Positions 1 to 64,000 of a stretch of 64,000 nt of DNA are shown in pieces; within the stretch, counting starts at the first letter, position 1; every line of letters begins with the position of its first letter. Under the pieces are notes generated by a model. That model had not been told where the DNA came from and ran no database searches. It was given only the letters and a program-made list of their open reading frames with translations. Source of the DNA: Pseudomonas violetae (GTDB lineage Bacteria; Pseudomonadota; Gammaproteobacteria; Pseudomonadales; Pseudomonadaceae); NCBI RefSeq assembly GCF_023072615.1, contig NZ_JAKNRW010000002.1:310001-374000 (forward strand), given 5' to 3'. Made by a program: the position numbers and the translations under genes.

Positions 1-2641
1 TGACCACCTCGAACACATCGCTCGACAGCTGACCCGAACCGCGAATGCGTTCCAGTTCGCCTTTCATCAGCGCCTGACGGGCATCGTCATATTTGCGCCA
101 GCGGGTCAGCGGTGCCAGTTGCCGCGAGGCGATCTGCGGGTTGAAGCCATTCAGCTCGATCACCAGATCCGCCAGGAAGCGATAACCGGAACCATCGGCC
201 GCGTGGAAGTTGATCAGGTTCTGCCCGGCAAATGCACCGATCAGGGCGCGCACCTTGTTCGGGTTCTTGATATTGAACGCCGGATGCTGCATCAACGCCT
301 TGACCCGCTCCAGGCCGCCCGGCAACGGGCTGCCGGCCTGGACGCTGAACCACTGGTCCATGACCAGGGGATTGTCCTTGAAGTGCTCGGCGAACGTCGC
401 CAGGGCTTGGGCCTTCTGCTCTTCGAATGGCGAGTTGACCAGCACCGCCAGCGCAGTCAGGCGCTCGGTCATGTTGTCGCTGGCCTCGAACTGCTCCAGA
501 GTCGCGGCCAATACTTCGGCTTTCTCGCTGAGCATCAGGTAGGACAGCGCAATGTTCTGCAGGGCACGGCGAGCGAAGTGCTCGGCTTCAGCGACGTAAG
601 GGGTTTTCTTCGAAAGGTCGCGGTTGGCCTGGTAACGCAGCCACAGCGGCTCGAACAGGTTGTCTGCCAACTGCTCGCGAGCAAACTCCCGGGCAGCATG
701 GATGGCGTCGACGTCGGCCACTTCGCTGATTTCCGTCAGGTACGCTTCGCCTGGCAGCGAGAGCATTTCGGCGACCATGGCCTGGTCCAGCGTCTCGTCG
801 GTCAGCACGCTGTGCAAGGCCGTAATCAATCGCTGGTCGAGCACCAGCGCTTCACCCTTCTGGTAATCGGCAATCAGCTCCTGCAGCACCTGCACCGACA
901 ATTGCTGGCCGGCTTCCCAACGGTTGAAACCATCGGTGTCATGCTGCATTAGGAACATCAGTTGATCGCGGCTGTAGGGGAAGCTCAGTTTCACCGGTGC
1001 CGAGAACCCGCGCAGCAACGAAGGCAGGGGTTGTTCGGCGATGTCGACGAAGGTGAGCGTCTGCTCAGCTTCGGTTACCGCAATAACCCGCGAAGTACCT
1101 TGGGCACTGGCTTCACCCTGCAGGCGCAGGGCAATTTCGCCGCCTTGGCTGTCCAGCAGACCCAACGCGACCGGAATCACGAACGGCAGCTTCTCGACTT
1201 TGTCGGGGGTTGCCGGGCAGCTCTGGCGGAAGGTCAGGCTATAGGTTTTCGCCGCAGCATCGTAGGACTCGCTCACGGCCAGGCGCGGGGTACCGGCCTG
1301 GCTGTACCAGCGCTTGAACTGGGTCAGGTCGACACCATTGGCGTCTTCCATGGCCTTGATGAAATCGTCGCAGGTCACGGCCTGGCCGTCATGGCGTTCG
1401 AAGTACAGATCGCTGCCTTTGCGGAAGCCTTCGGCGCCGAGCAAGGTGTGGATCATGCCGACCACTTCCGAGCCTTTTTCGTACACGGTCAGCGTGTAGA
1501 AGTTGGAAATTTCGATAAAACTGTCCGGGCGCACCGCATGGGCCATGGGGCCGGCATCTTCGGCGAACTGGTGAGTGCGCAGGTAAGCTACGTCCTGGAT
1601 GCGCTTGACCGTGGCCGAATTCATGTCGGCGGAGAAACCGGAATCCCGGAACACGGTGAAGCCTTCCTTGAGCGACAGCTGGAACCAGTCGCGGCAAGTC
1701 ACGCGATTGCCCGACCAGTTGTGGAAGTATTCGTGAGCGACAATCGCTTCGACACGCTGGTGAGCGGCGTCGGTGGCAGTCTCGGCACGGGCCAGCACGG
1801 CGCTGGAGTTGAAGATGTTGAGGCCCTTGTTCTCCATGGCGCCCATGTTGAAGTCGTTAACCGCGACGATCATGAAGATATCCAGATCGTACTCGCGCCC
1901 ATAGACTTCTTCGTCCCAGCGCATGGACTTCTTCAGACTGTTCATGGCGTGCTGGCACTTGTCGATGTTTTCCGGTTCGACATAGATGCGCAGCGCCACG
2001 GAACGTCCAGACATGGTGGTGAAGGTGTCTTCGACGCACCACAAGTCACCGGCCACCAGCGCGAACAGGTACGCGGGCTTCATGAACGGGTCTTCCCAGG
2101 TAGCCCAGTGCCGACCGTCTTCGCCAGGGCCTGAAGCAATCGGGTTGCCGTTGGACAACAGCACCGGATAGCTGTGCTGCTCGGCCACCACGGTGGTGGT
2201 GAACTTGCTCATCACGTCCGGGCGGTCGAGGTAATAAGTGATCTTGCGGAAACCCTCGGCCTCGCACTGGGTGCAGAACATGCCACTGGATTTGTACAAG
2301 CCTTCCAGGGCAGTGTTGGCTTCCGGGTGGATTTTGACGCTGGTGTCGACCGTGAACGCAGGGCTGGTCGGGTGCAGGGTCAGGTGGTTGTCGGTCAGTT
2401 GGTAATCGGCCTCGCTCAATTCACGGTCAGCCAGGGTCACCGACATCAGTTCAAGCTGCTGGCCATCCAGCACCAGCGGTGGCAGGCCTGGGCCACGCTC
2501 GGGATTACGGCGCATAACCAGTTGTGCATGGACCAGGCTATGGTCCTCGAACAACTCGAAGGTCAGGTGCGTCTCGTCGATCAGGTACTCGGGCGCCTGA
2601 TAGTCTTTCAGGTAGATCATCTTCGGTTGTTCGGTGCGCAT
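1..2641 (-). CDS. pepN: Aminopeptidase N (M1 metallopeptidase), 3' end cut by window edge
   Basis: Zinc aminopeptidase that removes N-terminal residues from peptides in the cytoplasm. The reverse strand reads 880 codons without a stop up to the window edge, starting MRTEQPKMIYLKDYQAPEYL, which is the typical PepN beginning. The family is about 885 residues in Pseudomonas, so only the last few codons are missing. The M1 exopeptidase and zinc motifs fall in the middle of the frame. The DUF2797 gene ends 10 bases upstream on the same strand, so the two are probably co-transcribed. The long forward-strand frames inside it are antisense shadows. Confidence 0.93.
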   Translation of the reverse strand, partial: MRTEQPKMIYLKDYQAPEYLIDETHLTFELFEDHSLVHAQLVMRRNPERGPGLPPLVLDGQQLELMSVTLADRELSEADYQLTDNHLTLHPTSPAFTVDTSVKIHPEANTALEGLYKSSGMFCTQCEAEGFRKITYYLDRPDVMSKFTTTVVAEQHSYPVLLSNGNPIASGPGEDGRHWATWEDPFMKPAYLFALVAGDLWCVEDTFTTMSGRSVALRIYVEPENIDKCQHAMNSLKKSMRWDEEVYGREYDLDIFMIVAVNDFNMGAMENKGLNIFNSSAVLARAETATDAAHQRVEAIVAHEYFHNWSGNRVTCRDWFQLSLKEGFTVFRDSGFSADMNSATVKRIQDVAYLRTHQFAEDAGPMAHAVRPDSFIEISNFYTLTVYEKGSEVVGMIHTLLGAEGFRKGSDLYFERHDGQAVTCDDFIKAMEDANGVDLTQFKRWYSQAGTPRLAVSESYDAAAKTYSLTFRQSCPATPDKVEKLPFVIPVALGLLDSQGGEIALRLQGEASAQGTSRVIAVTEAEQTLTFVDIAEQPLPSLLRGFSAPVKLSFPYSRDQLMFLMQHDTDGFNRWEAGQQLSVQVLQELIADYQKGEALVLDQRLITALHSVLTDETLDQAMVAEMLSLPGEAYLTEISEVADVDAIHAAREFAREQLADNLFEPLWLRYQANRDLSKKTPYVAEAEHFARRALQNIALSYLMLSEKAEVLAATLEQFEASDNMTERLTALAVLVNSPFEEQKAQALATFAEHFKDNPLVMDQWFSVQAGSPLPGGLERVKALMQHPAFNIKNPNKVRALIGAFAGQNLINFHAADGSGYRFLADLVIELNGFNPQIASRQLAPLTRWRKYDDARQALMKGELERIRGSGQLSSDVFEVV

Positions 2642-2651
2642 ACTGGAGTCC

Positions 2652-3482
2652 TTACTGATGCACGGCGAGCTGGTAAGCCGTGTATTTACGAATATTGATG
2701 ACGCCGGTGTCGAAGATCAGGTATTGGCCCTTGATCCCCAGCAGCGTGCCTTCGGCTATCGGGTTCTTATCCAGGTTGAAGCTGACGATCTTGGCCGGGT
2801 AATGCTCGACCGGATAGCGGATTTCAATTGGCCCTACGTCGGTAATGGCCTGGATCGCCTGCAGGCCGAATCGCTCTTGCAAACCTTGCAGCCCTTCGGC
2901 GCAGCTGTCGAACAACTGGTCGCGAATTTGCGCCAGGTCCACGGAGATCGCCTCGCCCTTGAGTAAAGCACGCCAGTTGGTCTTATCCGCCACTTGGCTA
3001 CGGAACAGGTCCTCGACAAAACCCGATTGCTGGCGGGTCGACACCCGCATGATCGGTAACGCCTGGCGCGCACCCTGGTCGATCCAGCGAGTCGGCAGCT
3101 GAGTGGCGCGGGTAATCCCGACTTTCACCCCCGACGAGTTGGACAGGTAGACGATGTGATCGGTCATGCAAAACGTCTGGCCCCACTCCGGATCACGGCA
3201 AGTGCCGGCGTCGAAGTGGCAACGTTCGGGACTCATGATGCACAGGTCACACTGGGCCAGCTTGGTCATGCACGGGTAGCAGTAGCCCTGGCTGAAACTG
3301 GTCTTGGTCTTGCGCCCGCAATGGGAGCAATGGATCGCTCCCAAGTATTCCAGGCGTACCGTGGTGCCGATCAACGGATTGACCGGCACTTCGATATCAC
3401 CCAGGCGAAAGGCGTACTGCACATTCGGCCCGTCCAGGCGCGCCGACATCTTGCTGATTGCACCGCGGCCAATCTCGATCAA
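2652..3482 (-). CDS. DUF2797 family cysteine-rich protein
   Basis: Protein of 276 residues of unknown function. The N-terminal third is rich in paired cysteines (about C52/C55, C68/C71, C78/C81, C88, C95), which looks like one or two zinc-binding knuckles. The rest resembles the DUF2797 family; a segment around 115-150 with a GVKVGITR-like motif is reminiscent of a GIY-YIG-type fold, which is inference. Its start overlaps the stop of the upstream DUF1315 gene by four bases, and pepN follows closely, so it belongs to that operon. Confidence 0.85.
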   Translation of the reverse strand: MIEIGRGAISKMSARLDGPNVQYAFRLGDIEVPVNPLIGTTVRLEYLGAIHCSHCGRKTKTSFSQGYCYPCMTKLAQCDLCIMSPERCHFDAGTCRDPEWGQTFCMTDHIVYLSNSSGVKVGITRATQLPTRWIDQGARQALPIMRVSTRQQSGFVEDLFRSQVADKTNWRALLKGEAISVDLAQIRDQLFDSCAEGLQGLQERFGLQAIQAITDVGPIEIRYPVEHYPAKIVSFNLDKNPIAEGTLLGIKGQYLIFDTGVINIRKYTAYQLAVHQ

Positions 3483-3739
3483 TGGATGGCATCCGATTTG
3501 AACAGGATATTGGGCACTTCAATTGACTTGGAACTGCACTCTTGTGGACCCATGTAGCCGGTCCGCTGGTCTTCGGGCAGGTTCTGGATTTCCCAGGCAA
3601 TCATCGCCTGCAGGGACAATTCCCGTTGTTCTGCGGTGAGTTTTCCACCGTCGGACCATTTACCGATTTCCACCGCCAGTTTCAGGCTCTCGTAGATATC
3701 GGGGGTGATGTTCTTAATCATTTCGTTAAAAGAGGACAT
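3479..3739 (-). CDS. DUF1315 (YeaC-like) family protein
   Basis: Small soluble protein of 86 residues, unknown function. I chose the ATG at 3739 (MSSFNEMI) because a GGAG sequence lies about six bases upstream; an in-frame GTG at 3763 would add eight residues. The sequence has the DUF1315 hallmarks: a conserved LTAEQRELSLQAMIAWE helix and a C-terminal GYMGP segment. It overlaps the next gene by four bases (ATGA), so translation is coupled with the DUF2797 gene. Confidence 0.85.
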   Translation of the reverse strand: MSSFNEMIKNITPDIYESLKLAVEIGKWSDGGKLTAEQRELSLQAMIAWEIQNLPEDQRTGYMGPQECSSKSIEVPNILFKSDAIH

Positions 3740-3772
3740 TGGGTCTCCGCGCTCTTTATTCACAGCAAAAAT

Positions 3773-4642
3773 TCAGACGACCAGTTTACGGCGGTTGTAC
3801 AAACCGCCCAACAGGCCCGTGAAGCATCCGATGAGTAATCCGCCGACGTGGGCGGCGTTGGCAATTTCACCAAAGCCGATCATCGAGACCAGCCCGGACA
3901 GGCACAGCAGCAGCCACACCAGCATCATCACCAGCACGCCGCGCGGCAGGTGATAGGCCGGGTTGGGCGAAAGCACCTGGAAGATCCAGCAGTGCCCGAG
4001 CAGGCCGTACAACACCCCCGACAGACCACCGAAGAGGGTCGGGCCGCTGAACAGGTATTGGGCGTAATTGGACACCAGGCTGAACAGCAGGGTCAGGCCG
4101 ATCAGGTTGATGCTGCCCTGGCGTGACTCGATGCGCCGTCCCAGCTCCCAGTACCACATGCCGTTCATGGCCAGGTGCAGGATGCCGAAATGGATCAGCA
4201 TTGGCGTCACCAGGCGCCACCACTGCCCAGCCCCGAGGCTGTCAGCCAGCGGCACGAAGTGGATGTACTCGCCAACAACGCGAAAATCGAGAAACGTCAG
4301 CCAGCGCATCGTGTCGAGGTTTTCACCCAGCAGCGTGACCGCGCCGACGATGATGCTCAGCAGCAGCACCAGCGCCGTTGCCTTGGCGTAGCGCAACTGC
4401 TCGACAAACCCCGGGCGATGACGGGTTTGTGCTTCCGGGATGTCCAGTTGCTGATCCGGGTCACCGGCGGGAAAGCGCTCGTAGAGTGAGCGCACGTCCT
4501 CGCTGATGTTGGCCGGCACCCACAGCACCTGCTCCCCCGACTCTTCGCTGACCCGGTGCGGCACCTGCATGCGCTGCAGCAGCTTGACGAATCCGCTCAG
4601 GTCCACCGCCAACGGCAGGCGCAATACGGCAACGGTACTCAT
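3773..4642 (-). CDS. Rhomboid family intramembrane serine protease
   Basis: Membrane protease of 289 residues that cleaves transmembrane segments. Residues 1-75 form a soluble cytoplasmic domain like that of GlpG; residues 85-285 hold about six membrane helices. The catalytic pair is visible: Ser208 in a GLSG motif and His265 in an AHVGG motif. The conserved WRLVTP..H....H...N helix (H151, H156, N160) is also present, so it should be active. It overlaps the upstream phosphatase gene by four bases. The natural substrate cannot be read from the sequence. Confidence 0.92.
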   Translation of the reverse strand: MSTVAVLRLPLAVDLSGFVKLLQRMQVPHRVSEESGEQVLWVPANISEDVRSLYERFPAGDPDQQLDIPEAQTRHRPGFVEQLRYAKATALVLLLSIIVGAVTLLGENLDTMRWLTFLDFRVVGEYIHFVPLADSLGAGQWWRLVTPMLIHFGILHLAMNGMWYWELGRRIESRQGSINLIGLTLLFSLVSNYAQYLFSGPTLFGGLSGVLYGLLGHCWIFQVLSPNPAYHLPRGVLVMMLVWLLLCLSGLVSMIGFGEIANAAHVGGLLIGCFTGLLGGLYNRRKLVV

Positions 4643-5610
4643 TGCAATACCTCCGGCCGCTCGACATCGACCCAGACGAACTTGTTCGGGTCAAGACGGG
4701 TTTCCTGGTCCAGGCGATAAGCAACCAGTTTGCCGTAGAGCACCGCGCTGTAATCCAGGCAGCCCAAATTCGGGCGGATCGGCGCCGGTTTACCGCTGCG
4801 CCAGTAATGACCGACAAACAGCAACGGCTCGTGCGCACCATAGCGCAGCAAGGTGGTTTTTTCGGTAGAGGACAGCGGCGTCCGGGCCACCGGATCAGGT
4901 AAGGCGTCAGGCTGGAACACAATGTCTCCGTAGGTTTGCGGGTCGTCTTCCCAGAACTTGGTGCGAAAGAACGACCGCGTCAGGCCATCGCCGCTGGTCA
5001 TGGTCAAGCCATGGGGCAGGCGCATGTCAGTGCCGCGCAACAGTCGATCGAACACGGTGCAGGCAAAACTGCCGGGGACGGCCGAAGACTGGAGGAAGTG
5101 TTCATCGACGCATCCGTTGGGGAACTGCGCCCGCAGCGGCTCGATCAGGCCGGCATCCCAACAGGCATGCACCACCCTGAAACGCCCGGCATCGACGAAC
5201 AGCGGCATCTCGTAGAACCATTGCAGGAAATCGTGCCAGTCCGCCGGATGGTGCTCGAACTGGGTCAAGGTTTCATGCAGCAATCGCGCGTGGCGCGGGG
5301 TGTGTTCCCGCACGAACTGCTTGCCGCTGCCCGGCAGCGCCGGGGTGCTCCAGCCCAGGGCGTTGAACTCATGATTACCCATTATGCACAGCGCCTGGCC
5401 GGCCTCGACCATGTCGTGGACGATGTGCAGGGCCTCGCGAATGCGCGGGCCGCGGTCGATGATGTCACCGACGAACACTGCCATGCGAGACGGGTGCCGC
5501 CAGATTCCGCCATGCTTGTGATAACCGAGACGGTCGAGCAAGTGCTCAAGGGTCAGAGCGCAACCGTGCACGTCACCGATCAGGTCGTAGCTACGCGCGG
5601 GATCGAGCAT
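4639..5610 (-). CDS. Metallophosphoesterase (ApaH/PrpE-like)
   Basis: Calcineurin-type phosphatase of 323 residues. The dimetal motifs come in the expected order: GDVHG near residue 12, GDIIDRGP near 48, and GNHE near 78, with a GHYWR histidine motif near 268. Known relatives hydrolyse diadenosine polyphosphates or protein phosphates; this one is longer than ApaH (about 280) and is better called a metallophosphoesterase. Its start touches the stop of nadK and its end overlaps the rhomboid gene, so it sits inside a compact leftward operon. Confidence 0.85.
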   Translation of the reverse strand: MLDPARSYDLIGDVHGCALTLEHLLDRLGYHKHGGIWRHPSRMAVFVGDIIDRGPRIREALHIVHDMVEAGQALCIMGNHEFNALGWSTPALPGSGKQFVREHTPRHARLLHETLTQFEHHPADWHDFLQWFYEMPLFVDAGRFRVVHACWDAGLIEPLRAQFPNGCVDEHFLQSSAVPGSFACTVFDRLLRGTDMRLPHGLTMTSGDGLTRSFFRTKFWEDDPQTYGDIVFQPDALPDPVARTPLSSTEKTTLLRYGAHEPLLFVGHYWRSGKPAPIRPNLGCLDYSAVLYGKLVAYRLDQETRLDPNKFVWVDVERPEVLQ

Positions 5611-6500
5611 CAGTCGCCTCCACCACCCAGCCGGCTGCCCCAGCCGAGCTTGGTCCGGCAGACTTCATAGTAGTTATGGTCGAGTGGGTGTATCAGCCGC
5701 AGCTTCTGGGCTTTCTTGCTGACGGTGATGGTGTCACCCGGCGCGCAGGTGAAGTGGTTCTGCCCATCACAGGAGACTTGCGGATAGATCTGCATATCCT
5801 TGGACACGACGATTTTCAGCTCACTGTTGCCATCGACCACAATTGGCCGTCCTGACAAGGTATGGGGGTACATCGGCACAATCACAATAGCGTCGAGCTT
5901 GGGATGCATGATCGGGCCGCCCGCTGACAGCGCGTACGCCGTCGAACCCGTTGGCGTGGCGACGATCAGGCCGTCGGCTTTCTGGCTGCAGACGAACTGG
6001 CCGTCGATGTACAGCTCGAATTCGATCATGCGCGTGGACTTGCCCGGGTGCAGCACCACGTCGTTCAGTGCATCGCCCTGGCCGATGGCCTCGGCATGGC
6101 GGCGGACTTCGGCCTGGAGCAGAAAGCGGTTTTCCACCAGGTAGTGGCCGTCGAGCACTTCGGCGACTTTCACTTCCAGCTCATCGGGGCGGATGTCCGT
6201 CAGGAAGCCCAGGCTGCCACGGTTGATGCCCAGCACCGGAATGTTGTGTCGGGCCAACGCCCGGGCAGCGCCGAGCAGGCTGCCGTCGCCGCCGACCACG
6301 ATCACCATGTCGCACACCTCGCCGAGCATCTTGCGCGAGGAGGTCTGCAGGCCATGGCCTGGCAATACTTCGGCGATAGTGTCTTCGAGGATCACGTGCA
6401 GGTGGCGATCGAGCAGGAACCGTTTCAGTCGGCGAACGGTGTCCAGCACCTGCGAACTGCCGAGGCGACCGATGATGCCGATATTACGAAATTGCTCCAT
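5610..6500 (-). CDS. nadK: NAD kinase (ATP-NAD kinase)
   Basis: Phosphorylates NAD+ to NADP+ in the cytoplasm. The protein has 296 residues starting [12 protein letters not shown]. The family-defining GGDG motif is at residues 70-73 and the NDVVLHPGK block follows near residue 148, with a conserved [12 protein letters not shown] segment. The ATG at 6500 gives the standard family length; an upstream in-frame start at 6533 has no support. It is the first gene of the leftward nadK-phosphatase-rhomboid set, facing a divergent DUF1853 gene across about 110 bases. Confidence 0.96.
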
Positions 6501-6612
6501 GGGGCCCCTAGGGTCTGTGCCGGCGAAAAACACGATTATGGGCGAAACCCGGCCGGAGACAAAATCCTTTCAGCCACAAGGGGCTACTCGTGTTTCAGGC
6601 TATGCTCGCAAG

Positions 6613-7563
6613 ATGATCCTATTTCCAGATTTGCTGCAACTGCCCCATCAGCTACGCCATCCCGAAGTGCGTGACCTGGCGTGGGTCATACTCGCGCCGC
6701 CAATGCTCGAAGATACGCCATGGCCGCAGCGCCATCCGCTGGCCGGCAGTGACTGGGTGCAGGCACCGCATCGCCTGGAAAACTGGCTGCGCCAGCTGGA
6801 TCGTGACAGCTATGATTTGCTGCACTGGCTGGCTCAGGCCCGGACCCGGCGCCTGGGTTTGTATTACGAGCGCCTGTGGCAGTACGCGGTGCGCCATGCA
6901 CCGGGAATCGAGCTGATGGCGGCAAACCTGCCGATCCGCCGCGACGGCCACACCCTAGGCGAGCTGGACATGCTGTTGCGCGACCGCGACGGCGTGCATC
7001 ACCTGGAATTGGCGATCAAACTGTACCTCGGACCGCAGCAGGGTGATGGCCGGGACCCTGGGCAATGGCTGGGCCCCGGCTGTCACGACCGGCTTGACCG
7101 CAAGCTGGCGCACCTGAGCCAGCACCAACTGCCCATTTCAGCGCGCCCGGAAAGCCGTGAAGTGTTGGCGGCCCTGGATATCCAGCAGTTCAGTGCGCAC
7201 CTGTGGCTCGGCGGGTATCTGCTGTATCCCTGGCCGGGGACAGCCGAGCCGCCCAGTGGCGCGCACCCGCAACATTTGCGTGGCAGCTGGCTACATCAGA
7301 AAGACTGGGCGACCTTTGTCATGCAGCGTCCGGACGGGCGCTGGCAGCCCCTGCCCCGCCACGCCTGGCTGGCACCGGCCCACTATCCGGCGGAGCAGAC
7401 CTGGGGGGTTGCGCAGCTGGATGCCTGGTTGAGCGAGCTTGATCCTCTGGCACCGGCGCAGTTGCTGGTACGGCTGGTGGAGAATGCCGAGGGGGATTGG
7501 GAGGAAGCGGAGCGGTTGTTTCTGGTGGCGGATCTTTGGCCGAATGTCCCGGGTGGTGGCTGA
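6613..7563 (+). CDS. DUF1853 family protein, nuclease-like motif
   Basis: Protein of 316 residues starting [11 protein letters not shown]. The open frame extends far upstream, but that part lies opposite nadK; the ATG at 6613 gives the family length. A stretch near residues 115-135 reads GELDML, then a gap, then LELAIK, which is the E...D...ExK arrangement of the PD-(D/E)XK nuclease fold; I believe DUF1853 is placed in that superfamily. No function is established that I know of. It is transcribed away from nadK and ends just before an inverted repeat pair. Confidence 0.85.
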
Positions 7564-7587
7564 GAGACGTGATGGCATTACGGGCCC

Positions 7588-7660
7588 ATCGCGAGCAGGC
7601 TCGCTCCCACAGGATGCTCGTTTTATGAAGGTCCTCCGTGGGAGTGAGCCTGCTCGCGAT
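7588..7660. repeat. Inverted pair of REP-type repeats (GTGGGAGCGAGC family)
   Basis: Two copies of the 23-24 base palindromic repeat face each other: 7588-7613 and 7637-7660, separated by about 23 bases. They lie between two convergent genes and could fold into one long hairpin that ends transcription from both sides. Confidence 0.85.
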
Positions 7661-7674
7661 AAGGCCGGCGCGGT

Positions 7675-8958
7675 CTAAAGGGACAACCGCACCGCCAAAG
7701 CCGCCAACGTCACCAGCAACACCGGCACTGTCAGCACAATCCCGACCTTGAAGTAATATCCCCAGCCGATCCGAATTCCCTTGCGTTCCAGTACGTGCAG
7801 CCACAGCAAAGTGGCCAGGCTGCCGATTGGCGTGATCTTTGGCCCCAGGTCGCTGCCGATCACGTTGGCATAGATCATCGCCTCCTTTACTAAGCCAGTC
7901 GCCTGGCTAGCATCGATCGACAACAGGCCGATCAATACCGTCGGCAGATTGTTCATGATCGACGACAGCAGGGCCGTCAATACGCCGGTGCCCATGGCCG
8001 CCCCCCAGACGCCGTACCCAGCGAAGCCATCCAGCCAACCGGCCAGATAACCCGTGAGCCCGGCGTTGCGCAGGCCATAAACCACCAGATACATGCCCAA
8101 GGAAAAGATCACGATATGCCAGGGGGCCTCCTTGAGGACCTTGCGCGTGGAGATCTTGTGGCCTTGGGCCGCAATCACCCAGAGCAAAGCCGCGCAGACA
8201 GCGGAAATTGCGCTGATCGGAATACCCAGGGGCTCCAGGGCAAAACAGCCCACCAGCAATATGGCCAATACCACCCAACCGGCATAAAAGGTGGCCTTGT
8301 CACGGATCGCGCCGGCCGGATCTTCCAGCTGTTCGGAATCATAGCCCTTGGGAATGTCGCGGCGGAAATACCACAACAGCACCCCCAGGGTGGCCGCTAC
8401 GCTGACCAGATTGACAGGGATCATCACCGCCGCGTAACGGTTGAAGCCGATATTAAAGAAGTCGGCAGAGACGATGTTGACCAGGTTCGACACCACCAGC
8501 GGCAGGCTGGCCGTGTCGGCAATGAAACCGGCCCCCATCACGAATGCCAGCGTGGCGGCAGGCGAAAACCGCAGTGCCAGCAGCATGGAAATCACGATAG
8601 GCGTGAGAATGAGTGCAGCCCCGTCATTGGCGAACAACGCCGAGACCAGCGCACCGAGCAACACCATAAAGGCGAAGAGTTTACGCCCGCTACCGCGCCC
8701 CCATCGGGCGACATGCAGCGCAGCCCAGGCAAAGAACCCCGCCTCATCCAGCAGCAGACTGATGATAATCAGTGCAACGAAAGTCCCAGTGGCGTTCCAG
8801 ATGATCTGCCACACCAGCGGGATGTCAGTCCAGTGCACCGCGCCGAAAACCAGTGCCAGCACGGCCCCCAGCAGCGCACTCCAGCCGACACCCAGGCCTT
8901 TGGGCTGCCAGATCACCAATGTAATGGTCAGCAGGAAAATCAGCGAGGCGGTGAGCAT
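7675..8958 (-). CDS. arsB: ArsB-type arsenite exporter (ion transporter superfamily)
   Basis: Inner-membrane transporter of 427 residues, the usual ArsB length, predicted to have 11-12 helices. The conserved [29 protein letters not shown] and IMNNLPTVL stretches match the ArsB/NhaD-like superfamily and are closest to ArsB, which extrudes arsenite or antimonite using the membrane potential or an ArsA ATPase. No arsR, arsC or arsA gene lies beside it; the neighbours are a LysR gene and a small FMN reductase. The family assignment is firm, the substrate less so. Confidence 0.85.
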
Positions 8959-9033
8959 GCAGGGGCAGCCTTCAAAAATCGATGCAACATACAGGATCCC
9001 GAAGACTGCTCCTATCCCATTAACTGCCGCTCA

Positions 9034-9594
9034 TCAGACCTTCTTGTGCTGCTCCACCCACCGCCCATAAGCATCAATGAATTTCTGCAAAAACGGCTTC
9101 ACCGACTCGGACAACCTGCCCGCCTCATCAAACGCCGACCCCGCCCCACTCAGGTACGCTTCCGGTTGCTGCATAATTGGCACGTCAAGAAACACCATGG
9201 ACTGACGCAAGTGATGATTGGCACCAAATCCACCGATCGCCCCCGGCGACACGCTGATCACCGCACCAGGCTTGCCACTCCAGGCGCTTTGGCCGTAAGG
9301 ACGCGAACCCACGTCAATCGCGTTTTTCAATGGAGCCGGTACGGAACGGTTGTATTCCGGAGTGACGAACAGCACCGCGTCGGATGAACTCACGTGTTGT
9401 CGGAAAGTACTGTAGGCTGCCGGCGGTGATCCACCATCAATGTCTTCGTTGTAAAGCGCCAGGTCGCCGATTTCGACGATTTCCAGCTTGAGATTCGCCG
9501 GAGCCAGATCAGCCAGGGCCAGTGCAACCTTGCGATTGATCGATTCCTTTCTCAAGCTGCCGACCACGACAGCGACCGAATAGACATTGCTCAT
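9034..9594 (-). CDS. NADPH-dependent FMN reductase, ChrR/YieF-like
   Basis: Flavodoxin-fold reductase of 186 residues. The FMN phosphate loop GSLRKESINRK is near residue 11 and the PEYNRSVPAPLKNAIDW-like motif (here ending NAIDVGSR) near 80-95. These are the marks of the small NAD(P)H:quinone/chromate reductase family, which reduces quinones by two electrons and chromate incidentally. I chose the ATG at 9594; a TTG at 9615 is in frame but has no better ribosome site. It lies directly upstream of arsB on the same strand but is not ArsH. Confidence 0.88.
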   Translation of the reverse strand: MSNVYSVAVVVGSLRKESINRKVALALADLAPANLKLEIVEIGDLALYNEDIDGGSPPAAYSTFRQHVSSSDAVLFVTPEYNRSVPAPLKNAIDVGSRPYGQSAWSGKPGAVISVSPGAIGGFGANHHLRQSMVFLDVPIMQQPEAYLSGAGSAFDEAGRLSESVKPFLQKFIDAYGRWVEQHKKV

Positions 9595-9769
9595 GGAAGA
9601 TTCTCGACTGTTCAACGGAAAGAACTTGTAGTTATAGATGACGATTCATCCAAGGCGCGACCGAAAATTCGCCCCCGTGACTATTTTTTTCTTGCAAGAA
9701 AACTTACTTCACCCAAGCACGGTCTACACACCGCGAATTGAGTGATTTATCTCCAGAGGTTCTAAGCAG

Positions 9770-10030
9770 ATGGCAGCAGTACTTGTCGGTCAGTTCCATG
9801 CAAGAGATGCGGAAGGCCGCGTCTATTCAGTGCATGAGTTCCAGGAATCCACCCCGTCGGCAGACGGCCTCACCGGCTCCGTGCCTGTCACCACCTACAA
9901 GCTGGCCATCGGCGATCGCGTCAAAAAGCTCGATGACAACCAGTTTCTCCTGGTGCAGTCGGACGTGACCATTGTTCGCGAGCCGGACACTTACGTCGGT
10001 AGTCTGCCGGAAACGAACGTCGCCTCATAA
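9770..10030 (+). CDS. Small conserved-looking protein of unknown function
   Basis: Protein of 86 residues, acidic, no membrane segment or signal peptide. An AGAGG sequence lies ten bases before the ATG. The composition looks coding: regular codon use, and a plausible beta-rich fold (VPVTTYKLAIGDRVKKLDD, then FLLVQSDVTIVRE). I do not recognise the family. It stands alone between a divergent FMN reductase and the downstream LysR gene. Confidence 0.65.
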   Translation: MAAVLVGQFHARDAEGRVYSVHEFQESTPSADGLTGSVPVTTYKLAIGDRVKKLDDNQFLLVQSDVTIVREPDTYVGSLPETNVAS

Positions 10031-10118
10031 CCTGCCGTTATGAGCAGAAGTCAGATGCGCGGACATGGGTTAGGATTCAGCCACTGAATCCTTAAACTGC
10101 CGAACATGGACTTCACGC

Positions 10119-11012
10119 ATGCGTTTACGTCATATCGAAGTCATCCAGGCGCTGTTGCAGACCGGTCATCTAGGCACTGCGGCCGAATGGCTGCAGTTGC
10201 CAGTGGCCGAGGTCGAAAGCACCCTGCGCGACGCCGAGGAACAGTTGGGCTTCATGCTGTTTTCCAGCGTGCGTGGCCGCCTGCATGCCACGCGTGAAGC
10301 GCGGGAGTTGCAGATTGAAATTGCCCACGTGTATGAAGCGCTTGAACCAGTCCAGCGACTGGCCAGCAGCCTCAAGCAGTATCAGGCCCCCCCACTGCGA
10401 ATCATCTGCACTGCGCCTCTGGCGCACAAGCTATTGCCGCACAGCATTGCCGCCCTGCGCCGCCGCCTACCCGACACTCCTTGTACACTCCTGACTCAGC
10501 CGACCCGCGACATCGTCAAGAGCCTGCTCCTGCGCGAAGCCGACCTGGGCCTGAGCCTGCACGACCCGGACCATGGCGATATCGATTGCCAGACGATCGC
10601 CCAAGGCAAGATCCAGCTGCTGGCACCCCATGGCTGGCTGCAACCCAAGCAGAAATACATCTCACTGCAGGACCTGGCAGGCCAGTCGATGATAGGCCTG
10701 GAGGATCATGACCCGCTGAGCCCGACGCTGGAGAACAAACTGCACGCCCTGCGCCCGGCACCAGTCATACATACCCGGGTGCAGACGCACCAGATGATGC
10801 GCAGCATGGTCGAAGCGGGGGAAGGCCTGGCACTGGTTGATCCATTCACCGCCCTGGGTGCCAGGACCGCCGAACTGGACGCCTGCCCGCTGGCACCTGC
10901 GGTACCGATCAGCCTGTATGCCCTGAGCCTGAAGAACGCCGAGCCATCACCGGCAGCTCAGGCCCTGCTGGATATCATCACGGAACAAGCCGCGGCGATG
11001 TTGGCGAACTGA
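10119..11012 (+). CDS. LysR family transcriptional regulator
   Basis: DNA-binding regulator of 297 residues. The N-terminal helix-turn-helix spans about residues 1-60 (LRHIEVIQALLQTGHLGTAA and following), and the periplasmic-binding-protein-like effector domain covers about 90-290. Ligand and targets are unknown. It ends a few bases from the convergent GNAT gene, with which it overlaps by about 35 bases at the 3' ends. The ribosome site before the ATG is weak. Confidence 0.88.
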   Translation: MRLRHIEVIQALLQTGHLGTAAEWLQLPVAEVESTLRDAEEQLGFMLFSSVRGRLHATREARELQIEIAHVYEALEPVQRLASSLKQYQAPPLRIICTAPLAHKLLPHSIAALRRRLPDTPCTLLTQPTRDIVKSLLLREADLGLSLHDPDHGDIDCQTIAQGKIQLLAPHGWLQPKQKYISLQDLAGQSMIGLEDHDPLSPTLENKLHALRPAPVIHTRVQTHQMMRSMVEAGEGLALVDPFTALGARTAELDACPLAPAVPISLYALSLKNAEPSPAAQALLDIITEQAAAMLAN

Positions 11013-11610
11013 GCGGCATGACCAAAGGATCATCAAACAGTCGATACCAGAACAAAGCCACCTCGGCAGTGTTGGGGTCGATGCCACGATAGCGCAGGTA
11101 ATCGATCCCTCCGACCACGTACCCGCAGCGTTCGTAGAGTCGACAGGCGCCAAGGTTGTTGTTCTGGGTTTCGAGCATGATGCCTGGCAGTTTCTTTTTT
11201 CTCGTCCAGAATTGCGCTATATCCAGCAGGGCCTTGGCCACCCCGTGGCGGCGCGCCGGTGCGTGCACCGCCAGTTCGTCGATATGGGCGAAACCGTTCC
11301 AGTTGGTACTGACCACCAGGTGGCCCACAGGCTCATCGTCCAGGTAAGCCATGAACACCGCGCTGTCGGCCGCATCGCGAAAACTGCTGAACTCTTCAGG
11401 GTCTATTCCGTAGCACTTTCGATACGGCGTGATTGGCGTCACGCACCACTGGCCCACTGGCTTGCCGATTTCGGCGGCAACATAAGCCGTGACTTCGAAA
11501 CTGAAATCGCTGCCCCAGATATAGGCGGCAAATCCATTGTCGGCGACTCGTATCGACAGCCCTGGGTATTTCGGATTCATAACCGGTTGCATACTGGGAA
11601 AGGTCCTCAT
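10978..11610 (-). CDS. GNAT family N-acetyltransferase
   Basis: Acetyl-CoA-dependent acetyltransferase of about 210 residues. The acetyl-CoA loop is recognisable in the ELAVHAPARRHGVAKALLD stretch (R/Q-x-x-G-x-A type) near residue 125, followed by LETQNNNLGACRLYERCGY, the usual motif B. The overall pattern resembles streptothricin-type acetyltransferases. The ATG at 11610 overlaps the ldcA stop by four bases, suggesting translational coupling; ATG 11592 is an alternative start with a GAGG 12 bases upstream. The acceptor substrate is unknown; a polyamine is possible from context only. Confidence 0.8.
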   Translation of the reverse strand: MRTFPSMQPVMNPKYPGLSIRVADNGFAAYIWGSDFSFEVTAYVAAEIGKPVGQWCVTPITPYRKCYGIDPEEFSSFRDAADSAVFMAYLDDEPVGHLVVSTNWNGFAHIDELAVHAPARRHGVAKALLDIAQFWTRKKKLPGIMLETQNNNLGACRLYERCGYVVGGIDYLRYRGIDPNTAEVALFWYRLFDDPLVMPLSSPTSPRLVP

Positions 11611-13862
11611 TCCTTGATGCAATCGACGGTGTAGTGCCGTCCACTGCCCTCATCTTCGTGTTGCAAGCCATGCACATCGGCGACAAAGCCCGGGAAGCTG
11701 CTGTCGAATGTGCGGGCAAATGCCAGGTAATCGATGATCGAACGGGTGGCGTCGGTAAAACGCTCGCCAGGCATGATCAGCGGAATTCCCGGCGGATAGG
11801 GTACCAGCATCACGGCAGCGATCCGCCCATCCAGGGCATCGATCGACACCGCTTCAACGTCGCCGCGCACCAGGTGATCATAGGCGTCAGACGGCTTCAT
11901 GGCGATTTGTGGCAGTACCGTGTACATGCGCTTGAGATGTTTGGCCGTGGCGTTGCTGCGGTAGCAGGCGTGCAACTGGTCGCACAGGTCACGCAACCCC
12001 ATGCCCCGATAGCGGCCGACATCCTCTTGCGCTACGCATGGCAGGCAGCTCGCCAAACTGACGTTGGCATCGTAGCTGCGCTTGAACTCCAGTAATTCAG
12101 TGAGCAAGGTGCTCCATTTGCCCTTGGTAATACCCATGGAAAACAGCACAAGGAATGAATACAGCCCGGTCTTTTCCACCACCAGGCCGCGCTCCCAGAG
12201 GAATTTGCTGACCACCGCCGCCGGAATCCCGCGCTCGCTCAAGGCACCTCCCGCCGTGAGACCGGGCATCACCAGGGTGACCTTGATCGGGTCGAGCAGT
12301 ACGTAATCGTCGGTCACTCCGCCAAATCCGTGCCAGTCGGCCTCTGGCTGCAGCAACCAGTCTTCGGTGACTACCTGCTTGATGCCTTCCACTGACGGCG
12401 GCTGCCAGATCGAAAACCACCAATCATCGGCGGCGATGTGCTGGCGCAGATTGGCCAGGGCGCGCCGAAAACTCAGGGCCTCATCGAACATTTCCTGCAG
12501 CAAAGACCGACCCGACGGCCCTTCCATCATCGCCGACGCGACATCCAGCGAGGCAATGATGCTGTACTGCGGCGAAGTGGAGATATGCATCATAAAGGCT
12601 TCATTGAAGCGGTCACGGTCCAGTTGGCGGGCGCCGCCATCCTGCACATGAATCATTGAGGCCTGGCTGAAGGCCGCCAGCAGCTTATGGGTGGAATGGG
12701 TGGTGAATACCAGCGGGCTGTCCTCGCTGCGCGAGGTTCCCATGCCGTAGCGTCCGGCGAAGAACTCGTGGAAGGCTGCATAGGCGTACCAGGCCTCGTC
12801 AAAATGCAACACCTCGACGCTGTTGCCCAAGCTCTGCTTGATCAGTTCGGCGTTGTAGCAAAGGCCGTCGTAGGTCGAATTGGTCACCACCGCAAGTTTG
12901 ACCTTGGGCGCCCGCCCTTTGGTCAAAGGACTGGCATCGATCTTCGCCTGAATCGTTTCGCGGCTGAATTCGCTCAAGGGAATCGGGCCGATAATGCCCA
13001 GCTCATTGCGTTCCGGGCACAGGTACAGCGGAATGGCTCCGGTCATGATGATCGAATGCAGTACCGACTTGTGACAGTTACGGTCCACCAGTACCAGGTC
13101 ATCCCGTGCGACCATCGAATGCCAGACGATCTTGTTGGCGGTGGACGTGCCGTTGATGACGAAGAAGGTGTGATCGGCACCGAAGTTACGTGCTGCACGC
13201 GCCTCGGCTTCAGCCAAGGGGCCGGTGTGGTCCAGCAGGGAACCCAGCTCGGGCACCGACACCGACAGGTCCGAACGCAGGGTGTTTTCCCCAAAAAACT
13301 GATGAAACGCCTGCCCTACCGGACTTTTGTGATAGGCCACGCCACCGCCATGCCCTGGGGTATGCCACGAATAATTGGAGTCGGCCGTATGCTGCACCAG
13401 CGCCTTGAAGAACGGAGGCAACAGACCATCAAGGTATTTGCGAGCCGCACGGGCTACCTGGCGGGCCAGGAATGGCACGGTGTCTTCGAACAGATACAAA
13501 ATGCCACGGAGCTGGTTGAGCTCGGCCATGGCATCGGCCGGGGCGTTTTCCAGGGTCACCTGTTCACCGAGGGCAAAGATTGGCAGATCCGGCGCTCGAA
13601 TCCGGGCGAGCCCGATCAGTTCGGCCATATTCTGTAACAAATGTGAATTGGCGCTGGCGTCCTCACTGGCGATCAACATGCAGGAAAGACCGTGATGGGT
13701 CGAGGCGACCAGGCGCCCCTCGACGTAGTCCATCGCCGAGACAATGCTGAAGCCTTCCTGCTCCAACTCCCGGGCGATGCCGCGCACCCGATCACCCGCG
13801 ACGGTGTCGGCCTTGATGTCGCGATGAACGATCAGTACCGGGAATTTCAAGTCTTTATACAT
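11607..13862 (-). CDS. ldcA: Lysine decarboxylase LdcA (Orn/Lys/Arg decarboxylase, fold-type I PLP)
   Basis: PLP enzyme of 751 residues that decarboxylates lysine to cadaverine. Residues 1-130 form the response-regulator-like wing domain; the PLP domain follows, with HTPGHGGG near 167, the Asp/His substrate site FDEAW near 354, and the PLP lysine K393 in STHSTHK. The sequence agrees along its whole length with what I recall of P. aeruginosa LdcA, which serves the arginine-responsive lysine catabolic route. The GNAT gene overlaps its stop. Confidence 0.93.
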   Translation of the reverse strand: MYKDLKFPVLIVHRDIKADTVAGDRVRGIARELEQEGFSIVSAMDYVEGRLVASTHHGLSCMLIASEDASANSHLLQNMAELIGLARIRAPDLPIFALGEQVTLENAPADAMAELNQLRGILYLFEDTVPFLARQVARAARKYLDGLLPPFFKALVQHTADSNYSWHTPGHGGGVAYHKSPVGQAFHQFFGENTLRSDLSVSVPELGSLLDHTGPLAEAEARAARNFGADHTFFVINGTSTANKIVWHSMVARDDLVLVDRNCHKSVLHSIIMTGAIPLYLCPERNELGIIGPIPLSEFSRETIQAKIDASPLTKGRAPKVKLAVVTNSTYDGLCYNAELIKQSLGNSVEVLHFDEAWYAYAAFHEFFAGRYGMGTSRSEDSPLVFTTHSTHKLLAAFSQASMIHVQDGGARQLDRDRFNEAFMMHISTSPQYSIIASLDVASAMMEGPSGRSLLQEMFDEALSFRRALANLRQHIAADDWWFSIWQPPSVEGIKQVVTEDWLLQPEADWHGFGGVTDDYVLLDPIKVTLVMPGLTAGGALSERGIPAAVVSKFLWERGLVVEKTGLYSFLVLFSMGITKGKWSTLLTELLEFKRSYDANVSLASCLPCVAQEDVGRYRGMGLRDLCDQLHACYRSNATAKHLKRMYTVLPQIAMKPSDAYDHLVRGDVEAVSIDALDGRIAAVMLVPYPPGIPLIMPGERFTDATRSIIDYLAFARTFDSSFPGFVADVHGLQHEDEGSGRHYTVDCIKE

Positions 13863-13987
13863 GGGGCTCAGAATCCTGAGGCGGCAGGCCTGGGCCTGCC
13901 AATCTCCTCAGGGTAGAGGGTTGGAGCGGATGTGGCGAGTGGGAATGCCCTGAAATGGGTCATTGGGTCGGGGATCATCGGAGATCA

Positions 13988-14048
13988 AAAGATCGCAGCC
14001 TCGTTTCTCTCGACAGCGCCTACGGAGTGAAACGAGGCTGCGATCTTT
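13988..14048. repeat. Perfect 20-bp inverted repeat (GGCTGCGATCTTT family)
   Basis: Arms at 13988-14007 and 14029-14048 are exact reverse complements over 20 bases, with a 21-base loop. The arms carry the AAAGATCGCAGCC core of the second dispersed repeat family. The element lies between dnaQ and ldcA, which run in the same direction, so it can act as a hairpin terminator or processing site after dnaQ. Confidence 0.85.
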
Positions 14049-14055
14049 CCCGGAT

Positions 14056-14814
14056 CTACGCCGAAGCCTCGGCCTCAACCATCTGCTGCCACAACGAAGG
14101 AGCCCCGGCCGCCTTTGCTATCGCTTCCAACCGCGCAACGTGCTGGGCCAGATCGTCCTCGCTGGCGCGGATGATTCGGGTTCGCGGACGATCGACCGGC
14201 AGGCGGCGTATTTCGGTAGCCGAATTATCTGCGCCTTCACCCGAACCATTGCCATCGGAGGCGTTACCGGCCAGGGACAAGCTGGTCTGGCCACCTGTCA
14301 TGGTCAGGTAGACGTCCGCCAGGATCTCGGAGTCGAGCAAGGCGCCGTGCAGCTCACGGCCCGAGTTGTCGACGCCATAGCGCTTGCACAGGGCATCCAG
14401 GCTGTTGCGCTGTCCCGGGTGACGCCCCCGGGCCATCATCAGGGTGTCGAGAATCGAGCAATGTTTCGTGATGTCTGCGCGATCGTGCTGGCCCATCAGG
14501 GCGAATTCGTTGTTGATGAAGCCAACGTCGAACGCCGCGTTATGGATGATCAGTTGCGCGCCCTTGATGAATTCGAAGAACTCATCGGCCACTTCATTGA
14601 AGCGCGGCTTGCCCACCAGAAATTCGTTGGTGATACCGTGGACGCCAATGGCGCCTTCGTCACTCTCGCGATCAGGTTGCAGATAGACGTGGAAATGCCG
14701 GCCGGTCAGGCGCCGACCGAGCAACTCGACACAGCCGATTTCGATAATCCGGTGGCCATCGGTCACCGGCATGCCGGTGGTTTCGGTATCGAGTACAACG
14801 GATCTGGTTGCCAT
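14056..14814 (-). CDS. dnaQ: DNA polymerase III epsilon subunit (3'-5' proofreading exonuclease)
   Basis: Proofreading subunit of the replicative polymerase, 252 residues. The DEDDh exonuclease motifs are all present: Exo I DTETTG near residue 9, Exo II HNAAFDVGFINNE near 96, and Exo III HGALLDSEILADVY near 155-168. The C-terminal tail (about 180-252) is the variable linker and alpha-binding segment. It lies downstream of rnhA on the same strand, the standard gammaproteobacterial pairing, but here with 92 bases between. Confidence 0.96.
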   Translation of the reverse strand: MATRSVVLDTETTGMPVTDGHRIIEIGCVELLGRRLTGRHFHVYLQPDRESDEGAIGVHGITNEFLVGKPRFNEVADEFFEFIKGAQLIIHNAAFDVGFINNEFALMGQHDRADITKHCSILDTLMMARGRHPGQRNSLDALCKRYGVDNSGRELHGALLDSEILADVYLTMTGGQTSLSLAGNASDGNGSGEGADNSATEIRRLPVDRPRTRIIRASEDDLAQHVARLEAIAKAAGAPSLWQQMVEAEASA

Positions 14815-14906
14815 CAGTGCTCAGCTCTCAACGGGTCGATCTTGAAAAAGCGCGAATGTTAACACGCTGGCGGATTCCATAGAGAACACGGGAAGGTGCA
14901 GCGCTT

Positions 14907-15359
14907 TTAAGCTTGTTTGTAGCCGCGCACTTCATCGACACCACGGTTGGCCAACTGGTCCGCCCGCTCGTTGCCATGATGGCCGATGTGCCCACGTACC
15001 CATTTCCAGGTGACATTGTGGCGATTGACCTGCTCATCCAGCAGCTTCCACAGGTCGGCGTTTTTTACCGGTTCTTTAGCCGCCGTCTTCCAGCCCCGCT
15101 TTTTCCAGTTGTCCATCCATTCGTTGATGCCTTTCATCACATACTGCGAGTCGGTCACCAGCAGCACGTCGCAGGCGCGCTTCAGTTCTTCAAGGCCACG
15201 GATCGCCCCCATCAACTCCATGCGATTGTTGGTGGTGTTGGCTTCGCCACCCCAGAGTTCCTTTTCAACGCCCTTGCACACCAGCAATGCACCCCAGCCG
15301 CCTGGGCCCGGATTGCCCTTACAGGCGCCGTCGGTGAAGAGTTCTACGCTATCGCTCAT
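14907..15359 (-). CDS. rnhA: Ribonuclease HI
   Basis: Cuts the RNA strand of RNA-DNA hybrids. At 150 residues it has normal length. The four acidic catalytic residues are visible in order: Asp in [11 protein letters not shown] (residue 10), Glu in NRMELMGAI (about 48), Asp in [10 protein letters not shown] (about 70) and Asp in NERADQLAN (about 134). The basic handle region [15 protein letters not shown] is also present. An AAAGG sequence precedes the ATG. It is followed by dnaQ. Confidence 0.97.
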
Positions 15360-15451
15360 GCCAACCTTTCCAGAAAAATGCCGTGGCTCGCCGATCCGTG
15401 ATCGACGATGCCCGAGGCCGGGGTTGACCCGACCGGGAATAAAGGAGTGTG

Positions 15452-16210
15452 TTACGGTTCGATGCGGCGACGGTTGACCTTGGCCATCGGCAACGGAATC
15501 AACTTGCCCATGGGCTCGCGGCGCTCCTGGCGCAGGGGGCGCAAACCGACCACGATCTTGCGTGCCACCAGTAAATAGAAGCCGCCACCGGATAATTGCC
15601 AGTCACCGGCCTTGCGTTCCCAACCGGCAAGACGGGTCTGCCATGCCGGGGAAGCAAGCGGCGGACGATAGCACCCGAAGCGACGTTTCTCCAGCGCAAA
15701 ACCCAGCAGGTTCAACCAGTCTCCAACCCGCGAAGGCGATATGCAGCGGGCCTTGCGCAAGCCGTCATGGGCGAACACATGCCGCAAACCCCAAGTGCTC
15801 CAGGGGTTGATGCCGATGATCAGCAGATGCCCCCCCGGCCGCACGCTGCTGGCGGCCTCACGCAATAAACCGTGAGGCGACAGGCAGAAATCCAGCCCAT
15901 GCTGCAGCACCACCACGTCGGCGGCATGTTCACTCAATGGCCAGGCCTGCTCCTCGCAGACGATCTCCACCCCTGGCAGCGGCGCGCCCAGGCGTACATT
16001 GCGCTGCACTTGCGGAGCCGATGGAGGCGTTTCAGCCGACGGGCCGTAGTGCACCAGGTACCCACCAAAGAAGCGCGCCAGCTCGTCTTCGAGCATGCGC
16101 CGCTCTTCATCAAGGAGAAATTGCCCAATCGGGCCTGACAGCCATTCACGGGCTGCGCTGATCAAATCCAGCCAGTCAGGATCAGCCTGAGCGAACGCTT
16201 TATCGGTCAT
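15452..16210 (-). CDS. Class I SAM-dependent methyltransferase
   Basis: Protein of 252 residues. A Rossmann-type methyltransferase domain lies around residues 65-170 ([15 protein letters not shown], then [12 protein letters not shown], then [16 protein letters not shown]), matching the UbiE/methyltransferase-11 group. The glycine-rich motif I is weakly conserved. I chose ATG 16210 because GGAGAA lies four to nine bases upstream; a TTG at 16222 is unlikely. It sits beside rnhA and divergent to gloB, the same order as in other pseudomonads. Substrate unknown. Confidence 0.85.
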
Positions 16211-16275
16211 TGCATTCTCCAACGCGCCAGGAAGTTCTAAGATGCGCCAATGTTTTCCGCTTGGCGAATCCGACG

Positions 16276-17043
16276 ATGATACAGATCAGTGCCCTGCCTG
16301 CCTTTACCGACAACTACATCTGGTTGTTACAAGACCACAGTACCCAGCGGTGCGCCGTGGTCGACCCCGGTGACGCCGCGCCCGTAGAGGCCTGGCTTGC
16401 GGCCCGTCCGGGCTGGGTGTTGAGCGATATCCTGATCACCCATCACCACCATGATCACGTCGGCGGCGTGGAAATACTCAAGAGAGCGACAGACGCGACT
16501 GTCTACGGCCCCGCCAGCGAACACATTCCGGCGCGTGACGTGGCGCTCAAGGACAACGACCGGATCAGCGTGCTGGGCTGGGAGTTCGATGTATTTGCCG
16601 TTCCGGGCCATACTCTGGGGCACATTGCCTTCTACCATCATGGCCTTCTGTTCTGCGGCGACACCCTGTTTGCTGCCGGATGCGGGCGTCTGTTCGAGGG
16701 CACGCCGCAGCAAATGTATACCTCCCTGACCCGGCTTGCAGCCCTTCCCGAGGATACGCTGGTGTATTGCACCCATGAATATACCCTGAGCAATCTGCGG
16801 TTCGCCGTGGCAGTCGAGCCCGGCAATTCTGACACTGTCGAACGCCTGGCCAAAGTCAGGCAAATGCGCGAAGCCGGGATCATGACGCTGCCCTCGACAT
16901 TGGCCCTGGAAAAGCTCACCAACCCCTTCTTGCGTGCCGGCGAAACATCTATTAAACAAAAAGTGGACGAACGGAGCGGCACCGACAACAGCAGTCCGAG
17001 TGCGGTCTTTGCTGCCCTGCGTGCCTGGAAAGACAAGTTCTAG
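16276..17043 (+). CDS. gloB: Hydroxyacylglutathione hydrolase (glyoxalase II)
   Basis: Hydrolyses S-lactoylglutathione to lactate and glutathione, the second step of methylglyoxal detoxification. The protein has 255 residues starting [16 protein letters not shown]. The binuclear metal motif THHHHDH is at residues 55-61, with further ligands in VPGHTLGH and FCGDTLF. The C-terminal substrate-binding part is complete. The frame opens upstream, but ATG 16276 fits the family. It is divergent to the methyltransferase gene, with 65 bases between. Confidence 0.95.
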
Positions 17044-17142
17044 GGAGGCTGCTCGGCGGCACAGAAATTCTGAATGGTTGACCTCGGGGGGTGTGCTTTC
17101 TAGAATCGCCCGACATTTTTGCCCGGAACTTACTTCCAGCCA

Positions 17143-18573
17143 ATGTCGTCATCTATTCGTAAGTCCATCAATTCAGACGCATTGACCCGCCTGGCTCAAG
17201 CCATCGCGGTGGCTGTGTCCGCCACCCTGGCGGGCTGTTCAAGCCATATGCCGCAAACCGAAGCGACACACACCCCCAACATCGCCGCTCGAGCCAAGCA
17301 GAAGCCTGTCTGGCTCAGCGAAAAACCTGTTCCGCAAATACCGCAGGACGTCTGGGAGCGCATGCGCCAGGGCTTCCAGCTGCAGGACAGCCTGGGAGTG
17401 AACCCGCGCATCGAGCAACAGCGCCTGTGGTTCGCGAGCAATCCGTCGTTCCTTGAAAATGCCGGCGAACGCGGCAGCCTCTACATTCATTACATCGTCG
17501 AACGCCTGGAAGAACGCAACATGCCGCTGGAACTGGCGCTGTTGCCAGTGATCGAGAGCGCCTATAACCCGATGGCCTATTCCCGGGCTAACGCGGTGGG
17601 GCTTTGGCAGTTCATTCCCTCCACCGGGCGTTACTTCAACCTGCGCCAGACCCAGTTCTACGATGGGCGCCGCGATATCACCGCTTCGACCACCGCAGCG
17701 ATGGACTACCTGACCCGCCTGCACGACATGTTCAATGGCGACTGGCTGCTGGCCCTGGCGGCCTATAATGCAGGCGAAGGCACAGTCAGCCGAGCGATCG
17801 AGCGCAACGAGAAGCTGGGCCTGCCAACCGATTACTGGAACCTGCCACTGCCGGCCGAAACCCAGGCGTACGTGCCCAAGCTACTCGCGCTGTCGCAGGT
17901 GGTACTGACACCTGAAGCCTACGGGGTGAACCTCAACCCGATCGCCAACGAACCGTACTTCCAGGTCGTCGAGATCAACCAGCGCATGGACCTGTCCAAG
18001 GTCGCTGCAGTGGCCAACATCGATGAAGACGAGCTGTTCCAGCTCAACCCGGCGTTCAAGCAGCGCACCACCCTCGACGGCCCCCAGCATTTGCTGGTAC
18101 CCACTTCGAAGGCGCAATTGCTGACCACCAGTCTGTCGACCATGCGCCCTGAAGAGCTGATCAGCAAGCGGCCGCTCAAGCCGGTGTTCGAGGGTGCCAA
18201 CACACCCGCCATTGCTGGCGCAAAGCGTTCCTACCGGGTCAAGCGCGGCGATAACCTGGGCACCATTGCCCGGGCCCATAACGTCCAGGTCAAGGACCTG
18301 CAGCACTGGAACAAACTGACCGGCCAGAACCTCAAGGTCGGCCAGACGCTGGTCATGCGGGACACCACCAAGCGCAGCGCCGGACGCGTCAGCACGGTAG
18401 TCGCCGCCAACACCAAGAAGCAGCAGACCAAGTACAAGGTCAAGCAAGGGGACTCGCTGTACATGGTCGCCAAGCGCTTCAACGTCGAGATGCAGCACCT
18501 CAAACGCTGGAACCCACGCGTCGGTCAGGCGCTCAAGCCTGGTCAGATGCTGACGGTCTACTCGCCGCACTAA
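17143..18573 (+). CDS. mltD: Membrane-bound lytic murein transglycosylase D
   Basis: Outer-membrane lipoprotein of 476 residues that cleaves peptidoglycan glycan strands. The lipobox LAGC ends at Cys32. The SLT domain covers about 115-230, with the catalytic Glu138 in PVIESAYNP and the conserved GLWQFIPSTGRYF and AYNAGEGTV motifs. Two LysM repeats follow (about 370-412 and 433-475). ATG 17143 fits the signal peptide; an earlier in-frame TTG at 17119 does not. A strong terminator follows directly. Confidence 0.95.
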   Translation: MSSSIRKSINSDALTRLAQAIAVAVSATLAGCSSHMPQTEATHTPNIAARAKQKPVWLSEKPVPQIPQDVWERMRQGFQLQDSLGVNPRIEQQRLWFASNPSFLENAGERGSLYIHYIVERLEERNMPLELALLPVIESAYNPMAYSRANAVGLWQFIPSTGRYFNLRQTQFYDGRRDITASTTAAMDYLTRLHDMFNGDWLLALAAYNAGEGTVSRAIERNEKLGLPTDYWNLPLPAETQAYVPKLLALSQVVLTPEAYGVNLNPIANEPYFQVVEINQRMDLSKVAAVANIDEDELFQLNPAFKQRTTLDGPQHLLVPTSKAQLLTTSLSTMRPEELISKRPLKPVFEGANTPAIAGAKRSYRVKRGDNLGTIARAHNVQVKDLQHWNKLTGQNLKVGQTLVMRDTTKRSAGRVSTVVAANTKKQQTKYKVKQGDSLYMVAKRFNVEMQHLKRWNPRVGQALKPGQMLTVYSPH

Positions 18574-18577
18574 AAAC

Positions 18578-18603
18578 AGCCCCTGAATTCAGGGGCTTTT
18601 TTT
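18578..18603 (+). terminator. Rho-independent terminator of mltD
   Basis: Perfect GC-rich stem AGCCCCTGAA/TTCAGGGGCT with almost no loop, followed by seven T residues, starting five bases after the mltD stop. Confidence 0.93.
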
Positions 18604-18736
18604 GCCTGCTACTCTGAGGTCAACTGTGGCGCCCTATCAACAACAAATTGCGCATTAACTCCTATCTTTTTCCTGCCCGGACAAGCTGTTACTGTACGGC
18701 CCTTAAAGCCCAAGCCGCCTGGATCGGATCTCTGAC

Positions 18737-20569
18737 TTGAAGCGTCCCCTCCTACTGCTCCTGATCAGCCTGGCCTTGAGCTCCCCCGCAAGCGCAACGA
18801 TCAGCGAAAGCCATGGTTATGCGCAGTTCGGCACGCTCAAGTACCCGGCCAGATTTACCCACTTCGACTGGGTCAACCCGCAAGCGCCCAAGGGCGGTAC
18901 ATTGCGGGTGATGGCATTCGGCACCTTCGATACGCTGAACCCATACACTTTCAAGGGTTCGAGCCCGGTTTCCACCCCTAATTTCCTGCAATACGGCATC
19001 AATGAACTCAACGAGCCCCTGATGGTGGGCACAGGCCAATACGCGCCGTCTGGCGATGAGCCCACGTCCAGCTACGGGCTGATCGCGCAAACGGTGGAGT
19101 ACAGCGAAGACCGCAGCTGGGTCGTGTTCAACCTGCGTCCAGAGGCGAAATTCCATGACGGCACGCCGATCACCGCCTACGACGTCGCATTTTCCTATCG
19201 CCTGTTGCTCAAGGAAGGGCATCCGCAATACCGCACCAACCTTCAGGAAGTGCTGCGGGTCGACATTCTCAACCCCCATCGCATCCGATTTGTCTTCAAG
19301 CGCGCCGGCAACCCTCTGTTGATCATGCGCCTGGGCGAGTTACCGGTATTGCCCCAGCATTACTGGAAAGGTCGCGACTTCAAGGCCACCACGTTCGAAC
19401 CGCCCCTGGGCAGCGGGCCCTACCGCATTACCTCAGTTACGCCCGGACGGCAGATAGTTTTCGAGCGGGTCAAGGATTACTGGGGCAAGGATCTGCCGGT
19501 CAATCGCGGCAAGTACAATGTCGATCGGATGGAAGTCGAGTTCTACCGCGACAGCGACGTCGCCTTCGAAGCCTTCAAGGCCGGGGAATTCGACATCTAC
19601 ATCGAGCACCAGGCGAAAAACTGGGACAACGGCTATCGGTTCCCGGCTGTCGGGCGCGGCGAGGTGATCAAAGCGCAGATCCCGCACCAGATTCCGACCC
19701 AGAGCCAGGGTCTGTTCATGAACACCCGTCGCGCCACCTTTGCCGACCCCAAGGTCAGGGAAGCGCTGGGGCTGATGTTTGACTTCGAGTGGACCAACCG
19801 CACGCTGTTCAGTGGCGCTTACAAACGCACCATGAGCTATTACCCCAACAGCGAGTTCTCTGCCACCGGGGTTCCAGTCGGGCACGAATGGCTGATGCTC
19901 AAGCCCTATCGCGAACAGCTGCCGGCCAAGCTCTTCACCGAACCCTTCAGCCTGCCGCAGACCGATGGTCGCGGCATTCCCCGGCAGACTCTGCGCAATG
20001 CCTTGGGACTGCTCGCCGAAGCAGGCTGGAAACTCAATGGCCAGCGCCTGCAAAATGCCGCAGGCCAGCCGTTGCGCCTGGAAATCCTGCTGGTCAACCC
20101 CAACCTGGAACGCATTCTTCAGCCCTACGTCGAGAACCTCGCGAGCATCGGCGTCGATGCGCGGCTGCGTACGGTCGATCGTGCCCAATACAAGCAACGC
20201 CTCGATCAATTCGACTTCGACATGATCCTGATGACCCTCAACCAGACGCTCAGCCCCGGACTGGAGCAATGGCAGTACTTCCACTCCAGCCAGGTGGCGG
20301 TCAAGGGCAGCAAGAATTACGCAGGTATCGCCAGCCCTGTAGTTGACCATCTGCTAGACGAGTTGCTGGCCGCCAAGACCCGTGATGAGCAGGTGGCCGC
20401 CGGCAAGGCCCTGGATCGTGTGCTGCTGTGGCAGCACTACATTATTCCCAACTGGTACCTCAATTATCACCGCCTGGCCTACCGCAACCGGTTTGCCTTT
20501 TTCACCACGCCACCCTATACCCTGGGCTTGAGTGCGTGGTGGCTGAAATCTTCGGAGAAGGATCGATGA
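18737..20569 (+). CDS. nppA1: ABC transporter substrate-binding protein 1 (YejA/NppA1-like)
   Basis: Periplasmic solute-binding protein of 610 residues, family 5 (peptide/oligopeptide binding). A signal peptide ends near residue 22 (LALSSPASA). The start is a TTG at 18737; no ATG fits the signal peptide. It is the first of two tandem binding proteins, with a YejBEF-type permease and ATPase downstream. The syntenic P. aeruginosa locus nppA1A2BCD imports peptidyl-nucleoside and related antibiotics, as I recall. Its stop overlaps the next start (ATGA). Confidence 0.9.
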   Translation: MKRPLLLLLISLALSSPASATISESHGYAQFGTLKYPARFTHFDWVNPQAPKGGTLRVMAFGTFDTLNPYTFKGSSPVSTPNFLQYGINELNEPLMVGTGQYAPSGDEPTSSYGLIAQTVEYSEDRSWVVFNLRPEAKFHDGTPITAYDVAFSYRLLLKEGHPQYRTNLQEVLRVDILNPHRIRFVFKRAGNPLLIMRLGELPVLPQHYWKGRDFKATTFEPPLGSGPYRITSVTPGRQIVFERVKDYWGKDLPVNRGKYNVDRMEVEFYRDSDVAFEAFKAGEFDIYIEHQAKNWDNGYRFPAVGRGEVIKAQIPHQIPTQSQGLFMNTRRATFADPKVREALGLMFDFEWTNRTLFSGAYKRTMSYYPNSEFSATGVPVGHEWLMLKPYREQLPAKLFTEPFSLPQTDGRGIPRQTLRNALGLLAEAGWKLNGQRLQNAAGQPLRLEILLVNPNLERILQPYVENLASIGVDARLRTVDRAQYKQRLDQFDFDMILMTLNQTLSPGLEQWQYFHSSQVAVKGSKNYAGIASPVVDHLLDELLAAKTRDEQVAAGKALDRVLLWQHYIIPNWYLNYHRLAYRNRFAFFTTPPYTLGLSAWWLKSSEKDR

Positions 20570-22407
20570 CACCTGTACGTGCCCTGCTGTTGCAGGTCAG
20601 CGGCCTGATGTTCGCCGGGCTGGCCTGCGCCGCTCCGCAACACGCGCTGACCCTGTACAACGAACCGCCAAAATACCCGGCTGATTTCAAGCATTTCGAT
20701 TACGTGAACCCGGACGCACCCAAAGGCGGAACCTTCCGCCAGGCAGGGTTTGGCGGCTTCGACAGCCTTAACCCGTTTATCAGCAAGGGCGTGCCCGCCG
20801 ACGACGTCGGCATGATCTACGACACCCTGGCCAAACAAGGCCTGGACGAAGCGTTCACCGAGTACGGCCTGGTCGCCGGCAAGATCGAGAAAGCCCCCGA
20901 CAACAGCTGGGTACGTTTCTACCTACGCCCGCAAGCGCGGTTCCACGACGGTCACCCGATCCATGCCGAGGACGTCATCTTCAGTTACGACATGTTGACC
21001 AAGCAAGGCGCGCCACTCTATCGCGGCTATTACAGCGACGTCGCCGAAGTCGTCGCCGAAGACCCGCTGACCGTGCTGTTCAAGTTCAAGCACAGCAACA
21101 ACCGCGAACTGCCGCTGATCCTTGGCCAACTGCCGGTACTGCCAAAACACTGGTGGGCAGACCGAGACTTCAACAAGGGCAACCTGGAAATCCCCCTCGG
21201 CAGCGGCCCCTACCGGGTCAGCGAAGTAAAGGCCGGGCGCTCGGTGCGGTACGAGCGGGTAAAGGATTACTGGGGCAAGGACCTGCCGGTCAACCGCGGG
21301 TTTTATAACTTCGACGTGATGACCACCGACTACTACCGCGACAACACCGTCGCCCTGGAAGCCCTCAAAGCGGGCCAGTTCGATTACTGGCTGGAGATGA
21401 CTGCAAAAAACTGGGCCAATGCCTACAAAGTTCCGGCGGTCACCGAGGGCCGGCTGATCAAAGAACAGATCCCCAACGGCAACCCGACCGGCATGCAAGG
21501 CTTTGTGTTCAACCTGCGACGCCCGGTGTTTCAGGATGTTCGCGTGCGCCACGCACTGAGCCTGCTGCTGGACTTTGAGTGGACTAACAAGCAATTATTC
21601 AATGGCGCCTACGTGCGCACCCGCAGTTATTTTGAAAACTCGGAAATGGCTGCCACGGGGCTGCCGGATGCCGACCAGTTGGCGATCCTTGATCCTTTCC
21701 GCGGCAAGATTCCCGAGCAGGTGTTCAGCGAGGCTTTCCAGAACCCGCTTACCGACGCCAGCGGCATGATTCGCACCCAGCAACGCCAGGCCTATCAAAT
21801 GCTGCTGGAGGCCGGCTGGCGCATCGTCGACGATAAGATGGTCGACGCCAACGGCAAACCTGTGACCATTGAATTCCTGCTGGCCCAGACTGAATTCGAG
21901 CGGGTGCTGCTGCCGTTCAAGCGCAACCTCAGCGATCTCGGGATCGACCTGGTGATCCGAAGGGTCGACGTCTCGCAGTACATCAACCGAGTGCGCTCAC
22001 GAGACTTCGACATGATCGTCGGCGGCTTCCCGCAGTCCAACTCGCCGGGCAATGAACAACGGGAGTTCTGGATGTCTGACGCCGCGGACAAGCCCGGCAG
22101 CCGTAATTCCATGGGCCTCAAGGATCCGGTGGTCGACCAGTTGGTCGAGCAATTGATCAACGCCGATTCGCGCAAAAGCCTGGTGGCCCACGCCCGAGCG
22201 CTGGACCGCGTGCTGCAATGGGGGTATTACGTCATCCCCAACTGGCACATCAAGACCTGGCGCGTGGCTTACTGGAACCATATCGGTCATCCGAAAATCT
22301 CACCTACCTACGATGTCGGCATCAACACCTGGTGGATCAAGCCGGATGCAAAACCGGCAATAGAGGTCGAAACCAAACTGCAAACCGACGCTACGGGCAC
22401 GGAGTAA
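20566..22407 (+). CDS. nppA2: ABC transporter substrate-binding protein 2 (YejA/NppA2-like)
   Basis: Second family 5 binding protein, 613 residues, with a signal peptide ending near residue 21 (LACAAPQ). It is clearly paralogous to the preceding protein: both carry FDYVNP/FDWVNPQAPKGGT near residue 45 and a [14 protein letters not shown] block near 235. ATG 20566 overlaps the previous stop by four bases. A duplicated binding protein for a single permease suggests different ligand ranges. Confidence 0.9.
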
Positions 22408-22411
22408 TCAG

Positions 22412-23485
22412 ATGCTGGCGTACATTTTTCGGCGACTGCTGCTGATCATCCCGACCTTGCTGGGCATTTTGCTGATCAACTTCGTGATTATCCAGGCCGC
22501 GCCCGGTGGGCCGGTAGAGCAGATGATCGCCAAGCTCGAAGGCTTCGAAGGCGCCACCAGCCGCATTGCTGGCGGCGGCGCCGAGGTTTCGGTGGCCGGC
22601 TCCGCCTATCGCGGCGCCCAGGGCCTGGACCCGGCGCTGGTCAAGGAAATCGAGCACATGTACGGCTTCGACAAGTCGGCGCCGGAACGCTTGTGGATCA
22701 TGATCAAGAACTACGCGAAGCTCGATTTCGGCGACAGTTTCTTTCGCGACGCCAAGGTCATCGACCTCATCAAGGAAAAAATGCCGGTTTCCATCTCCCT
22801 CGGGTTGTGGAGCACCCTGATCATGTACCTGGTGTCGATCCCGCTGGGGATCGCCAAGGCCACGCGACACGGCAGCCATTTCGACGTCTGGACCAGCTCG
22901 TTGATCATCGTCGGTTACGCAATCCCGGCCTTCCTGTTCGCGATCCTGCTGATCGTGGTATTCGCCGGCGGCAGTTACTTTGACTGGTTCCCACTGAGAG
23001 GCCTGACGTCCAACAACTTCGATGAACTGACCACCGGCGGCAAGATCCTCGATTACTTCTGGCATTTGGCCCTGCCGGTGACGGCACTGGTGATCGGCAA
23101 CTTCGCGACCATGACCCTACTGACCAAGAACAGCTTTCTCGACGAAATCAACAAACAGTATGTGGTGACGGCCAAGGCCAAGGGGCTGACCAACCACCGC
23201 GTGCTCTACGGGCATGTATTCCGTAACGCCATGCTGCTGGTGATCGCCGGCTTCCCGTCGGCGTTCATCGGGATTTTTTTCACTGGCTCGCTGCTGGTGG
23301 AGGTGATCTTTTCGCTCGACGGACTGGGTCTGATGAGCTTCGAGGCAGCCATCAACCGCGATTATCCGGTGGTGTTCGGCACGTTATTCATCTTCACCCT
23401 GTTGGGGTTGGTGGTGAAACTGATCGGCGACCTCACCTACACCTTTGTCGATCCGCGTATCGACTTCGAAAGCCGGGAGCATTGA
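22412..23485 (+). CDS. nppB: ABC transporter permease (YejB/NppB)
   Basis: Inner-membrane permease of 357 residues with about six helices. The N-terminal [13 protein letters not shown] segment and the EAA loop ([21 protein letters not shown], read in part) near 250 are typical of dipeptide/oligopeptide permease B proteins. The insertion between helices 1 and 2 is long, as in E. coli YejB. GGAG lies seven bases before the ATG. It pairs with the following permease. Confidence 0.93.
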
Positions 23486-23486
23486 G

Positions 23487-24506
23487 ATGAACCTATCCCC
23501 GCTCAATCGCCGGCGATTCGAACTGTTCAAGGCCAACAAGCGTGGCTGGTGGTCGCTGTGGCTGTTCCTCGTGCTATTCGGTTTGAGCCTGGGCGCCGAA
23601 TTGATCGCCAACGACAAACCGCTGGTGGTGCATTATGACGACGGCTGGTATTTCCCGGCGCTCAAGCGCTACCCGGAAACCACCTTCGGCGGTGAATTCC
23701 CACTGGAAGCCAACTACAAGAGCCCGTATATCCGCGAACTGCTCAAGGCCAAGGATGCTTGGGTGCTGTGGGCGCCGATACCCTACAGCTATCAAAGCAT
23801 CAACTATGACCTGAAAGTTCCGGCACCGGCACCGCCTTCAGCTGACAACCTGCTAGGCACTGATGACCAGGGCCGCGACGTGCTGGCCCGGGTGATCTAC
23901 GGATTTCGTATCTCCGTACTGTTTGCCCTGACCCTGACCATTCTCAGCTCGATCATCGGCGTGATTGCCGGGGCTTTGCAGGGTTTCTATGGTGGTTGGG
24001 TGGATCTGGCCGGGCAGCGTTTCCTGGAAATCTGGTCCGGACTGCCGGTGCTGTACCTGCTAATCATCCTCGCCAGCTTTGTCCAGCCGAACTTCTGGTG
24101 GCTGCTGGGGATCATGCTGCTGTTCTCCTGGATGAGCCTGGTGGACGTGGTGCGCGCCGAGTTCCTGCGCGGACGCAACCTCGAATATGTGCGCGCAGCT
24201 CGGGCGCTGGGCATGCAGAATGGTGCGATCATGTTCCGCCATATCCTGCCCAACGCCATGGTCTCGACCATGACCTTCATGCCCTTCATCCTGACCGGCG
24301 CCATCGGCACCCTCACGGCCCTCGACTTCCTGGGCTTCGGGCTTCCGCCTGGCGCGCCATCGCTGGGCGAACTGGTAGCCCAAGGCAAGTCCAACCTGCA
24401 GGCGCCCTGGCTTGGCATGAGCGCATTTGCGGTGCTGGCGATAATGTTGAGTTTGCTGGTGTTCATCGGCGAGTCCGCTCGCGATGCCTTCGACCCGAGG
24501 AAGTGA
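23487..24506 (+). CDS. nppC: ABC transporter permease (YejE/NppC)
   Basis: Second permease subunit, 339 residues. One helix near the N terminus (WWSLWLFLVLFGLSLGAEL), then a periplasmic segment, then five helices. The EAA-type loop is YVRAARALGMQNGAIMFRH near 230, which contacts the ATPase. ATG 23487 follows the nppB stop by one base and has GGGAG upstream. The length agrees with E. coli YejE (341). Confidence 0.93.
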   Translation: MNLSPLNRRRFELFKANKRGWWSLWLFLVLFGLSLGAELIANDKPLVVHYDDGWYFPALKRYPETTFGGEFPLEANYKSPYIRELLKAKDAWVLWAPIPYSYQSINYDLKVPAPAPPSADNLLGTDDQGRDVLARVIYGFRISVLFALTLTILSSIIGVIAGALQGFYGGWVDLAGQRFLEIWSGLPVLYLLIILASFVQPNFWWLLGIMLLFSWMSLVDVVRAEFLRGRNLEYVRAARALGMQNGAIMFRHILPNAMVSTMTFMPFILTGAIGTLTALDFLGFGLPPGAPSLGELVAQGKSNLQAPWLGMSAFAVLAIMLSLLVFIGESARDAFDPRK

Positions 24507-24507
24507 A

Positions 24508-26118
24508 ATGAATCAGGACAATCTGATCGAAGTGCGCGACCTGGCCGTGGAGTTTGTCGTCGGCGAACGCGTGCAGCGGGTAGTCGAAGGCGTCAGCTTC
24601 GACATCAAGCGCGGCGAGACCCTGGCGCTGGTGGGCGAAAGCGGTTCGGGCAAATCGGTCACCGCCCACTCGATCCTGCGGCTACTGCCCTACCCGCTCG
24701 CCCGGCATCCGTCCGGGACCATCGAATTCTCGGGCCAGGACCTGCTGAGCCTGAAAGAGAAGACCATCCGGCATATCCGCGGCAACCGGATTGCGATGAT
24801 TTTCCAGGAGCCGATGACCTCGCTTAATCCGCTGCACTCCATCGAAAAGCAGATCAACGAGGTGCTTGGCATCCATAAAGGGCTGGTTGGCAAGATCGCC
24901 ACCCAACGCACCCTGGAACTGTTGGAGATGGTCGGCATCCCGGAACCGCACAAGCGCCTCAAGGCCCTGCCCCACGAATTGTCCGGCGGTCAGCGCCAGC
25001 GGGTGATGATCGCCATGGCCCTGGCCAACGAGCCGGAGCTGCTGATCGCCGACGAACCGACCACCGCTCTGGACGTGACGGTGCAGCTGAAAATCCTCGA
25101 ATTGCTCAAGGAATTGCAGGCCCGCCTGGGCATGGCGCTGTTACTGATCAGTCACGATTTGAACCTGGTGCGAAGAATTGCACACCGAGTATGTGTCATG
25201 CAGCGCGGTTGCATCGTCGAACAGGCATCGTGCGAAGAGTTGTTCCGCGCGCCGCAGCATCCGTACACTCGGGAACTGCTGGCGGCGGAGCCCAGCGGGA
25301 CGCCTGCCACCAATGTAGTCGGGCCGCCGCTGCTGCAGGTCGAGGACCTGAAAGTCTGGTTCCCGATCAAGAAAGGTTTGATGAAAAAGACCGTCGACCA
25401 TATCAAGGCGGTCGATGGGATCAATTTCAGCCTGCCCCAGGGTCAGACGCTGGGAATTGTTGGAGAAAGCGGCTCCGGCAAATCGACTCTGGGCCTGGCG
25501 ATTTTGCGGCTGATTGGTAGCAAAGGTGCGATCCGTTTTGAAGGCAACCAGCTAGACTGCCTGACGCAGCAACAGGTTAGACCGCTGCGGCGGGAGATGC
25601 AGGTAGTATTCCAGGACCCATTTGGCAGCCTCAGCCCACGGATGTGCGTGAGCCAGATCGTCGGCGAAGGCCTGCGGATCCACAAGATGGGTAGCGAGGC
25701 GGAACAGGAACAAGCGATTATTGCGGCATTGAAGGAGGTAGGCCTGGATCCGGACACCCGGCACCGCTACCCCCACGAATTTTCCGGTGGGCAGCGGCAG
25801 CGAATCGCCATTGCCCGGGCATTGGTGCTCAAACCGGCGTTGATCCTGCTGGACGAGCCGACTTCGGCCCTCGACCGCACCGTGCAACGCCAGGTGGTGG
25901 ACCTTTTGCGCTCACTGCAAACCAAGTACAACCTGACGTATCTGTTTATCAGCCATGACCTGGCTGTCGTCAAAGCGCTGAGCCACCAGTTGATGGTGGT
26001 CAAGCATGGCCAAGTGGTCGAACAGGGAGACGCGCAAAGTATCTTTGCCGCTCCCCAACATCCGTATACACAGCAGTTGCTGGAAGCCGCTTTCCTGGCT
26101 CCAGCCACTGCGCAATAA
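24508..26118 (+). CDS. nppD: ABC transporter ATPase with two nucleotide-binding domains (YejF/NppD)
   Basis: Energises the importer. At 536 residues it is a fusion of two ATPase domains. Each has a Walker A motif (GESGSGKS near residues 43-50 and again near 320), a signature (LSGGQRQR and FSGGQRQR) and a Walker B (LLIADEPT and LILLDEPT). Oligopeptide C-terminal extensions follow each domain (QHPYTRELL and QHPYTQQLL). AGGAA precedes the ATG. fabI starts 19 bases after the stop. Confidence 0.94.
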
Positions 26119-26137
26119 CCTGAAAGAGGAGCAACAC

Positions 26138-26932
26138 ATGGGTTTTCTCGCCGGTAAGCGCGTACTGATCGTCGGTGTCGCCAGCAAGCTGTCCATCGCA
26201 TCCGGCATCGCTGCCGCCATGCATCGCGAGGGCGCTGAGCTTGCCTTCACTTATCAGAACGACAAACTCAAAGGTCGTGTCGAAGAGTTCGCACAAAGCT
26301 GGGGTTCCAACCCGGATCTGTGCTTCCCGTGCGACGTGGCCAGCGATGAAGAAATTGCCAAGGTCTTCGTTGAGCTGGGCAAGAAGTGGGATGGTCTGGA
26401 CTGCATCGTGCACTCCGTGGGTTTCGCACCGGGCGACCAACTGGACGGCGACTTCACCGAAGCCACCACCCGTGAAGGTTTCCGCATCGCCCATGACATC
26501 AGCGCCTACAGCTTCGTGGCTCTGGCCAAGGCCGGTCGCGAAATGATGAAAGGCCGCAATGGCAGCCTGCTGACTCTGTCGTACCTGGGCGCCGAGCGCA
26601 CCATGCCGAACTACAACGTGATGGGCATGGCCAAGGCTTCCCTGGAAGCCGGCGTGCGTTACCTGGCCGGTTCCCTGGGCCCCGACGGTACCCGCGTTAA
26701 CTGCGTATCGGCAGGCCCGATCCGCACTCTCGCCGCTTCCGGCATCAAGAACTTCCGCAAGATGCTGGCCGCCAACGAAGCGCAAACCCCACTGCGTCGC
26801 AACGTCACCATCGATGAAGTTGGCAACGCCGGCGCCTTCCTGTGCTCGGACCTGGCGTCCGGCATCAGCGGTGAAATCATGTATGTAGATGGTGGTTTCA
26901 ACACTACTGCGATGGGTAGCCTGGAAGAGTAA
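26138..26932 (+). CDS. fabI: Enoyl-[acyl-carrier-protein] reductase (NADH)
   Basis: Reduces enoyl-ACP in the last step of each fatty-acid elongation cycle. The protein has 264 residues with an SDR fold: nucleotide-binding [13 protein letters not shown] near 13-25, catalytic Tyr149 and Tyr159 and Lys166 in a Y-x6-K arrangement, as in FabI. A strong GAGGAG ribosome site precedes ATG 26138. It follows the importer genes in the same direction and ends before a clear terminator. Confidence 0.97.
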
Positions 26933-26949
26933 CTTTCGGTTAGCCAATG

Positions 26950-26977
26950 AAAACCCGCTGATTATGGCGGGTTTTTT
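26950..26977 (+). terminator. Rho-independent terminator of fabI
   Basis: Stem AAAACCCGC/GCGGGTTTT with an eight-base loop, running into a T tract, about 17 bases after the fabI stop. Confidence 0.92.
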
Positions 26978-27019
26978 ATGCCTCGAATTCAGTTGCGCCG
27001 CCGCGCATCGTGCCAACCT

Positions 27020-27634
27020 TTAGAAGCGCACCGCCCCCTGATGCCGCGCAAAATCCACCGCAGTCATAAGCCCCTCCACCGTCTTGTGCACGACAGGGTC
27101 AAACTCCATCTGTTCGATGCTGAAGCAAATATCGTAACCGCGATGGGCCGTGGCGATACGTTCATTGAGCATTTCCTGCAGACGAGCACGGATGCCGGCC
27201 TCTTCCACAGCGGTAGAGCCGGTCAGTAACACGGCGAATTCATCGCCGCCAACCCGACCGACCACATCACTTTCACGAAAGGCGACGCGCAGCACGTCGG
27301 CGAAGGTTTTCAACGCCTTGTCGCCTTCAACTCGGCCGTAGGTTTCGTTTATCTGCCTGAAGTACTCCAAGTCGAAATACAGCAGGCTCACAGGCTTTTC
27401 CAACTGCTCACAGGCGTCCAGCCACAGTTGGGCCAGAACCATGAAACCATGCAGGTTCGTTAGCAGCGTCAACTCGTCCATGCTAGCCATTTGCACCGCC
27501 GTGAGTGGTTGCTCGAACTCGCGTGCCAGCTCGCGCATCCGTTCGCGGTCCTGTACGGCAATATCAAGGACCTTGCGCCCACGCCTAACCTCTACGATGG
27601 ACCCGGTTTTACCCGGTTTGCCTGAAGCAACCAT
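27020..27634 (-). CDS. Small diguanylate cyclase (GGDEF domain only)
   Basis: Makes cyclic di-GMP from two GTP. The protein has 204 residues with a short N-terminal segment (1-50) and a GGDEF domain (about 52-204). The active-site motif is intact as GGDEF at 129-133, the metal site FDLEYF is near 87-92, and an RxxD inhibitory site (120-123) lies exactly five residues before GGDEF. No sensor or membrane domain is present. It is convergent with fabI and follows its terminator. Confidence 0.9.
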   Translation of the reverse strand: MVASGKPGKTGSIVEVRRGRKVLDIAVQDRERMRELAREFEQPLTAVQMASMDELTLLTNLHGFMVLAQLWLDACEQLEKPVSLLYFDLEYFRQINETYGRVEGDKALKTFADVLRVAFRESDVVGRVGGDEFAVLLTGSTAVEEAGIRARLQEMLNERIATAHRGYDICFSIEQMEFDPVVHKTVEGLMTAVDFARHQGAVRF

Positions 27635-27708
27635 CAGTCACTCCGTTGAAGAGTATGTACATTAGAGCCGCCCTCGCCCGGTTCGACTAACTATTTAGTG
27701 ACCGTTGG

Positions 27709-28287
27709 TCAGATGCCCTGAACCGGGCATGGCCCTCCCGCATCAGCCCACAGTTTGAACTGGGTGACGAAAATATCGTGCGGTACCTGCACGGGTGACC
27801 GGCCGGCTCCTGGATTCCAGCCCCACAGCACCAGCTTGTCGTCGCTGACATGCTTGATCAGCGCGGCGAAATCACGATCACCGTTGGCGGAACGATCCTT
27901 GATCATTGCGCACAGTTTGTCCGCTGGCAGGCCGATCCAGGCCATCTTATGGGCGGCTGGCGGCAGGCTCCAATGAGGCGCGCCGGGTGGTGCATGGGGG
28001 CCGTAGCTGGCGGGTGGATTGGACTCGGCGTGACACGTGGCGCAAGGCAGGCCAGCGGCCCCCTTGCCGTCCAGGCCGCGCACGACGTTCATTGCATGGG
28101 GAGTGCCAGCGTCGAATTGCAGCGGCGAATCCCCTGGGATGTGGCAGTTCTGGCAGCGCGGGTTCTGGAAGACTTTCTGTACGGTCTCGAAAGCCTTGAG
28201 CGCTTCCTTGTCATCGGCAAACAGATCCTCGGCGTAGGCCACCAGGCCAATAAGGATCACTGCGCCCAGCACCAGATGTCGTTTCAT
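27709..28287 (-). CDS. Dihaem c-type cytochrome, exported
   Basis: Periplasmic electron carrier of 192 residues. A signal peptide ends near residue 20-25 ([10 protein letters not shown]). Two haem-binding CxxCH motifs are present: CQNCH near 46 and CATCH near 82. It lies one base after the stop of a molybdenum hydroxylase large subunit, as the last gene of a three-gene operon, and is the likely electron acceptor for that enzyme, since no FAD subunit is encoded. Confidence 0.88.
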
Positions 28288-28288
28288 C

Positions 28289-30457
28289 TCAAACCCCCGA
28301 CAGTTGCAGCGGCAGTTCCCGCAAGCGTTGTCCGGTCAAGGCGAATATTGCGTTCGCCACTGCCGGAGCCGTTGGCGGCACACCTGCTTCGCCAATGCCT
28401 CCGGGCTTCTCGGTACTGGGCACGATATGCACTTCAACCACTGGCATCTCATTGAGCCGCAGCACTTGGTAGTCGTGGTAGTTGGATTGCTCCACCTTGC
28501 CGTTCTTGATAGTCAGTTTGCTGTGCAATGCGAACCCCAGGCCAAACGTAATGCACGATTCCATCTGCGCAGCGATGCTCTGCGGGTTGACCGCAATTCC
28601 GCAGTCCACTGCGCACACCACCCGATGCACGCGAATCGCCAGGTTATCCTGGGACACCTCGGCCACTTGGGCGACGTAGCTGCCGAATGATTCGTGCACT
28701 GCCACACCCAAGGCATGGCCATCCGGCAGCGGCGCCTTCCAGTTGGCTTTTTCCACCGCCAGGTTCAGCACGCCGAGATGCCGCGGATGCTGCTTGAGCA
28801 GGGTTCGTCGATACTCCACCGGATCCTGGCCCGCTGCGTCGGCCAGTTCGTCGATCAGTGACTCCACGACGAACCCGGTATGGGTATGCCCCACCGAACG
28901 CAGCCACAGCACATTGATTCCTGTCTTGGGCGAGTGCAGTTCGACCTGATGGTTGGCCAGGTGCTCCAAATAGGGACTGTCCGCCACGCCTTCGACAGAG
29001 GTCTTGTCGATGCCATCCTTGACCATAGTCGCCTCGAGCATGGTGTCGGCCATGATCGATTGCCCGACCAGCACATGCTCCCAGGCGATGGGCAGGCCAC
29101 CCGCATCCAGGCCGATGCGCGCCTGATGCAGGAACGCCGAGCGGTAATAGCCGCCACGGATGTCATCTTCGCGGGACCACACGGTCTTCACCGGAGCGCC
29201 TGCCGCCTTGGCCACCTGCACCGCTTCAGCGACAAAGTCTGAAGTTGGATTGGCCCGTCGGCCAAAGCCACCACCGAGAAACTCGGTATGAATCTCGACC
29301 TGCTCGGGTTTCAACCCGGTAATTTTGCCAGCGATCATCTGGTCCAGGGTCTGGAACTGCGTGCCTGTCCAAATCTCGCACTTGGTCTGGGTGATTTTGA
29401 CCGTGCAATTGAGTGGTTCCATTGGTGCGTGGGCCAGGTAGGGCACGCTGTACTCGACATCGATGGTTTTCGCGGCTTTGGCCAGGGCGGCCTTGGTATT
29501 CCCGGCCTTACTGGCAGGCCGGCCGGGGGTGCCCGCCAGCTTGCGGAAACGCTCGAGCAGTTGCTGGCTGTCGAGGCCGGTGTTGGGGCCCAGGTCCCAA
29601 TCAATCTTGAGGGCATCGCGCCCCAGCTTTGCCGCCCAATAGTGATCGGCGATCACCGCAACTCCGCTGGGCACCTGCACCACTTTGTGCACACCCGCAA
29701 TCGCCAGCGCCTCAGCACCCTCGAAGGATTTGACGCTGCCACCAAACACCGGCGGGCGGGCAACCATGGCTGTCAGCAAACCCTCGAACTGCACGTCCAT
29801 ACCGAATCTGGCGCGGCCGGTGATTTTCTCCGGCGTGTCCAGGCGCTTGGTGGGTTTGCCAATCAGCTTCCAGTCCTTGGGTTCCTTGAGCGTGATTGAG
29901 GCTGGCTCCGGCACCGGTAACTTGCCGGCCTCATCGGCCAGCTCCCCGTAGGTGACCTGGCTGTCACCGGTGATAACCACGCCCGATTCGGTACGAATCG
30001 TCGAAGGCGCGACATTGAACCGCTTGGCAGCCGCGTCAATCAGCATCAAGCGCGCTGCTGCACCCGCCTGCCGATAGCGATCGAATTCCATCCAGGTGGA
30101 AGTCGAGCCGCCGGTGATCTGCATCCCGCCGAAGCCGGCTAAACCATAATCAGCGGCCGATGCCGGGGAATGTTCGACGAGGATTTTTGACCAGTCGGCG
30201 TCCAGCTCCTCGGCGATCAGCATGGTCAAGCCGGTCCAGATGCCCTGGCCCATTTCGGAGTGACCGAGCAGTACGGTGACGCAGTTGTCATTACCGATTC
30301 GCAAGAACGCATTCGGCGCGAACACGTTGTTCTGATTCTGCGCACCCATGGCGAAGCGGTGGGCACCGGGGATAACAAAGGCCACAACCAGCCCGCCGCC
30401 CAACACGGCACTACCCTTGAGAAAGCCCCGACGCGACAGTGGATGGTCGCTGTTCAT
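28289..30457 (-). CDS. Molybdenum hydroxylase large subunit (isoquinoline 1-oxidoreductase beta-like)
   Basis: Molybdopterin subunit of a xanthine-dehydrogenase-family enzyme, 722 residues. The N terminus has a twin-arginine signal ([15 protein letters not shown]), so it is exported folded. Molybdopterin-binding blocks [13 protein letters not shown] near 410 and the catalytic Glu in [13 protein letters not shown] near 690 are present. GGAGGG precedes ATG 30457. It pairs with the [2Fe-2S] subunit upstream and the dihaem cytochrome downstream. The substrate, probably an aldehyde or N-heterocycle, cannot be read from the sequence. Confidence 0.88.
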
Positions 30458-30477
30458 GATATGCCCTCCCCTGGGAA

Positions 30478-30933
30478 TCAGCCGATCTCGGCAGCGCGCT
30501 TGACTGCCGCGCGGATTCGCGGATAGGTGCCGCAACGGCAAATATTGCCGGAAAGCGCCTGGTCGATATCGCTGTCAGTAGGCTTGGGGATTTTTGCCAG
30601 CAAGGCTGCGGCGGACATTATCTGCCCGGACTGGCAGTAGCCGCACTGGACAACGTCGAGTTCGGCCCAGGCTCGCTGCACGGGATGAGATCCATCGATG
30701 GACAGACCTTCGATCGTGAGAATCTTCTGGCCATGGGCCACGGCTGTGGCCGGCGTAATACAGGATCGCAGTGGCGCTCCGTCGACGTGCACGGTGCAGG
30801 CGCCGCATTGCGCCATGCCACAGCCAAATTTGGTGCCGGTCAGGTGCGCGACATCCCGCAGTACCCAAAGTAGCGGCATGTCCGCAGGGACATCCAGGGC
30901 CTGGTCCTTGCCATTGATGTTCAGGGTCAGCAT
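30478..30933 (-). CDS. [2Fe-2S] small subunit of molybdenum hydroxylase (isoquinoline 1-oxidoreductase alpha-like)
   Basis: Electron-transfer subunit of 151 residues. The plant-type [2Fe-2S] cluster motif [12 protein letters not shown] is near 40-50, and the second cluster motif [14 protein letters not shown] is at about 98-140. It has no signal peptide and would be carried out with its Tat-signal partner. It starts at ATG 30933 and lies 20 bases before the large-subunit gene. A LACTTVE-like family length confirms completeness. Confidence 0.9.
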
Positions 30934-31041
30934 TGCGGACTTCCTCAGACTCACGGTGTTCTGAAGGAGCGTCACTGGGCCAGATCAATGCCTGCGCTCG
31001 CCTCGGTTTATCCCTACAGCTAAGCGCAAAATAGCAGGCGA

Positions 31042-31064
31042 GACCGGTTCAGCGACCACCGGTC
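31042..31064 (-). terminator. Possible weak hairpin after the NnrS gene
   Basis: Inverted repeat GACCGGT/ACCGGTC with a nine-base loop, 44 bases downstream of the NnrS stop on the reverse strand. Only a short, interrupted T run follows, so termination is uncertain. Confidence 0.4.
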
Positions 31065-31107
31065 ATGCCATTCAAGTGCCACAGGGACGTGCAATTGCCG
31101 GCAACCG

Positions 31108-32262
31108 CTAAACCCTGGTCCGCAACAGAATGCTGGTGTAGTTCATCAGGAATAGCGTAAAGGCCGCACACCAGAACAGCGCCGACAAACCCAGGCCGCT
31201 GGCGGAAAAAGGTACCAACAGCACTCGGTAAACGCCCGCCATCATCAGTAGGATGAATCCCAGAACGATCGTTTTGGATGGGGTTAGCGCTCGCCCCGTG
31301 TGCCCCAGACTGACCCGCGCAATCATCGCCAGGCTCAACCCGCCGATCCCGCCGACAGCCAGTGAGTGAGTGGCAAGGCTCTGTTGCGAGATCAGGCCGG
31401 TATGCCACAGCGTCATCGCCAGGGCCGCAACTACTAGCCAGGCATATGCCAGGTACAACGACCACAGCAATGGCACGCCCCAGATACCCCTGTCATACCA
31501 ACGCCACAGCCGCAGCAGATGCAAACTACCCATCAGCAGAAACAGGCCTGACAGCCAGGGGCTGGGGACGTCGTTCAGCGCAGTTGCGAACGACAGGGCT
31601 GCAAGCAGCCCGCCGATGAGCAAAGTGTGAGTGGCCCAGGGGCTGGTCACTGGCGCAGGCAGGCGATTCAAGCCACGCTGAATGAAGAACGGAATCACCC
31701 GGCCACCGATCACGCTCATCAGCGCCCCCACCAACCACAGTGCTGCCAGCGCACCGCGCCGCTGCAGATCGCTGTCGTCAGTTGCCACGCCGGCCAGGGT
31801 CATGAATTGGCAACCCGTCAGAAGCGCGATCACCAGCAGGACTGGATAGTTGTCGCGCTTACTGGCCTTCAACAGGTCCCGCCCAATGAACCACGCCAGC
31901 AACGGCAAGAACGGAAGCTGTGCCGCGATCAGCAGTACCGCCGGCAACGGCATCATCCACGCCAGTCGTGCCAGCAGCCAGACCAGCATCAGGCCCATCA
32001 GGGACCTGCCATGAAGCCCTGGAAGGCCGGTCCAGTTAGGCACTGCCGTGAGGAGAAATCCGCCGATGATTGCAGCAGCGAAACCGAACGGCATTTCATG
32101 CCGATGCCACGCCAACATCCCGCCAATGGGTTGCGCATCGGGCAGCCGGCCGTACAACCACAAGCCCCAGACCGCCACGGCAATAGCCGCAAAACCGGCG
32201 CCGGCGAGAAAAAACGGCCGAAACCCCAGACTGAACAACGGTGCCAAGCCCAAGGCGCGCAT
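31108..32262 (-). CDS. NnrS family membrane protein
   Basis: Polytopic inner-membrane protein of 384 residues, about 12 helices, from the NnrS family, haem- and copper-containing proteins linked to nitric oxide stress. Family marks are the FRPFF start, the WHRHEMPFGF motif near residue 52, and the THSLAVGGIGG motif near 305. The frame stays open upstream, but the ATG at 32262 overlaps the TGA of the preceding small gene, giving the family length. Three NorR-type sites and a sigma-54-like promoter lie upstream of the two-gene operon. Confidence 0.9.
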   Translation of the reverse strand: MRALGLAPLFSLGFRPFFLAGAGFAAIAVAVWGLWLYGRLPDAQPIGGMLAWHRHEMPFGFAAAIIGGFLLTAVPNWTGLPGLHGRSLMGLMLVWLLARLAWMMPLPAVLLIAAQLPFLPLLAWFIGRDLLKASKRDNYPVLLVIALLTGCQFMTLAGVATDDSDLQRRGALAALWLVGALMSVIGGRVIPFFIQRGLNRLPAPVTSPWATHTLLIGGLLAALSFATALNDVPSPWLSGLFLLMGSLHLLRLWRWYDRGIWGVPLLWSLYLAYAWLVVAALAMTLWHTGLISQQSLATHSLAVGGIGGLSLAMIARVSLGHTGRALTPSKTIVLGFILLMMAGVYRVLLVPFSASGLGLSALFWCAAFTLFLMNYTSILLRTRV

Positions 32263-32510
32263 CAGGCGCCCCCGCCATTCAGGCGCTGCCTCAGGTGATA
32301 CTGGGATAGCAGACGCATGACATAGCCGATTTTCAACAGGGTTGGCCCGATGATGGTCATGGCGTGCAACGACACCAGCGCGGGAATAGACAGATATCCG
32401 CCGTATAAATAGGCACCGTAGATACCGGCTACCAGCAGTGACAGCCCGGCAAAGAGGATACGGCTGGACAGGTGCAGGACATTTCGGGGATTGCTGAAGA
32501 ACTTGAACAT
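32262..32510 (-). CDS. Small two-helix membrane protein upstream of NnrS
   Basis: Protein of 82 residues with two predicted membrane helices (about 17-38 and 42-62) and a basic C-terminal tail. ATG 32510 has AGGAG about 12 bases upstream. Its TGA overlaps the NnrS start. From memory, the nitric-oxide-controlled fhp locus of P. aeruginosa has a similar small membrane gene (ppyR) beside an NnrS-like gene; the match is by size, topology and context, not confirmed by alignment. Confidence 0.8.
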   Translation of the reverse strand: MFKFFSNPRNVLHLSSRILFAGLSLLVAGIYGAYLYGGYLSIPALVSLHAMTIIGPTLLKIGYVMRLLSQYHLRQRLNGGGA

Positions 32511-32550
32511 TTTCCGGTACTCCTGAAGTTGTTCGGGGTACGGGTGATGT

Positions 32551-32566
32551 ATCAAGTCTCGTGCCA
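32551..32566 (-). promoter_or_regulatory. Sigma-54-like promoter for the NnrS operon
   Basis: The reverse strand reads TGGCACG, four bases, TTGAT. This matches the consensus TGGCACG-N4-TTGCW except that the -12 GC is GA. A start site near 32540 would leave a 30-base leader before the small membrane protein gene. Confidence 0.6.
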
Positions 32567-32607
32567 GCTTCCAGGGCCTTGAAAATCAATGAGCCGAGGA
32601 TAATCTA

Positions 32608-32664
32608 GTCATAATGACAATCACCCATCGAGGTCGTTATGACTCTTTCAGTTGTCATGATGAC
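32608..32664. promoter_or_regulatory. Three NorR/FhpR-type enhancer sites
   Basis: Three copies of the GTCA-N3-TGAC palindrome: GTCATAATGAC at 32608-32618 (perfect), GTCGTTATGAC at 32633-32643 (one mismatch) and GTCATGATGAC at 32654-32664 (perfect). Centres are 25 and 21 bases apart. The number, spacing and position upstream of a sigma-54-like promoter match the NorR enhancer arrangement known from norVW. Confidence 0.7.
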
Positions 32665-32741
32665 TACCAAAGTCAAACTCGGGACTGCGTTAGAGCGAGC
32701 CTTCGGCCGCAAGAGCTATTACACTCGCAGGCTCACCTGCC

Positions 32742-33596
32742 ATGGACTCGAACATGAAGCGCCCGGTTGCCAGCAACGAAGATAAACGTCCTCGATTCTG
32801 GCGCGATAACGCTCTGCCCTTCATCGAAGCGCGCTCCATCGCCGACGGCCGCGAGGTATGTTACTCGCGCCATTCCCACGAGCATTTTTCAATTGGTGCG
32901 ATCACGGCCGGGCGTAGTACCTATATCCACGAACAGGCGCAATTAGAGATCAGCGTCGGCACCGTCGTGCTGATGAACCCTGGCGATGTGCACGCCTGCA
33001 ATCCCATCGACGACCAGCCCTGGTCGTACTTGATGTTTTATGTTGATACCGCCTGGCTTACCGAACTTCAGCACCAGTTGGGTTTCAGTCCAGACTCGGC
33101 GTTGCGCCGCTTTTCCCTTACGCATGTGCGCGATGCCAACCTGTTTGAGGGGCTGGTTGGGTTGTATGAGGTATTGATCGACACGCAGCAGGACAACCTG
33201 CAGAAACACAGCACGCTGGTGGAATTTTTCAGCGAACTGCAGTTGCGATTGAACCCGGCCGAGCAACCGCTGCACGAGCCCAACTTCAAGCTGGAGCGTG
33301 CAGCCGATTTCCTTCGCGACAACTGCACTCAATTGCTCAAGCTTGAAGACATATGCGCGGCCGCCCAGTTATCGCCGTCCTATCTGATCCGCGCTTTCAA
33401 GCAGCATTACGGCATGACGCCGCACGCCTTCCTGATCAATCGCCGCATCCAGTTCGCCCAGGACCGCCTGCGCAGCGGCAAGCTGATTGCCGATGTCGCG
33501 CTTGAAGCGGGGTTTGCCGACCAGGCACATTTTCAGCGCGCGTTCAAACAACACCTGGCCGCGACACCCGGCCAATATCAAGGCAATAGCAGGTAA
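32742..33596 (+). CDS. AraC family transcriptional regulator
   Basis: Regulator of 284 residues. Residues about 25-125 form a cupin-type ligand domain (SRHSHEHFSIGAITAGRS, NPGDVHACNP); residues 185-284 hold two helix-turn-helix motifs ending FADQAHFQRAFKQHLAATPGQY. This class commonly sits beside and controls a LysE exporter, and the convergent neighbour is one. The two genes overlap by 19 bases at their 3' ends. The ribosome site before ATG 32742 is poor; ATG 32754 is also possible. Confidence 0.9.
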   Translation: MDSNMKRPVASNEDKRPRFWRDNALPFIEARSIADGREVCYSRHSHEHFSIGAITAGRSTYIHEQAQLEISVGTVVLMNPGDVHACNPIDDQPWSYLMFYVDTAWLTELQHQLGFSPDSALRRFSLTHVRDANLFEGLVGLYEVLIDTQQDNLQKHSTLVEFFSELQLRLNPAEQPLHEPNFKLERAADFLRDNCTQLLKLEDICAAAQLSPSYLIRAFKQHYGMTPHAFLINRRIQFAQDRLRSGKLIADVALEAGFADQAHFQRAFKQHLAATPGQYQGNSR

Positions 33597-34165
33597 CCGG
33601 CACTCACCACCAACAACGCCGCCATCCCCCGATTGAACAGGCGCATCCCCTGCGGATTATTCAGATACCCGCGCAAAAACGTCCCGGCATAGGCCCAACA
33701 CCCAACAGACAGATAACAGATCACCAGATAGACCCCAGCAAACTGCCAGACCAGGCGCGATTCACCATCAGCGACAAACGCACCCATGCCCGCCACGCAG
33801 GCCAACCAGGCTTTCGGGTTGAGCCACTGCATTACTGCGCCATATAGCATAGAGGGCGCGCGGGCTGAACCCGCAGCATCGACCCGGCCATCGTTGGCAG
33901 CCAGCTTCCAAGCCATGAACAACAGAAAAGCCACGCCCGCCAACTGCACCACGTGCGTCAGCGCCGGCCAGCGCTGCAACACCTCATGTAACCCCAGCCC
34001 CATCAACACCAGCAACAACACGAAGCCCAACGTGGCGCCCAGCACGTGCCGCTGGCTGGCGAGCCAGCCAAACTGCGCGCCGGAACTCAAGGCCACAATA
34101 TTCACAGGCCCCGGGGTGATCGAAGCCACCAACGCAAACGCGGCCATGGAGACAATCAGACTCAT
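33578..34165 (-). CDS. LysE family amino acid exporter
   Basis: Inner-membrane exporter of 195 residues with about six helices. The N-terminal ITPGPVNIVALSSGAQFG motif is diagnostic of the LysE/RhtB family, and LNPKAWLACV near 115 is the second conserved block. GAGG lies before ATG 34165. It likely exports an amino acid or related metabolite; the AraC gene next to it is the probable regulator. A second, distinct LysE gene is divergent from it. Confidence 0.9.
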   Translation of the reverse strand: MSLIVSMAAFALVASITPGPVNIVALSSGAQFGWLASQRHVLGATLGFVLLLVLMGLGLHEVLQRWPALTHVVQLAGVAFLLFMAWKLAANDGRVDAAGSARAPSMLYGAVMQWLNPKAWLACVAGMGAFVADGESRLVWQFAGVYLVICYLSVGCWAYAGTFLRGYLNNPQGMRLFNRGMAALLVVSAGYLLLP

Positions 34166-34331
34166 CGCAAACCTCTTCACTCGGTTGAATTGGCTCCCAG
34201 AGTAAAAAACTGCCACTCACGAGTATTGAACAAAACACCCCTCAGCTGTACCACGACGAACGTGGATCACTGTATGGGTTGCACCTCACGCGAGCATGGT
34301 AAAAATAGTCCAGCTGATTCTGGAACCGCTT

Positions 34332-34952
34332 ATGGACCTCGCCACTCTCGCCCTCTTCCTTCCCGCCTGTTTCGCCCTGAACATGGCACCGGGCCCGAAC
34401 AACCTGCTGTCGGTCAGCAACTCCACCCGTTACGGGTACCGCACCGCCTGTGTCGCCGGAATGGGACGATTGCTGGCGTTCGCCGCAATGATTGCCCTTG
34501 CCTCCGCCGGGCTGGCGGTGGTTTTGCAAACCTCAGAACTGCTGTTCTCCGGGATCAAGATTCTAGGCGCGGCTTATCTGTTTTATCTCGCCTGGCAATT
34601 GTGGCGATCCGATGCGGGAAGCGACAATCAGGTCACCGGTGGTCCGGTGGGCATCCCCGCATTGGCGCGCCAGGAATTCCTGGTAGCAGCGGGTAACCCT
34701 AAGGCGATCCTGATCTTCACGGCATTTCTCCCGCAGTTCGTCGACCCCGCGCAGGCGATTACCCCGCAGTTCGCGGTACTGGGCGGGCTATTCCTGGCCC
34801 TGGAGTGGATCGCCATTGGCGCCTACGCCTATATGGGCCTGCACATGCGCCGCTGGTTCAGCACCCCCCGTGGCAAACAGATATTTAATCGATGCTGCGC
34901 CGGATTGCTGTCGGCGGCGGCCTCAGTGTTGTTGCTGGCGCGTCGGGCGTAA
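34332..34952 (+). CDS. LysE family amino acid exporter
   Basis: Second LysE/RhtB exporter, 206 residues, about six helices. The motif NMAPGPNNLLSVSNSTRYG near residue 17 and the AAGNPKAILIFTAFLPQF block near 115 are characteristic. I chose ATG 34332, with a GGAA sequence upstream; an ATG at 34296 would add 12 residues that do not fit the family start. It is closer to RhtB-type homoserine/threonine exporters by motif. The ada gene follows in the same direction. Confidence 0.9.
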   Translation: MDLATLALFLPACFALNMAPGPNNLLSVSNSTRYGYRTACVAGMGRLLAFAAMIALASAGLAVVLQTSELLFSGIKILGAAYLFYLAWQLWRSDAGSDNQVTGGPVGIPALARQEFLVAAGNPKAILIFTAFLPQFVDPAQAITPQFAVLGGLFLALEWIAIGAYAYMGLHMRRWFSTPRGKQIFNRCCAGLLSAAASVLLLARRA

Positions 34953-35013
34953 TGGCGAATTCTTTGTCGATTTACCGGTGGAGCGGTCGTCCGACGCCCC
35001 CTATGCTCACGCC

Positions 35014-36117
35014 ATGAACCTACAGAACGCTTCGCTCCCGCCCCACAACGAGATGGTCCGCGCCATGCTTGAACGTGACACTGCCTACGAAGGCGTGTTC
35101 TTTACTGCGGTCAAGACCACCGGCATCTTTTGCCGTCCCAGTTGCACGGCGCGCAAACCAAAACCTGAGAATGTCGAGTTCTTCGCCCATGCCGATGAAT
35201 GTCTGTCAGCGGGCTATCGCGCCTGCCTGCGCTGCAAGCCATTGGACGCTGCTGCCATTGCCCCAGACTGGGTGCAACAATTGCTGATAGCGGTGGACGC
35301 CGCCCCGGATCGACAATGGTCCGATGCTCAGCTGCTGGCTGAAGACATCGAACCGCTGAAGCTTCGGCGCTGGTTCAAGCAGCATTTCGGCATGACCTTC
35401 CACGCCTGGCTGCGCACCCGCCGTCTTGGCATGGCGCTGGGCGGTATCAAGCAGGGTGAGTCCATCGACAACGCGGCGTTCGATTCGGGCTATGAATCCC
35501 TGAGCGGTTTTCGCGACGCGTTTCAAAAGTCATTCCGCATCACCCCCGGTCGCGCGGCCGACAGTGAGCCCCTGCTGTTCACCCGCCTGACTACCCCATT
35601 GGGGCCGATGATCGCCATGGCCGAACGGCGTGGGCTGGTGCTGCTTGAATTCCTGGACCGACCGGCGTTGACCCGGGAGGTCGAATCACTGCAAAACCGT
35701 TACGGCTACGTGGTAGCCCCAGGGAATAACGCACACTTGCGTCAGATCGAAGACGAATTGGCGCAGTATTTCGCCGGCAAACTGAGCGAATTCACGGTCG
35801 CGCTGCATTTGCCAGGCAGCGAATTTTCCCGGCAAGTGTGGGCCGAGCTGGTGAAAATCCCCTACGGACAGACCAGTACCTATGGCGCCATTGCCGCAAT
35901 TCTCGGCAAACCCGGCGCCAGCCGTGCCGTTGGCCTGGCTAACGGACATAACCGGGTGTCGATCGTCGTGCCTTGCCACCGGGTGATCGGTGCCGATGGC
36001 TCGTTGACCGGTTATGGCGGCGGCCAACCGCGCAAAGCATTCCTGCTGCGCCTGGAAAACGCTGCACTGCAGCTCAGCCAGTTGAGCCTGCCGGGCATGA
36101 CGCGCGAAGAAGCATGA
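35014..36117 (+). CDS. ada: Ada: alkylation-repair methyltransferase and transcriptional activator
   Basis: Protein of 367 residues combining three modules. The N-terminal Ada zinc domain has C40, C44, C71 and C74; C40 matches the phosphotriester methyl acceptor. An AraC-type DNA-binding segment follows (about 85-185). The C-terminal O6-methylguanine methyltransferase has the acceptor cysteine at about 321 in VPCHRVIG. All catalytic residues are intact, so the adaptive response should work. The frame opens earlier, but ATG 35014 aligns with Ada. It overlaps the next glycosylase gene by four bases. Confidence 0.94.
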   Translation: MNLQNASLPPHNEMVRAMLERDTAYEGVFFTAVKTTGIFCRPSCTARKPKPENVEFFAHADECLSAGYRACLRCKPLDAAAIAPDWVQQLLIAVDAAPDRQWSDAQLLAEDIEPLKLRRWFKQHFGMTFHAWLRTRRLGMALGGIKQGESIDNAAFDSGYESLSGFRDAFQKSFRITPGRAADSEPLLFTRLTTPLGPMIAMAERRGLVLLEFLDRPALTREVESLQNRYGYVVAPGNNAHLRQIEDELAQYFAGKLSEFTVALHLPGSEFSRQVWAELVKIPYGQTSTYGAIAAILGKPGASRAVGLANGHNRVSIVVPCHRVIGADGSLTGYGGGQPRKAFLLRLENAALQLSQLSLPGMTREEA

Positions 36118-36746
36118 GCGCCATGCCCGATACCTGGTCTGCTGCCACCGACTTTCTTGCCTGCATCGACGACGACTGGCGCCAGCACATCGCGGCCATT
36201 GGTCCCTGCCTCCATCAGCCACAACCGGCCAGGAATCCCTATGAATCGCTGGTGCGCTCGATCGCTTATCAACAACTGCATGCCAGGGCCGGCGACGCAA
36301 TCATAAAGCGGTTACTGGCGCTGTTCCCCACAGGGAGTTTTCCGCGACCTGAACAGATCATCGCCATCGGTTTCGATGCGCTGCGCAGCTGTGGCTTTTC
36401 GGCCAGCAAAATAGCGACCATTCAGGGCATCGCCGAGGCGGCCGTGAGTGGCGTGGTGCCCGATTACGTCACTGCGCGGGTGATGGACGACGACGCGCTG
36501 ATTAATCGCTTGATCACCTTGCGTGGAGTTGGCCGCTGGACGGTCGAGATGCTGCTAATCTACGGCCTGGAACGACCTGATATTTTGCCGGCCGACGATT
36601 TCGGGGTGCGCGAGGGTTACCGGCGATTGAAGCGGCTTGAGCTGCAGCCGACCCGCAAGCAGATAATCGAAATCGGCCTGGGGTGGAGTCCGTATCGGAC
36701 AGTGGCATCGTGGTATCTATGGCGGGTGCCCGCCCAGACGGGCTGA
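36114..36746 (+). CDS. DNA-3-methyladenine glycosylase (AlkA-like, HhH-GPD)
   Basis: Base-excision enzyme of 210 residues that removes alkylated purines. The helix-hairpin-helix LRGVGRWTVEMLLIYGL is near residue 135-155, and the catalytic Asp follows in ILPADDFGV near 162. It lacks the N-terminal beta domain of E. coli AlkA, as is normal for this shorter class. ATG 36114 overlaps the ada stop (ATGA), so the two are translated together as an adaptive-response operon. Confidence 0.92.
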   Translation: MSAMPDTWSAATDFLACIDDDWRQHIAAIGPCLHQPQPARNPYESLVRSIAYQQLHARAGDAIIKRLLALFPTGSFPRPEQIIAIGFDALRSCGFSASKIATIQGIAEAAVSGVVPDYVTARVMDDDALINRLITLRGVGRWTVEMLLIYGLERPDILPADDFGVREGYRRLKRLELQPTRKQIIEIGLGWSPYRTVASWYLWRVPAQTG

Positions 36747-36799
36747 AAGATCGCTGCCTACGGCAGAACCCTGTAGCTGCCGAAGGCTGCGATCTTTTG
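36746..36799. repeat. Inverted repeat pair (GGCTGCGATCTTT family)
   Basis: AAAGATCGCTGCCTACGGCAG and the reverse-oriented CTGCCGAAGGCTGCGATCTT face each other between convergent glycosylase and miaE genes. The pair can serve as a two-way terminator. Confidence 0.82.
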
Positions 36800-36806
36800 A
36801 CGGTGA

Positions 36807-37415
36807 TCATGCAGCAGCCGGCACACCACTATGAAACCGAAACTCGACATCCGGTGACTCGATTAACGCCTGCTCCGCAGCACGCACCCTGTCGATCACC
36901 TGGGCAATATCCTTGGCATCCCCATACTGGTAAGCCAATTTCAAATATCCCTGGAAATGCCGGGCCTCGCTTTTCAGCAGGCCGAAATAGAACTTGCCCA
37001 GCTCCTCGTCCAGATGAGGCACCAGTGCTTCAAAACGCTCGCAGCTACGCGCTTCGATAAAAGCCCCCACCACCAGTGTGTCGACCAGTTTTACCGGCTC
37101 ATGGCTACGCACCACCTTGCGTAGGCCCGATGCGTAACGCCCGGCTGACAACTGACGCAGCGCAATCTTGCGCTTTTTCATCAAGCGCATGACCTGTTCG
37201 TGGTGCACCAGTTCTTCCCGGGCCAGGCGTGACATCAAATTGATCAGGTCGACGTGGGAATGGTACTTGGCGATCAGGCTCAACGCCGTGCTGGCCGCCT
37301 TGAATTCGCAGTTCTTATGGTCGATCAGCAGGGTTTCCTGATCGGCCAGTGCGGCTTGAACCCAGCCGTCGGGGGTGCGGCAGCCGAGGAACTCGTGAAT
37401 GTCGGGAAGGATCAT
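36807..37415 (-). CDS. miaE: tRNA-(ms2io6A)-hydroxylase
   Basis: Di-iron monooxygenase that hydroxylates the isopentenyl group of ms2i6A37 in tRNA. The protein has 202 residues; carboxylate/histidine ligands are visible in HKNCEFKAASTA, AREELVHHEQV and FIEARSCERF, with a second half motif KSEARHFQGY. ATG 37415 starts MILPDIHEFLG; an in-frame GTG lies nine bases earlier. It is convergent with the ada operon across a repeat pair. Confidence 0.92.
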   Translation of the reverse strand: MILPDIHEFLGCRTPDGWVQAALADQETLLIDHKNCEFKAASTALSLIAKYHSHVDLINLMSRLAREELVHHEQVMRLMKKRKIALRQLSAGRYASGLRKVVRSHEPVKLVDTLVVGAFIEARSCERFEALVPHLDEELGKFYFGLLKSEARHFQGYLKLAYQYGDAKDIAQVIDRVRAAEQALIESPDVEFRFHSGVPAAA

Positions 37416-37576
37416 GGGGCTCACGGATAGAAGGTATAAAACGAAGGGCGCCGATTATACCGGCCTGCCGCCAGACCACCAGTCGCTTACCGTTGATATG
37501 CATCAAGTCCCGGATGCGTGGCCAGCAACTATAGTTGTCCAACGCAGTAGTTTTCATTCTCCTGGAGATCCCGATC

Positions 37577-38440
37577 ATGCAAGCCATCCGTAGCATCCTG
37601 GTGGTCATCGAGCCCGAACACTCGGAAAGCCTCGCACTCAAACGCGCAAAACTGATTGCCGGTGTGACCCAGGCGCATCTGCATCTGCTGGTGTGCGACC
37701 GCAAGCACAATCATGGCGGCATGCTCAGCGTGCTCAAGGCGGCGCTATTGGAGGATGGCTACAGCGTCACCACCGAGCAGGCGTGGAACGAAAGTCTGCA
37801 TGAAACCATCATCGATGTGCAGCAGGCTGAAGGCTGCGGCCTGGTGATCAAGCAGCATTTTCCCGACAGCCCGTTGAAAAAAGCCCTGCTGACGCCGGCA
37901 GACTGGAAACTGTTGCGGCACTGCCCTACCCCGGTGCTGCTGGTGAAAACCGCCAACCCATGGAAAGACGGGGTGATTTTAGCGGCCATCGATGTCGGCA
38001 ATACCGACCTGGAACACCGTCACCTGCATGCCACCATCATCGACCATGGCTACGACATCGCCAGCCTGGCCAAGGCCCGCCTGCACGTGATCAGCGCCCA
38101 TCCGTCACCCATGCTGTCGTCTGCGGACCCGACCTTTCAACTCAGCGAAACCATCGAGGCGCGCTATCGCGAACAATGCCGGGCGTTCCAGGCCGAGTTC
38201 GACATCGATGACGAGCACCTGCACATCGAGGAAGGGCCAGCTGATGTGCTGATTCCGTTCTTGGCGCACAAGCTGCAGGCGGCGGTGACGGTGATTGGCA
38301 CAGTGGCGCGGTCGGGGCTGTCCGGCGCACTGATTGGCAATACAGCGGAAGTGGTACTGGATGCGCTCGAGAGTGATGTGCTGGTGTTGAAACCCCAGGA
38401 GATCGAGGATCATCTGGGAGAGATCGTGTCCCATCATTGA
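37577..38440 (+). CDS. Tandem-domain universal stress protein (UspE-like)
   Basis: Cytoplasmic protein of 287 residues with two Usp domains (about 1-135 and 140-280). Each has the nucleotide-binding-type C-terminal block: CPTPVLLVK near 130 and GNTAEVVLDALESDVLVLK near 255, the second preceded by IGTVARSGLSG. GGAG precedes ATG 37577. Relatives are induced under stress or oxygen limitation. It lies two genes before acnB, the order I recall from P. aeruginosa. Confidence 0.9.
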   Translation: MQAIRSILVVIEPEHSESLALKRAKLIAGVTQAHLHLLVCDRKHNHGGMLSVLKAALLEDGYSVTTEQAWNESLHETIIDVQQAEGCGLVIKQHFPDSPLKKALLTPADWKLLRHCPTPVLLVKTANPWKDGVILAAIDVGNTDLEHRHLHATIIDHGYDIASLAKARLHVISAHPSPMLSSADPTFQLSETIEARYREQCRAFQAEFDIDDEHLHIEEGPADVLIPFLAHKLQAAVTVIGTVARSGLSGALIGNTAEVVLDALESDVLVLKPQEIEDHLGEIVSHH

Positions 38441-38455
38441 GATTTGCGGTGCATT

Positions 38456-38485
38456 TGTGGCGTGGGAACTTGTGGGATCGCCACA
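38456..38485. terminator. Hairpin between convergent genes
   Basis: Stem TGTGGCG/CGCCACA with a 16-base loop between the stress-protein and DUF1289 genes. No T run follows on either strand, so its strength as a terminator is uncertain. Confidence 0.45.
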
Positions 38486-38495
38486 GGTTCAAGCT

Positions 38496-38966
38496 TTAGC
38501 CGCCGAAGGCGTCCTTGAGAAATCCCGGCGCGATATAGCGCTGGTAATGCGCCTCCGACAGCAAAAAGAACTCCCGATCAATCGCATCGCGTAATTCCGG
38601 CAGGTTCCAGTCGCGAAATTCGGGCATCAGCACCATCCCGTAGGCCTCAAGGTTGTTGATCACCCGCGCGCCCCGGGCGATCAACTGATAGGCCCAGCAA
38701 TATTCCGACTGGTGCGGCACGAAGCGAATCTTGCGTTGTTCCAGCTGCAGCCGCAGGCGCTGGGGGTCGAAAACCTCCAGTTTGCTGGCCATCACCTGGG
38801 ACAACAACTGTTCCAGACGCAGCCACACCGCGCGCTTCTCCTCCTCGTTGTAACCATTCCAGTTGATCACTTCATGGTGAAAACGCTTGCAGCCACGGCA
38901 CACCAGATCACCGTAAACAGTGGAGCAGAGGCCGACGCAGGGGGTCTTGATGGTCTGATTGGGCAT
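38496..38966 (-). CDS. DUF1289 domain protein with extended C terminus
   Basis: Protein of 156 residues. The N-terminal DUF1289 domain carries four cysteines (C10, C14, C23, C26) in a PCVGLC..LVCRGCKRF pattern, likely a metal or iron-sulfur site. The remainder is helical and specific to this longer version. I chose ATG 38966; an in-frame ATG 15 bases upstream is possible. Function unknown. It is divergent from acnB. Confidence 0.85.
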   Translation of the reverse strand: MPNQTIKTPCVGLCSTVYGDLVCRGCKRFHHEVINWNGYNEEEKRAVWLRLEQLLSQVMASKLEVFDPQRLRLQLEQRKIRFVPHQSEYCWAYQLIARGARVINNLEAYGMVLMPEFRDWNLPELRDAIDREFFLLSEAHYQRYIAPGFLKDAFGG

Positions 38967-39374
38967 AGGTAAGAAGAACACGGGAAAGCAGAACAGGTCG
39001 GCATGTTAGCCCTTTGTCTAAGATTGATCACCCCTCAAAGTTCCCGAGCCAACTTACCTTTAATTTTTTTTTGCCGTAGAATCAGCCAGCCTTTTAAGGC
39101 GCCAATGTCCGTTAGAAGCTGTTTTCAAAGCGTCACGAGCACAGTCGTTCCTTCAGAGCGGTGTTGGCGAAAGGTTTTTCCAGCGGGGAAAAGCCCAACG
39201 CCAACCCTCATCAGCTCCCCGTTCTGCAGGCGTAAAACTTTGAAAGCAGCTTCTGTAAGGAATTGCCGGTAATTCTGGCTAAGCGGCCCACAACGCCACG
39301 CAGCGCATGAGTACGGCAATTTCGGGATGAGCGTCCCGGACACCCATTTGGGACCACTGATGAGGGTAATAACT
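38967..39374. other. Gene-free 408-base region holding the acnB leader
   Basis: No convincing gene. Contains an AT-rich stretch (39060-39072) that may be promoter DNA and a strong stem-loop at 39163-39205 described separately. The leader between any promoter near 39070 and the acnB GTG would be about 280 bases, long for a bacterial gene. Confidence 0.6.
39163..39205 (+). promoter_or_regulatory. Stable stem-loop in the acnB leader
   Basis: Outer stem GTTGGCG/CGCCAAC (7 pairs), a small internal loop, then inner stem GGTTTTTCC/GGGAAAAGCC (about 9 pairs with one wobble) and a four-base loop. No T run follows, so it is not a simple terminator. A structured leader element is inferred. Confidence 0.5.
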
Positions 39375-41984
39375 GTGCTTGAAGCCTACCGCAAACATAT
39401 CGAAGAGCGTGCAGCACTGGGTATCGTTCCCCAGCCGCTTAACGCCGAACAAACTGCAGGCCTGGTCGAGCTGCTGAAGAATCCCCCGGCTGGCGAAGAA
39501 GCTTTCCTCGTTGACCTGATCACCAATCGCATTCCACCTGGCGTGGACGAAGCAGCCTATGTAAAGGCCGGTTTCCTGTCTGCCCTGGCCAAAGGCGAAG
39601 CCACTTCCCCTCTGATCGACAAGAAACGCGCGGTTGAACTGCTCGGCACCATGCAGGGCGGCTACAACATCGTGACCCTGGTTGACCTGCTCGACAGCGC
39701 CGAACTGGCCCCTGTTGCTGCGGCTCAACTCAAGCACACCCTGCTGATGTTCGATGCGTTCCACGACGTCGCTGAAAAAGCCAAGAACGGCAACGAACAC
39801 GCTAAAGGCGTGCTCCAGTCCTGGGCTGACGGCGAGTGGTTCAGCAACCGCCCAGTCCTGGCCGACAAGATCAGCCTGCGCGTGTTCAAGGTCACCGGCG
39901 AAACCAACACCGACGACCTGTCCCCTGCCCCGGATGCCTGGTCCCGCCCGGATATCCCGCTGCACGCCCTGGCCATGCTGAAAATGGCCCGTGAAGGCAT
40001 CGTACCTGACGCCCAAGGCGTGACTGGCCCGATGAAGCAGATCGAAGAAATGCGCGGTCAAGGCTTCCCGATCGCCTACGTCGGTGACGTGGTCGGTACG
40101 GGCTCTTCGCGTAAATCCGCCACCAACTCCGTACTGTGGTTCTTCGGCGACGACGTTCCTTACGTGCCGAACAAGCGCGCTGGCGGTTTCTGCTTCGGCA
40201 GCAAAATCGCTCCAATCTTCTACAACACCATGGAAGATGCCGGCGCCCTGCCAATCGAATTCGACGTCACCAACATGAACATGGGCGACGTGATCGACCT
40301 GTACCCGCATGCTGGCAAAGTCTGCAAACACGGCACCGACGAAGTCCTGACCACCTTCGAAATGAAGACCCCAGTGCTGTTGGATGAAGTTCGTGCTGGC
40401 GGCCGTATCCCGCTGATCATCGGTCGCGGTCTGACCGACAAGGCACGTGCCGAGCTGGGCCTGGGCCCAACCGACCTGTTCAAACTGCCTGAAGCACCTG
40501 TCGACACCGGCAAAGGCTTCACCCTGGCACAGAAAATGGTCGGCAAGGCCTGCGGCCTGCCAGAAGGCAAAGGCGTTCGTCCAGGTACTTACTGCGAACC
40601 GAAGATGACCACCGTCGGTTCCCAGGACACCACCGGTCCAATGACCCGTGATGAACTCAAAGACCTGGCGTGCCTGGGCTTCTCGACCGATCTGGTGATG
40701 CAGTCCTTCTGCCACACCGCGGCCTATCCAAAGCCGATCGACGTGACCACCCACCACACCCTGCCAGACTTCATCATGACCCGCGGCGGCGTTTCCCTGC
40801 GTCCGGGCGACGGCATCATCCACAGCTGGCTGAACCGCATGCTGCTGCCAGACACCGTCGGCACCGGTGGTGACTCCCACACCCGTTTCCCAATGGGCAT
40901 TTCGTTCCCGGCCGGCTCCGGCCTGGTAGCGTTTGCCGCAGCCACCGGCGTCATGCCGCTGGACATGCCGGAATCGATCCTGGTGCGCTTCAAAGGCGAG
41001 ATGCAACCGGGCGTTACCCTGCGTGACCTGGTTCACGCCATTCCTTACTTCGCGATTCAGGCTGGCCTGTTGACCGTCGAGAAGAAAGGCAAGAAGAACG
41101 CCTTCTCCGGCCGCATCCTGGAAATCGAAGGCCTGGACGACCTGAGCATTGAGCAGGCTTTCGAGCTGTCCGACGCTTCAGCCGAACGTTCGGCTGCCGG
41201 TTGCACCATCAAGCTGTCGAAAGAGTCGATCACCGAGTACCTGAACTCCAACATCACCCTGCTGCGCTGGATGATCGGCGAAGGCTACGGCGATGCGCGT
41301 ACCCTGGAACGTCGTGCCCAAGCGATGGAAGCCTGGGTTGCCAACCCTGAGTTGATGGTTGCCGATGCTGACGCCGAATACGCTGAAATCATCGAAATCG
41401 ACCTGGCCGACATCAAAGAGCCCGTGCTCTGCGCGCCGAACGATCCGGACGACGCCCGTCTGCTGTCCAGCGTTGCTGGCGAGAAGATCGACGAAGTGTT
41501 TATCGGTTCGTGCATGACCAACATCGGGCACTTCCGCGCTGCGGGCAAGTTGCTGGAACAGGTCAAGGGTCAGCTGCCAACCCGTCTGTGGCTGTCGCCG
41601 CCGACCAAAATGGACGCTCACCAGCTGACCGAAGAAGGCTACTACGGCATCTACGGCAAGGCCGGCGCACGCATGGAAATGCCGGGCTGCTCGCTGTGCA
41701 TGGGTAACCAGGCACGTGTAGAGCCGAACTCGACTGTTGTGTCGACATCGACCCGTAACTTCCCGAACCGTCTGGGTGACGGCGCGAACGTCTACCTGGC
41801 TTCGGCCGAACTGGCGTCGGTGGCTTCCATCCTGGGTCGCCTGCCGACCGTCGAGGAGTACATGGAATACGCTGGCAAGATCGACAGCATGGCGGCTGAT
41901 GTCTACCGCTACCTGTCCTTCGACCAGATTGCCGAGTTCCGTGAAGCTGCAGCGAACGCCAACATCCCGGTTGTTCAAGCCTAA
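39375..41984 (+). CDS. acnB: Aconitate hydratase B
   Basis: TCA-cycle enzyme converting citrate to isocitrate with a [4Fe-4S] cluster. The protein has 869 residues. Start is the GTG at 39375, placed after a GAGGG sequence and giving the standard [14 protein letters not shown] beginning; the open frame upstream is not used. Order of parts: HEAT-like N-terminal domain, swivel domain (about 165-380), then the catalytic core. Cluster cysteines are in GSCMTNIGH and [11 protein letters not shown] terminator follows 18 bases after the stop. Confidence 0.96.
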
Positions 41985-42001
41985 CGTTACACAGCAATAA
42001 A

Positions 42002-42037
42002 AAACGCCGCCCATCGTGAGATGAGCGGCGTTTTTTT
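42002..42037 (+). terminator. Rho-independent terminator of acnB
   Basis: Stem AAACGCCGC/GCGGCGTTT around a 13-base loop, ending in seven T residues. Confidence 0.92.
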
Positions 42038-42050
42038 ATGCCCTGAAATC

Positions 42051-42128
42051 AAAAGATCGCAGCCTGCGGCAGCTTCTACAGGGCAATGCATTCACCCGTA
42101 GGAGCTGCCGAAGGCTGCGATCCTTTGA
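42051..42128. repeat. Inverted repeat pair (GGCTGCGATCTTT family)
   Basis: AAAAGATCGCAGCCTGCGGC at 42051-42070 (extending to 42079) faces GTAGGAGCTGCCGAAGGCTG at 42098-42117 (extending to 42128). The pair lies between convergent acnB and transporter genes. Confidence 0.85.
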
Positions 42129-42137
42129 TCTTGCTTG

Positions 42138-43418
42138 TCAGGCACTCAACGAATAGATCAACGCCGAAATCGCCACCAGACCCACCGCCGTCACGAAGAC
42201 GTTCGATGCCTGCCCGCGATACCGCGCCATGGCCGGCACCTTGCGAATCGCATACATCGGCATCAGGAACAGAATCGCCGCAATGATCGGCCCGCCCAAG
42301 GTCTCGATCATTCCCAGGATGCTCGGGTTCCACGTCGCCACAATCCAGCAGACCACCAGCATGAACGCCGCCGTCATGCGGTCCAGGGTCTTGGGTGCCG
42401 GGCGCATGCCGCTCTTGGCGATCAAACCCTTGAGCCCTTCACTGGCGCCGATGTAATGCCCCAGGAACGACTTGGAGATGGCCACGAAGGCAATCAGTGG
42501 CGCAGCGAAGGCAATGGTCGGATTACTGAAATGGTTGGCCAGGTACGACAGGATCGACAGATTCTGTGCCTTGGCTTCCGACAGCTGCGCCGGCGACAGC
42601 GTCAGCACACAGCTGAAGACGAAGAACAGCACCATCACCACCATCAAAGCGTGGGCGCGGGACAGGATCTGCGAGCTGCGCTCTTCGGCATGTTCACCGT
42701 AGCGACGTTTCTGATCGACTGCGAAGGCTGAAATGATCGGCGAGTGGTTGAAAGAGAACACCATCACCGGAATGGCCAACCAGAGGGTATGCAGCAACGC
42801 CGAAGGCGCCGGCACTGTCGTGGCGGTTGCGAGGATGCCACCATTCCAGTGGGGAATCAGGAACACCGCCAGGAACAGCAGCGCGACAATGAACGGATAG
42901 ACCATCAGGCTCATCGCCTTAATGATCACCTGTTCGCCGCAGCGCACCACCGCCAGCAAGCCCAGAATCAACACCAGCGACAATACCCGGCGCGGTGGCG
43001 GCATGATGTGCAGTTGATACTCAAGGAAACTGCCCACGGTGTTGGTCAGTGCCACGCTGTAGATCAGCAGGATAGGGAAGATCGCGAAGAAGTACAGCAA
43101 GGTGATCAGCGCGCCTGCGTTGATCCCGAAATGTTCTTCAACCACTTCGGTAATGTCGGCACCTTCGCGCCCGGACAACACGAAGCGCGTCAGGCCTCGG
43201 TGCGCGTAGAAGGTCATGGGGAACGCCAATACCGCAAGAATCAGCAGCGGCCAGAAACCGCCCAGCCCCGCGTTGATCGGCAGGAACAGTGTACCGGCAC
43301 CGATGGCCGTACCAAACAGCCCCAACATCCAGGTGGTGTCATGGCGATTCCAGCTTTCGAGGCTGGTGGATTTCGCCGCTACATAGCGTTCATCGACGCT
43401 ATTGGCCTGATCATTCAT
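42138..43418 (-). CDS. HAAAP-family serine/threonine-type transporter (SdaC-like)
   Basis: Inner-membrane amino acid importer of 426 residues, about 11 helices. The N-terminal DTTWMLGLFGTAIGAGTLFL stretch matches the hydroxy/aromatic amino acid permease family, and the overall pattern (VFSFNHSPIISAFAVDQKR near 232) is that of SdaC-type serine:proton symporters. I chose ATG 43418; GGAG lies ten bases upstream. No serine dehydratase gene is adjacent. Convergent with acnB. Confidence 0.87.
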   Translation of the reverse strand: MNDQANSVDERYVAAKSTSLESWNRHDTTWMLGLFGTAIGAGTLFLPINAGLGGFWPLLILAVLAFPMTFYAHRGLTRFVLSGREGADITEVVEEHFGINAGALITLLYFFAIFPILLIYSVALTNTVGSFLEYQLHIMPPPRRVLSLVLILGLLAVVRCGEQVIIKAMSLMVYPFIVALLFLAVFLIPHWNGGILATATTVPAPSALLHTLWLAIPVMVFSFNHSPIISAFAVDQKRRYGEHAEERSSQILSRAHALMVVMVLFFVFSCVLTLSPAQLSEAKAQNLSILSYLANHFSNPTIAFAAPLIAFVAISKSFLGHYIGASEGLKGLIAKSGMRPAPKTLDRMTAAFMLVVCWIVATWNPSILGMIETLGGPIIAAILFLMPMYAIRKVPAMARYRGQASNVFVTAVGLVAISALIYSLSA

Positions 43419-43967
43419 CCGGTGGGATCTCCGCATTCCGGTCAGTTGCTACCCGGTCAGGACGAGTCGGAATAACCGACAGGCAGCGCCCTGGCCGAAA
43501 CAGGGGCGCGATTGTCCGGGATTAATGAGCAGAAGCAAAGACTTAGCTGAGGAACGGTTGTGCGGTGCACATAGCGGGCTTGTCGTTATCAGGCACGAAA
43601 GCTGTCGGCTAAAGGTCATTAACCAGTCGTTTTCAGGCATGCCTCAACACACTCCTTCAAGCATCGGTTTGGCCAGCCTTAAATTCGGACCACGAACTAA
43701 CGAGTGACTTAAACAACCTGACAGAGATAACTACAAATGAAAAAGAACATCGGAGGCTGCTTGGCCGAACACACCAAAGCCCGAGCAGCCCAGTAATCAA
43801 GACGGCATACGGGATGGCCGGAGTGCTGCCGTCCTTGCTTCTTGCGCGAACCCGTCCAGAATCAAAGCACGACTGCGCGAATGACAACGATTGCCAAGCT
43901 GTTAGGGAATCAGCACTCTTAAACGACTTTCGCTACCAACCCCGCCGACGATCACAGGAGTCGCGCA
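43419..43967. other. 549-base region without a supported gene
   Basis: Base composition is lower in GC than the neighbours. I see no gene with a good ribosome site. A 19-codon frame (43737-43796) and a 76-codon reverse-strand frame (43657-43887) with a hydrophobic stretch exist but have no other support; the second could be a remnant of an amino acid permease gene. Confidence 0.5.
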
Positions 43968-44933
43968 ATGCCCGCAACCGTTCTGGTACTGGTCGAAACC
44001 ATCAATGACTACCTGCCGATTCTCGAACACCAGGGCTTTCACCTGATTCTGGCCCCGACCCCCACCGAACGCGCCGCCGCCATCAGCCGTCATGGCGATC
44101 GGATTGATGCCGTGCTGACGCGCGGACCGCTTGGATTGTACGCCGAAGAGATCAGCGCCCTGCCCGCCCTCAAGATCATCTGCGTGATCGGCGCCGGTTA
44201 CGAACACGTTGACTTGGACGCCGCCGCCGACCGGGGAATCACCGTCACCAACGGTGCCGGAGTGAATGCTTCTTCGGTGGCCGACCATGCCATGGCGCTG
44301 TTGTTATCGCTGGTGCGCGACATTCCTCGCTGCGACGCAGCCGTGCGTCGGGGCGAGTGGCCGAAGATCATGCGACCCTCTCTTGCGGGAAAACGCCTGG
44401 GCATCCTCGGCCTCGGCGCTGTCGGCATGGCCATCGCCAAACGCGCCTCCAATGGTTTCGACATGACTGTCAGCTACCACAACCGCCAGAACCGCAAGGA
44501 TGTGCCCTACGACTTTTGCTCGACGCCGACCGAACTGGCCCGCGCCTCGGACTTTCTCATCGTCGCGACGCCAGGGGGGGTAGGTACCAGGCACCTGATC
44601 AACCGACAAGTGCTCGATGCCCTGGGTCCCAATGGCTTTATCGTCAACATTGCCAGGGCCAGTGTGGTCGTCACTGCCGACCTCATCAGCGCTCTTGAGC
44701 AACGCAGGATTGCTGGCGCGGCGCTGGATGTATTCGATGCGGAGCCTCAGGTACCCGATGCACTCAAGTTCCTGGCCAACGTGATCCTCACTCCCCACGT
44801 AGCCGGGCTGTCCCCAGAAGCGATCCAGGGAACTGTGGAGATGGTCGGGCGCAACCTGGTGGCATTCTTTGCCGGCGAGCCGGTTCTGACCCCAATCAAC
44901 CTGCCAAATGATCTAACCAGTGCAGTGCTCTGA
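43968..44933 (+). CDS. D-2-hydroxyacid dehydrogenase
   Basis: NAD(P)-dependent reductase/dehydrogenase of 321 residues, PGDH/glyoxylate reductase family. The Rossmann motif GLGAVGMAIAKR is near residue 147. Catalytic Arg is in VNIARASVVV near 232, Glu in DVFDAEP near 262, and His in LTPHVAG near 280. CAGGAG precedes the ATG. Substrate could be glyoxylate, hydroxypyruvate or 2-ketogluconate; motifs do not decide. It stands alone after a gene-free stretch. Confidence 0.9.
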   Translation: MPATVLVLVETINDYLPILEHQGFHLILAPTPTERAAAISRHGDRIDAVLTRGPLGLYAEEISALPALKIICVIGAGYEHVDLDAAADRGITVTNGAGVNASSVADHAMALLLSLVRDIPRCDAAVRRGEWPKIMRPSLAGKRLGILGLGAVGMAIAKRASNGFDMTVSYHNRQNRKDVPYDFCSTPTELARASDFLIVATPGGVGTRHLINRQVLDALGPNGFIVNIARASVVVTADLISALEQRRIAGAALDVFDAEPQVPDALKFLANVILTPHVAGLSPEAIQGTVEMVGRNLVAFFAGEPVLTPINLPNDLTSAVL

Positions 44934-45076
44934 GATAATTCAAACAGGTGTATCAAAAACACTGATTGGCCGCCAACACGCTCACCTATAAGGGATGTTC
45001 GTGGTTGTGGGTGCAGGGAGTGCGCATTAGATTAGCCAATAGTTTCAGGCCTCCAGAATAAGCAGAAGGGATAAGC

Positions 45077-46144
45077 ATGGCGCTTACTGACCAATCCACA
45101 CCCATTCGCAGCGGCGAAGAACTCGATGCCAGCCTGATCGATCCTTACCTCAAGGCCCACATTCCAGGCCTGAGTGGCCTGCCCACCATCAGCCAGTTCC
45201 CCGGCGGCGCCTCCAACCTCACTTATCTGTTGGAATACCCTGGACAGGAGTTCGTCCTGCGACGCCCGCCGTTCGGTCACAAGGCCAAGTCCGCCCACGA
45301 CATGGGGCGCGAGTTTCGCATCCTCAATCAACTGCGCGATGGTTTTCCGTATTGCCCCAAGGCCTACGTGCATTGCACCGACGAATCGGTAATGGGCGCC
45401 GAGTTCTATGTGATGGAGCGGGTCAAGGGCATTATCCTGCGCTCCGAGCTGCCTGCGGAGCTGGGGTTGGATTCAGTCAGAACCGAAGCCCTGTGCAAGA
45501 GCTTCATCGACAAATTTGTCGAGCTACACCGGGTCGACTACCAAGCCTGCGGTTTGGCCGACCTTGGCAAGCCGCAAGGCTATGTGGCGCGGCAGATTCA
45601 CGGCTGGAGCGATCGTTATGAGAAGGCCCTGACCCCGGACGCACCGAAATGGGAAGCGGTGAAGGCCTGGCTTAATGACAAAATGCCGGCCGATCATCCA
45701 ACCTCAAGCATTGTTCACAACGACTACCGCTTCGACAACGTGATCCTCGACCCGAGCAATCCGATGCAGATCATCGGCGTGCTCGACTGGGAGCTCACCA
45801 CCCTCGGCGACCCGTTGATGGACCTGGGCAACACCCTCGCCTACTGGATCGAAGCCGGCGATCCGCCTCCGGTACAACTGATGCGCCGCCAGCCGAGCCA
45901 TGCCCCCGGCATGCTCACTCGCCGTGAATTCGTCGACTACTACGCCGAGCGCGCCGGGCTGCAGATCGACAACTTCGATTTCTACTACACCTACGGCCTG
46001 TTCCGCCTGGCCGGGATCGTGCAGCAGATCTACTACCGCTTCTTCCATGGCCAGACCCAGGACAAGCGCTTCGCGCAGTTCATTCACATGAACAAACTGC
46101 TGGAGCAGATGAGCCTGCAGGTCATTGCCAAATCCAGCCTCTGA
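45077..46144 (+). CDS. APH-type kinase, ACAD10/LvaA-like
   Basis: Protein of 355 residues with the aminoglycoside phosphotransferase fold. The Brenner motif HNDYRFDNVI is near residue 213 and the metal-binding DWE motif near 235. It belongs to the group related to the N-terminal part of ACAD10 and to LvaA, which phosphorylates 4-hydroxyacyl-CoA in levulinate catabolism. The neighbouring SDR gene supports a role in fatty or hydroxy acid breakdown rather than antibiotic resistance. AAGGG precedes the ATG. Confidence 0.85.
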   Translation: MALTDQSTPIRSGEELDASLIDPYLKAHIPGLSGLPTISQFPGGASNLTYLLEYPGQEFVLRRPPFGHKAKSAHDMGREFRILNQLRDGFPYCPKAYVHCTDESVMGAEFYVMERVKGIILRSELPAELGLDSVRTEALCKSFIDKFVELHRVDYQACGLADLGKPQGYVARQIHGWSDRYEKALTPDAPKWEAVKAWLNDKMPADHPTSSIVHNDYRFDNVILDPSNPMQIIGVLDWELTTLGDPLMDLGNTLAYWIEAGDPPPVQLMRRQPSHAPGMLTRREFVDYYAERAGLQIDNFDFYYTYGLFRLAGIVQQIYYRFFHGQTQDKRFAQFIHMNKLLEQMSLQVIAKSSL

Positions 46145-46187
46145 CTACGCCCCGGCCCAATAACAAGACTCTTCATAAGGGAATCCC

Positions 46188-46955
46188 ATGTCCAAGACTC
46201 AGTTGTTCGACCTCGACGGCAAAATCGCCTTCGTTTCCGGCGCCAGCCGCGGCATCGGTGAAGCCATTGCCAAACTCCTGGCCCAACAGGGCGCCCATGT
46301 GATCGTTTCAAGCCGCAAACTTGAAGGCTGCCAACACGTTGCCGACGCCATTATCGCTGATGGTGGCAAGGCCACGGCGATCGCCTGTCACATCGGTGAA
46401 ATGGAACAGATCAGCCAGGTCTTCGCCGGTATCAAGGAACAGTTCGGCCGTCTCGATATCCTGGTCAACAACGCCGCGACGAACCCGCAGTTCTGCAACG
46501 TGCTGGACACCGACCTCGGGGCATTCCAGAAGACCGTGGACGTGAACATCCGTGGCTACTTCTTCATGTCCGTGGAAGCGGGCAAGCTGATGCGCGAGAA
46601 CGGCGGTGGCAGCATCATCAACGTGGCGTCGATCAACGGTATTTCCCCAGGCGTGTTCCAGGGTATTTACTCAGTAACCAAAGCTGCCGTAATCAATATG
46701 ACCAAAGTGTTTGCCAAGGAATGCGCGCAATTCGGTATCCGTTGCAACGCTCTGCTGCCAGGGCTGACGGACACCAAGTTTGCTTCTGCGCTGGTGAAAA
46801 ACGATGCAATCCTCAAGACCGCGCTGCAGCAGATTCCCCTGAAGCGCGTAGCAGACCCAAGTGAAATGGCCGGGGCGGTGCTTTATCTGGCAAGTGACGC
46901 GTCCAGCTACACCACAGGTGTGTCGCTGAATGTGGACGGCGGTTTCCTCTCCTGA
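46188..46955 (+). CDS. Short-chain dehydrogenase/reductase
   Basis: NAD(P)-dependent oxidoreductase of 255 residues. The cofactor motif GASRGIGEA is at 18-26, NNAAT near 92, catalytic Ser near 144, and YSVTK (Tyr and Lys) near 157-161. It starts 43 bases after the kinase gene, so the two are probably one operon. The pair is common in pseudomonads. Substrate unknown, probably a hydroxyacyl-CoA or related alcohol. Confidence 0.92.
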   Translation: MSKTQLFDLDGKIAFVSGASRGIGEAIAKLLAQQGAHVIVSSRKLEGCQHVADAIIADGGKATAIACHIGEMEQISQVFAGIKEQFGRLDILVNNAATNPQFCNVLDTDLGAFQKTVDVNIRGYFFMSVEAGKLMRENGGGSIINVASINGISPGVFQGIYSVTKAAVINMTKVFAKECAQFGIRCNALLPGLTDTKFASALVKNDAILKTALQQIPLKRVADPSEMAGAVLYLASDASSYTTGVSLNVDGGFLS

Positions 46956-46972
46956 TTTGACGTAACGCACAT

Positions 46973-47007
46973 CCCGGTAGGAGCTGCCGCAAGCAGTTCC
47001 TACCGGG
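46973..47007. terminator. Long hairpin after the SDR gene
   Basis: CCCGGTAGGA/TCCTACCGGG perfect 10-bp stem with a 15-base loop; the loop contains GCTGCCGCAAGCAG, itself partly palindromic. The sequence is a variant of the TAGGAGCTGCCG repeat family. Lies between convergent genes. Confidence 0.8.
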
Positions 47008-47037
47008 TATGTATTAAACCAATATCGATTGAAGAAC

Positions 47038-47262
47038 CTATTGGGTGACGCAACGGGTCAGCTCGGTCACTCGCGTCACCTGCCCGTCCTCCCCACGCAC
47101 TTCACCCTGCACATCGGTGCTCTCTATCGTTTCGCACGTACGTTCGAGTGGCGGCGGTGCCGGTGGTGGAGGCGGCGGCGGCGCACTGGCACACCCACCG
47201 AGGACCAGTGCGCAAAGGGCAAGCGACAGCGGCGAAAAAACACGTTTCCCAAGACTGTTCAT
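47038..47262 (-). CDS. Small proline-rich lipoprotein
   Basis: Protein of 74 residues. The signal peptide ends in the lipobox LGGC (Cys24), followed by a run of prolines and alanines (about 28-38) and a short polar C-terminal domain with two cysteines. ATG 47262 has AGG upstream. Probably anchored to a membrane facing the periplasm. No family recognised. Confidence 0.75.
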   Translation of the reverse strand: MNSLGKRVFSPLSLALCALVLGGCASAPPPPPPPAPPPLERTCETIESTDVQGEVRGEDGQVTRVTELTRCVTQ

Positions 47263-47403
47263 AGGCTGACCTGCGGTAAGTAATCGACACTTTCGGCAAC
47301 CTGACGACAACACCGCGAAGCAGCAGACTGGTTACAGAAAATAATACCTTCGCATTCCTTATAGCCTAGCCTGCCGCCAATGCCAGTAAATGGCCACTTG
47401 AGG

Positions 47404-47652
47404 CTATAGAGGGCCTAATTGACGCAGATTGTTGCTCTCGAGCTCATAACGCAATTCTTCGACCAGAGCAGCGACCGCATCGGGTGTTCGCAGATTGACC
47501 ACGCTCAACCCGCTCACGACCAGGTCGACCTGTCCTGACATCGGGTGATAGAGCTTCACCGTAAGCGAATTGTCGCCGGTCAGGCTGCAGTCACAGGCCA
47601 GGGGAGGAAAACTCTGCTCCAGTTGAGTACGCAATTGCACGAGAGAAATCAT
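47404..47652 (-). CDS. DUF1652 family protein
   Basis: Protein of 82 residues from a family that I know only from Pseudomonas and close relatives. Begins MISLVQLRTQLEQSF; conserved middle is LTVKLYHPMSGQVDLVVSG. No membrane segment. Function unknown. It lies about 200 bases downstream of a PAS-LuxR regulator gene in the same direction, with paired direct repeats between. Confidence 0.85.
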   Translation of the reverse strand: MISLVQLRTQLEQSFPPLACDCSLTGDNSLTVKLYHPMSGQVDLVVSGLSVVNLRTPDAVAALVEELRYELESNNLRQLGPL

Positions 47653-47813
47653 AGGGATTCACCTTGGCACTGGCGCAAAATGGATCGATATGTCGATGTT
47701 TTCGCTATCAATGTTGCTGTTCCTTGAGATGTATCGTAGGGGTACTACAGGCCTGTGTAACACCTGTATCGTAGCGTCCCAGACTACAAACAGGACGTGT
47801 CGCCAGACACATC

Positions 47814-47847
47814 CATTTGCACCCTATCGCCTAGTGCATTTGCACCC
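47814..47847. promoter_or_regulatory. Direct repeat upstream of the DUF1652 gene
   Basis: The 11-base word CATTTGCACCC occurs at 47814-47824 and 47837-47847, a period of 23 bases or about two helical turns. The second copy is part of a near-palindrome GTGCATTTGCAC. It lies upstream of the DUF1652 start and just after the regulator stop, so it is a candidate operator. Confidence 0.5.
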
Positions 47848-47853
47848 CTAGCG

Positions 47854-49344
47854 CTACCCTTTGGTACGCCACTCACCGGAGAACAATCCACGCTCTCGCG
47901 CCCACACGATAGCCTCGCTGCGGCTGTGCACATCGAGTTTGGAATAGAGGGTCGATACATGGTTGCGCACCGTGTTGGGTGCCAGTTTCAGTCGCGCAGC
48001 GATCTCCTTGTCGGCCAGGCCCTCACAAATCAGCCCCAGGACATCGCGCTCGCGGGCCGTCAGCTCGGCGAACGACACGCAGGGTAGTTTCGGCGAATTG
48101 ACGCTCTTCACATTGGCGAGCTTTTCAATCAGCGTACGACTGAACCATGAAGCGTCTTTCATCACTTCCTCGATCGCCGCCACCAGCTCCAGCTCAGTGC
48201 GCTTGCGCTCGGTAATGTCCATCATCACCAGCAGGTAGGAAGGGTAGTCCTGGATATTCACAGTGTCGGCCGAGACGGCGCAGTCGAGCAGTTCGGTGCT
48301 TTTCTTGCGCATGCCGACGTCGATGCGATCCAGCCTCGCGGATTTTTCCAGGGCGGCGAATAGTCGAGTCTGTGCGCCCTTGTCACTAATGAAGCCAATT
48401 TCCGCAACGGTTTTGCCGAGCACTTCTTCACTGGGATAGGCAAAGGTGTCGAGAAACGCTTCATTGACATCCATCACCACCTGATCAACGGCGCCACACA
48501 CCAGGATCGGCACCGGCGAGAGGCGAAATGCCTTGGCAAATCGTTCCTCGCTCTGGCGCAACGCGACCTCGGCCTTGTGCCGGGGCTCGATGTCGACAAA
48601 GGAAAACAGCATGCAGTCTTCCTCGTTGAATTCCAGTGGTTGGCCCGCGACTATCACCTGCTTGCTGCCGCCGTCGGGCAGATTCAGCTCGGCCTGCATT
48701 TGCGGAATGGTGGCGTGCTCGCGCAAGCGCTCAATAGCCAAGTCCCTGCGCTCGGCGCCTTCAAGAATGTCCAGCTCGTAGGTCGATGCGCCTATCACCT
48801 GATCCCGGGCATAGCCGGTCATTTCCAAAAAACCCGCATTGACCTTGATAAAGCGCAGATCGCTCAGACGGCAGATCACCGCCGGGGCCGGGTTGGCATT
48901 GAAGGTCTTTTCGAAGCGCTGTTCGGCGCTGGCCCATTCGGTGACATCGTCCATGATCAGTACCAACGATTCGGGATCGCCGCGACTGTTGGTCAGAACC
49001 CGGCTGCGCACGCTGTGCACCCAGGTACGCCCCTCATCGCCGGTGGGGGTCACCTCGACCAGCACGTCACTGAAGGTCTCGCCACGGCCCACGCGGCTGA
49101 TCGGATAATTGTCGAGCGCCACCGGGTGGTTGTTGCGATAGCGCAGGGCGAATCGCTTGGCGTACTCCATGGCATTGGCACCAAGGTCATTCACATGCTC
49201 GACACCATGCATAGACAGTGCGGCTTCGTTCGCCCAGAGGATAGTCTGGTCAAGCTCCAGCAAAATCACCCCGTCGGACAAGCCAGCGATGATCTGCTGG
49301 AGATGGCGGCGATTGGTTTCGGTGGTCAGGACGTCCTGGCTCAT
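47854..49344 (-). CDS. PAS-domain LuxR-type transcriptional regulator
   Basis: Soluble protein of 496 residues. Three PAS-like sensor domains fill about residues 10-135, 140-260 and 265-385. The LuxR helix-turn-helix is at the C terminus (about 430-490), beginning LTARERDVLGLICEGLADKEIA. No histidine kinase or receiver domain. It probably senses a small ligand or redox state through a PAS domain. The DUF1652 gene downstream is a possible target. Confidence 0.88.
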   Translation of the reverse strand: MSQDVLTTETNRRHLQQIIAGLSDGVILLELDQTILWANEAALSMHGVEHVNDLGANAMEYAKRFALRYRNNHPVALDNYPISRVGRGETFSDVLVEVTPTGDEGRTWVHSVRSRVLTNSRGDPESLVLIMDDVTEWASAEQRFEKTFNANPAPAVICRLSDLRFIKVNAGFLEMTGYARDQVIGASTYELDILEGAERRDLAIERLREHATIPQMQAELNLPDGGSKQVIVAGQPLEFNEEDCMLFSFVDIEPRHKAEVALRQSEERFAKAFRLSPVPILVCGAVDQVVMDVNEAFLDTFAYPSEEVLGKTVAEIGFISDKGAQTRLFAALEKSARLDRIDVGMRKKSTELLDCAVSADTVNIQDYPSYLLVMMDITERKRTELELVAAIEEVMKDASWFSRTLIEKLANVKSVNSPKLPCVSFAELTARERDVLGLICEGLADKEIAARLKLAPNTVRNHVSTLYSKLDVHSRSEAIVWARERGLFSGEWRTKG

Positions 49345-49452
49345 TGGATCTCCACTGATATATCCGCACCAACCCGTGGTGCTCTGTGAAGATGTCGACC
49401 GCAGCCGCCTGCGTTAGTGCAAACCAACCCCCGGGCCTGCGGACGAAGGCTG

Positions 49453-50349
49453 CTACGAAATGGTGTCGCCTTCGACGACTAACTCGCGCAACGTATCGAG
49501 GAACAGTTTCAGCACCGGCGATTCATCATCGGCGCGGTAGGTGGCATACAGCGGCACCTCTGGCAGTGCCGGACTCAAGCGGCGGAACACCAACCCGGCG
49601 GGCGCCAGCTGTTCGATCGATGCGGGCAGCAAGGCCACCCCGAATCCTGCGCGGACCAGGCTGAGCAGGGTCTGTACCTCGATCACCTGCTGGCGGATCT
49701 GCGGGGTGAACCCGGCCTTGATGCAACACTGGAAAAGAAAATCGGCAAACCTCGATTGCTTGAGCTCCAATGCCACGAACGGCTCTGCCGCCAGGTCGGC
49801 GGGCGCCAGCACTGTGCGTTGCGCCAGTGGGTGATCCACCGGCATGACCACCCGGATCGGCTCATAAATCAGCAGTTCGTTACGCAAGCCCGGATCGTCA
49901 TAACCGACCCGAAACACGCAGGCGTCAATGCGTTTTTCCTTCAAGGCCTTGACCTGTGCCGCCGGAGTCATTTCGTGCAAACGCCAATTGACCTGCGGAT
50001 AGCGCTCGCGAAACAGGTGCAGGGCCCGCGGCAGCACGCCCACCATTACCGAGCTGATCATACCGATCTCCAGTTCACCCAACTGTCCGCGACCGGTCTG
50101 GCGAGTCAGGTCCAGCGCGCGGTTCAGTTGTTCGAACACCAGGGGGGCCTGCTCCTTGAGCATTTGCCCCGCTGCCGTCAGTTCGACCCGATGGTGACTA
50201 CGCTCAAACAGCGGCGTACCGAGTTCTTCCTCCAGCAAACGAATCTGCTGGCTCAGTGGCGGCTGACAGATGTGCAACCGCGTGGCGGCCCGCCCGAAAT
50301 GCAGCTCTTCGGCCAGGGCCATGAAGTACCGCAGCAAGCGCAAGTCCAT
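49453..50349 (-). CDS. LysR family regulator, co-oriented with molybdenum hydroxylase genes
   Basis: Regulator of 298 residues. The N-terminal helix-turn-helix (about 1-62: LRYFMALAEELHFGRAATRL) and a QQIRLLEEELG stretch match the BenM/CatR-like LysR group that controls aromatic catabolism. It begins six bases after the large-subunit stop, so it is the third gene of the hydroxylase operon. A different LysR gene sits at the other end of that operon, facing away. Confidence 0.9.
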   Translation of the reverse strand: MDLRLLRYFMALAEELHFGRAATRLHICQPPLSQQIRLLEEELGTPLFERSHHRVELTAAGQMLKEQAPLVFEQLNRALDLTRQTGRGQLGELEIGMISSVMVGVLPRALHLFRERYPQVNWRLHEMTPAAQVKALKEKRIDACVFRVGYDDPGLRNELLIYEPIRVVMPVDHPLAQRTVLAPADLAAEPFVALELKQSRFADFLFQCCIKAGFTPQIRQQVIEVQTLLSLVRAGFGVALLPASIEQLAPAGLVFRRLSPALPEVPLYATYRADDESPVLKLFLDTLRELVVEGDTIS

Positions 50350-50355
50350 GACCGT

Positions 50356-52560
50356 TTACCCGAGCGTCAGTGGCGTCGAGCGCTGACGCACGCCAGTCAG
50401 GCTGAACAGCGCGTTGGCGATGGCCGGGGCCACCGACGGGCTGCCCAACTCACCTACGCCGCCGGGTTTGCCCGGCTCGCCGTCGAGCACCAGGATGTCT
50501 ACCTGCGGCATGTCGGACATGCGTGGCACCCGGTAATCATGGAAGTTACTCTGCACTACCCTGCCCTGCTTGATGTCCATGCGGTCGAACAGCGCATGAC
50601 CAAGCCCCCACATCAAGCCGCCGTAGATTTGTTCCTCGACACCACCTGGCGACACTGCCAGACCGCAATCGACCACGCACGTGAGCTTCTCCACATGAGC
50701 CACTCCGTCTTTTATGGCCACCCGCGCCACCACTGCGATGAAGCTGGTGTAGCCTTGATTGGTGGCAATCCCCAGCGCCGTGCCCTCCGGCAGCGGCTGG
50801 CCCCATCCCGCACGCTCGGCCGCACTTTTCAGCACCGCAACGTGACGCGGCCGCTCGTGCATGTGGGCAAGCCTGAAGCCTAGAGGATCCTGTCCAGCCC
50901 CCAGTGCAAGCTCGTCCATGAAGCTTTCCACGGCAAACACGTTCGGGATGAAGCTCACCGAGCGATACCAGCCGCTCGGCACCTGGCTTTCGTGTTTAAC
51001 CCAGACCAGGTCCAGGTTCGCCGGGCGATAGGCAAAGTCCCACGCGGTGAGCGCTTCGGTGGTGCTGTAGTCCATGTGGTCGGGACGTTCAAAATAGCCC
51101 GGTTCCCACTGCTCCGGCGAGGCCGGCGACACGGCTTCAAGGCGCAAGGCCGTCAGGCGGCCCTGGGCGTCCAGTGCGCCTTTTGCTCTGTGCAACGTGG
51201 CGGGGTGCATGAACAACGAGCGCATTTCATCTTCACGGCTGTTCATCAACTTCACCGCAACCTTGGCCTGTTGCGCCAGGTACGCCACTTCGAACAACCA
51301 GTACTTGGCCTCCCGTGCGCCGAAGCTGCCGCCGGAGACCATCTCGTTGATGGTGACCTTCTCCTTGTTGATGCGGCACACCATTTGCGCCGCCTCCAGT
51401 GCCGAAGACGGCACCTGCACACCGCCCCAATAGGTGATGGCGTTGTCCTTGACCTGGGCGGTGATGCACACCGGTTCCAATGGGTTCTGCACTTTGTAGG
51501 GCATGCGGTATTCGGCCTCCAGCAGCCGTGTTGCGCCTGACCATTGAGCGTTGACATCACCCGTCTGCATCGCCGTGACCCGTTGCACGGTTTTATCAGC
51601 GAGTGCCGCCGCCTGGGCTGCGGCCAATTGCTCGCTGTCGAACCCGGCGAGGGGCGAATCGCTCCACTGCACTACCAGCAGCGCCCGGCCCTGCTGGGCT
51701 GCCCAGTAAGTGTCGGCCAAGACCGCGACGCCTTCCTGATTGCCGCCGAGTACGTCGGGACGACCGGGAATCGCGATCACCTTGCGCACACCCGGCACCT
51801 GTAATGCTGCGGCGTCATCCACCTTCACGACCTTCGCCCCGACCACGGGGGTGCGCAGGATCACCGCCACCAACAGGTCGGGCAATTGCACATCGATGCT
51901 GTACTTGAAACGTCCGCAAACCTTAGCCGCCGCATCGCGTTTATGGCGCAACTTGCCGATGTATTTGAACTGTGCCGGGTCCTTGAGTTTGACGGCCGTG
52001 GGCGCTGGCAAGTGCGCGGCGACACTGACCAGCTCGCCGTACCCCAGGCTGCGCTGGCTGGCACTGTGAACAACATGGCCCTCCTGGGTGGTGCAGCTGT
52101 CAGGGCTGACCTTCCACTGCCTCGCCGCCGCCGAGATCAACAACGCCCGTGCAGTGGCTCCAGCCATGCGCAGGCGATCATATTCCAGCGAAACACTGGT
52201 GCTACCCCCGGTGGAAAAGACTTTCCATACCGGATGAATATAGGCTTCAAAGAACGGATTTTCCGGCGTAATGACCTGCACGGTCATCGGGTTGACGTCC
52301 AGCTCCTCCGCCACGCAGGCGGCCAGCGCGGTCTGGGTACCGGTCCCCGAATCATGTTTGTGGACCACCAACTTAACGGTGCCATCGGGCAGTACCCTCA
52401 CCCAGGCATTTGGCTCAAAGGCCATGGCGGGAGCCGGCGCTTTCGGGTCACTGGCGGCCATGCCAGCGGGCAGGTAGAACGCCACTGCCAGGCCGGCAGC
52501 AGCGGTCGCTGAATGTTTGAGAAACTGCCGGCGCGGCAGCTCGATCCGAATGCCCGTCAT
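50356..52560 (-). CDS. Molybdenum hydroxylase large subunit (second system)
   Basis: Xanthine-dehydrogenase-family molybdopterin subunit, 734 residues. A twin-arginine signal (LPRRQFLKHSATAAAG) starts it, so export in folded form is expected. Molybdopterin-binding GGSFGAREAKYW near 405 and catalytic Glu in GGVGELGSPSVAP near 705 are present. It overlaps the small-subunit stop (ATGA at 52560). Unlike the system at 28289, no cytochrome gene accompanies it and no FAD subunit exists, so its electron acceptor is unknown. Substrate may belong to the divergent catabolic cluster. Confidence 0.88.
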   Translation of the reverse strand: MTGIRIELPRRQFLKHSATAAAGLAVAFYLPAGMAASDPKAPAPAMAFEPNAWVRVLPDGTVKLVVHKHDSGTGTQTALAACVAEELDVNPMTVQVITPENPFFEAYIHPVWKVFSTGGSTSVSLEYDRLRMAGATARALLISAAARQWKVSPDSCTTQEGHVVHSASQRSLGYGELVSVAAHLPAPTAVKLKDPAQFKYIGKLRHKRDAAAKVCGRFKYSIDVQLPDLLVAVILRTPVVGAKVVKVDDAAALQVPGVRKVIAIPGRPDVLGGNQEGVAVLADTYWAAQQGRALLVVQWSDSPLAGFDSEQLAAAQAAALADKTVQRVTAMQTGDVNAQWSGATRLLEAEYRMPYKVQNPLEPVCITAQVKDNAITYWGGVQVPSSALEAAQMVCRINKEKVTINEMVSGGSFGAREAKYWLFEVAYLAQQAKVAVKLMNSREDEMRSLFMHPATLHRAKGALDAQGRLTALRLEAVSPASPEQWEPGYFERPDHMDYSTTEALTAWDFAYRPANLDLVWVKHESQVPSGWYRSVSFIPNVFAVESFMDELALGAGQDPLGFRLAHMHERPRHVAVLKSAAERAGWGQPLPEGTALGIATNQGYTSFIAVVARVAIKDGVAHVEKLTCVVDCGLAVSPGGVEEQIYGGLMWGLGHALFDRMDIKQGRVVQSNFHDYRVPRMSDMPQVDILVLDGEPGKPGGVGELGSPSVAPAIANALFSLTGVRQRSTPLTLG

Positions 52561-53024
52561 CACGCCTCCTTCGGCGCATTCGCTGCGCGCTTGATCGCCT
52601 TGTTGATGCGCCCGTAAGTGCCGCAGCGACACAGGTTGCCCGACATCGCGTGGCGGATCGACTCATCGGTGACCGCCGCCCCGGTGTTGAGCAGCGCCGC
52701 CGCTGACATGATCTGGCCGGATTGACAGTAGCCGCATTGCGGGACATCTTCGGCAATCCAGGCCAGTTGCAGCGGATGCTGCTCGGTGGGCGACAAGCCT
52801 TCGATGGTTGTGATGCTGTGCCCCGCCACTGCGGCGGCCGGTAGCTGGCAGGAACGCACCGCGACCCCGTCAAGGTGCACAGTGCAGGCTCCGCACAGCC
52901 CCATGCCACAGCCGAACTTGGTGCCGGTGAGTTTCAAGTGGTCACGCAACACCCATAACAAGGGCATGGAGGGCGAAGTCTCTACCAGCTCGTGTCGTTC
53001 GCCGTTTACCGTGAATTCGATCAT
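52560..53024 (-). CDS. [2Fe-2S] small subunit of molybdenum hydroxylase (second system)
   Basis: Iron-sulfur subunit of 154 residues. First cluster motif [12 protein letters not shown] near 40-50, second CGYCQSGQ and CRCGTYGRI at about 100-140. The start [15 protein letters not shown] at ATG 53024 matches the family. Translationally coupled with the large subunit. A divergent LysR gene begins 119 bases away, suggesting shared control DNA. Confidence 0.9.
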
Positions 53025-53142
53025 TGTCAGGCTCCAAAAGAGCGGCCCATCTTTGTGCGGGCCTGGTGATCGAATAGTGGGAACAGGAGGCCAAACGGGC
53101 CAGCGACGATTTCTGCCATCTTGTGTAAGTAGGACTAACAGC

Positions 53143-54033
53143 ATGTACAAGCGATACCCATCGGTACAGTCCATGAGCGCATTCATCCAGGCCGCGCGCA
53201 GCGGCAGTTTTTCCAGCGCCGCGCGCAAACTCGACCTGACCCACAGCGCCATCAGCCAGCAGATCCGTTCCTTGGAAGACTTCATCGGTCAGCCGCTGTT
53301 CGTGCGCGAAGGCGGCGGCAGCAATCTGACCGACGCAGGACAGTTGTTCGCCAGCGTGCTGTCCGACGGCCTGGCACAAATCGACCGGGCATTGTCTTCG
53401 GTGAAGAACCGCAGCGTGGCGCAAAGACTGACGATCGATGTGGACAGCGAACTGGCCCAGAGCTGGCTCAATCCACGCCTGCCCGAGCTCCTGGATTTAC
53501 TGCCCGGGCACGAGGTGGTGCTGCTGTCGATGCCGCGCTCGGACCGCAGCTCGTTCGAGCGGGTGGACCTTGCGCTGCGGTATGGCTATGGCGACTGGGA
53601 AGACTGCGAGATGACGCAGATCTGCGGTGACCGGGTCATGGCAGTGGCTTCGCCCGGGCTGCTTGAACGGCAGGGTCTGCAGGTGCCGATGACGCCGGCG
53701 CAGGTGTTGCAATTGCCGTTGCTGGGGTACACGCGCCGGTCGTGGATTCCCTGGCTGGATGCGGCTGGGATGACGCCCACTGAACCGGCGGCACGGGTTA
53801 TTTTTGACAATGCGGCGAACCTGATTGCAGCGGCTGAAGCGGGGGTCGGTGCGGGGTTGGTGCGCGGGCTGTTGGCAGCCGATGCGTTGCGTGCGGGGCG
53901 ATTGGTTGAACTGAACACGGCGCAGATCCCGGCGCATTACAACTTGTATGCGGTGTGGCCGCCGGGACAGGCCGAGCGCGTGGCGCCGGTGGTTGAGGTG
54001 ATCCAGCAATTGGCGTTGCGTACACAATCCTGA
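53143..54033 (+). CDS. LysR family regulator (GcvA-like), divergent from the hydroxylase
   Basis: Regulator of 296 residues. Helix-turn-helix at about residues 5-65 ([20 protein letters not shown]), then an effector domain. Sequence style resembles the GcvA subgroup. The frame opens further upstream, but ATG 53143 fits the family. It is divergent from the molybdenum hydroxylase and co-oriented with the catabolic cluster starting at 54361, so it may control either or both. Confidence 0.88.
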
Positions 54034-54037
54034 CGCT

Positions 54038-54130
54038 ATCGCGGGCAAGCCCACAGGTTTTTGTGGTGTGTCGTAAAGTGGGTTGACACCATCGATCACT
54101 GTGGGAGCTGGCTTGCCAGCGATGAGGCCC
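54038..54130. repeat. Degenerate REP-type copies after the LysR gene
   Basis: A truncated copy (ATCGCGGGCAAGCCCACAGG, 54038-54057) and a fuller inverted copy (GTGGGAGCTGGCTTGCCAGC, 54101-54120, continuing to 54130) face each other. Confidence 0.75.
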
Positions 54131-54163
54131 GCCCAGTCAATACGAAACCATATCGAACGCATA

Positions 54164-54213
54164 TCACCCCCCCGTCCAATTAATATTGTACGAACCTCAC
54201 CCCCCCTTCCAAT
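54164..54213. promoter_or_regulatory. Direct repeat TCA-C7-KTCCAAT upstream of the catabolic cluster
   Basis: A 17-base word occurs at 54164-54180 and 54197-54213, 16 of 17 bases identical, with a 33-base period (about three helical turns). AT-rich DNA separates the copies. It lies 150-200 bases upstream of the first structural gene, so it is a candidate activator site or promoter element. Confidence 0.5.
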
Positions 54214-54360
54214 ACTCCTCCCCAAGCAGCCAGCGTCCCGAGCCGGATGCGACCAGGCGAGGGAATGCGCAGTCACCTGCGCATAGAAATGGCCGATTGC
54301 CCGGACGTGGCTGCTAGCGAACCGCAAGGTTCCCTTTCCGCTATCAGGAGATCGACTTCA

Positions 54361-55290
54361 ATGATCATCGATATCAGCTGCTATCCCACCGATCTGGTGG
54401 ACCTCGCCTGGAGGCATGACGGTGACCCGTTCACCGGCGAGCGTCTGCTGGAGATGATGGATGGCCCGTACATGGTCAACGGCAAACCTCGCCGCATCGA
54501 CAAAGCCTTCATCCAGCCACCCCAGGGCAACACCATCTACACCTGGACCGACGGCGACCTGACAGGTCGCGAGTCCATCGACGCTTACATGGCCTACACC
54601 CTGAAGATGGTCCAGACCTACCCCGACCGATTCATCGGCTGTTTCGTCTACAACCCGCGCTGCGGAGTGCAGAACGGCGTCGAAGCGATCGAGCGCTACG
54701 TCAAGGAACACGGGTTCAAGATGGTGCAGATGCAGGCGAACATGCATGCCTATCGCCCGGACCGAGCGCTGGACTGGGTGCGTCCGGCCTTCGAGAAATG
54801 CGCCGAGCTAGGCATCCCGGTCAAGCTGCACACCGGCGACGGCCCCTACAGCATCCCGTCGGAGTGGGTGCCGATGATCAAGGAATTCCCCAACGTCGAT
54901 TTCATCATGGCGCACTTCGGCGTGCAGACCGGCGGCGTCTATGTGTTCGAGCCGATGCAATGGGCGATGGAGTTGCCCAACGTCTACTGCGAATCCGGCT
55001 GGTGCCTGCAATCGCGGATCGTCGAGTTCGCCAAGGTGCTGCCAACCCACAAGATCCTCTTCGGCACCGACACCCCGCCGAACGAACCGGGCATGTGGCT
55101 GCGTCTGCTGGAAGTGCTGTGCCACGAACCGCCGCAGGGCCTCAACCTGGACGAGGACACCCTCGAGGAATACCTGGGCAACAACACCGCCCGGATGATC
55201 GGCCTCGAACCGACCCCGCCGCCGCGTTCCGTTTCCGAAGCAGAGGCGCAACTCAAGCGCCCCGTCACCACCCAACTGGCCAGGAGCTGA
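54361..55290 (+). CDS. Amidohydrolase_2 family protein lacking the HxH metal motif
   Basis: TIM-barrel protein of 309 residues, close paralogue of the next gene. The N terminus reads MIIDISCYPTDLVDLAW, where the neighbour has MIIDTHLHPTNLVDEAW: the two metal-binding histidines are Ser6 and Tyr8. Other expected ligands remain: His in KLHTGDGPY near 165, His in MAHFGVQ near 188, and Asp in GTDTPPNEPG. Family members include ACMSD-type decarboxylases and hydrolases. AGGAG precedes ATG 54361. Probably a partner subunit or a changed active site. Confidence 0.87.
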   Translation: MIIDISCYPTDLVDLAWRHDGDPFTGERLLEMMDGPYMVNGKPRRIDKAFIQPPQGNTIYTWTDGDLTGRESIDAYMAYTLKMVQTYPDRFIGCFVYNPRCGVQNGVEAIERYVKEHGFKMVQMQANMHAYRPDRALDWVRPAFEKCAELGIPVKLHTGDGPYSIPSEWVPMIKEFPNVDFIMAHFGVQTGGVYVFEPMQWAMELPNVYCESGWCLQSRIVEFAKVLPTHKILFGTDTPPNEPGMWLRLLEVLCHEPPQGLNLDEDTLEEYLGNNTARMIGLEPTPPPRSVSEAEAQLKRPVTTQLARS

Positions 55291-55294
55291 ATCG

Positions 55295-56200
55295 ATGATC
55301 ATCGACACCCATCTGCACCCCACCAACCTGGTCGACGAGGCCTGGCGCCACACCGGCGAACCGTTCACCGGCGAGCGCATGCTCAAGCTGATGGACGGCC
55401 CCTACATGATCAACGGCAAACCTCGCCGTATCGACATGGGTTTCATCCAGCCGCCACCGGGCAACACCGGTTATCGCGACGGTAACCGCCGTGGCCGCGA
55501 AGGCGTGCGCGACTACATGTCGTACATTGCCGAACTGTGTGTGAAGTACCCGGATCGCTTCATCGGCAACTTCAACTTCAACCCACGCTGGGGACCGGAA
55601 AACGGCGCCGCGGAGCTGGAATTCCACATCAAGGAATACGGCTTCAAGATGCTCAAATTGCACGCCAACATGCACGGTTATCGTCCCGACCGTGCGCTGG
55701 ACTGGCTACGCCCGGCGATGAAGGTCTGCGCCAAGTACAACATTGTGGTGCTGATCCACACCGGCGACGGCCCGTACACCATCCCGACGATGTTCTACCC
55801 GATCATCCGCGAGTTTCCGATGGTCAACTTCATCATCGGTCACTTCGGCATCCAGACCGGCGGCAACTACTCGTTCGAAGCGTTCTGGATGGCGATGGAC
55901 ACACCGAACGTGTACTGCGAATCCGGTTGGTGCTTCCAGTCGCGGATCGTTGAGTTCGCCAAGGAACTGCCGCGCAACAAGATCGTGTTCGGCACCGACT
56001 CGCCACCCAACGAACCCGGCATGTGGCTGCGCGAACTGGAAGTGCTGTGCTCGCCTGCGCCGCAGGGCCTGGGCATCGATGAGGATCACCTCGAGGACTA
56101 TCTGGGCAACAACATTGCCCGGTTGTGCGGCATAGAACCGACACCGCCACCCAAGGACCTGATCGAGGCGGACATCCGCCTGACCACTACTTACCTCTAA
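55295..56200 (+). CDS. Amidohydrolase_2 family protein (decarboxylase/hydrolase)
   Basis: Metal-dependent TIM-barrel enzyme of 301 residues with the intact HxH motif (H6, H8) and the later ligands His (LIHTGDGPY, about 152), His (IGHFGIQ) and Asp (GTDSPPNEPG). Belongs to the PF04909 group with ACMSD, LigW and isoorotate decarboxylase, which decarboxylate aromatic or heteroaromatic acids without a cofactor. The start is four bases after the paralogue's stop and its ribosome site lies in that gene, so both are made together. Reaction not assignable. Confidence 0.88.
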   Translation: MIIDTHLHPTNLVDEAWRHTGEPFTGERMLKLMDGPYMINGKPRRIDMGFIQPPPGNTGYRDGNRRGREGVRDYMSYIAELCVKYPDRFIGNFNFNPRWGPENGAAELEFHIKEYGFKMLKLHANMHGYRPDRALDWLRPAMKVCAKYNIVVLIHTGDGPYTIPTMFYPIIREFPMVNFIIGHFGIQTGGNYSFEAFWMAMDTPNVYCESGWCFQSRIVEFAKELPRNKIVFGTDSPPNEPGMWLRELEVLCSPAPQGLGIDEDHLEDYLGNNIARLCGIEPTPPPKDLIEADIRLTTTYL

Positions 56201-56240
56201 AGCAAAACATCGCTGTTCATTGAAGGAATGCAGCATCTTT

Positions 56241-56331
56241 GTGGCGAGGGAGCTCGCTCCCGCTGGGTGGCGAAGCCGCCCCAGAAGAAGGGCCTGCTGC
56301 GCAGGCCAGCGGGAGCAAGCTCCCTCGCCAC
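56241..56331. repeat. Inverted repeat pair inside the catabolic cluster
   Basis: GTGGCGAGGGAGCTCGCTCCCGCTGG (first 20 given by 56241-56260) faces its near-complement at 56306-56331. The loop holds a second palindrome GGCCTGCTGCGCAGGCC (56291-56307). The 283-base gap between the amidohydrolase and UbiD genes contains little else. Confidence 0.8.
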
Positions 56332-56483
56332 TGGGATTCCTCTGGTAGAAGGTGAACAGCACCGGCAACACAGCGACTTTACAGGCGCGAAGATGAACCG
56401 GCGTTCGCTCGACCGGCAGGCCAACGGCTTGTCGATCAAACGCCACCTCACCCCTGCGTGCCTGCTTTTTACGAGGTGAAACC

Positions 56484-57869
56484 ATGACCGTTTCGACGCT
56501 CGGCGATACCCAGGATTTCCACGTTTTCATCGACGCTTATCGCCGGCAGTACCCGGACGATGTGCTGACCATTCACGACGCCCTGAGCGCCGACCAGGAC
56601 GTCACCGCGCTGGTCGATGCCCTCGCCACCCAGGGCCGCGATCCGCTGCTGATCTGCGAACAGGTCGGCAACCTTGGCGTACCGGTAGCCACCAACCTGT
56701 TCGCTTCCCGCAGCCGGATCGCCCGGATCTTCGGCGTTACCCCGGCGCTACTGCACGAGACTTTCCAGGCCCGCGCCAACCAGCCCATCGCCCCGCGCTA
56801 CGTCGAAACCGGACCGGTGCTGGACGAGATTTTCGAAGGCGAGGCAGTGGACCTGGCGTTACTGCCGATGCTCAAGCACTTCGACAGCGACCGCGGCCCC
56901 TATGTCACCAACGCGATCATCATTGCCGAGGACCCGGTGACCGGCATTGCCAACATGAGCTATCACCGTTCCATGCGCCATGCCCGGCAGACCCTCGCCA
57001 CCAGCCTGCATTCACGGGGTCACCTGTGGCGCATGCTGCAAACCGCCAGGGAACGCGGGGAAGAGTTGCGCGTGGCCATGGTAGTCGGTGCCCATCCGCT
57101 GTTCATGCTCGCCGCCGCCGCCAGGTTGCCTTTTGGCAGTGATGAGCGTGCAGTCGCCGGCGGCTTGTTCGGCGCACCGCTGGAACTGGTCAAGACCCCA
57201 CGCTATGGCATCGGCGTGCCAGCTTTCGCCGAATTCGTGCTCGAAGGCGCGATCGACCCGGCGGCCTATGCCGAAGAAGGTCCGTTTGGCGAGTTCAGCG
57301 GCTATTCCTCGGATCGTTCGACCAACAACGTACTGCGCGTCGACACCCTGATGCGCCGCAAGGATGCCTGGCTGGTGGACGTGGTCGGCGGACGTTATGC
57401 CGAACACCTGACCCTGGCGCGCCTGCCCCGGGAAGCGGAAATGAGCGAAAAATTGAAGGCACGTTTTCCCGCCGTCACTGCCGTGCACTACCCCAATTCC
57501 GGTACGCATTTTCATTGCTACGTGGCCCTGGACCAGAGCCGTGACGGCGAGGCACGGCAGATCATGCTCGCGCTGCTGGGCTGGGACCCGTACCTGAAAA
57601 CGGTCATCGCAGTGGACAGTGACATCGACATCGTTGACGACAGCCAGGTGCTCTGGGCATTGGCCACGCACTTCCAGCCGCATCAGGACATCTTCGTGAT
57701 CGACGGCTTGCCCGGCAGCCCCCTGGACCCTTCGTCCTCGGTCAACGGCACCACCTCGCGCATGGGCCTGGATGCCACCCGCGGCGCAGGGTTCGACGGC
57801 ATCAAGGCGCAACTCGACCCGGCCGTCATGGAGCGCGCATGCAACCTGCTGCAGGGTTACCCGTCATGA
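56484..57869 (+). CDS. UbiD family prenylated-FMN decarboxylase
   Basis: Decarboxylase of 461 residues that uses prenylated FMN, made by UbiX, to remove CO2 from unsaturated or aromatic acids. Recognisable family blocks are NMSYHRSMRH near 155-165 (cofactor and metal contacts) and the EEGPFGEFSGY motif near 265-275 bearing the catalytic glutamates. Length is shorter than ubiquinone UbiD (about 490) and fits the broader catabolic UbiD class. The following UbiX gene overlaps its stop by four bases, so enzyme and cofactor supply are coupled. Confidence 0.92.
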   Translation: MTVSTLGDTQDFHVFIDAYRRQYPDDVLTIHDALSADQDVTALVDALATQGRDPLLICEQVGNLGVPVATNLFASRSRIARIFGVTPALLHETFQARANQPIAPRYVETGPVLDEIFEGEAVDLALLPMLKHFDSDRGPYVTNAIIIAEDPVTGIANMSYHRSMRHARQTLATSLHSRGHLWRMLQTARERGEELRVAMVVGAHPLFMLAAAARLPFGSDERAVAGGLFGAPLELVKTPRYGIGVPAFAEFVLEGAIDPAAYAEEGPFGEFSGYSSDRSTNNVLRVDTLMRRKDAWLVDVVGGRYAEHLTLARLPREAEMSEKLKARFPAVTAVHYPNSGTHFHCYVALDQSRDGEARQIMLALLGWDPYLKTVIAVDSDIDIVDDSQVLWALATHFQPHQDIFVIDGLPGSPLDPSSSVNGTTSRMGLDATRGAGFDGIKAQLDPAVMERACNLLQGYPS

Positions 57870-58513
57870 ACCGCCAGCGCCTGGTGGTCGGCATCAGTGG
57901 CGCGTCAGGGTTTATCTACGGCGTGCGCCTCCTGGAGTTGCTGGCGCAGCTCAACATCGAAACGCATCTGGTCATCAGCCGAGCGGCCTTGCTGACCATG
58001 GCCCATGAAACCGACTACAAGCTGGCGGACGTCATTGCCCTGGCCAGTCACTACCACCGCGCCGACGACGTCGCGGCGGGCATCGCCAGTGGCTCGTTTC
58101 GGTGCCTGGGCATGGTGGTGGCGCCTTGTTCCATGCGCACCCTGGCGGAGATCGCCACCGGCACCTCCGCCGGCCTGATCGGACGCGCCGCCGACGTGAC
58201 CTTGAAGGAACGCCGCACACTGGTGCTGATGGCCCGGGAAACACCGCTGACCCTGGCGCACCTGCGCAACATGACTGCCGTCACCGAGATGGGCGGGATC
58301 ATCGCTCCACCCGTCCCGGCGTTTTACGCCCGCCCACAAAACCTTGGGCAAATGGTCGATCACAGCCTTGGCCGAGTCCTCGACCTGTTCGGCCTCGACG
58401 CCGGCACAGCGTTGCGCTGGGGTGAAACCGACCTTCATTCATTCAAAAACAAAACCTGTGGGAGCGAGCTTGCTCGCGATGAGGCCGCAACAGCCAGCAT
58501 AGAAATCGGCTGA
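57866..58513 (+). CDS. UbiX family flavin prenyltransferase with repeat-encoded tail
   Basis: Makes prenylated FMN from FMN and dimethylallyl phosphate for the UbiD partner. FMN-binding GISGASG is at about 9-15, VVAPCSMRTLAEIATG near 88-103 and the RETPLTLAHLRNM block near 130. ATG 57866 overlaps the UbiD stop. The last 20-25 residues (about KTCGSELARDEAATAS) are encoded by a dispersed GTGGGAGCGAGC repeat, extending the normal protein (about 195-209 residues) to 215. Confidence 0.92.
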   Translation: MNRQRLVVGISGASGFIYGVRLLELLAQLNIETHLVISRAALLTMAHETDYKLADVIALASHYHRADDVAAGIASGSFRCLGMVVAPCSMRTLAEIATGTSAGLIGRAADVTLKERRTLVLMARETPLTLAHLRNMTAVTEMGGIIAPPVPAFYARPQNLGQMVDHSLGRVLDLFGLDAGTALRWGETDLHSFKNKTCGSELARDEAATASIEIG

Positions 58514-58548
58514 TCCAACGCCATCGCGAGCAGGCTCGCTCCCACAGT
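58456..58548. repeat. Inverted REP-type pair overlapping the UbiX 3' end
   Basis: Copies at 58456-58480 (CTGTGGGAGCGAGCTTGCTC and following) and 58522-58548 (ATCGCGAGCAGGCTCGCTCC and following) face each other. The first copy is inside the UbiX reading frame; the second is in the gap before the GTPase gene. Confidence 0.88.
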
Positions 58549-58586
58549 GCGAGTACCCCGACCCCTTGGTTTCAAAGGAGCATCAC

Positions 58587-59624
58587 ATGAACAGCCCATT
58601 CAACGCCCCAACCCCGAACCGCAAGATCCCGGTGACCATCCTGACCGGCTTCCTCGGTGCCGGTAAAACCACCCTGCTCAACTACATCCTCAAGGAAAAC
58701 CACGGGCGAAAGATCGCCGTGATCGAAAACGAATTCGGTGAGGTCGGGATCGACGGCGACTTGGTCCTCAGTTCCGAAACCGAGGAAATCTACGAGATGG
58801 TCAATGGATGCGTGTGCTGCACCGCCGAGGTCCGCGAGGACCTGGTGCGCATCGTTCGCGAACTGGTAGCGCGCCCGGTGCGGCTCGACCACATTCTGAT
58901 CGAGACCAGCGGCCTGGCCGACCCGTACCCTGTAGCACAGAGCTTTTTCATCAACGATCCCATCGCCGATGAAGTGGAACTGGATGCGATCGTCACCATG
59001 GTCGATGCCAAGCACATCGCCCAGCACCTGGAAGACCTGCAACTCGACGGCGTCGACAACCAGGCGGTGGACCAGATCGTCTGTGCCGACCGGATCGTGA
59101 TCAATAAAGTCGATCTGGTGAGCAGCGCTGAGGTGCATGCATTAAGCGAAAAAATCCGTGGATTGAACGCGACTGCGGATTTGGTGACCTCCAACTATGC
59201 CGAAATCGATCTGACCAAAATTCTCGGCATCGGCGCCTTCGAGTCCACGCAAAAGCTCATGGAAATCGGTGCCGAACATGGTCATCACGCCGAAGACCAT
59301 CACCACGATCTGGATCACGACCACGACCCCAGCGTCTCGTCGGTGGGCATTGCCGTGGACGGCGCGGTGAACCTTGGCGCGTTCCATCGCTGGATCAGCG
59401 AGCTGCGCACTGCACAGGCAGACAACCTGTACCGCATGAAAGGCGTACTGGCGGTGCAGGACCAGGATCAGCGCTACGTGCTGCAGGGCGTGCACAGCCT
59501 GGTGGAATTTCGCGCATCAACCCTGTGGGGCACCGAACCGCGCTCCAGCAAGATCGTGTTCATCGGCCGCGACCTGGACCGCGCGGCCCTGAACCAGGGC
59601 TTTGCCGCCTGCCTGGCAGGCTGA
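58587..59624 (+). CDS. COG0523/CobW family GTPase (metallochaperone-like)
   Basis: G3E-family P-loop GTPase of 345 residues. Walker A GFLGAGKTT is near 22-30, the metal-binding CxCC motif is in NGCVCC near 73, and GTP specificity motif NKVD near 172. A histidine-rich loop (about 232-250) reads EHGHHAEDHHHDLDHDHD. Such proteins insert or supply zinc, cobalt or iron to client enzymes. Its place between UbiX and permease genes suggests service to the cluster's amidohydrolases or other metal enzymes. AAGGAG precedes ATG 58587. Confidence 0.9.
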   Translation: MNSPFNAPTPNRKIPVTILTGFLGAGKTTLLNYILKENHGRKIAVIENEFGEVGIDGDLVLSSETEEIYEMVNGCVCCTAEVREDLVRIVRELVARPVRLDHILIETSGLADPYPVAQSFFINDPIADEVELDAIVTMVDAKHIAQHLEDLQLDGVDNQAVDQIVCADRIVINKVDLVSSAEVHALSEKIRGLNATADLVTSNYAEIDLTKILGIGAFESTQKLMEIGAEHGHHAEDHHHDLDHDHDPSVSSVGIAVDGAVNLGAFHRWISELRTAQADNLYRMKGVLAVQDQDQRYVLQGVHSLVEFRASTLWGTEPRSSKIVFIGRDLDRAALNQGFAACLAG

Positions 59625-59635
59625 AACAACGGCAT

Positions 59636-59659
59636 CGGAGCCGGTGGATGGCGGCTCCG
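59636..59659 (+). other. Stem-loop before the permease gene
   Basis: Perfect 8-bp stem CGGAGCCG/CGGCTCCG with an eight-base loop, 11 bases after the GTPase stop and not followed by a T run. May slow or process the transcript between the two genes. Confidence 0.5.
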
Positions 59660-59715
59660 GGCACATCGCACGAATACCCCTCTCTACAGCATAAAAACAG
59701 CAAGAGGTGATTCCC

Positions 59716-61071
59716 ATGTCGTCAGCCACTCCCCCTTCAACTATCCACCCGGTCGACCAGGTACTGCCGGTCCGCCAAATGCTCACCCTCGGCCTGCAAC
59801 ACATGGCCGTCTCGTACATCGGCGCCATCGCCGTGCCGTTGATTGTCGCCAGCGCCTTGAAAATGTCCCAGGCCGATACCGTGGTGTTGATCAGCACCAC
59901 GCTTTTCTGCTCGGGCATCGCCACGCTGTTGCAAACCGTGGGCTTTTGGAAATTCGGCGTGCGCCTGCCAATTCTGCAGGGCGTGGCCTTCAGCAGCGTC
60001 GGCCCGGTGATCGCTATTGGCAGCAACCCGGAGGTGGGATTTGCCGGGGTTTGCGGAGCGGTGATCGGCGCCGGGATCTTCACCATGCTGGTCGCGCCCT
60101 TCGTCGGCCGATTGCGGCGCTATTTCCCGCCGGTGGTCACCGGCTGCATCGTCACCGTGATCGGCCTGCAGTTGTTCCCGATTGCCTACGAGTGGGTCGG
60201 TGGCGGGCGTCATGCCAGCGATTTCGGCGCACCAGCGTATTTGGCCGTCGCCGCCGTGGTGCTGTTGACCATCCTGCTGGTCAACCGCTACGGCAGCCCG
60301 ATGCTGCGCAACATGGCGATGCTGGTGGGCATGCTGGTGGGTGCGGGGCTGGCCTACGGCCTGGGCATGGGCAGCTTCAGCAGCGTCGGCGATTCGCCCT
60401 GGCTCACCGTGCCCTACCCGTTCTACTTCGGCCTACCGACCTTCAGCCTGATCCCGATCGCGACCATGGTGGTGGTGATGATTGTGCAGATGGTCGAATC
60501 AATGGGGCTGTTCGTCGCGATCGGTGACATCGTCGACAAACCTGTGGAAGAAAAACAGGTGATCAACGGCCTGCGCGCCAACGGCCTGGCGAGCACCATC
60601 GCCGGCATGTTCGCCGCGTTCCCGTTCATTGCCTTCATGGAAAACGTCGGCCTGGTGATCCTCACTGGCGTGCGCAGTCGGTGGGTGGTAGCGATCAGCG
60701 GCTTGCTCATGTGCAGCGTGGCCCTGGTGCCCAAGGCCGGGGCAATCATTGCCTCGATGCCGACTGCTGCCCTCGGCGGTGCCGGGATCGCGATGTTCGG
60801 AGTGGTCGCGGCCGCCGGCATCCAGACCCTGGCCAAGGTCGACTACGAGCGCAATCGCTACAACGTGCTGATCGTAGGGTTCACCATCGCCGCCGCCCTG
60901 GTGCCGGTGCTGGCCCCGGCGCTGTTCAAGCAACTGCCCGAGTGGAGCCAGCCGTTCCTGCACAGCAGCGTGGTGATCGCGTGCCTGGTATCGGTGCTGC
61001 TCAACGCAGCGCTCAACGGCGTCAGCGCTCCTGACAGCGCCGCCACCAAACCAGCCTCCCACAGCCTCTGA
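59716..61071 (+). CDS. NCS2 family nucleobase permease
   Basis: Inner-membrane importer of 451 residues, about 14 helices. The QMVESMGLFVAIGDIV stretch near 255 is the helix-8 substrate region of NCS2 (xanthine, uric acid, uracil) permeases, and GLQHM near 27 is also typical. The transport class points to a purine-, pyrimidine- or pteridine-like substrate for the cluster. ATG 59716 has AGAGGTG upstream; a GTG at 59707 is less likely. The deaminase gene follows 12 bases after the stop. Confidence 0.92.
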   Translation: MSSATPPSTIHPVDQVLPVRQMLTLGLQHMAVSYIGAIAVPLIVASALKMSQADTVVLISTTLFCSGIATLLQTVGFWKFGVRLPILQGVAFSSVGPVIAIGSNPEVGFAGVCGAVIGAGIFTMLVAPFVGRLRRYFPPVVTGCIVTVIGLQLFPIAYEWVGGGRHASDFGAPAYLAVAAVVLLTILLVNRYGSPMLRNMAMLVGMLVGAGLAYGLGMGSFSSVGDSPWLTVPYPFYFGLPTFSLIPIATMVVVMIVQMVESMGLFVAIGDIVDKPVEEKQVINGLRANGLASTIAGMFAAFPFIAFMENVGLVILTGVRSRWVVAISGLLMCSVALVPKAGAIIASMPTAALGGAGIAMFGVVAAAGIQTLAKVDYERNRYNVLIVGFTIAAALVPVLAPALFKQLPEWSQPFLHSSVVIACLVSVLLNAALNGVSAPDSAATKPASHSL

Positions 61072-61083
61072 CCGGAGATACTC

Positions 61084-62472
61084 ATGACTCAACTTCAAAA
61101 TATCCTGATCAAAAACCCGCAGGCAGTGATGACCGGCTTGCGCGGCGAACGCGCCCGGGCTGGTAGCGTCGACATCCGCGTGGTCAACGGGCGCATTGCC
61201 GAAATGGCTGCCGGCCTGCAGGCGCAACCTGGGGAAAAAGTAATCGACGCGCGCCATTGCCTAGTGTATCCGGGCTGGATCAACACTCATCATCACCTGT
61301 TCCAGAACCTGCTCAAAGCCGTGCCCGAGGGGTTGAACCAGGACCTGCAAGGATGGCTCGCGAGCGTGCCATACCCGCGCCTCAACCGTTTCACCCCGCA
61401 GCTGTCACGCATTGCCGCGCGGCTGGGCATGGCCGAGTTACTGCTGTCGGGGGTGACGACCTGCGCCGACCATCACTACCTGTACCACGCCCACGGCACC
61501 ACCGAGACCGGTGATCTGCTGTTCGACATGGCGGACGAATTCGGCTTGCGCTTCGTGCTGTGCCGAGGAGGTGCCCTGGAGTCGGCGAGTGCGCACCCCG
61601 GATTTTCAAAAACCGCGCTGCAGCCGGAGTCGCTGGAGCAAATGGTCGGTGACATCGAGCGCCTGAAATCGCGCTATCACCAAGACATCCCGGACGCCAT
61701 GCGCCGGGTCGTGGTGGCGCCGACCACCCCCACCTTTTCGCTCCCCCCCACTCTGCTGCGCGAACTGGCTCATACGGCTCGTGGCCTTGGCCTGCGCCTG
61801 CACACGCACCTGTCGGAGACGCAGAACTACGTTAATTTCTGCCGCGAAAAATACAATTGCCTACCGGTTGAGTTCGTCGCTGAACACGAATGGCTCGGCC
61901 CGGATGTCTGGTTCGCCCACGCAGTACACTTGCAACCTGGCGAGATCCGCATGCTCGCGCAGACGGGCACCGGCGTTTCCCACTGTCCGGTGAGCAACGC
62001 GCGCCTGGGTAGCGGTATTGCGCCAGTGCCACAGATGGCCGAGGCCGGCGTGCCGATATCCCTCGGCGTCGATGGCGTGGCGTCTAACGAGTCTGGGAGC
62101 ATGGTCGGTGAAGCGAATACCGCGTGGCTGATTCACCGGGCCGAACAAGGTGCTGGCGCGACCACCGCCGAAGACGTGATTCATTGGGGCACTGCCGGCG
62201 GCGCTCGGGTACTGGGGCTCGGTGCAGTGGGCACGCTGGAGATCGGGCAGGCAGCGGACCTGGTCATCTACGGCCTGAATCACCCGCGTTTCTTCGGCTT
62301 CCACGACCTGGCGGTGGCGCCTGTGGTCGCCGGCGAACCGATCGCCGTGCGCTACAGCCTGGTGGGTGGCCGGGTGGTGGTGGATGACGGAGTGATACCG
62401 GGCCTGGACCTGGAGCGCATGCGCGCCGAAGCGTGGGAAGGTGTGCAGCAATTGATGCACGTCGACGACTGA
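61084..62472 (+). CDS. Amidohydrolase, 8-oxoguanine/guanine-type deaminase-like
   Basis: Metal-dependent deaminase of 462 residues in the COG0402 group (8-oxoguanine, isoxanthopterin, atrazine chlorohydrolase-like). Metal site HxH is in INTHHHLFQ near 68-70; later ligands appear in HTHLSET near 240 (His), FAHAVHL near 278 and GVDGVASNESGS near 328 (Asp). It removes an amino group from a ring such as guanine or pterin. It is the last gene of the cluster. Exact substrate cannot be assigned. Confidence 0.88.
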   Translation: MTQLQNILIKNPQAVMTGLRGERARAGSVDIRVVNGRIAEMAAGLQAQPGEKVIDARHCLVYPGWINTHHHLFQNLLKAVPEGLNQDLQGWLASVPYPRLNRFTPQLSRIAARLGMAELLLSGVTTCADHHYLYHAHGTTETGDLLFDMADEFGLRFVLCRGGALESASAHPGFSKTALQPESLEQMVGDIERLKSRYHQDIPDAMRRVVVAPTTPTFSLPPTLLRELAHTARGLGLRLHTHLSETQNYVNFCREKYNCLPVEFVAEHEWLGPDVWFAHAVHLQPGEIRMLAQTGTGVSHCPVSNARLGSGIAPVPQMAEAGVPISLGVDGVASNESGSMVGEANTAWLIHRAEQGAGATTAEDVIHWGTAGGARVLGLGAVGTLEIGQAADLVIYGLNHPRFFGFHDLAVAPVVAGEPIAVRYSLVGGRVVVDDGVIPGLDLERMRAEAWEGVQQLMHVDD

Positions 62473-62480
62473 CCACAACC

Positions 62481-62566
62481 CCTGTAGGAGCTGCCGCAGG
62501 CTGCGATCTTTTAGCAGTATTCAAAGCTGCCAAAAGACGCAGGCTTCGCCAGCGCCTACAAGGGTC
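62481..62566. repeat. Inverted pair of GGCTGCGATCTTT-family repeats
   Basis: CCTGTAGGAGCTGCCGCAGG onward (62481-62513) faces a diverged copy in the other direction (about 62528-62566, core AAGACGCAGGCTTCGCCAGC). The pair separates the convergent deaminase and hydrolase genes. Confidence 0.78.
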
Positions 62567-62570
62567 GCAT

Positions 62571-63854
62571 TCAAGCTGCCAGTTGCCTGCGCGCAATCGC
62601 CGCCGAAGCCGCCAGCATTGCCCGCAACAACACCGCACACCCCGCCGCCAGGTCATCCGGTGCAGCGTTTTCGATTTCGTTGTGGCTGATACCCCCTTCG
62701 CACGGCACGAAGATCATCCCCGCGGGCCCCAGTTCGGCAAGGAAGATCGCGTCATGCCCAGCACCGCTGACAATGTCCATGTGCGACAGACCCAGGCCTT
62801 GCGCGGCATTTCGCACCGCTTCAACACAGCCCTGCTCAAAATACAGTGGTGGGAAGTCGGCGGTGGGCGTCAGCTCGTAGCTCAGGCCATGCTTCTGGCA
62901 AGTGGTTTCTATCACCTGACGAACCTCGGCAATCATCGAATCCAGGCGGGCCGGTTCCAGATGCCGAAAATCCAGGGTCATGCGCACTTCGCCAGGAATG
63001 ACATTTCGCGAGCCGGGATAAGCTTGCAGACAACCGACCGTGCCACAGGCGTGCGGTTGATGACCTAGAGCCGCACTGTTGACCGCCCCGACGATGATGG
63101 CGGCACCGACCAGAGCGTCCTTGCGCAAGTGCATCGGCGTCGGCCCGGCGTGGGCTTCGACGCCGCGCAACTTCAGGTCAAACCACTTCTGCCCCAAGGC
63201 GCCCATGACCACGCCGATGGTCTTGTGTTCGTCCTCAAGAATCGGGCCTTGCTCGATATGCGCTTCAAAATAGGCGCCGACCGGATGGCCGCTGACTTTG
63301 CGCGGGCCGGCATAGCCGATGGCATTGAGTGCTTCGCCCATGGTGATTCCGTCGGCATCGACTTTGGCCAGGGTTTCCTCCAACGTGAATTTTTCCGCGA
63401 AGACTCCGGAGCCCATCATGCACGGGGCGAAGCGCGAGCCCTCTTCGTTGGTCCAGACCACCACTTCCAGCGGCGCCTCGGTTTCCACGCCGAGATCGTT
63501 GAGGGTCCGCAGCACTTCGACACCGGCCAGCACACCAAAGCAGCCGTCGAACTTGCCGCCGGTGGGCTGGGTGTCGATGTGGCTGCCAGTCATCACTGGA
63601 GGCAAGTCCGGATTGCGCCCGGGACGGCGGGCAAAAATATTGCCGACACCATCGATGCTCACCGTGCAACCCGCCTCTTCGCACCATTTGACAAAGATAT
63701 CGCGGGCCTGACGATCGAGGTCAGTCAGGGCCAGGCGACAGACGCCGCCTTTGACCGTGGCGCCGAGCTTGGCCAGCTCCATGAGCGACTGCCACAGGCG
63801 GTCGCGGTTGATGTGCTGATGGGTGGACTGCAGAACGTCTACAGCAGCGTTCAT
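62571..63854 (-). CDS. N-carbamoyl amino acid hydrolase (beta-ureidopropionase/allantoate amidohydrolase, M20 family)
   Basis: Zinc-dependent amidohydrolase of 427 residues. M20 motifs are clear: GSHIDTQPTGGKFDG near 90, NEEGSRF near 135, HIEQGPILE near 200 and a terminal HNEIENA near 390. The length and sequence fit the N-carbamoyl-beta-alanine amidohydrolase of the reductive pyrimidine pathway, which releases CO2, ammonia and beta-alanine; allantoate hydrolases are similar. It is convergent with the deaminase and begins 147 bases from the window end. Confidence 0.88.
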   Translation of the reverse strand: MNAAVDVLQSTHQHINRDRLWQSLMELAKLGATVKGGVCRLALTDLDRQARDIFVKWCEEAGCTVSIDGVGNIFARRPGRNPDLPPVMTGSHIDTQPTGGKFDGCFGVLAGVEVLRTLNDLGVETEAPLEVVVWTNEEGSRFAPCMMGSGVFAEKFTLEETLAKVDADGITMGEALNAIGYAGPRKVSGHPVGAYFEAHIEQGPILEDEHKTIGVVMGALGQKWFDLKLRGVEAHAGPTPMHLRKDALVGAAIIVGAVNSAALGHQPHACGTVGCLQAYPGSRNVIPGEVRMTLDFRHLEPARLDSMIAEVRQVIETTCQKHGLSYELTPTADFPPLYFEQGCVEAVRNAAQGLGLSHMDIVSGAGHDAIFLAELGPAGMIFVPCEGGISHNEIENAAPDDLAAGCAVLLRAMLAASAAIARRQLAA

Positions 63855-63919
63855 GATGATCTCCTCAGGCGATTTGTTATTGGTTTAATCAGATGTTTTT
63901 TCGGTGTGCTCACTGCCGT

Positions 63920-64000
63920 CTTCGCGGGCAAGCTCGGCTCCCACAGGTGGGTGGTGTTCCCAGTAGTTATGTCTGACAACACTCTGTGGGAGCCGGGTTT
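63920..64000. repeat. REP-type copies at the window end
   Basis: Copy at 63920-63947 (CTTCGCGGGCAAGCTCGGCT and following) and an inverted partial copy from 63985 to the edge (TGTGGGAGCCGGGTTT). Confidence 0.75.

Follow-up and report, generated by a model that had tools for sequence, protein, structure and literature searches.

A conserved pair of sister amidohydrolases, one without the HxH metal motif, in a UbiD/UbiX gene cluster of Pseudomonas violetae: possible subunits of a pteridine ring-contracting enzyme

The window (the whole 64,000-nucleotide stretch of Pseudomonas violetae DNA that was analysed; contig NZ_JAKNRW010000002.1, positions 310,001 to 374,000) carries two adjacent plus-strand genes for PF04909 (Amidohydro_2) proteins, for which we use the working names AmhA (54361–55290, 309 aa) and AmhB (55295–56200, 301 aa). 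AmhB begins MIIDTHLHPT, with the D-T-H-L-H motif intact, and AmhA begins MIIDISCYPT, with S-C-Y in place of HxH; its D-I-S-C-Y codons (residues 4–8, 54370–54384, plus strand) occupy the DxHxH position. This difference had been called in the original prediction, as had the coupling of the genes by a four-base gap, and both hold: AmhA ends with a TGA stop at 55288–55290 and the ATG of AmhB is at 55295, with an AGGAG seen by eye close to the end of AmhA. The prediction had also held that all later metal ligands are kept and that just the HxH is lost. His157, His185 and Asp237 of AmhA do correspond to His155, His183 and Asp235 of AmhB, but other barrel-centre positions in strands beta-4 and beta-5 are changed as well. 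Lys121 and His123 of AmhB are Gln123 and Gln125 in AmhA (Q-M-Q codons for residues 123–125, strand beta-4, at 54727–54735, plus strand; K-L-H in AmhB), and Leu153 is Lys155 (K-L-H codons for residues 155–157, strand beta-5, at 54823–54831, plus strand, with His157 kept).

PF04909 is the sole family matched by the two proteins, at 136 bits for AmhA and 160 bits for AmhB against a curated cut-off of 26.4. The Pfam match starts at model position 26 in AmhA and at position 1 in AmhB, no NCBIfam model matches either protein at E 0.001, and 4 more PF04909 matches lie elsewhere in the genome (6.45 Mb, 92 contigs). The predicted structure of AmhA (pLDDT 81, pTM 0.86) matches the ACMSD-type fold, with Z 23.7 against 2dvt (rmsd 2.6, 253 residues aligned) and Z 22.0 against human ACMSD (4ign), a shared fold that says nothing on function.

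Named genomes were scanned with an alignment of AmhA, which gave 293 related stretches, and the best 80 of these were analysed. Pseudomonas accounts for 42 of the 80, and the named loci closest to the window (96–100%) belong to this genus; among the other taxa are Marinobacterium, Crenobacter, Ralstonia, Pandoraea, Ramlibacter, Pseudoduganella, Massilia, Comamonas, Cupriavidus, Paraburkholderia, Ochrobactrum/Brucella and Paracoccus. The scan query did not contain residues 1–20, so S-C-Y was not selected for, while the search used two patterns, of which QANMHAY includes Gln125, so that the presence of this residue in 80/80 loci is partly built in. Among these best 80 of 293, AmhA starts MIIDISCYP in 59 loci, MIIDTSCYP in 19, and VIIDISCYP and MIIDIGCYP in one each. 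Alignment of homologous pairs, the check that had been suggested, thus finds Ser6 in 79 and Gly6 in one, Tyr8 in all 80, the motif SCY in 79/80 and GCY in 1/80. HxH was found in 0/80; its presence in homologues of AmhA had been named in advance as the sign of a local accident. With S-C-Y or G-C-Y in every one of the best 80 loci and frames that stay open for about 300 aa, a local mutation, a sequencing error or a decaying pseudogene is hardly conceivable. AmhB starts MIIDTHLHP in 80/80. Three AmhB rows were left out of the site counts (L102, at a contig end, and L112 and L124, open for 258 aa); H6 and H8 are present in 77/77 counted rows, as are H155, H183 and D235, and H157, H185 and D237 of AmhA are present in 80/80 (best 80 of 293).

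This pattern holds across lineages and beyond the scan, in many soil bacteria. Clustering at 93% identity groups the 75 distinct AmhA rows into 16 lineages, 15 with SCY and one with GCY, and SCY occurs in all 15 distinct AmhA sequences of another genome set, the window's own included. Plasmid records contain 182 matching places in 91 records, two in each; in 11 plasmid loci AmhA has SCY in 11/11 and AmhB has HLH in 11/11. The AmhA proteins of Ensifer, Shinella and Ponticoccus start MIIDLSCYP. The pair is present in 13 of 149 genomes of the window's genus, with two matches in each, and 4 of 398 genomes in a phylum sample were positive, the window's genome among them. A search of viral contigs for the pair gave no match, and at E 1e-25 a profile search, run with no known positive as control, found it in 0 of 385 genomes from the class to which genome G342 belongs.

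We next compare the two sisters column by column, using, in addition to the window's own pair, 75 distinct rows for AmhA and 53 for AmhB. In 26 columns, AmhA and AmhB are fixed differently (>97% within each), the most striking changes in AmhA being S6/Y8 from H6/H8, Q123/Q125 from K121/H123 and K155 from L153. Eight of the 26 derived columns (S6, C7, A49, C94, Q123, Q125, K155 and M183) fall on 7 barrel strands, 36 residues hand-chosen from the AmhA model (hypergeometric p 0.005). An inward-facing Lys seems to have shifted from strand 4 to strand 5, judging from strand parity in the model. Arg219 of AmhA is likewise invariant. By these alignments AmhA is changing somewhat faster overall (mean identity over 51 loci 0.868, vs 0.899 for AmhB; lower in 1065 of 1275 pairs), with a nearly invariant centre. 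Because the replacement of the beta-4 K.H by Q.Q and the beta-5 Lys are invariant, the site of AmhA looks rebuilt, like a repurposed site rather than a decayed one. L128 (E 6.5e-24), the closest outgroup identified, carries DAHMH, a beta-4 Lys and a beta-5 Leu, as AmhB does, so that the motif was probably lost in AmhA, the likely derived copy. This polarity is that of a single outgroup, in which the second His of HMH lies outside the aligned column; of the 26 differing sites, L128 shares the AmhB residue at 5 and the AmhA residue at 1. In a 38-row tree, 19 AmhA and 19 AmhB sequences are separated on one branch with support 100/100, and the split thus predates the spread of the pair. When 5 distant PF04909 rows were included as outgroups, their branches were 4.5 to 10 long and neither AmhA nor AmhB formed one side of a branch, and that tree was set aside; since the distant rows were removed from the rebuilt tree, the tree does not fix the AmhA/AmhB root.

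AmhA and AmhB are both present in 80/80 loci (best 80 of 293; in L102, AmhB is represented by its first 44 residues), at an intergenic distance of −1 to 52 nt in 80/80, and the picture of a derived paralogue kept beside an intact one is borne out in that the two were not seen apart. We think it probable that AmhA binds AmhB in a complex. The two proteins from Marinobacterium nitratireducens (L089), modelled as a single read-through chain, gave pTM 0.50 and pLDDT 66.5 with 11 rows, a low-confidence model that speaks neither for nor against a complex. If the two were instead separate enzymes that carry out consecutive steps with no complex, AmhA would be metal-free or use a different site made of K155, H157, H185, D237, S6 and Y8. 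A site that is nearly invariant and not decayed, with its enrichment of derived positions on the chosen strands, would suit such an enzyme, but the invariable company and close spacing of the two genes do not, and we regard this arrangement as quite improbable.

Downstream of the pair, on the plus strand, lie a UbiD-family decarboxylase (56484–57869; TIGR00148 at 284.8 bits vs a cut-off of 244.85, with Pfam domains PF01977, PF20695 and PF20696), whose closest solved chain is 6h6v (PtHmfF); a UbiX-family flavin prenyltransferase (57839–58513), UbiX being the maker of the UbiD cofactor; a COG0523/CobW-type GTPase, a putative metal chaperone (58584–59624); an NCS2 xanthine-permease-type transporter (59707–61071; TIGR03173 over cut-off); and a COG0402-type deaminase (61084–62472), closest among solved chains to 2paj. 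On the other side, a LysR-type regulator adjoins the pair (53101–54033, plus strand), followed by three minus-strand genes. These encode a [2Fe-2S] subunit (52560–53024, taking as start the Met before IEFTVNG within a longer ORF, 52560–53285), the molybdopterin subunit of the same xanthine-dehydrogenase-like enzyme (50356–52632) with a twin-arginine-like leader seen by eye and every NCBIfam match below its cut-off, and the second LysR-type regulator of the region (49453–50349). A xanthine dehydrogenase model is matched over its cut-off, at 1302 bits, elsewhere in the genome. The part of a 2009 survey of COG0523 proteins that was available to us (PMC2770081) makes no mention of amidohydrolase, xanthine, UbiD, pterin or decarboxylase.

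The same company is found in other genomes. The start of UbiD lies less than 700 nt 3′ of AmhB in 79 of the 79 loci that reach that far, the 80th being cut (best 80 of 293). We tallied the remaining genes in the 59 loci that span 20 kb or more (from the best 80 of 293) by tblastn at E 1e-15 over at least half of the query, a tally in which paralogues may count and distant enzymes that do the same job may be missed: UbiX and the COG0523 GTPase were each present in 57 and the NCS2 permease in 52, while the deaminase of the window type was found in 50, the window-type Fe-S subunit in 47 and the window-type molybdopterin subunit in 42. A half-length match was absent for the window's molybdopterin subunit in 17/59 and for its Fe-S subunit in 12/59, and some of the loci without window-type subunits have more distant three-subunit enzymes (for example L111). 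Molybdenum-hydroxylase genes are found in the clusters of Pseudomonas, Ralstonia, Burkholderia, Sinorhizobium, Ensifer, Shinella and Ponticoccus; the enzyme is of a three-subunit xanthine-dehydrogenase type in the last four, with an XdhC protein in Ensifer and Shinella, and the Comamonas cluster has a three-subunit molybdenum hydroxylase together with a BMP-type ABC transporter. Gene order varies between Pseudomonas/Ralstonia, Comamonas/Massilia and the Alphaproteobacteria, so this company has been kept through rearrangement.

The deaminase bears on the likely substrate. Against the PDB, the window's enzyme scores 459 bits with 2paj and 299 with the next chain, 3hpa, and the Comamonas deaminase (L111), 48% identical to it, scores 490 bits with 2paj vs 220 for the next. 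The chain to which the window deaminase is thus closest among solved COG0402-type proteins, 2PAJ, is one that we take to be isoxanthopterin deaminase (Hall et al. 2010). Enzymes of the 2paj type are described, in the accessible part of PMC5270733, as acting on isoxanthopterin and pterin-6-carboxylate, and an orthologue of the pterin deaminase Arad3529 deaminates folate and pteroate according to the sections available of PMC9513972, in whose main text amidohydrolase, xanthine, decarboxylase and cluster are not mentioned. A deaminase of either of two types is present in 57/59 long loci (best 80 of 293). The window type is missing from 9/59, and 7 of these 9 have a cytosine-deaminase-type amidohydrolase; this protein replaces the window type in all 13 alphaproteobacterial loci examined (7 from the scan and 6 of the 11 plasmid loci) and is matched only in part in L112 and L040. 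L108 and L122, with neither type in the locus, encode relatives of the window deaminase elsewhere in the genome, at 50% and 69%. Among the 9 genomes without the window type in the locus, these are the 2 with a 50%/69% relative; 3 have one at 40–42% and 4 have none (E 1e-30).

Within the genus (149 genomes), a 92–100% identical deaminase is present in 13/13 genomes with the pair and in 0/136 without it. Deaminase and pair are carried as one block, so these 13 co-occurrences are not independent. Among the 136 genus genomes without the pair, a 172-residue fragment at 87% occurs in one and a 52–54% relative in 10. Around 5 of those 10 relatives, no member of the UbiD/AmhA/AmhB trio was found within about 10 kb, and the deaminase type is thus not tied to the pair alone; the annotated 52–54% relative adjoins a Rieske oxygenase and an NMT1-type transporter.

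The neighbours also bear on whether the cluster serves some heterocycle other than a pteridine, such as 8-oxoguanine, another oxidised purine or a pyrimidine. The NCS2 xanthine-type permease, the BMP-type ABC transporters of some clusters and the xanthine-dehydrogenase-type enzymes are all purine-like, and 8-oxoguanine deaminase is among the relatives of the window deaminase. We nonetheless consider this unlikely: for the cluster deaminase, 2paj leads the next chain by 160 bits with the window's enzyme and by 270 with that of Comamonas, a separate 40% relative elsewhere in the genome (G000:C42), at 300 bits, scores like 8-oxoguanine deaminase, and known purine chemistry needs no ring contraction or decarboxylation ahead of urate.

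A pteridine route that could use such a set of genes was reportedly worked out by McNutt et al. in Alcaligenes faecalis in the 1960s: isoxanthopterin is said to be deaminated to violapterin and oxidised to 2,4,6,7-tetrahydroxypteridine, which is isomerised to xanthine-8-carboxylate and then decarboxylated to xanthine. The ring-contraction step is that of tetrahydroxypteridine cycloisomerase, EC 5.5.1.3. We know of no gene or sequence for this enzyme, so that AmhA and AmhB cannot be compared with it by sequence. EC 5.5.1.3 appears, ranked 'difficult', in the portion available of a 2007 list of orphan activities (PMC1940265). No paper on the ring contraction was found in the open-licence literature, and none that assigns these genes was found in the open-licence literature on pterin/pteridine catabolism or on UbiD with amidohydrolase.

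Based on this neighbourhood, our preferred reading, to which we give a probability of about one half as a whole, is that AmhA and AmhB are two subunits of one enzyme on the pteridine-to-xanthine route and that UbiD carries out the decarboxylation. The NCS2 protein would bring the substrate in, and the deaminase and the molybdenum hydroxylase of the cluster would convert isoxanthopterin or a like pterin to tetrahydroxypteridine. The pair is assigned to the ring contraction because the cluster offers no other candidate gene for that step and the pair has no other job. AmhB would retain the metal site, which the COG0523 GTPase may load, and AmhA would be an obligate sister subunit with its rebuilt centre (S6, Y8, Q123, Q125 and K155, with H157, H185 and D237 kept). 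Together they would hydrolyse one pyrazine-ring lactam of 2,4,6,7-tetrahydroxypteridine and so open the ring, and loss of water would close the imidazole ring to give xanthine-8-carboxylate, a net isomerisation with no net water. UbiD, with prenylated FMN from UbiX, would decarboxylate this acid to xanthine, which would pass to the ordinary xanthine dehydrogenase encoded elsewhere in the genome. We know of no earlier case in which a UbiD enzyme works on a carbon with a nitrogen on either side. The nearest solved relative of this UbiD, PtHmfF, is a furan-dicarboxylate decarboxylase (PMC8988006, as far as the text was available), a specificity in keeping with a five-membered-ring acid. Weighing against the pteridine reading are the 17/59 long loci (best 80 of 293) without the window-type molybdopterin subunit, and the 4 genomes that have no relative of the deaminase at E 1e-30 and carry the other type, for which a role with pterins is putative.

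The fold neighbours of AmhA would allow a different division of labour. Decarboxylases make up most of the nearest solved folds, at 10–21% identity to AmhA among the listed chains; a hydratase, lactonase-type hydrolases and isoaspartyl dipeptidase rank lower, and no ring-contracting enzyme is among them. AmhB might thus be a metal-dependent decarboxylase of the ACMSD/gamma-resorcylate type and AmhA its inactive, dimer-shaping partner. AmhB would then act on xanthine-8-carboxylate or pteridine-6-carboxylate and UbiD on the other, and ring contraction would be encoded outside the cluster. The pterin-6-carboxylate that 2paj-type enzymes are said to accept (PMC5270733, in its accessible part) would fit this scheme, and the title of PDB entry 4ifk names an arginine of the neighbouring subunit as essential in decarboxylases of this kind, so a dimer partner can matter. 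The scheme would, however, place two decarboxylases side by side in 79/79 loci (best 80 of 293) and leave no gene for the ring contraction, and the sequence of AmhB is remote from those of solved decarboxylases, the best match being 5-carboxyvanillate decarboxylase at E 8.5e-6. We consider this scheme, the main rival to the preferred reading, possible but doubtful.

Returning to a shared ring-contracting enzyme, the rebuilt centre allows a more specific, split-step version, rather improbable in this exact form, in which AmhB with its metal hydrolyses the lactam and AmhA, lacking the HxH metal site and with its Lys moved from beta-4 to beta-5, holds the opened aminouracil and drives the dehydrating closure of the imidazole. 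If true, this would be metal-free catalysis by a metal-hydrolase barrel beside its own metal-bearing sister. The main interest of AmhA and AmhB lies in the link to an orphan enzyme. If the preferred reading is true, a gene pair would be assigned to an orphan activity, the path by which bacteria bring pterins, coming from folate or from insect and algal pigments, into the purine pool would be complete, and a metallo-enzyme family would gain a clean case of an obligate pair formed by an intact and an HxH-less sister.

Among known systems, the ACMSD/amidohydrolase-2 decarboxylases (gamma-resorcylate decarboxylase, LigW, IDCase and ACMSD) have PF04909 in common with both AmhA and AmhB. Their known members are homo-oligomers with HxH, whereas here there is a pair, one member of which is without it. 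The pseudo-dihydroorotase (pDHO) of Pseudomonas aspartate transcarbamoylase belongs to a different amidohydrolase family than the PF04909 pair. It is inactive and required for the activity of its partner, according to the part of PMC7053772 available to us, and so offers a likeness as an inactive amidohydrolase-superfamily paralogue needed by an active partner; unlike AmhA, which adjoins its own sister, pDHO supports a protein of another fold (ATCase). That an active enzyme can need an inactive relative from the amidohydrolases is thus already known in Pseudomonas itself, and what differs here is the pairing with its own sister and the rebuilt, nearly invariant centre.

No Rfam family reached its gathering score between 44000 and 64000, and a promoter and terminator scan of 54000–62700 gave nothing above shuffled sequence. 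Between AmhB and UbiD, at 56241–56331, lies an imperfect inverted repeat with two 42-nt arms that match at 83%, which we label REP-like.

Between AmhB, the HLH-containing member of the amidohydrolase pair, and the UbiD-family decarboxylase gene lies an imperfect inverted repeat (window 56241–56331) composed of two 42-nt arms that are 83% complementary. It looks like a Pseudomonas REP element, a label of our own. Spacing between the two genes differs from one Pseudomonas locus to another.

A minus-strand gene at 62571–63854, with a translation that was judged by eye, resembles an N-carbamoyl amino acid hydrolase. Since a relative is present in 22 of the 80 best loci (from 293 related stretches in named genomes), this putative hydrolase gene is probably not a member of the unit. 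The minus strand also carries a second gene of the molybdenum-hydroxylase type (about 28796–30418), which gives a weak match to the xanthine dehydrogenase model.

Relatives of the COG0402-type deaminase, at 52–54%, were found in ten genomes of the genus from which the pair is absent (loci L148–L152 are from this group). At L149, the neighbours of the relative are genes for a Rieske oxygenase, a Tsx-like channel and an ABC transporter of the NMT1 type; this perhaps represents a separate pathway, with an oxidised purine or a pterin as its substrate. In the plasmid clusters of Ensifer (L154) and Shinella (L156), the cluster's deaminase gene is adjoined by one annotated 'aldolase' (L154:5305–6093; L156:5297–6097); the side chain of a pterin is a possible target of its product.

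At the Brucella cytisi locus, L112, the AmhB reading frame is open over 258 aa only, and the surrounding genes are present only as short frames; these broken frames may reflect either assembly error or decay.
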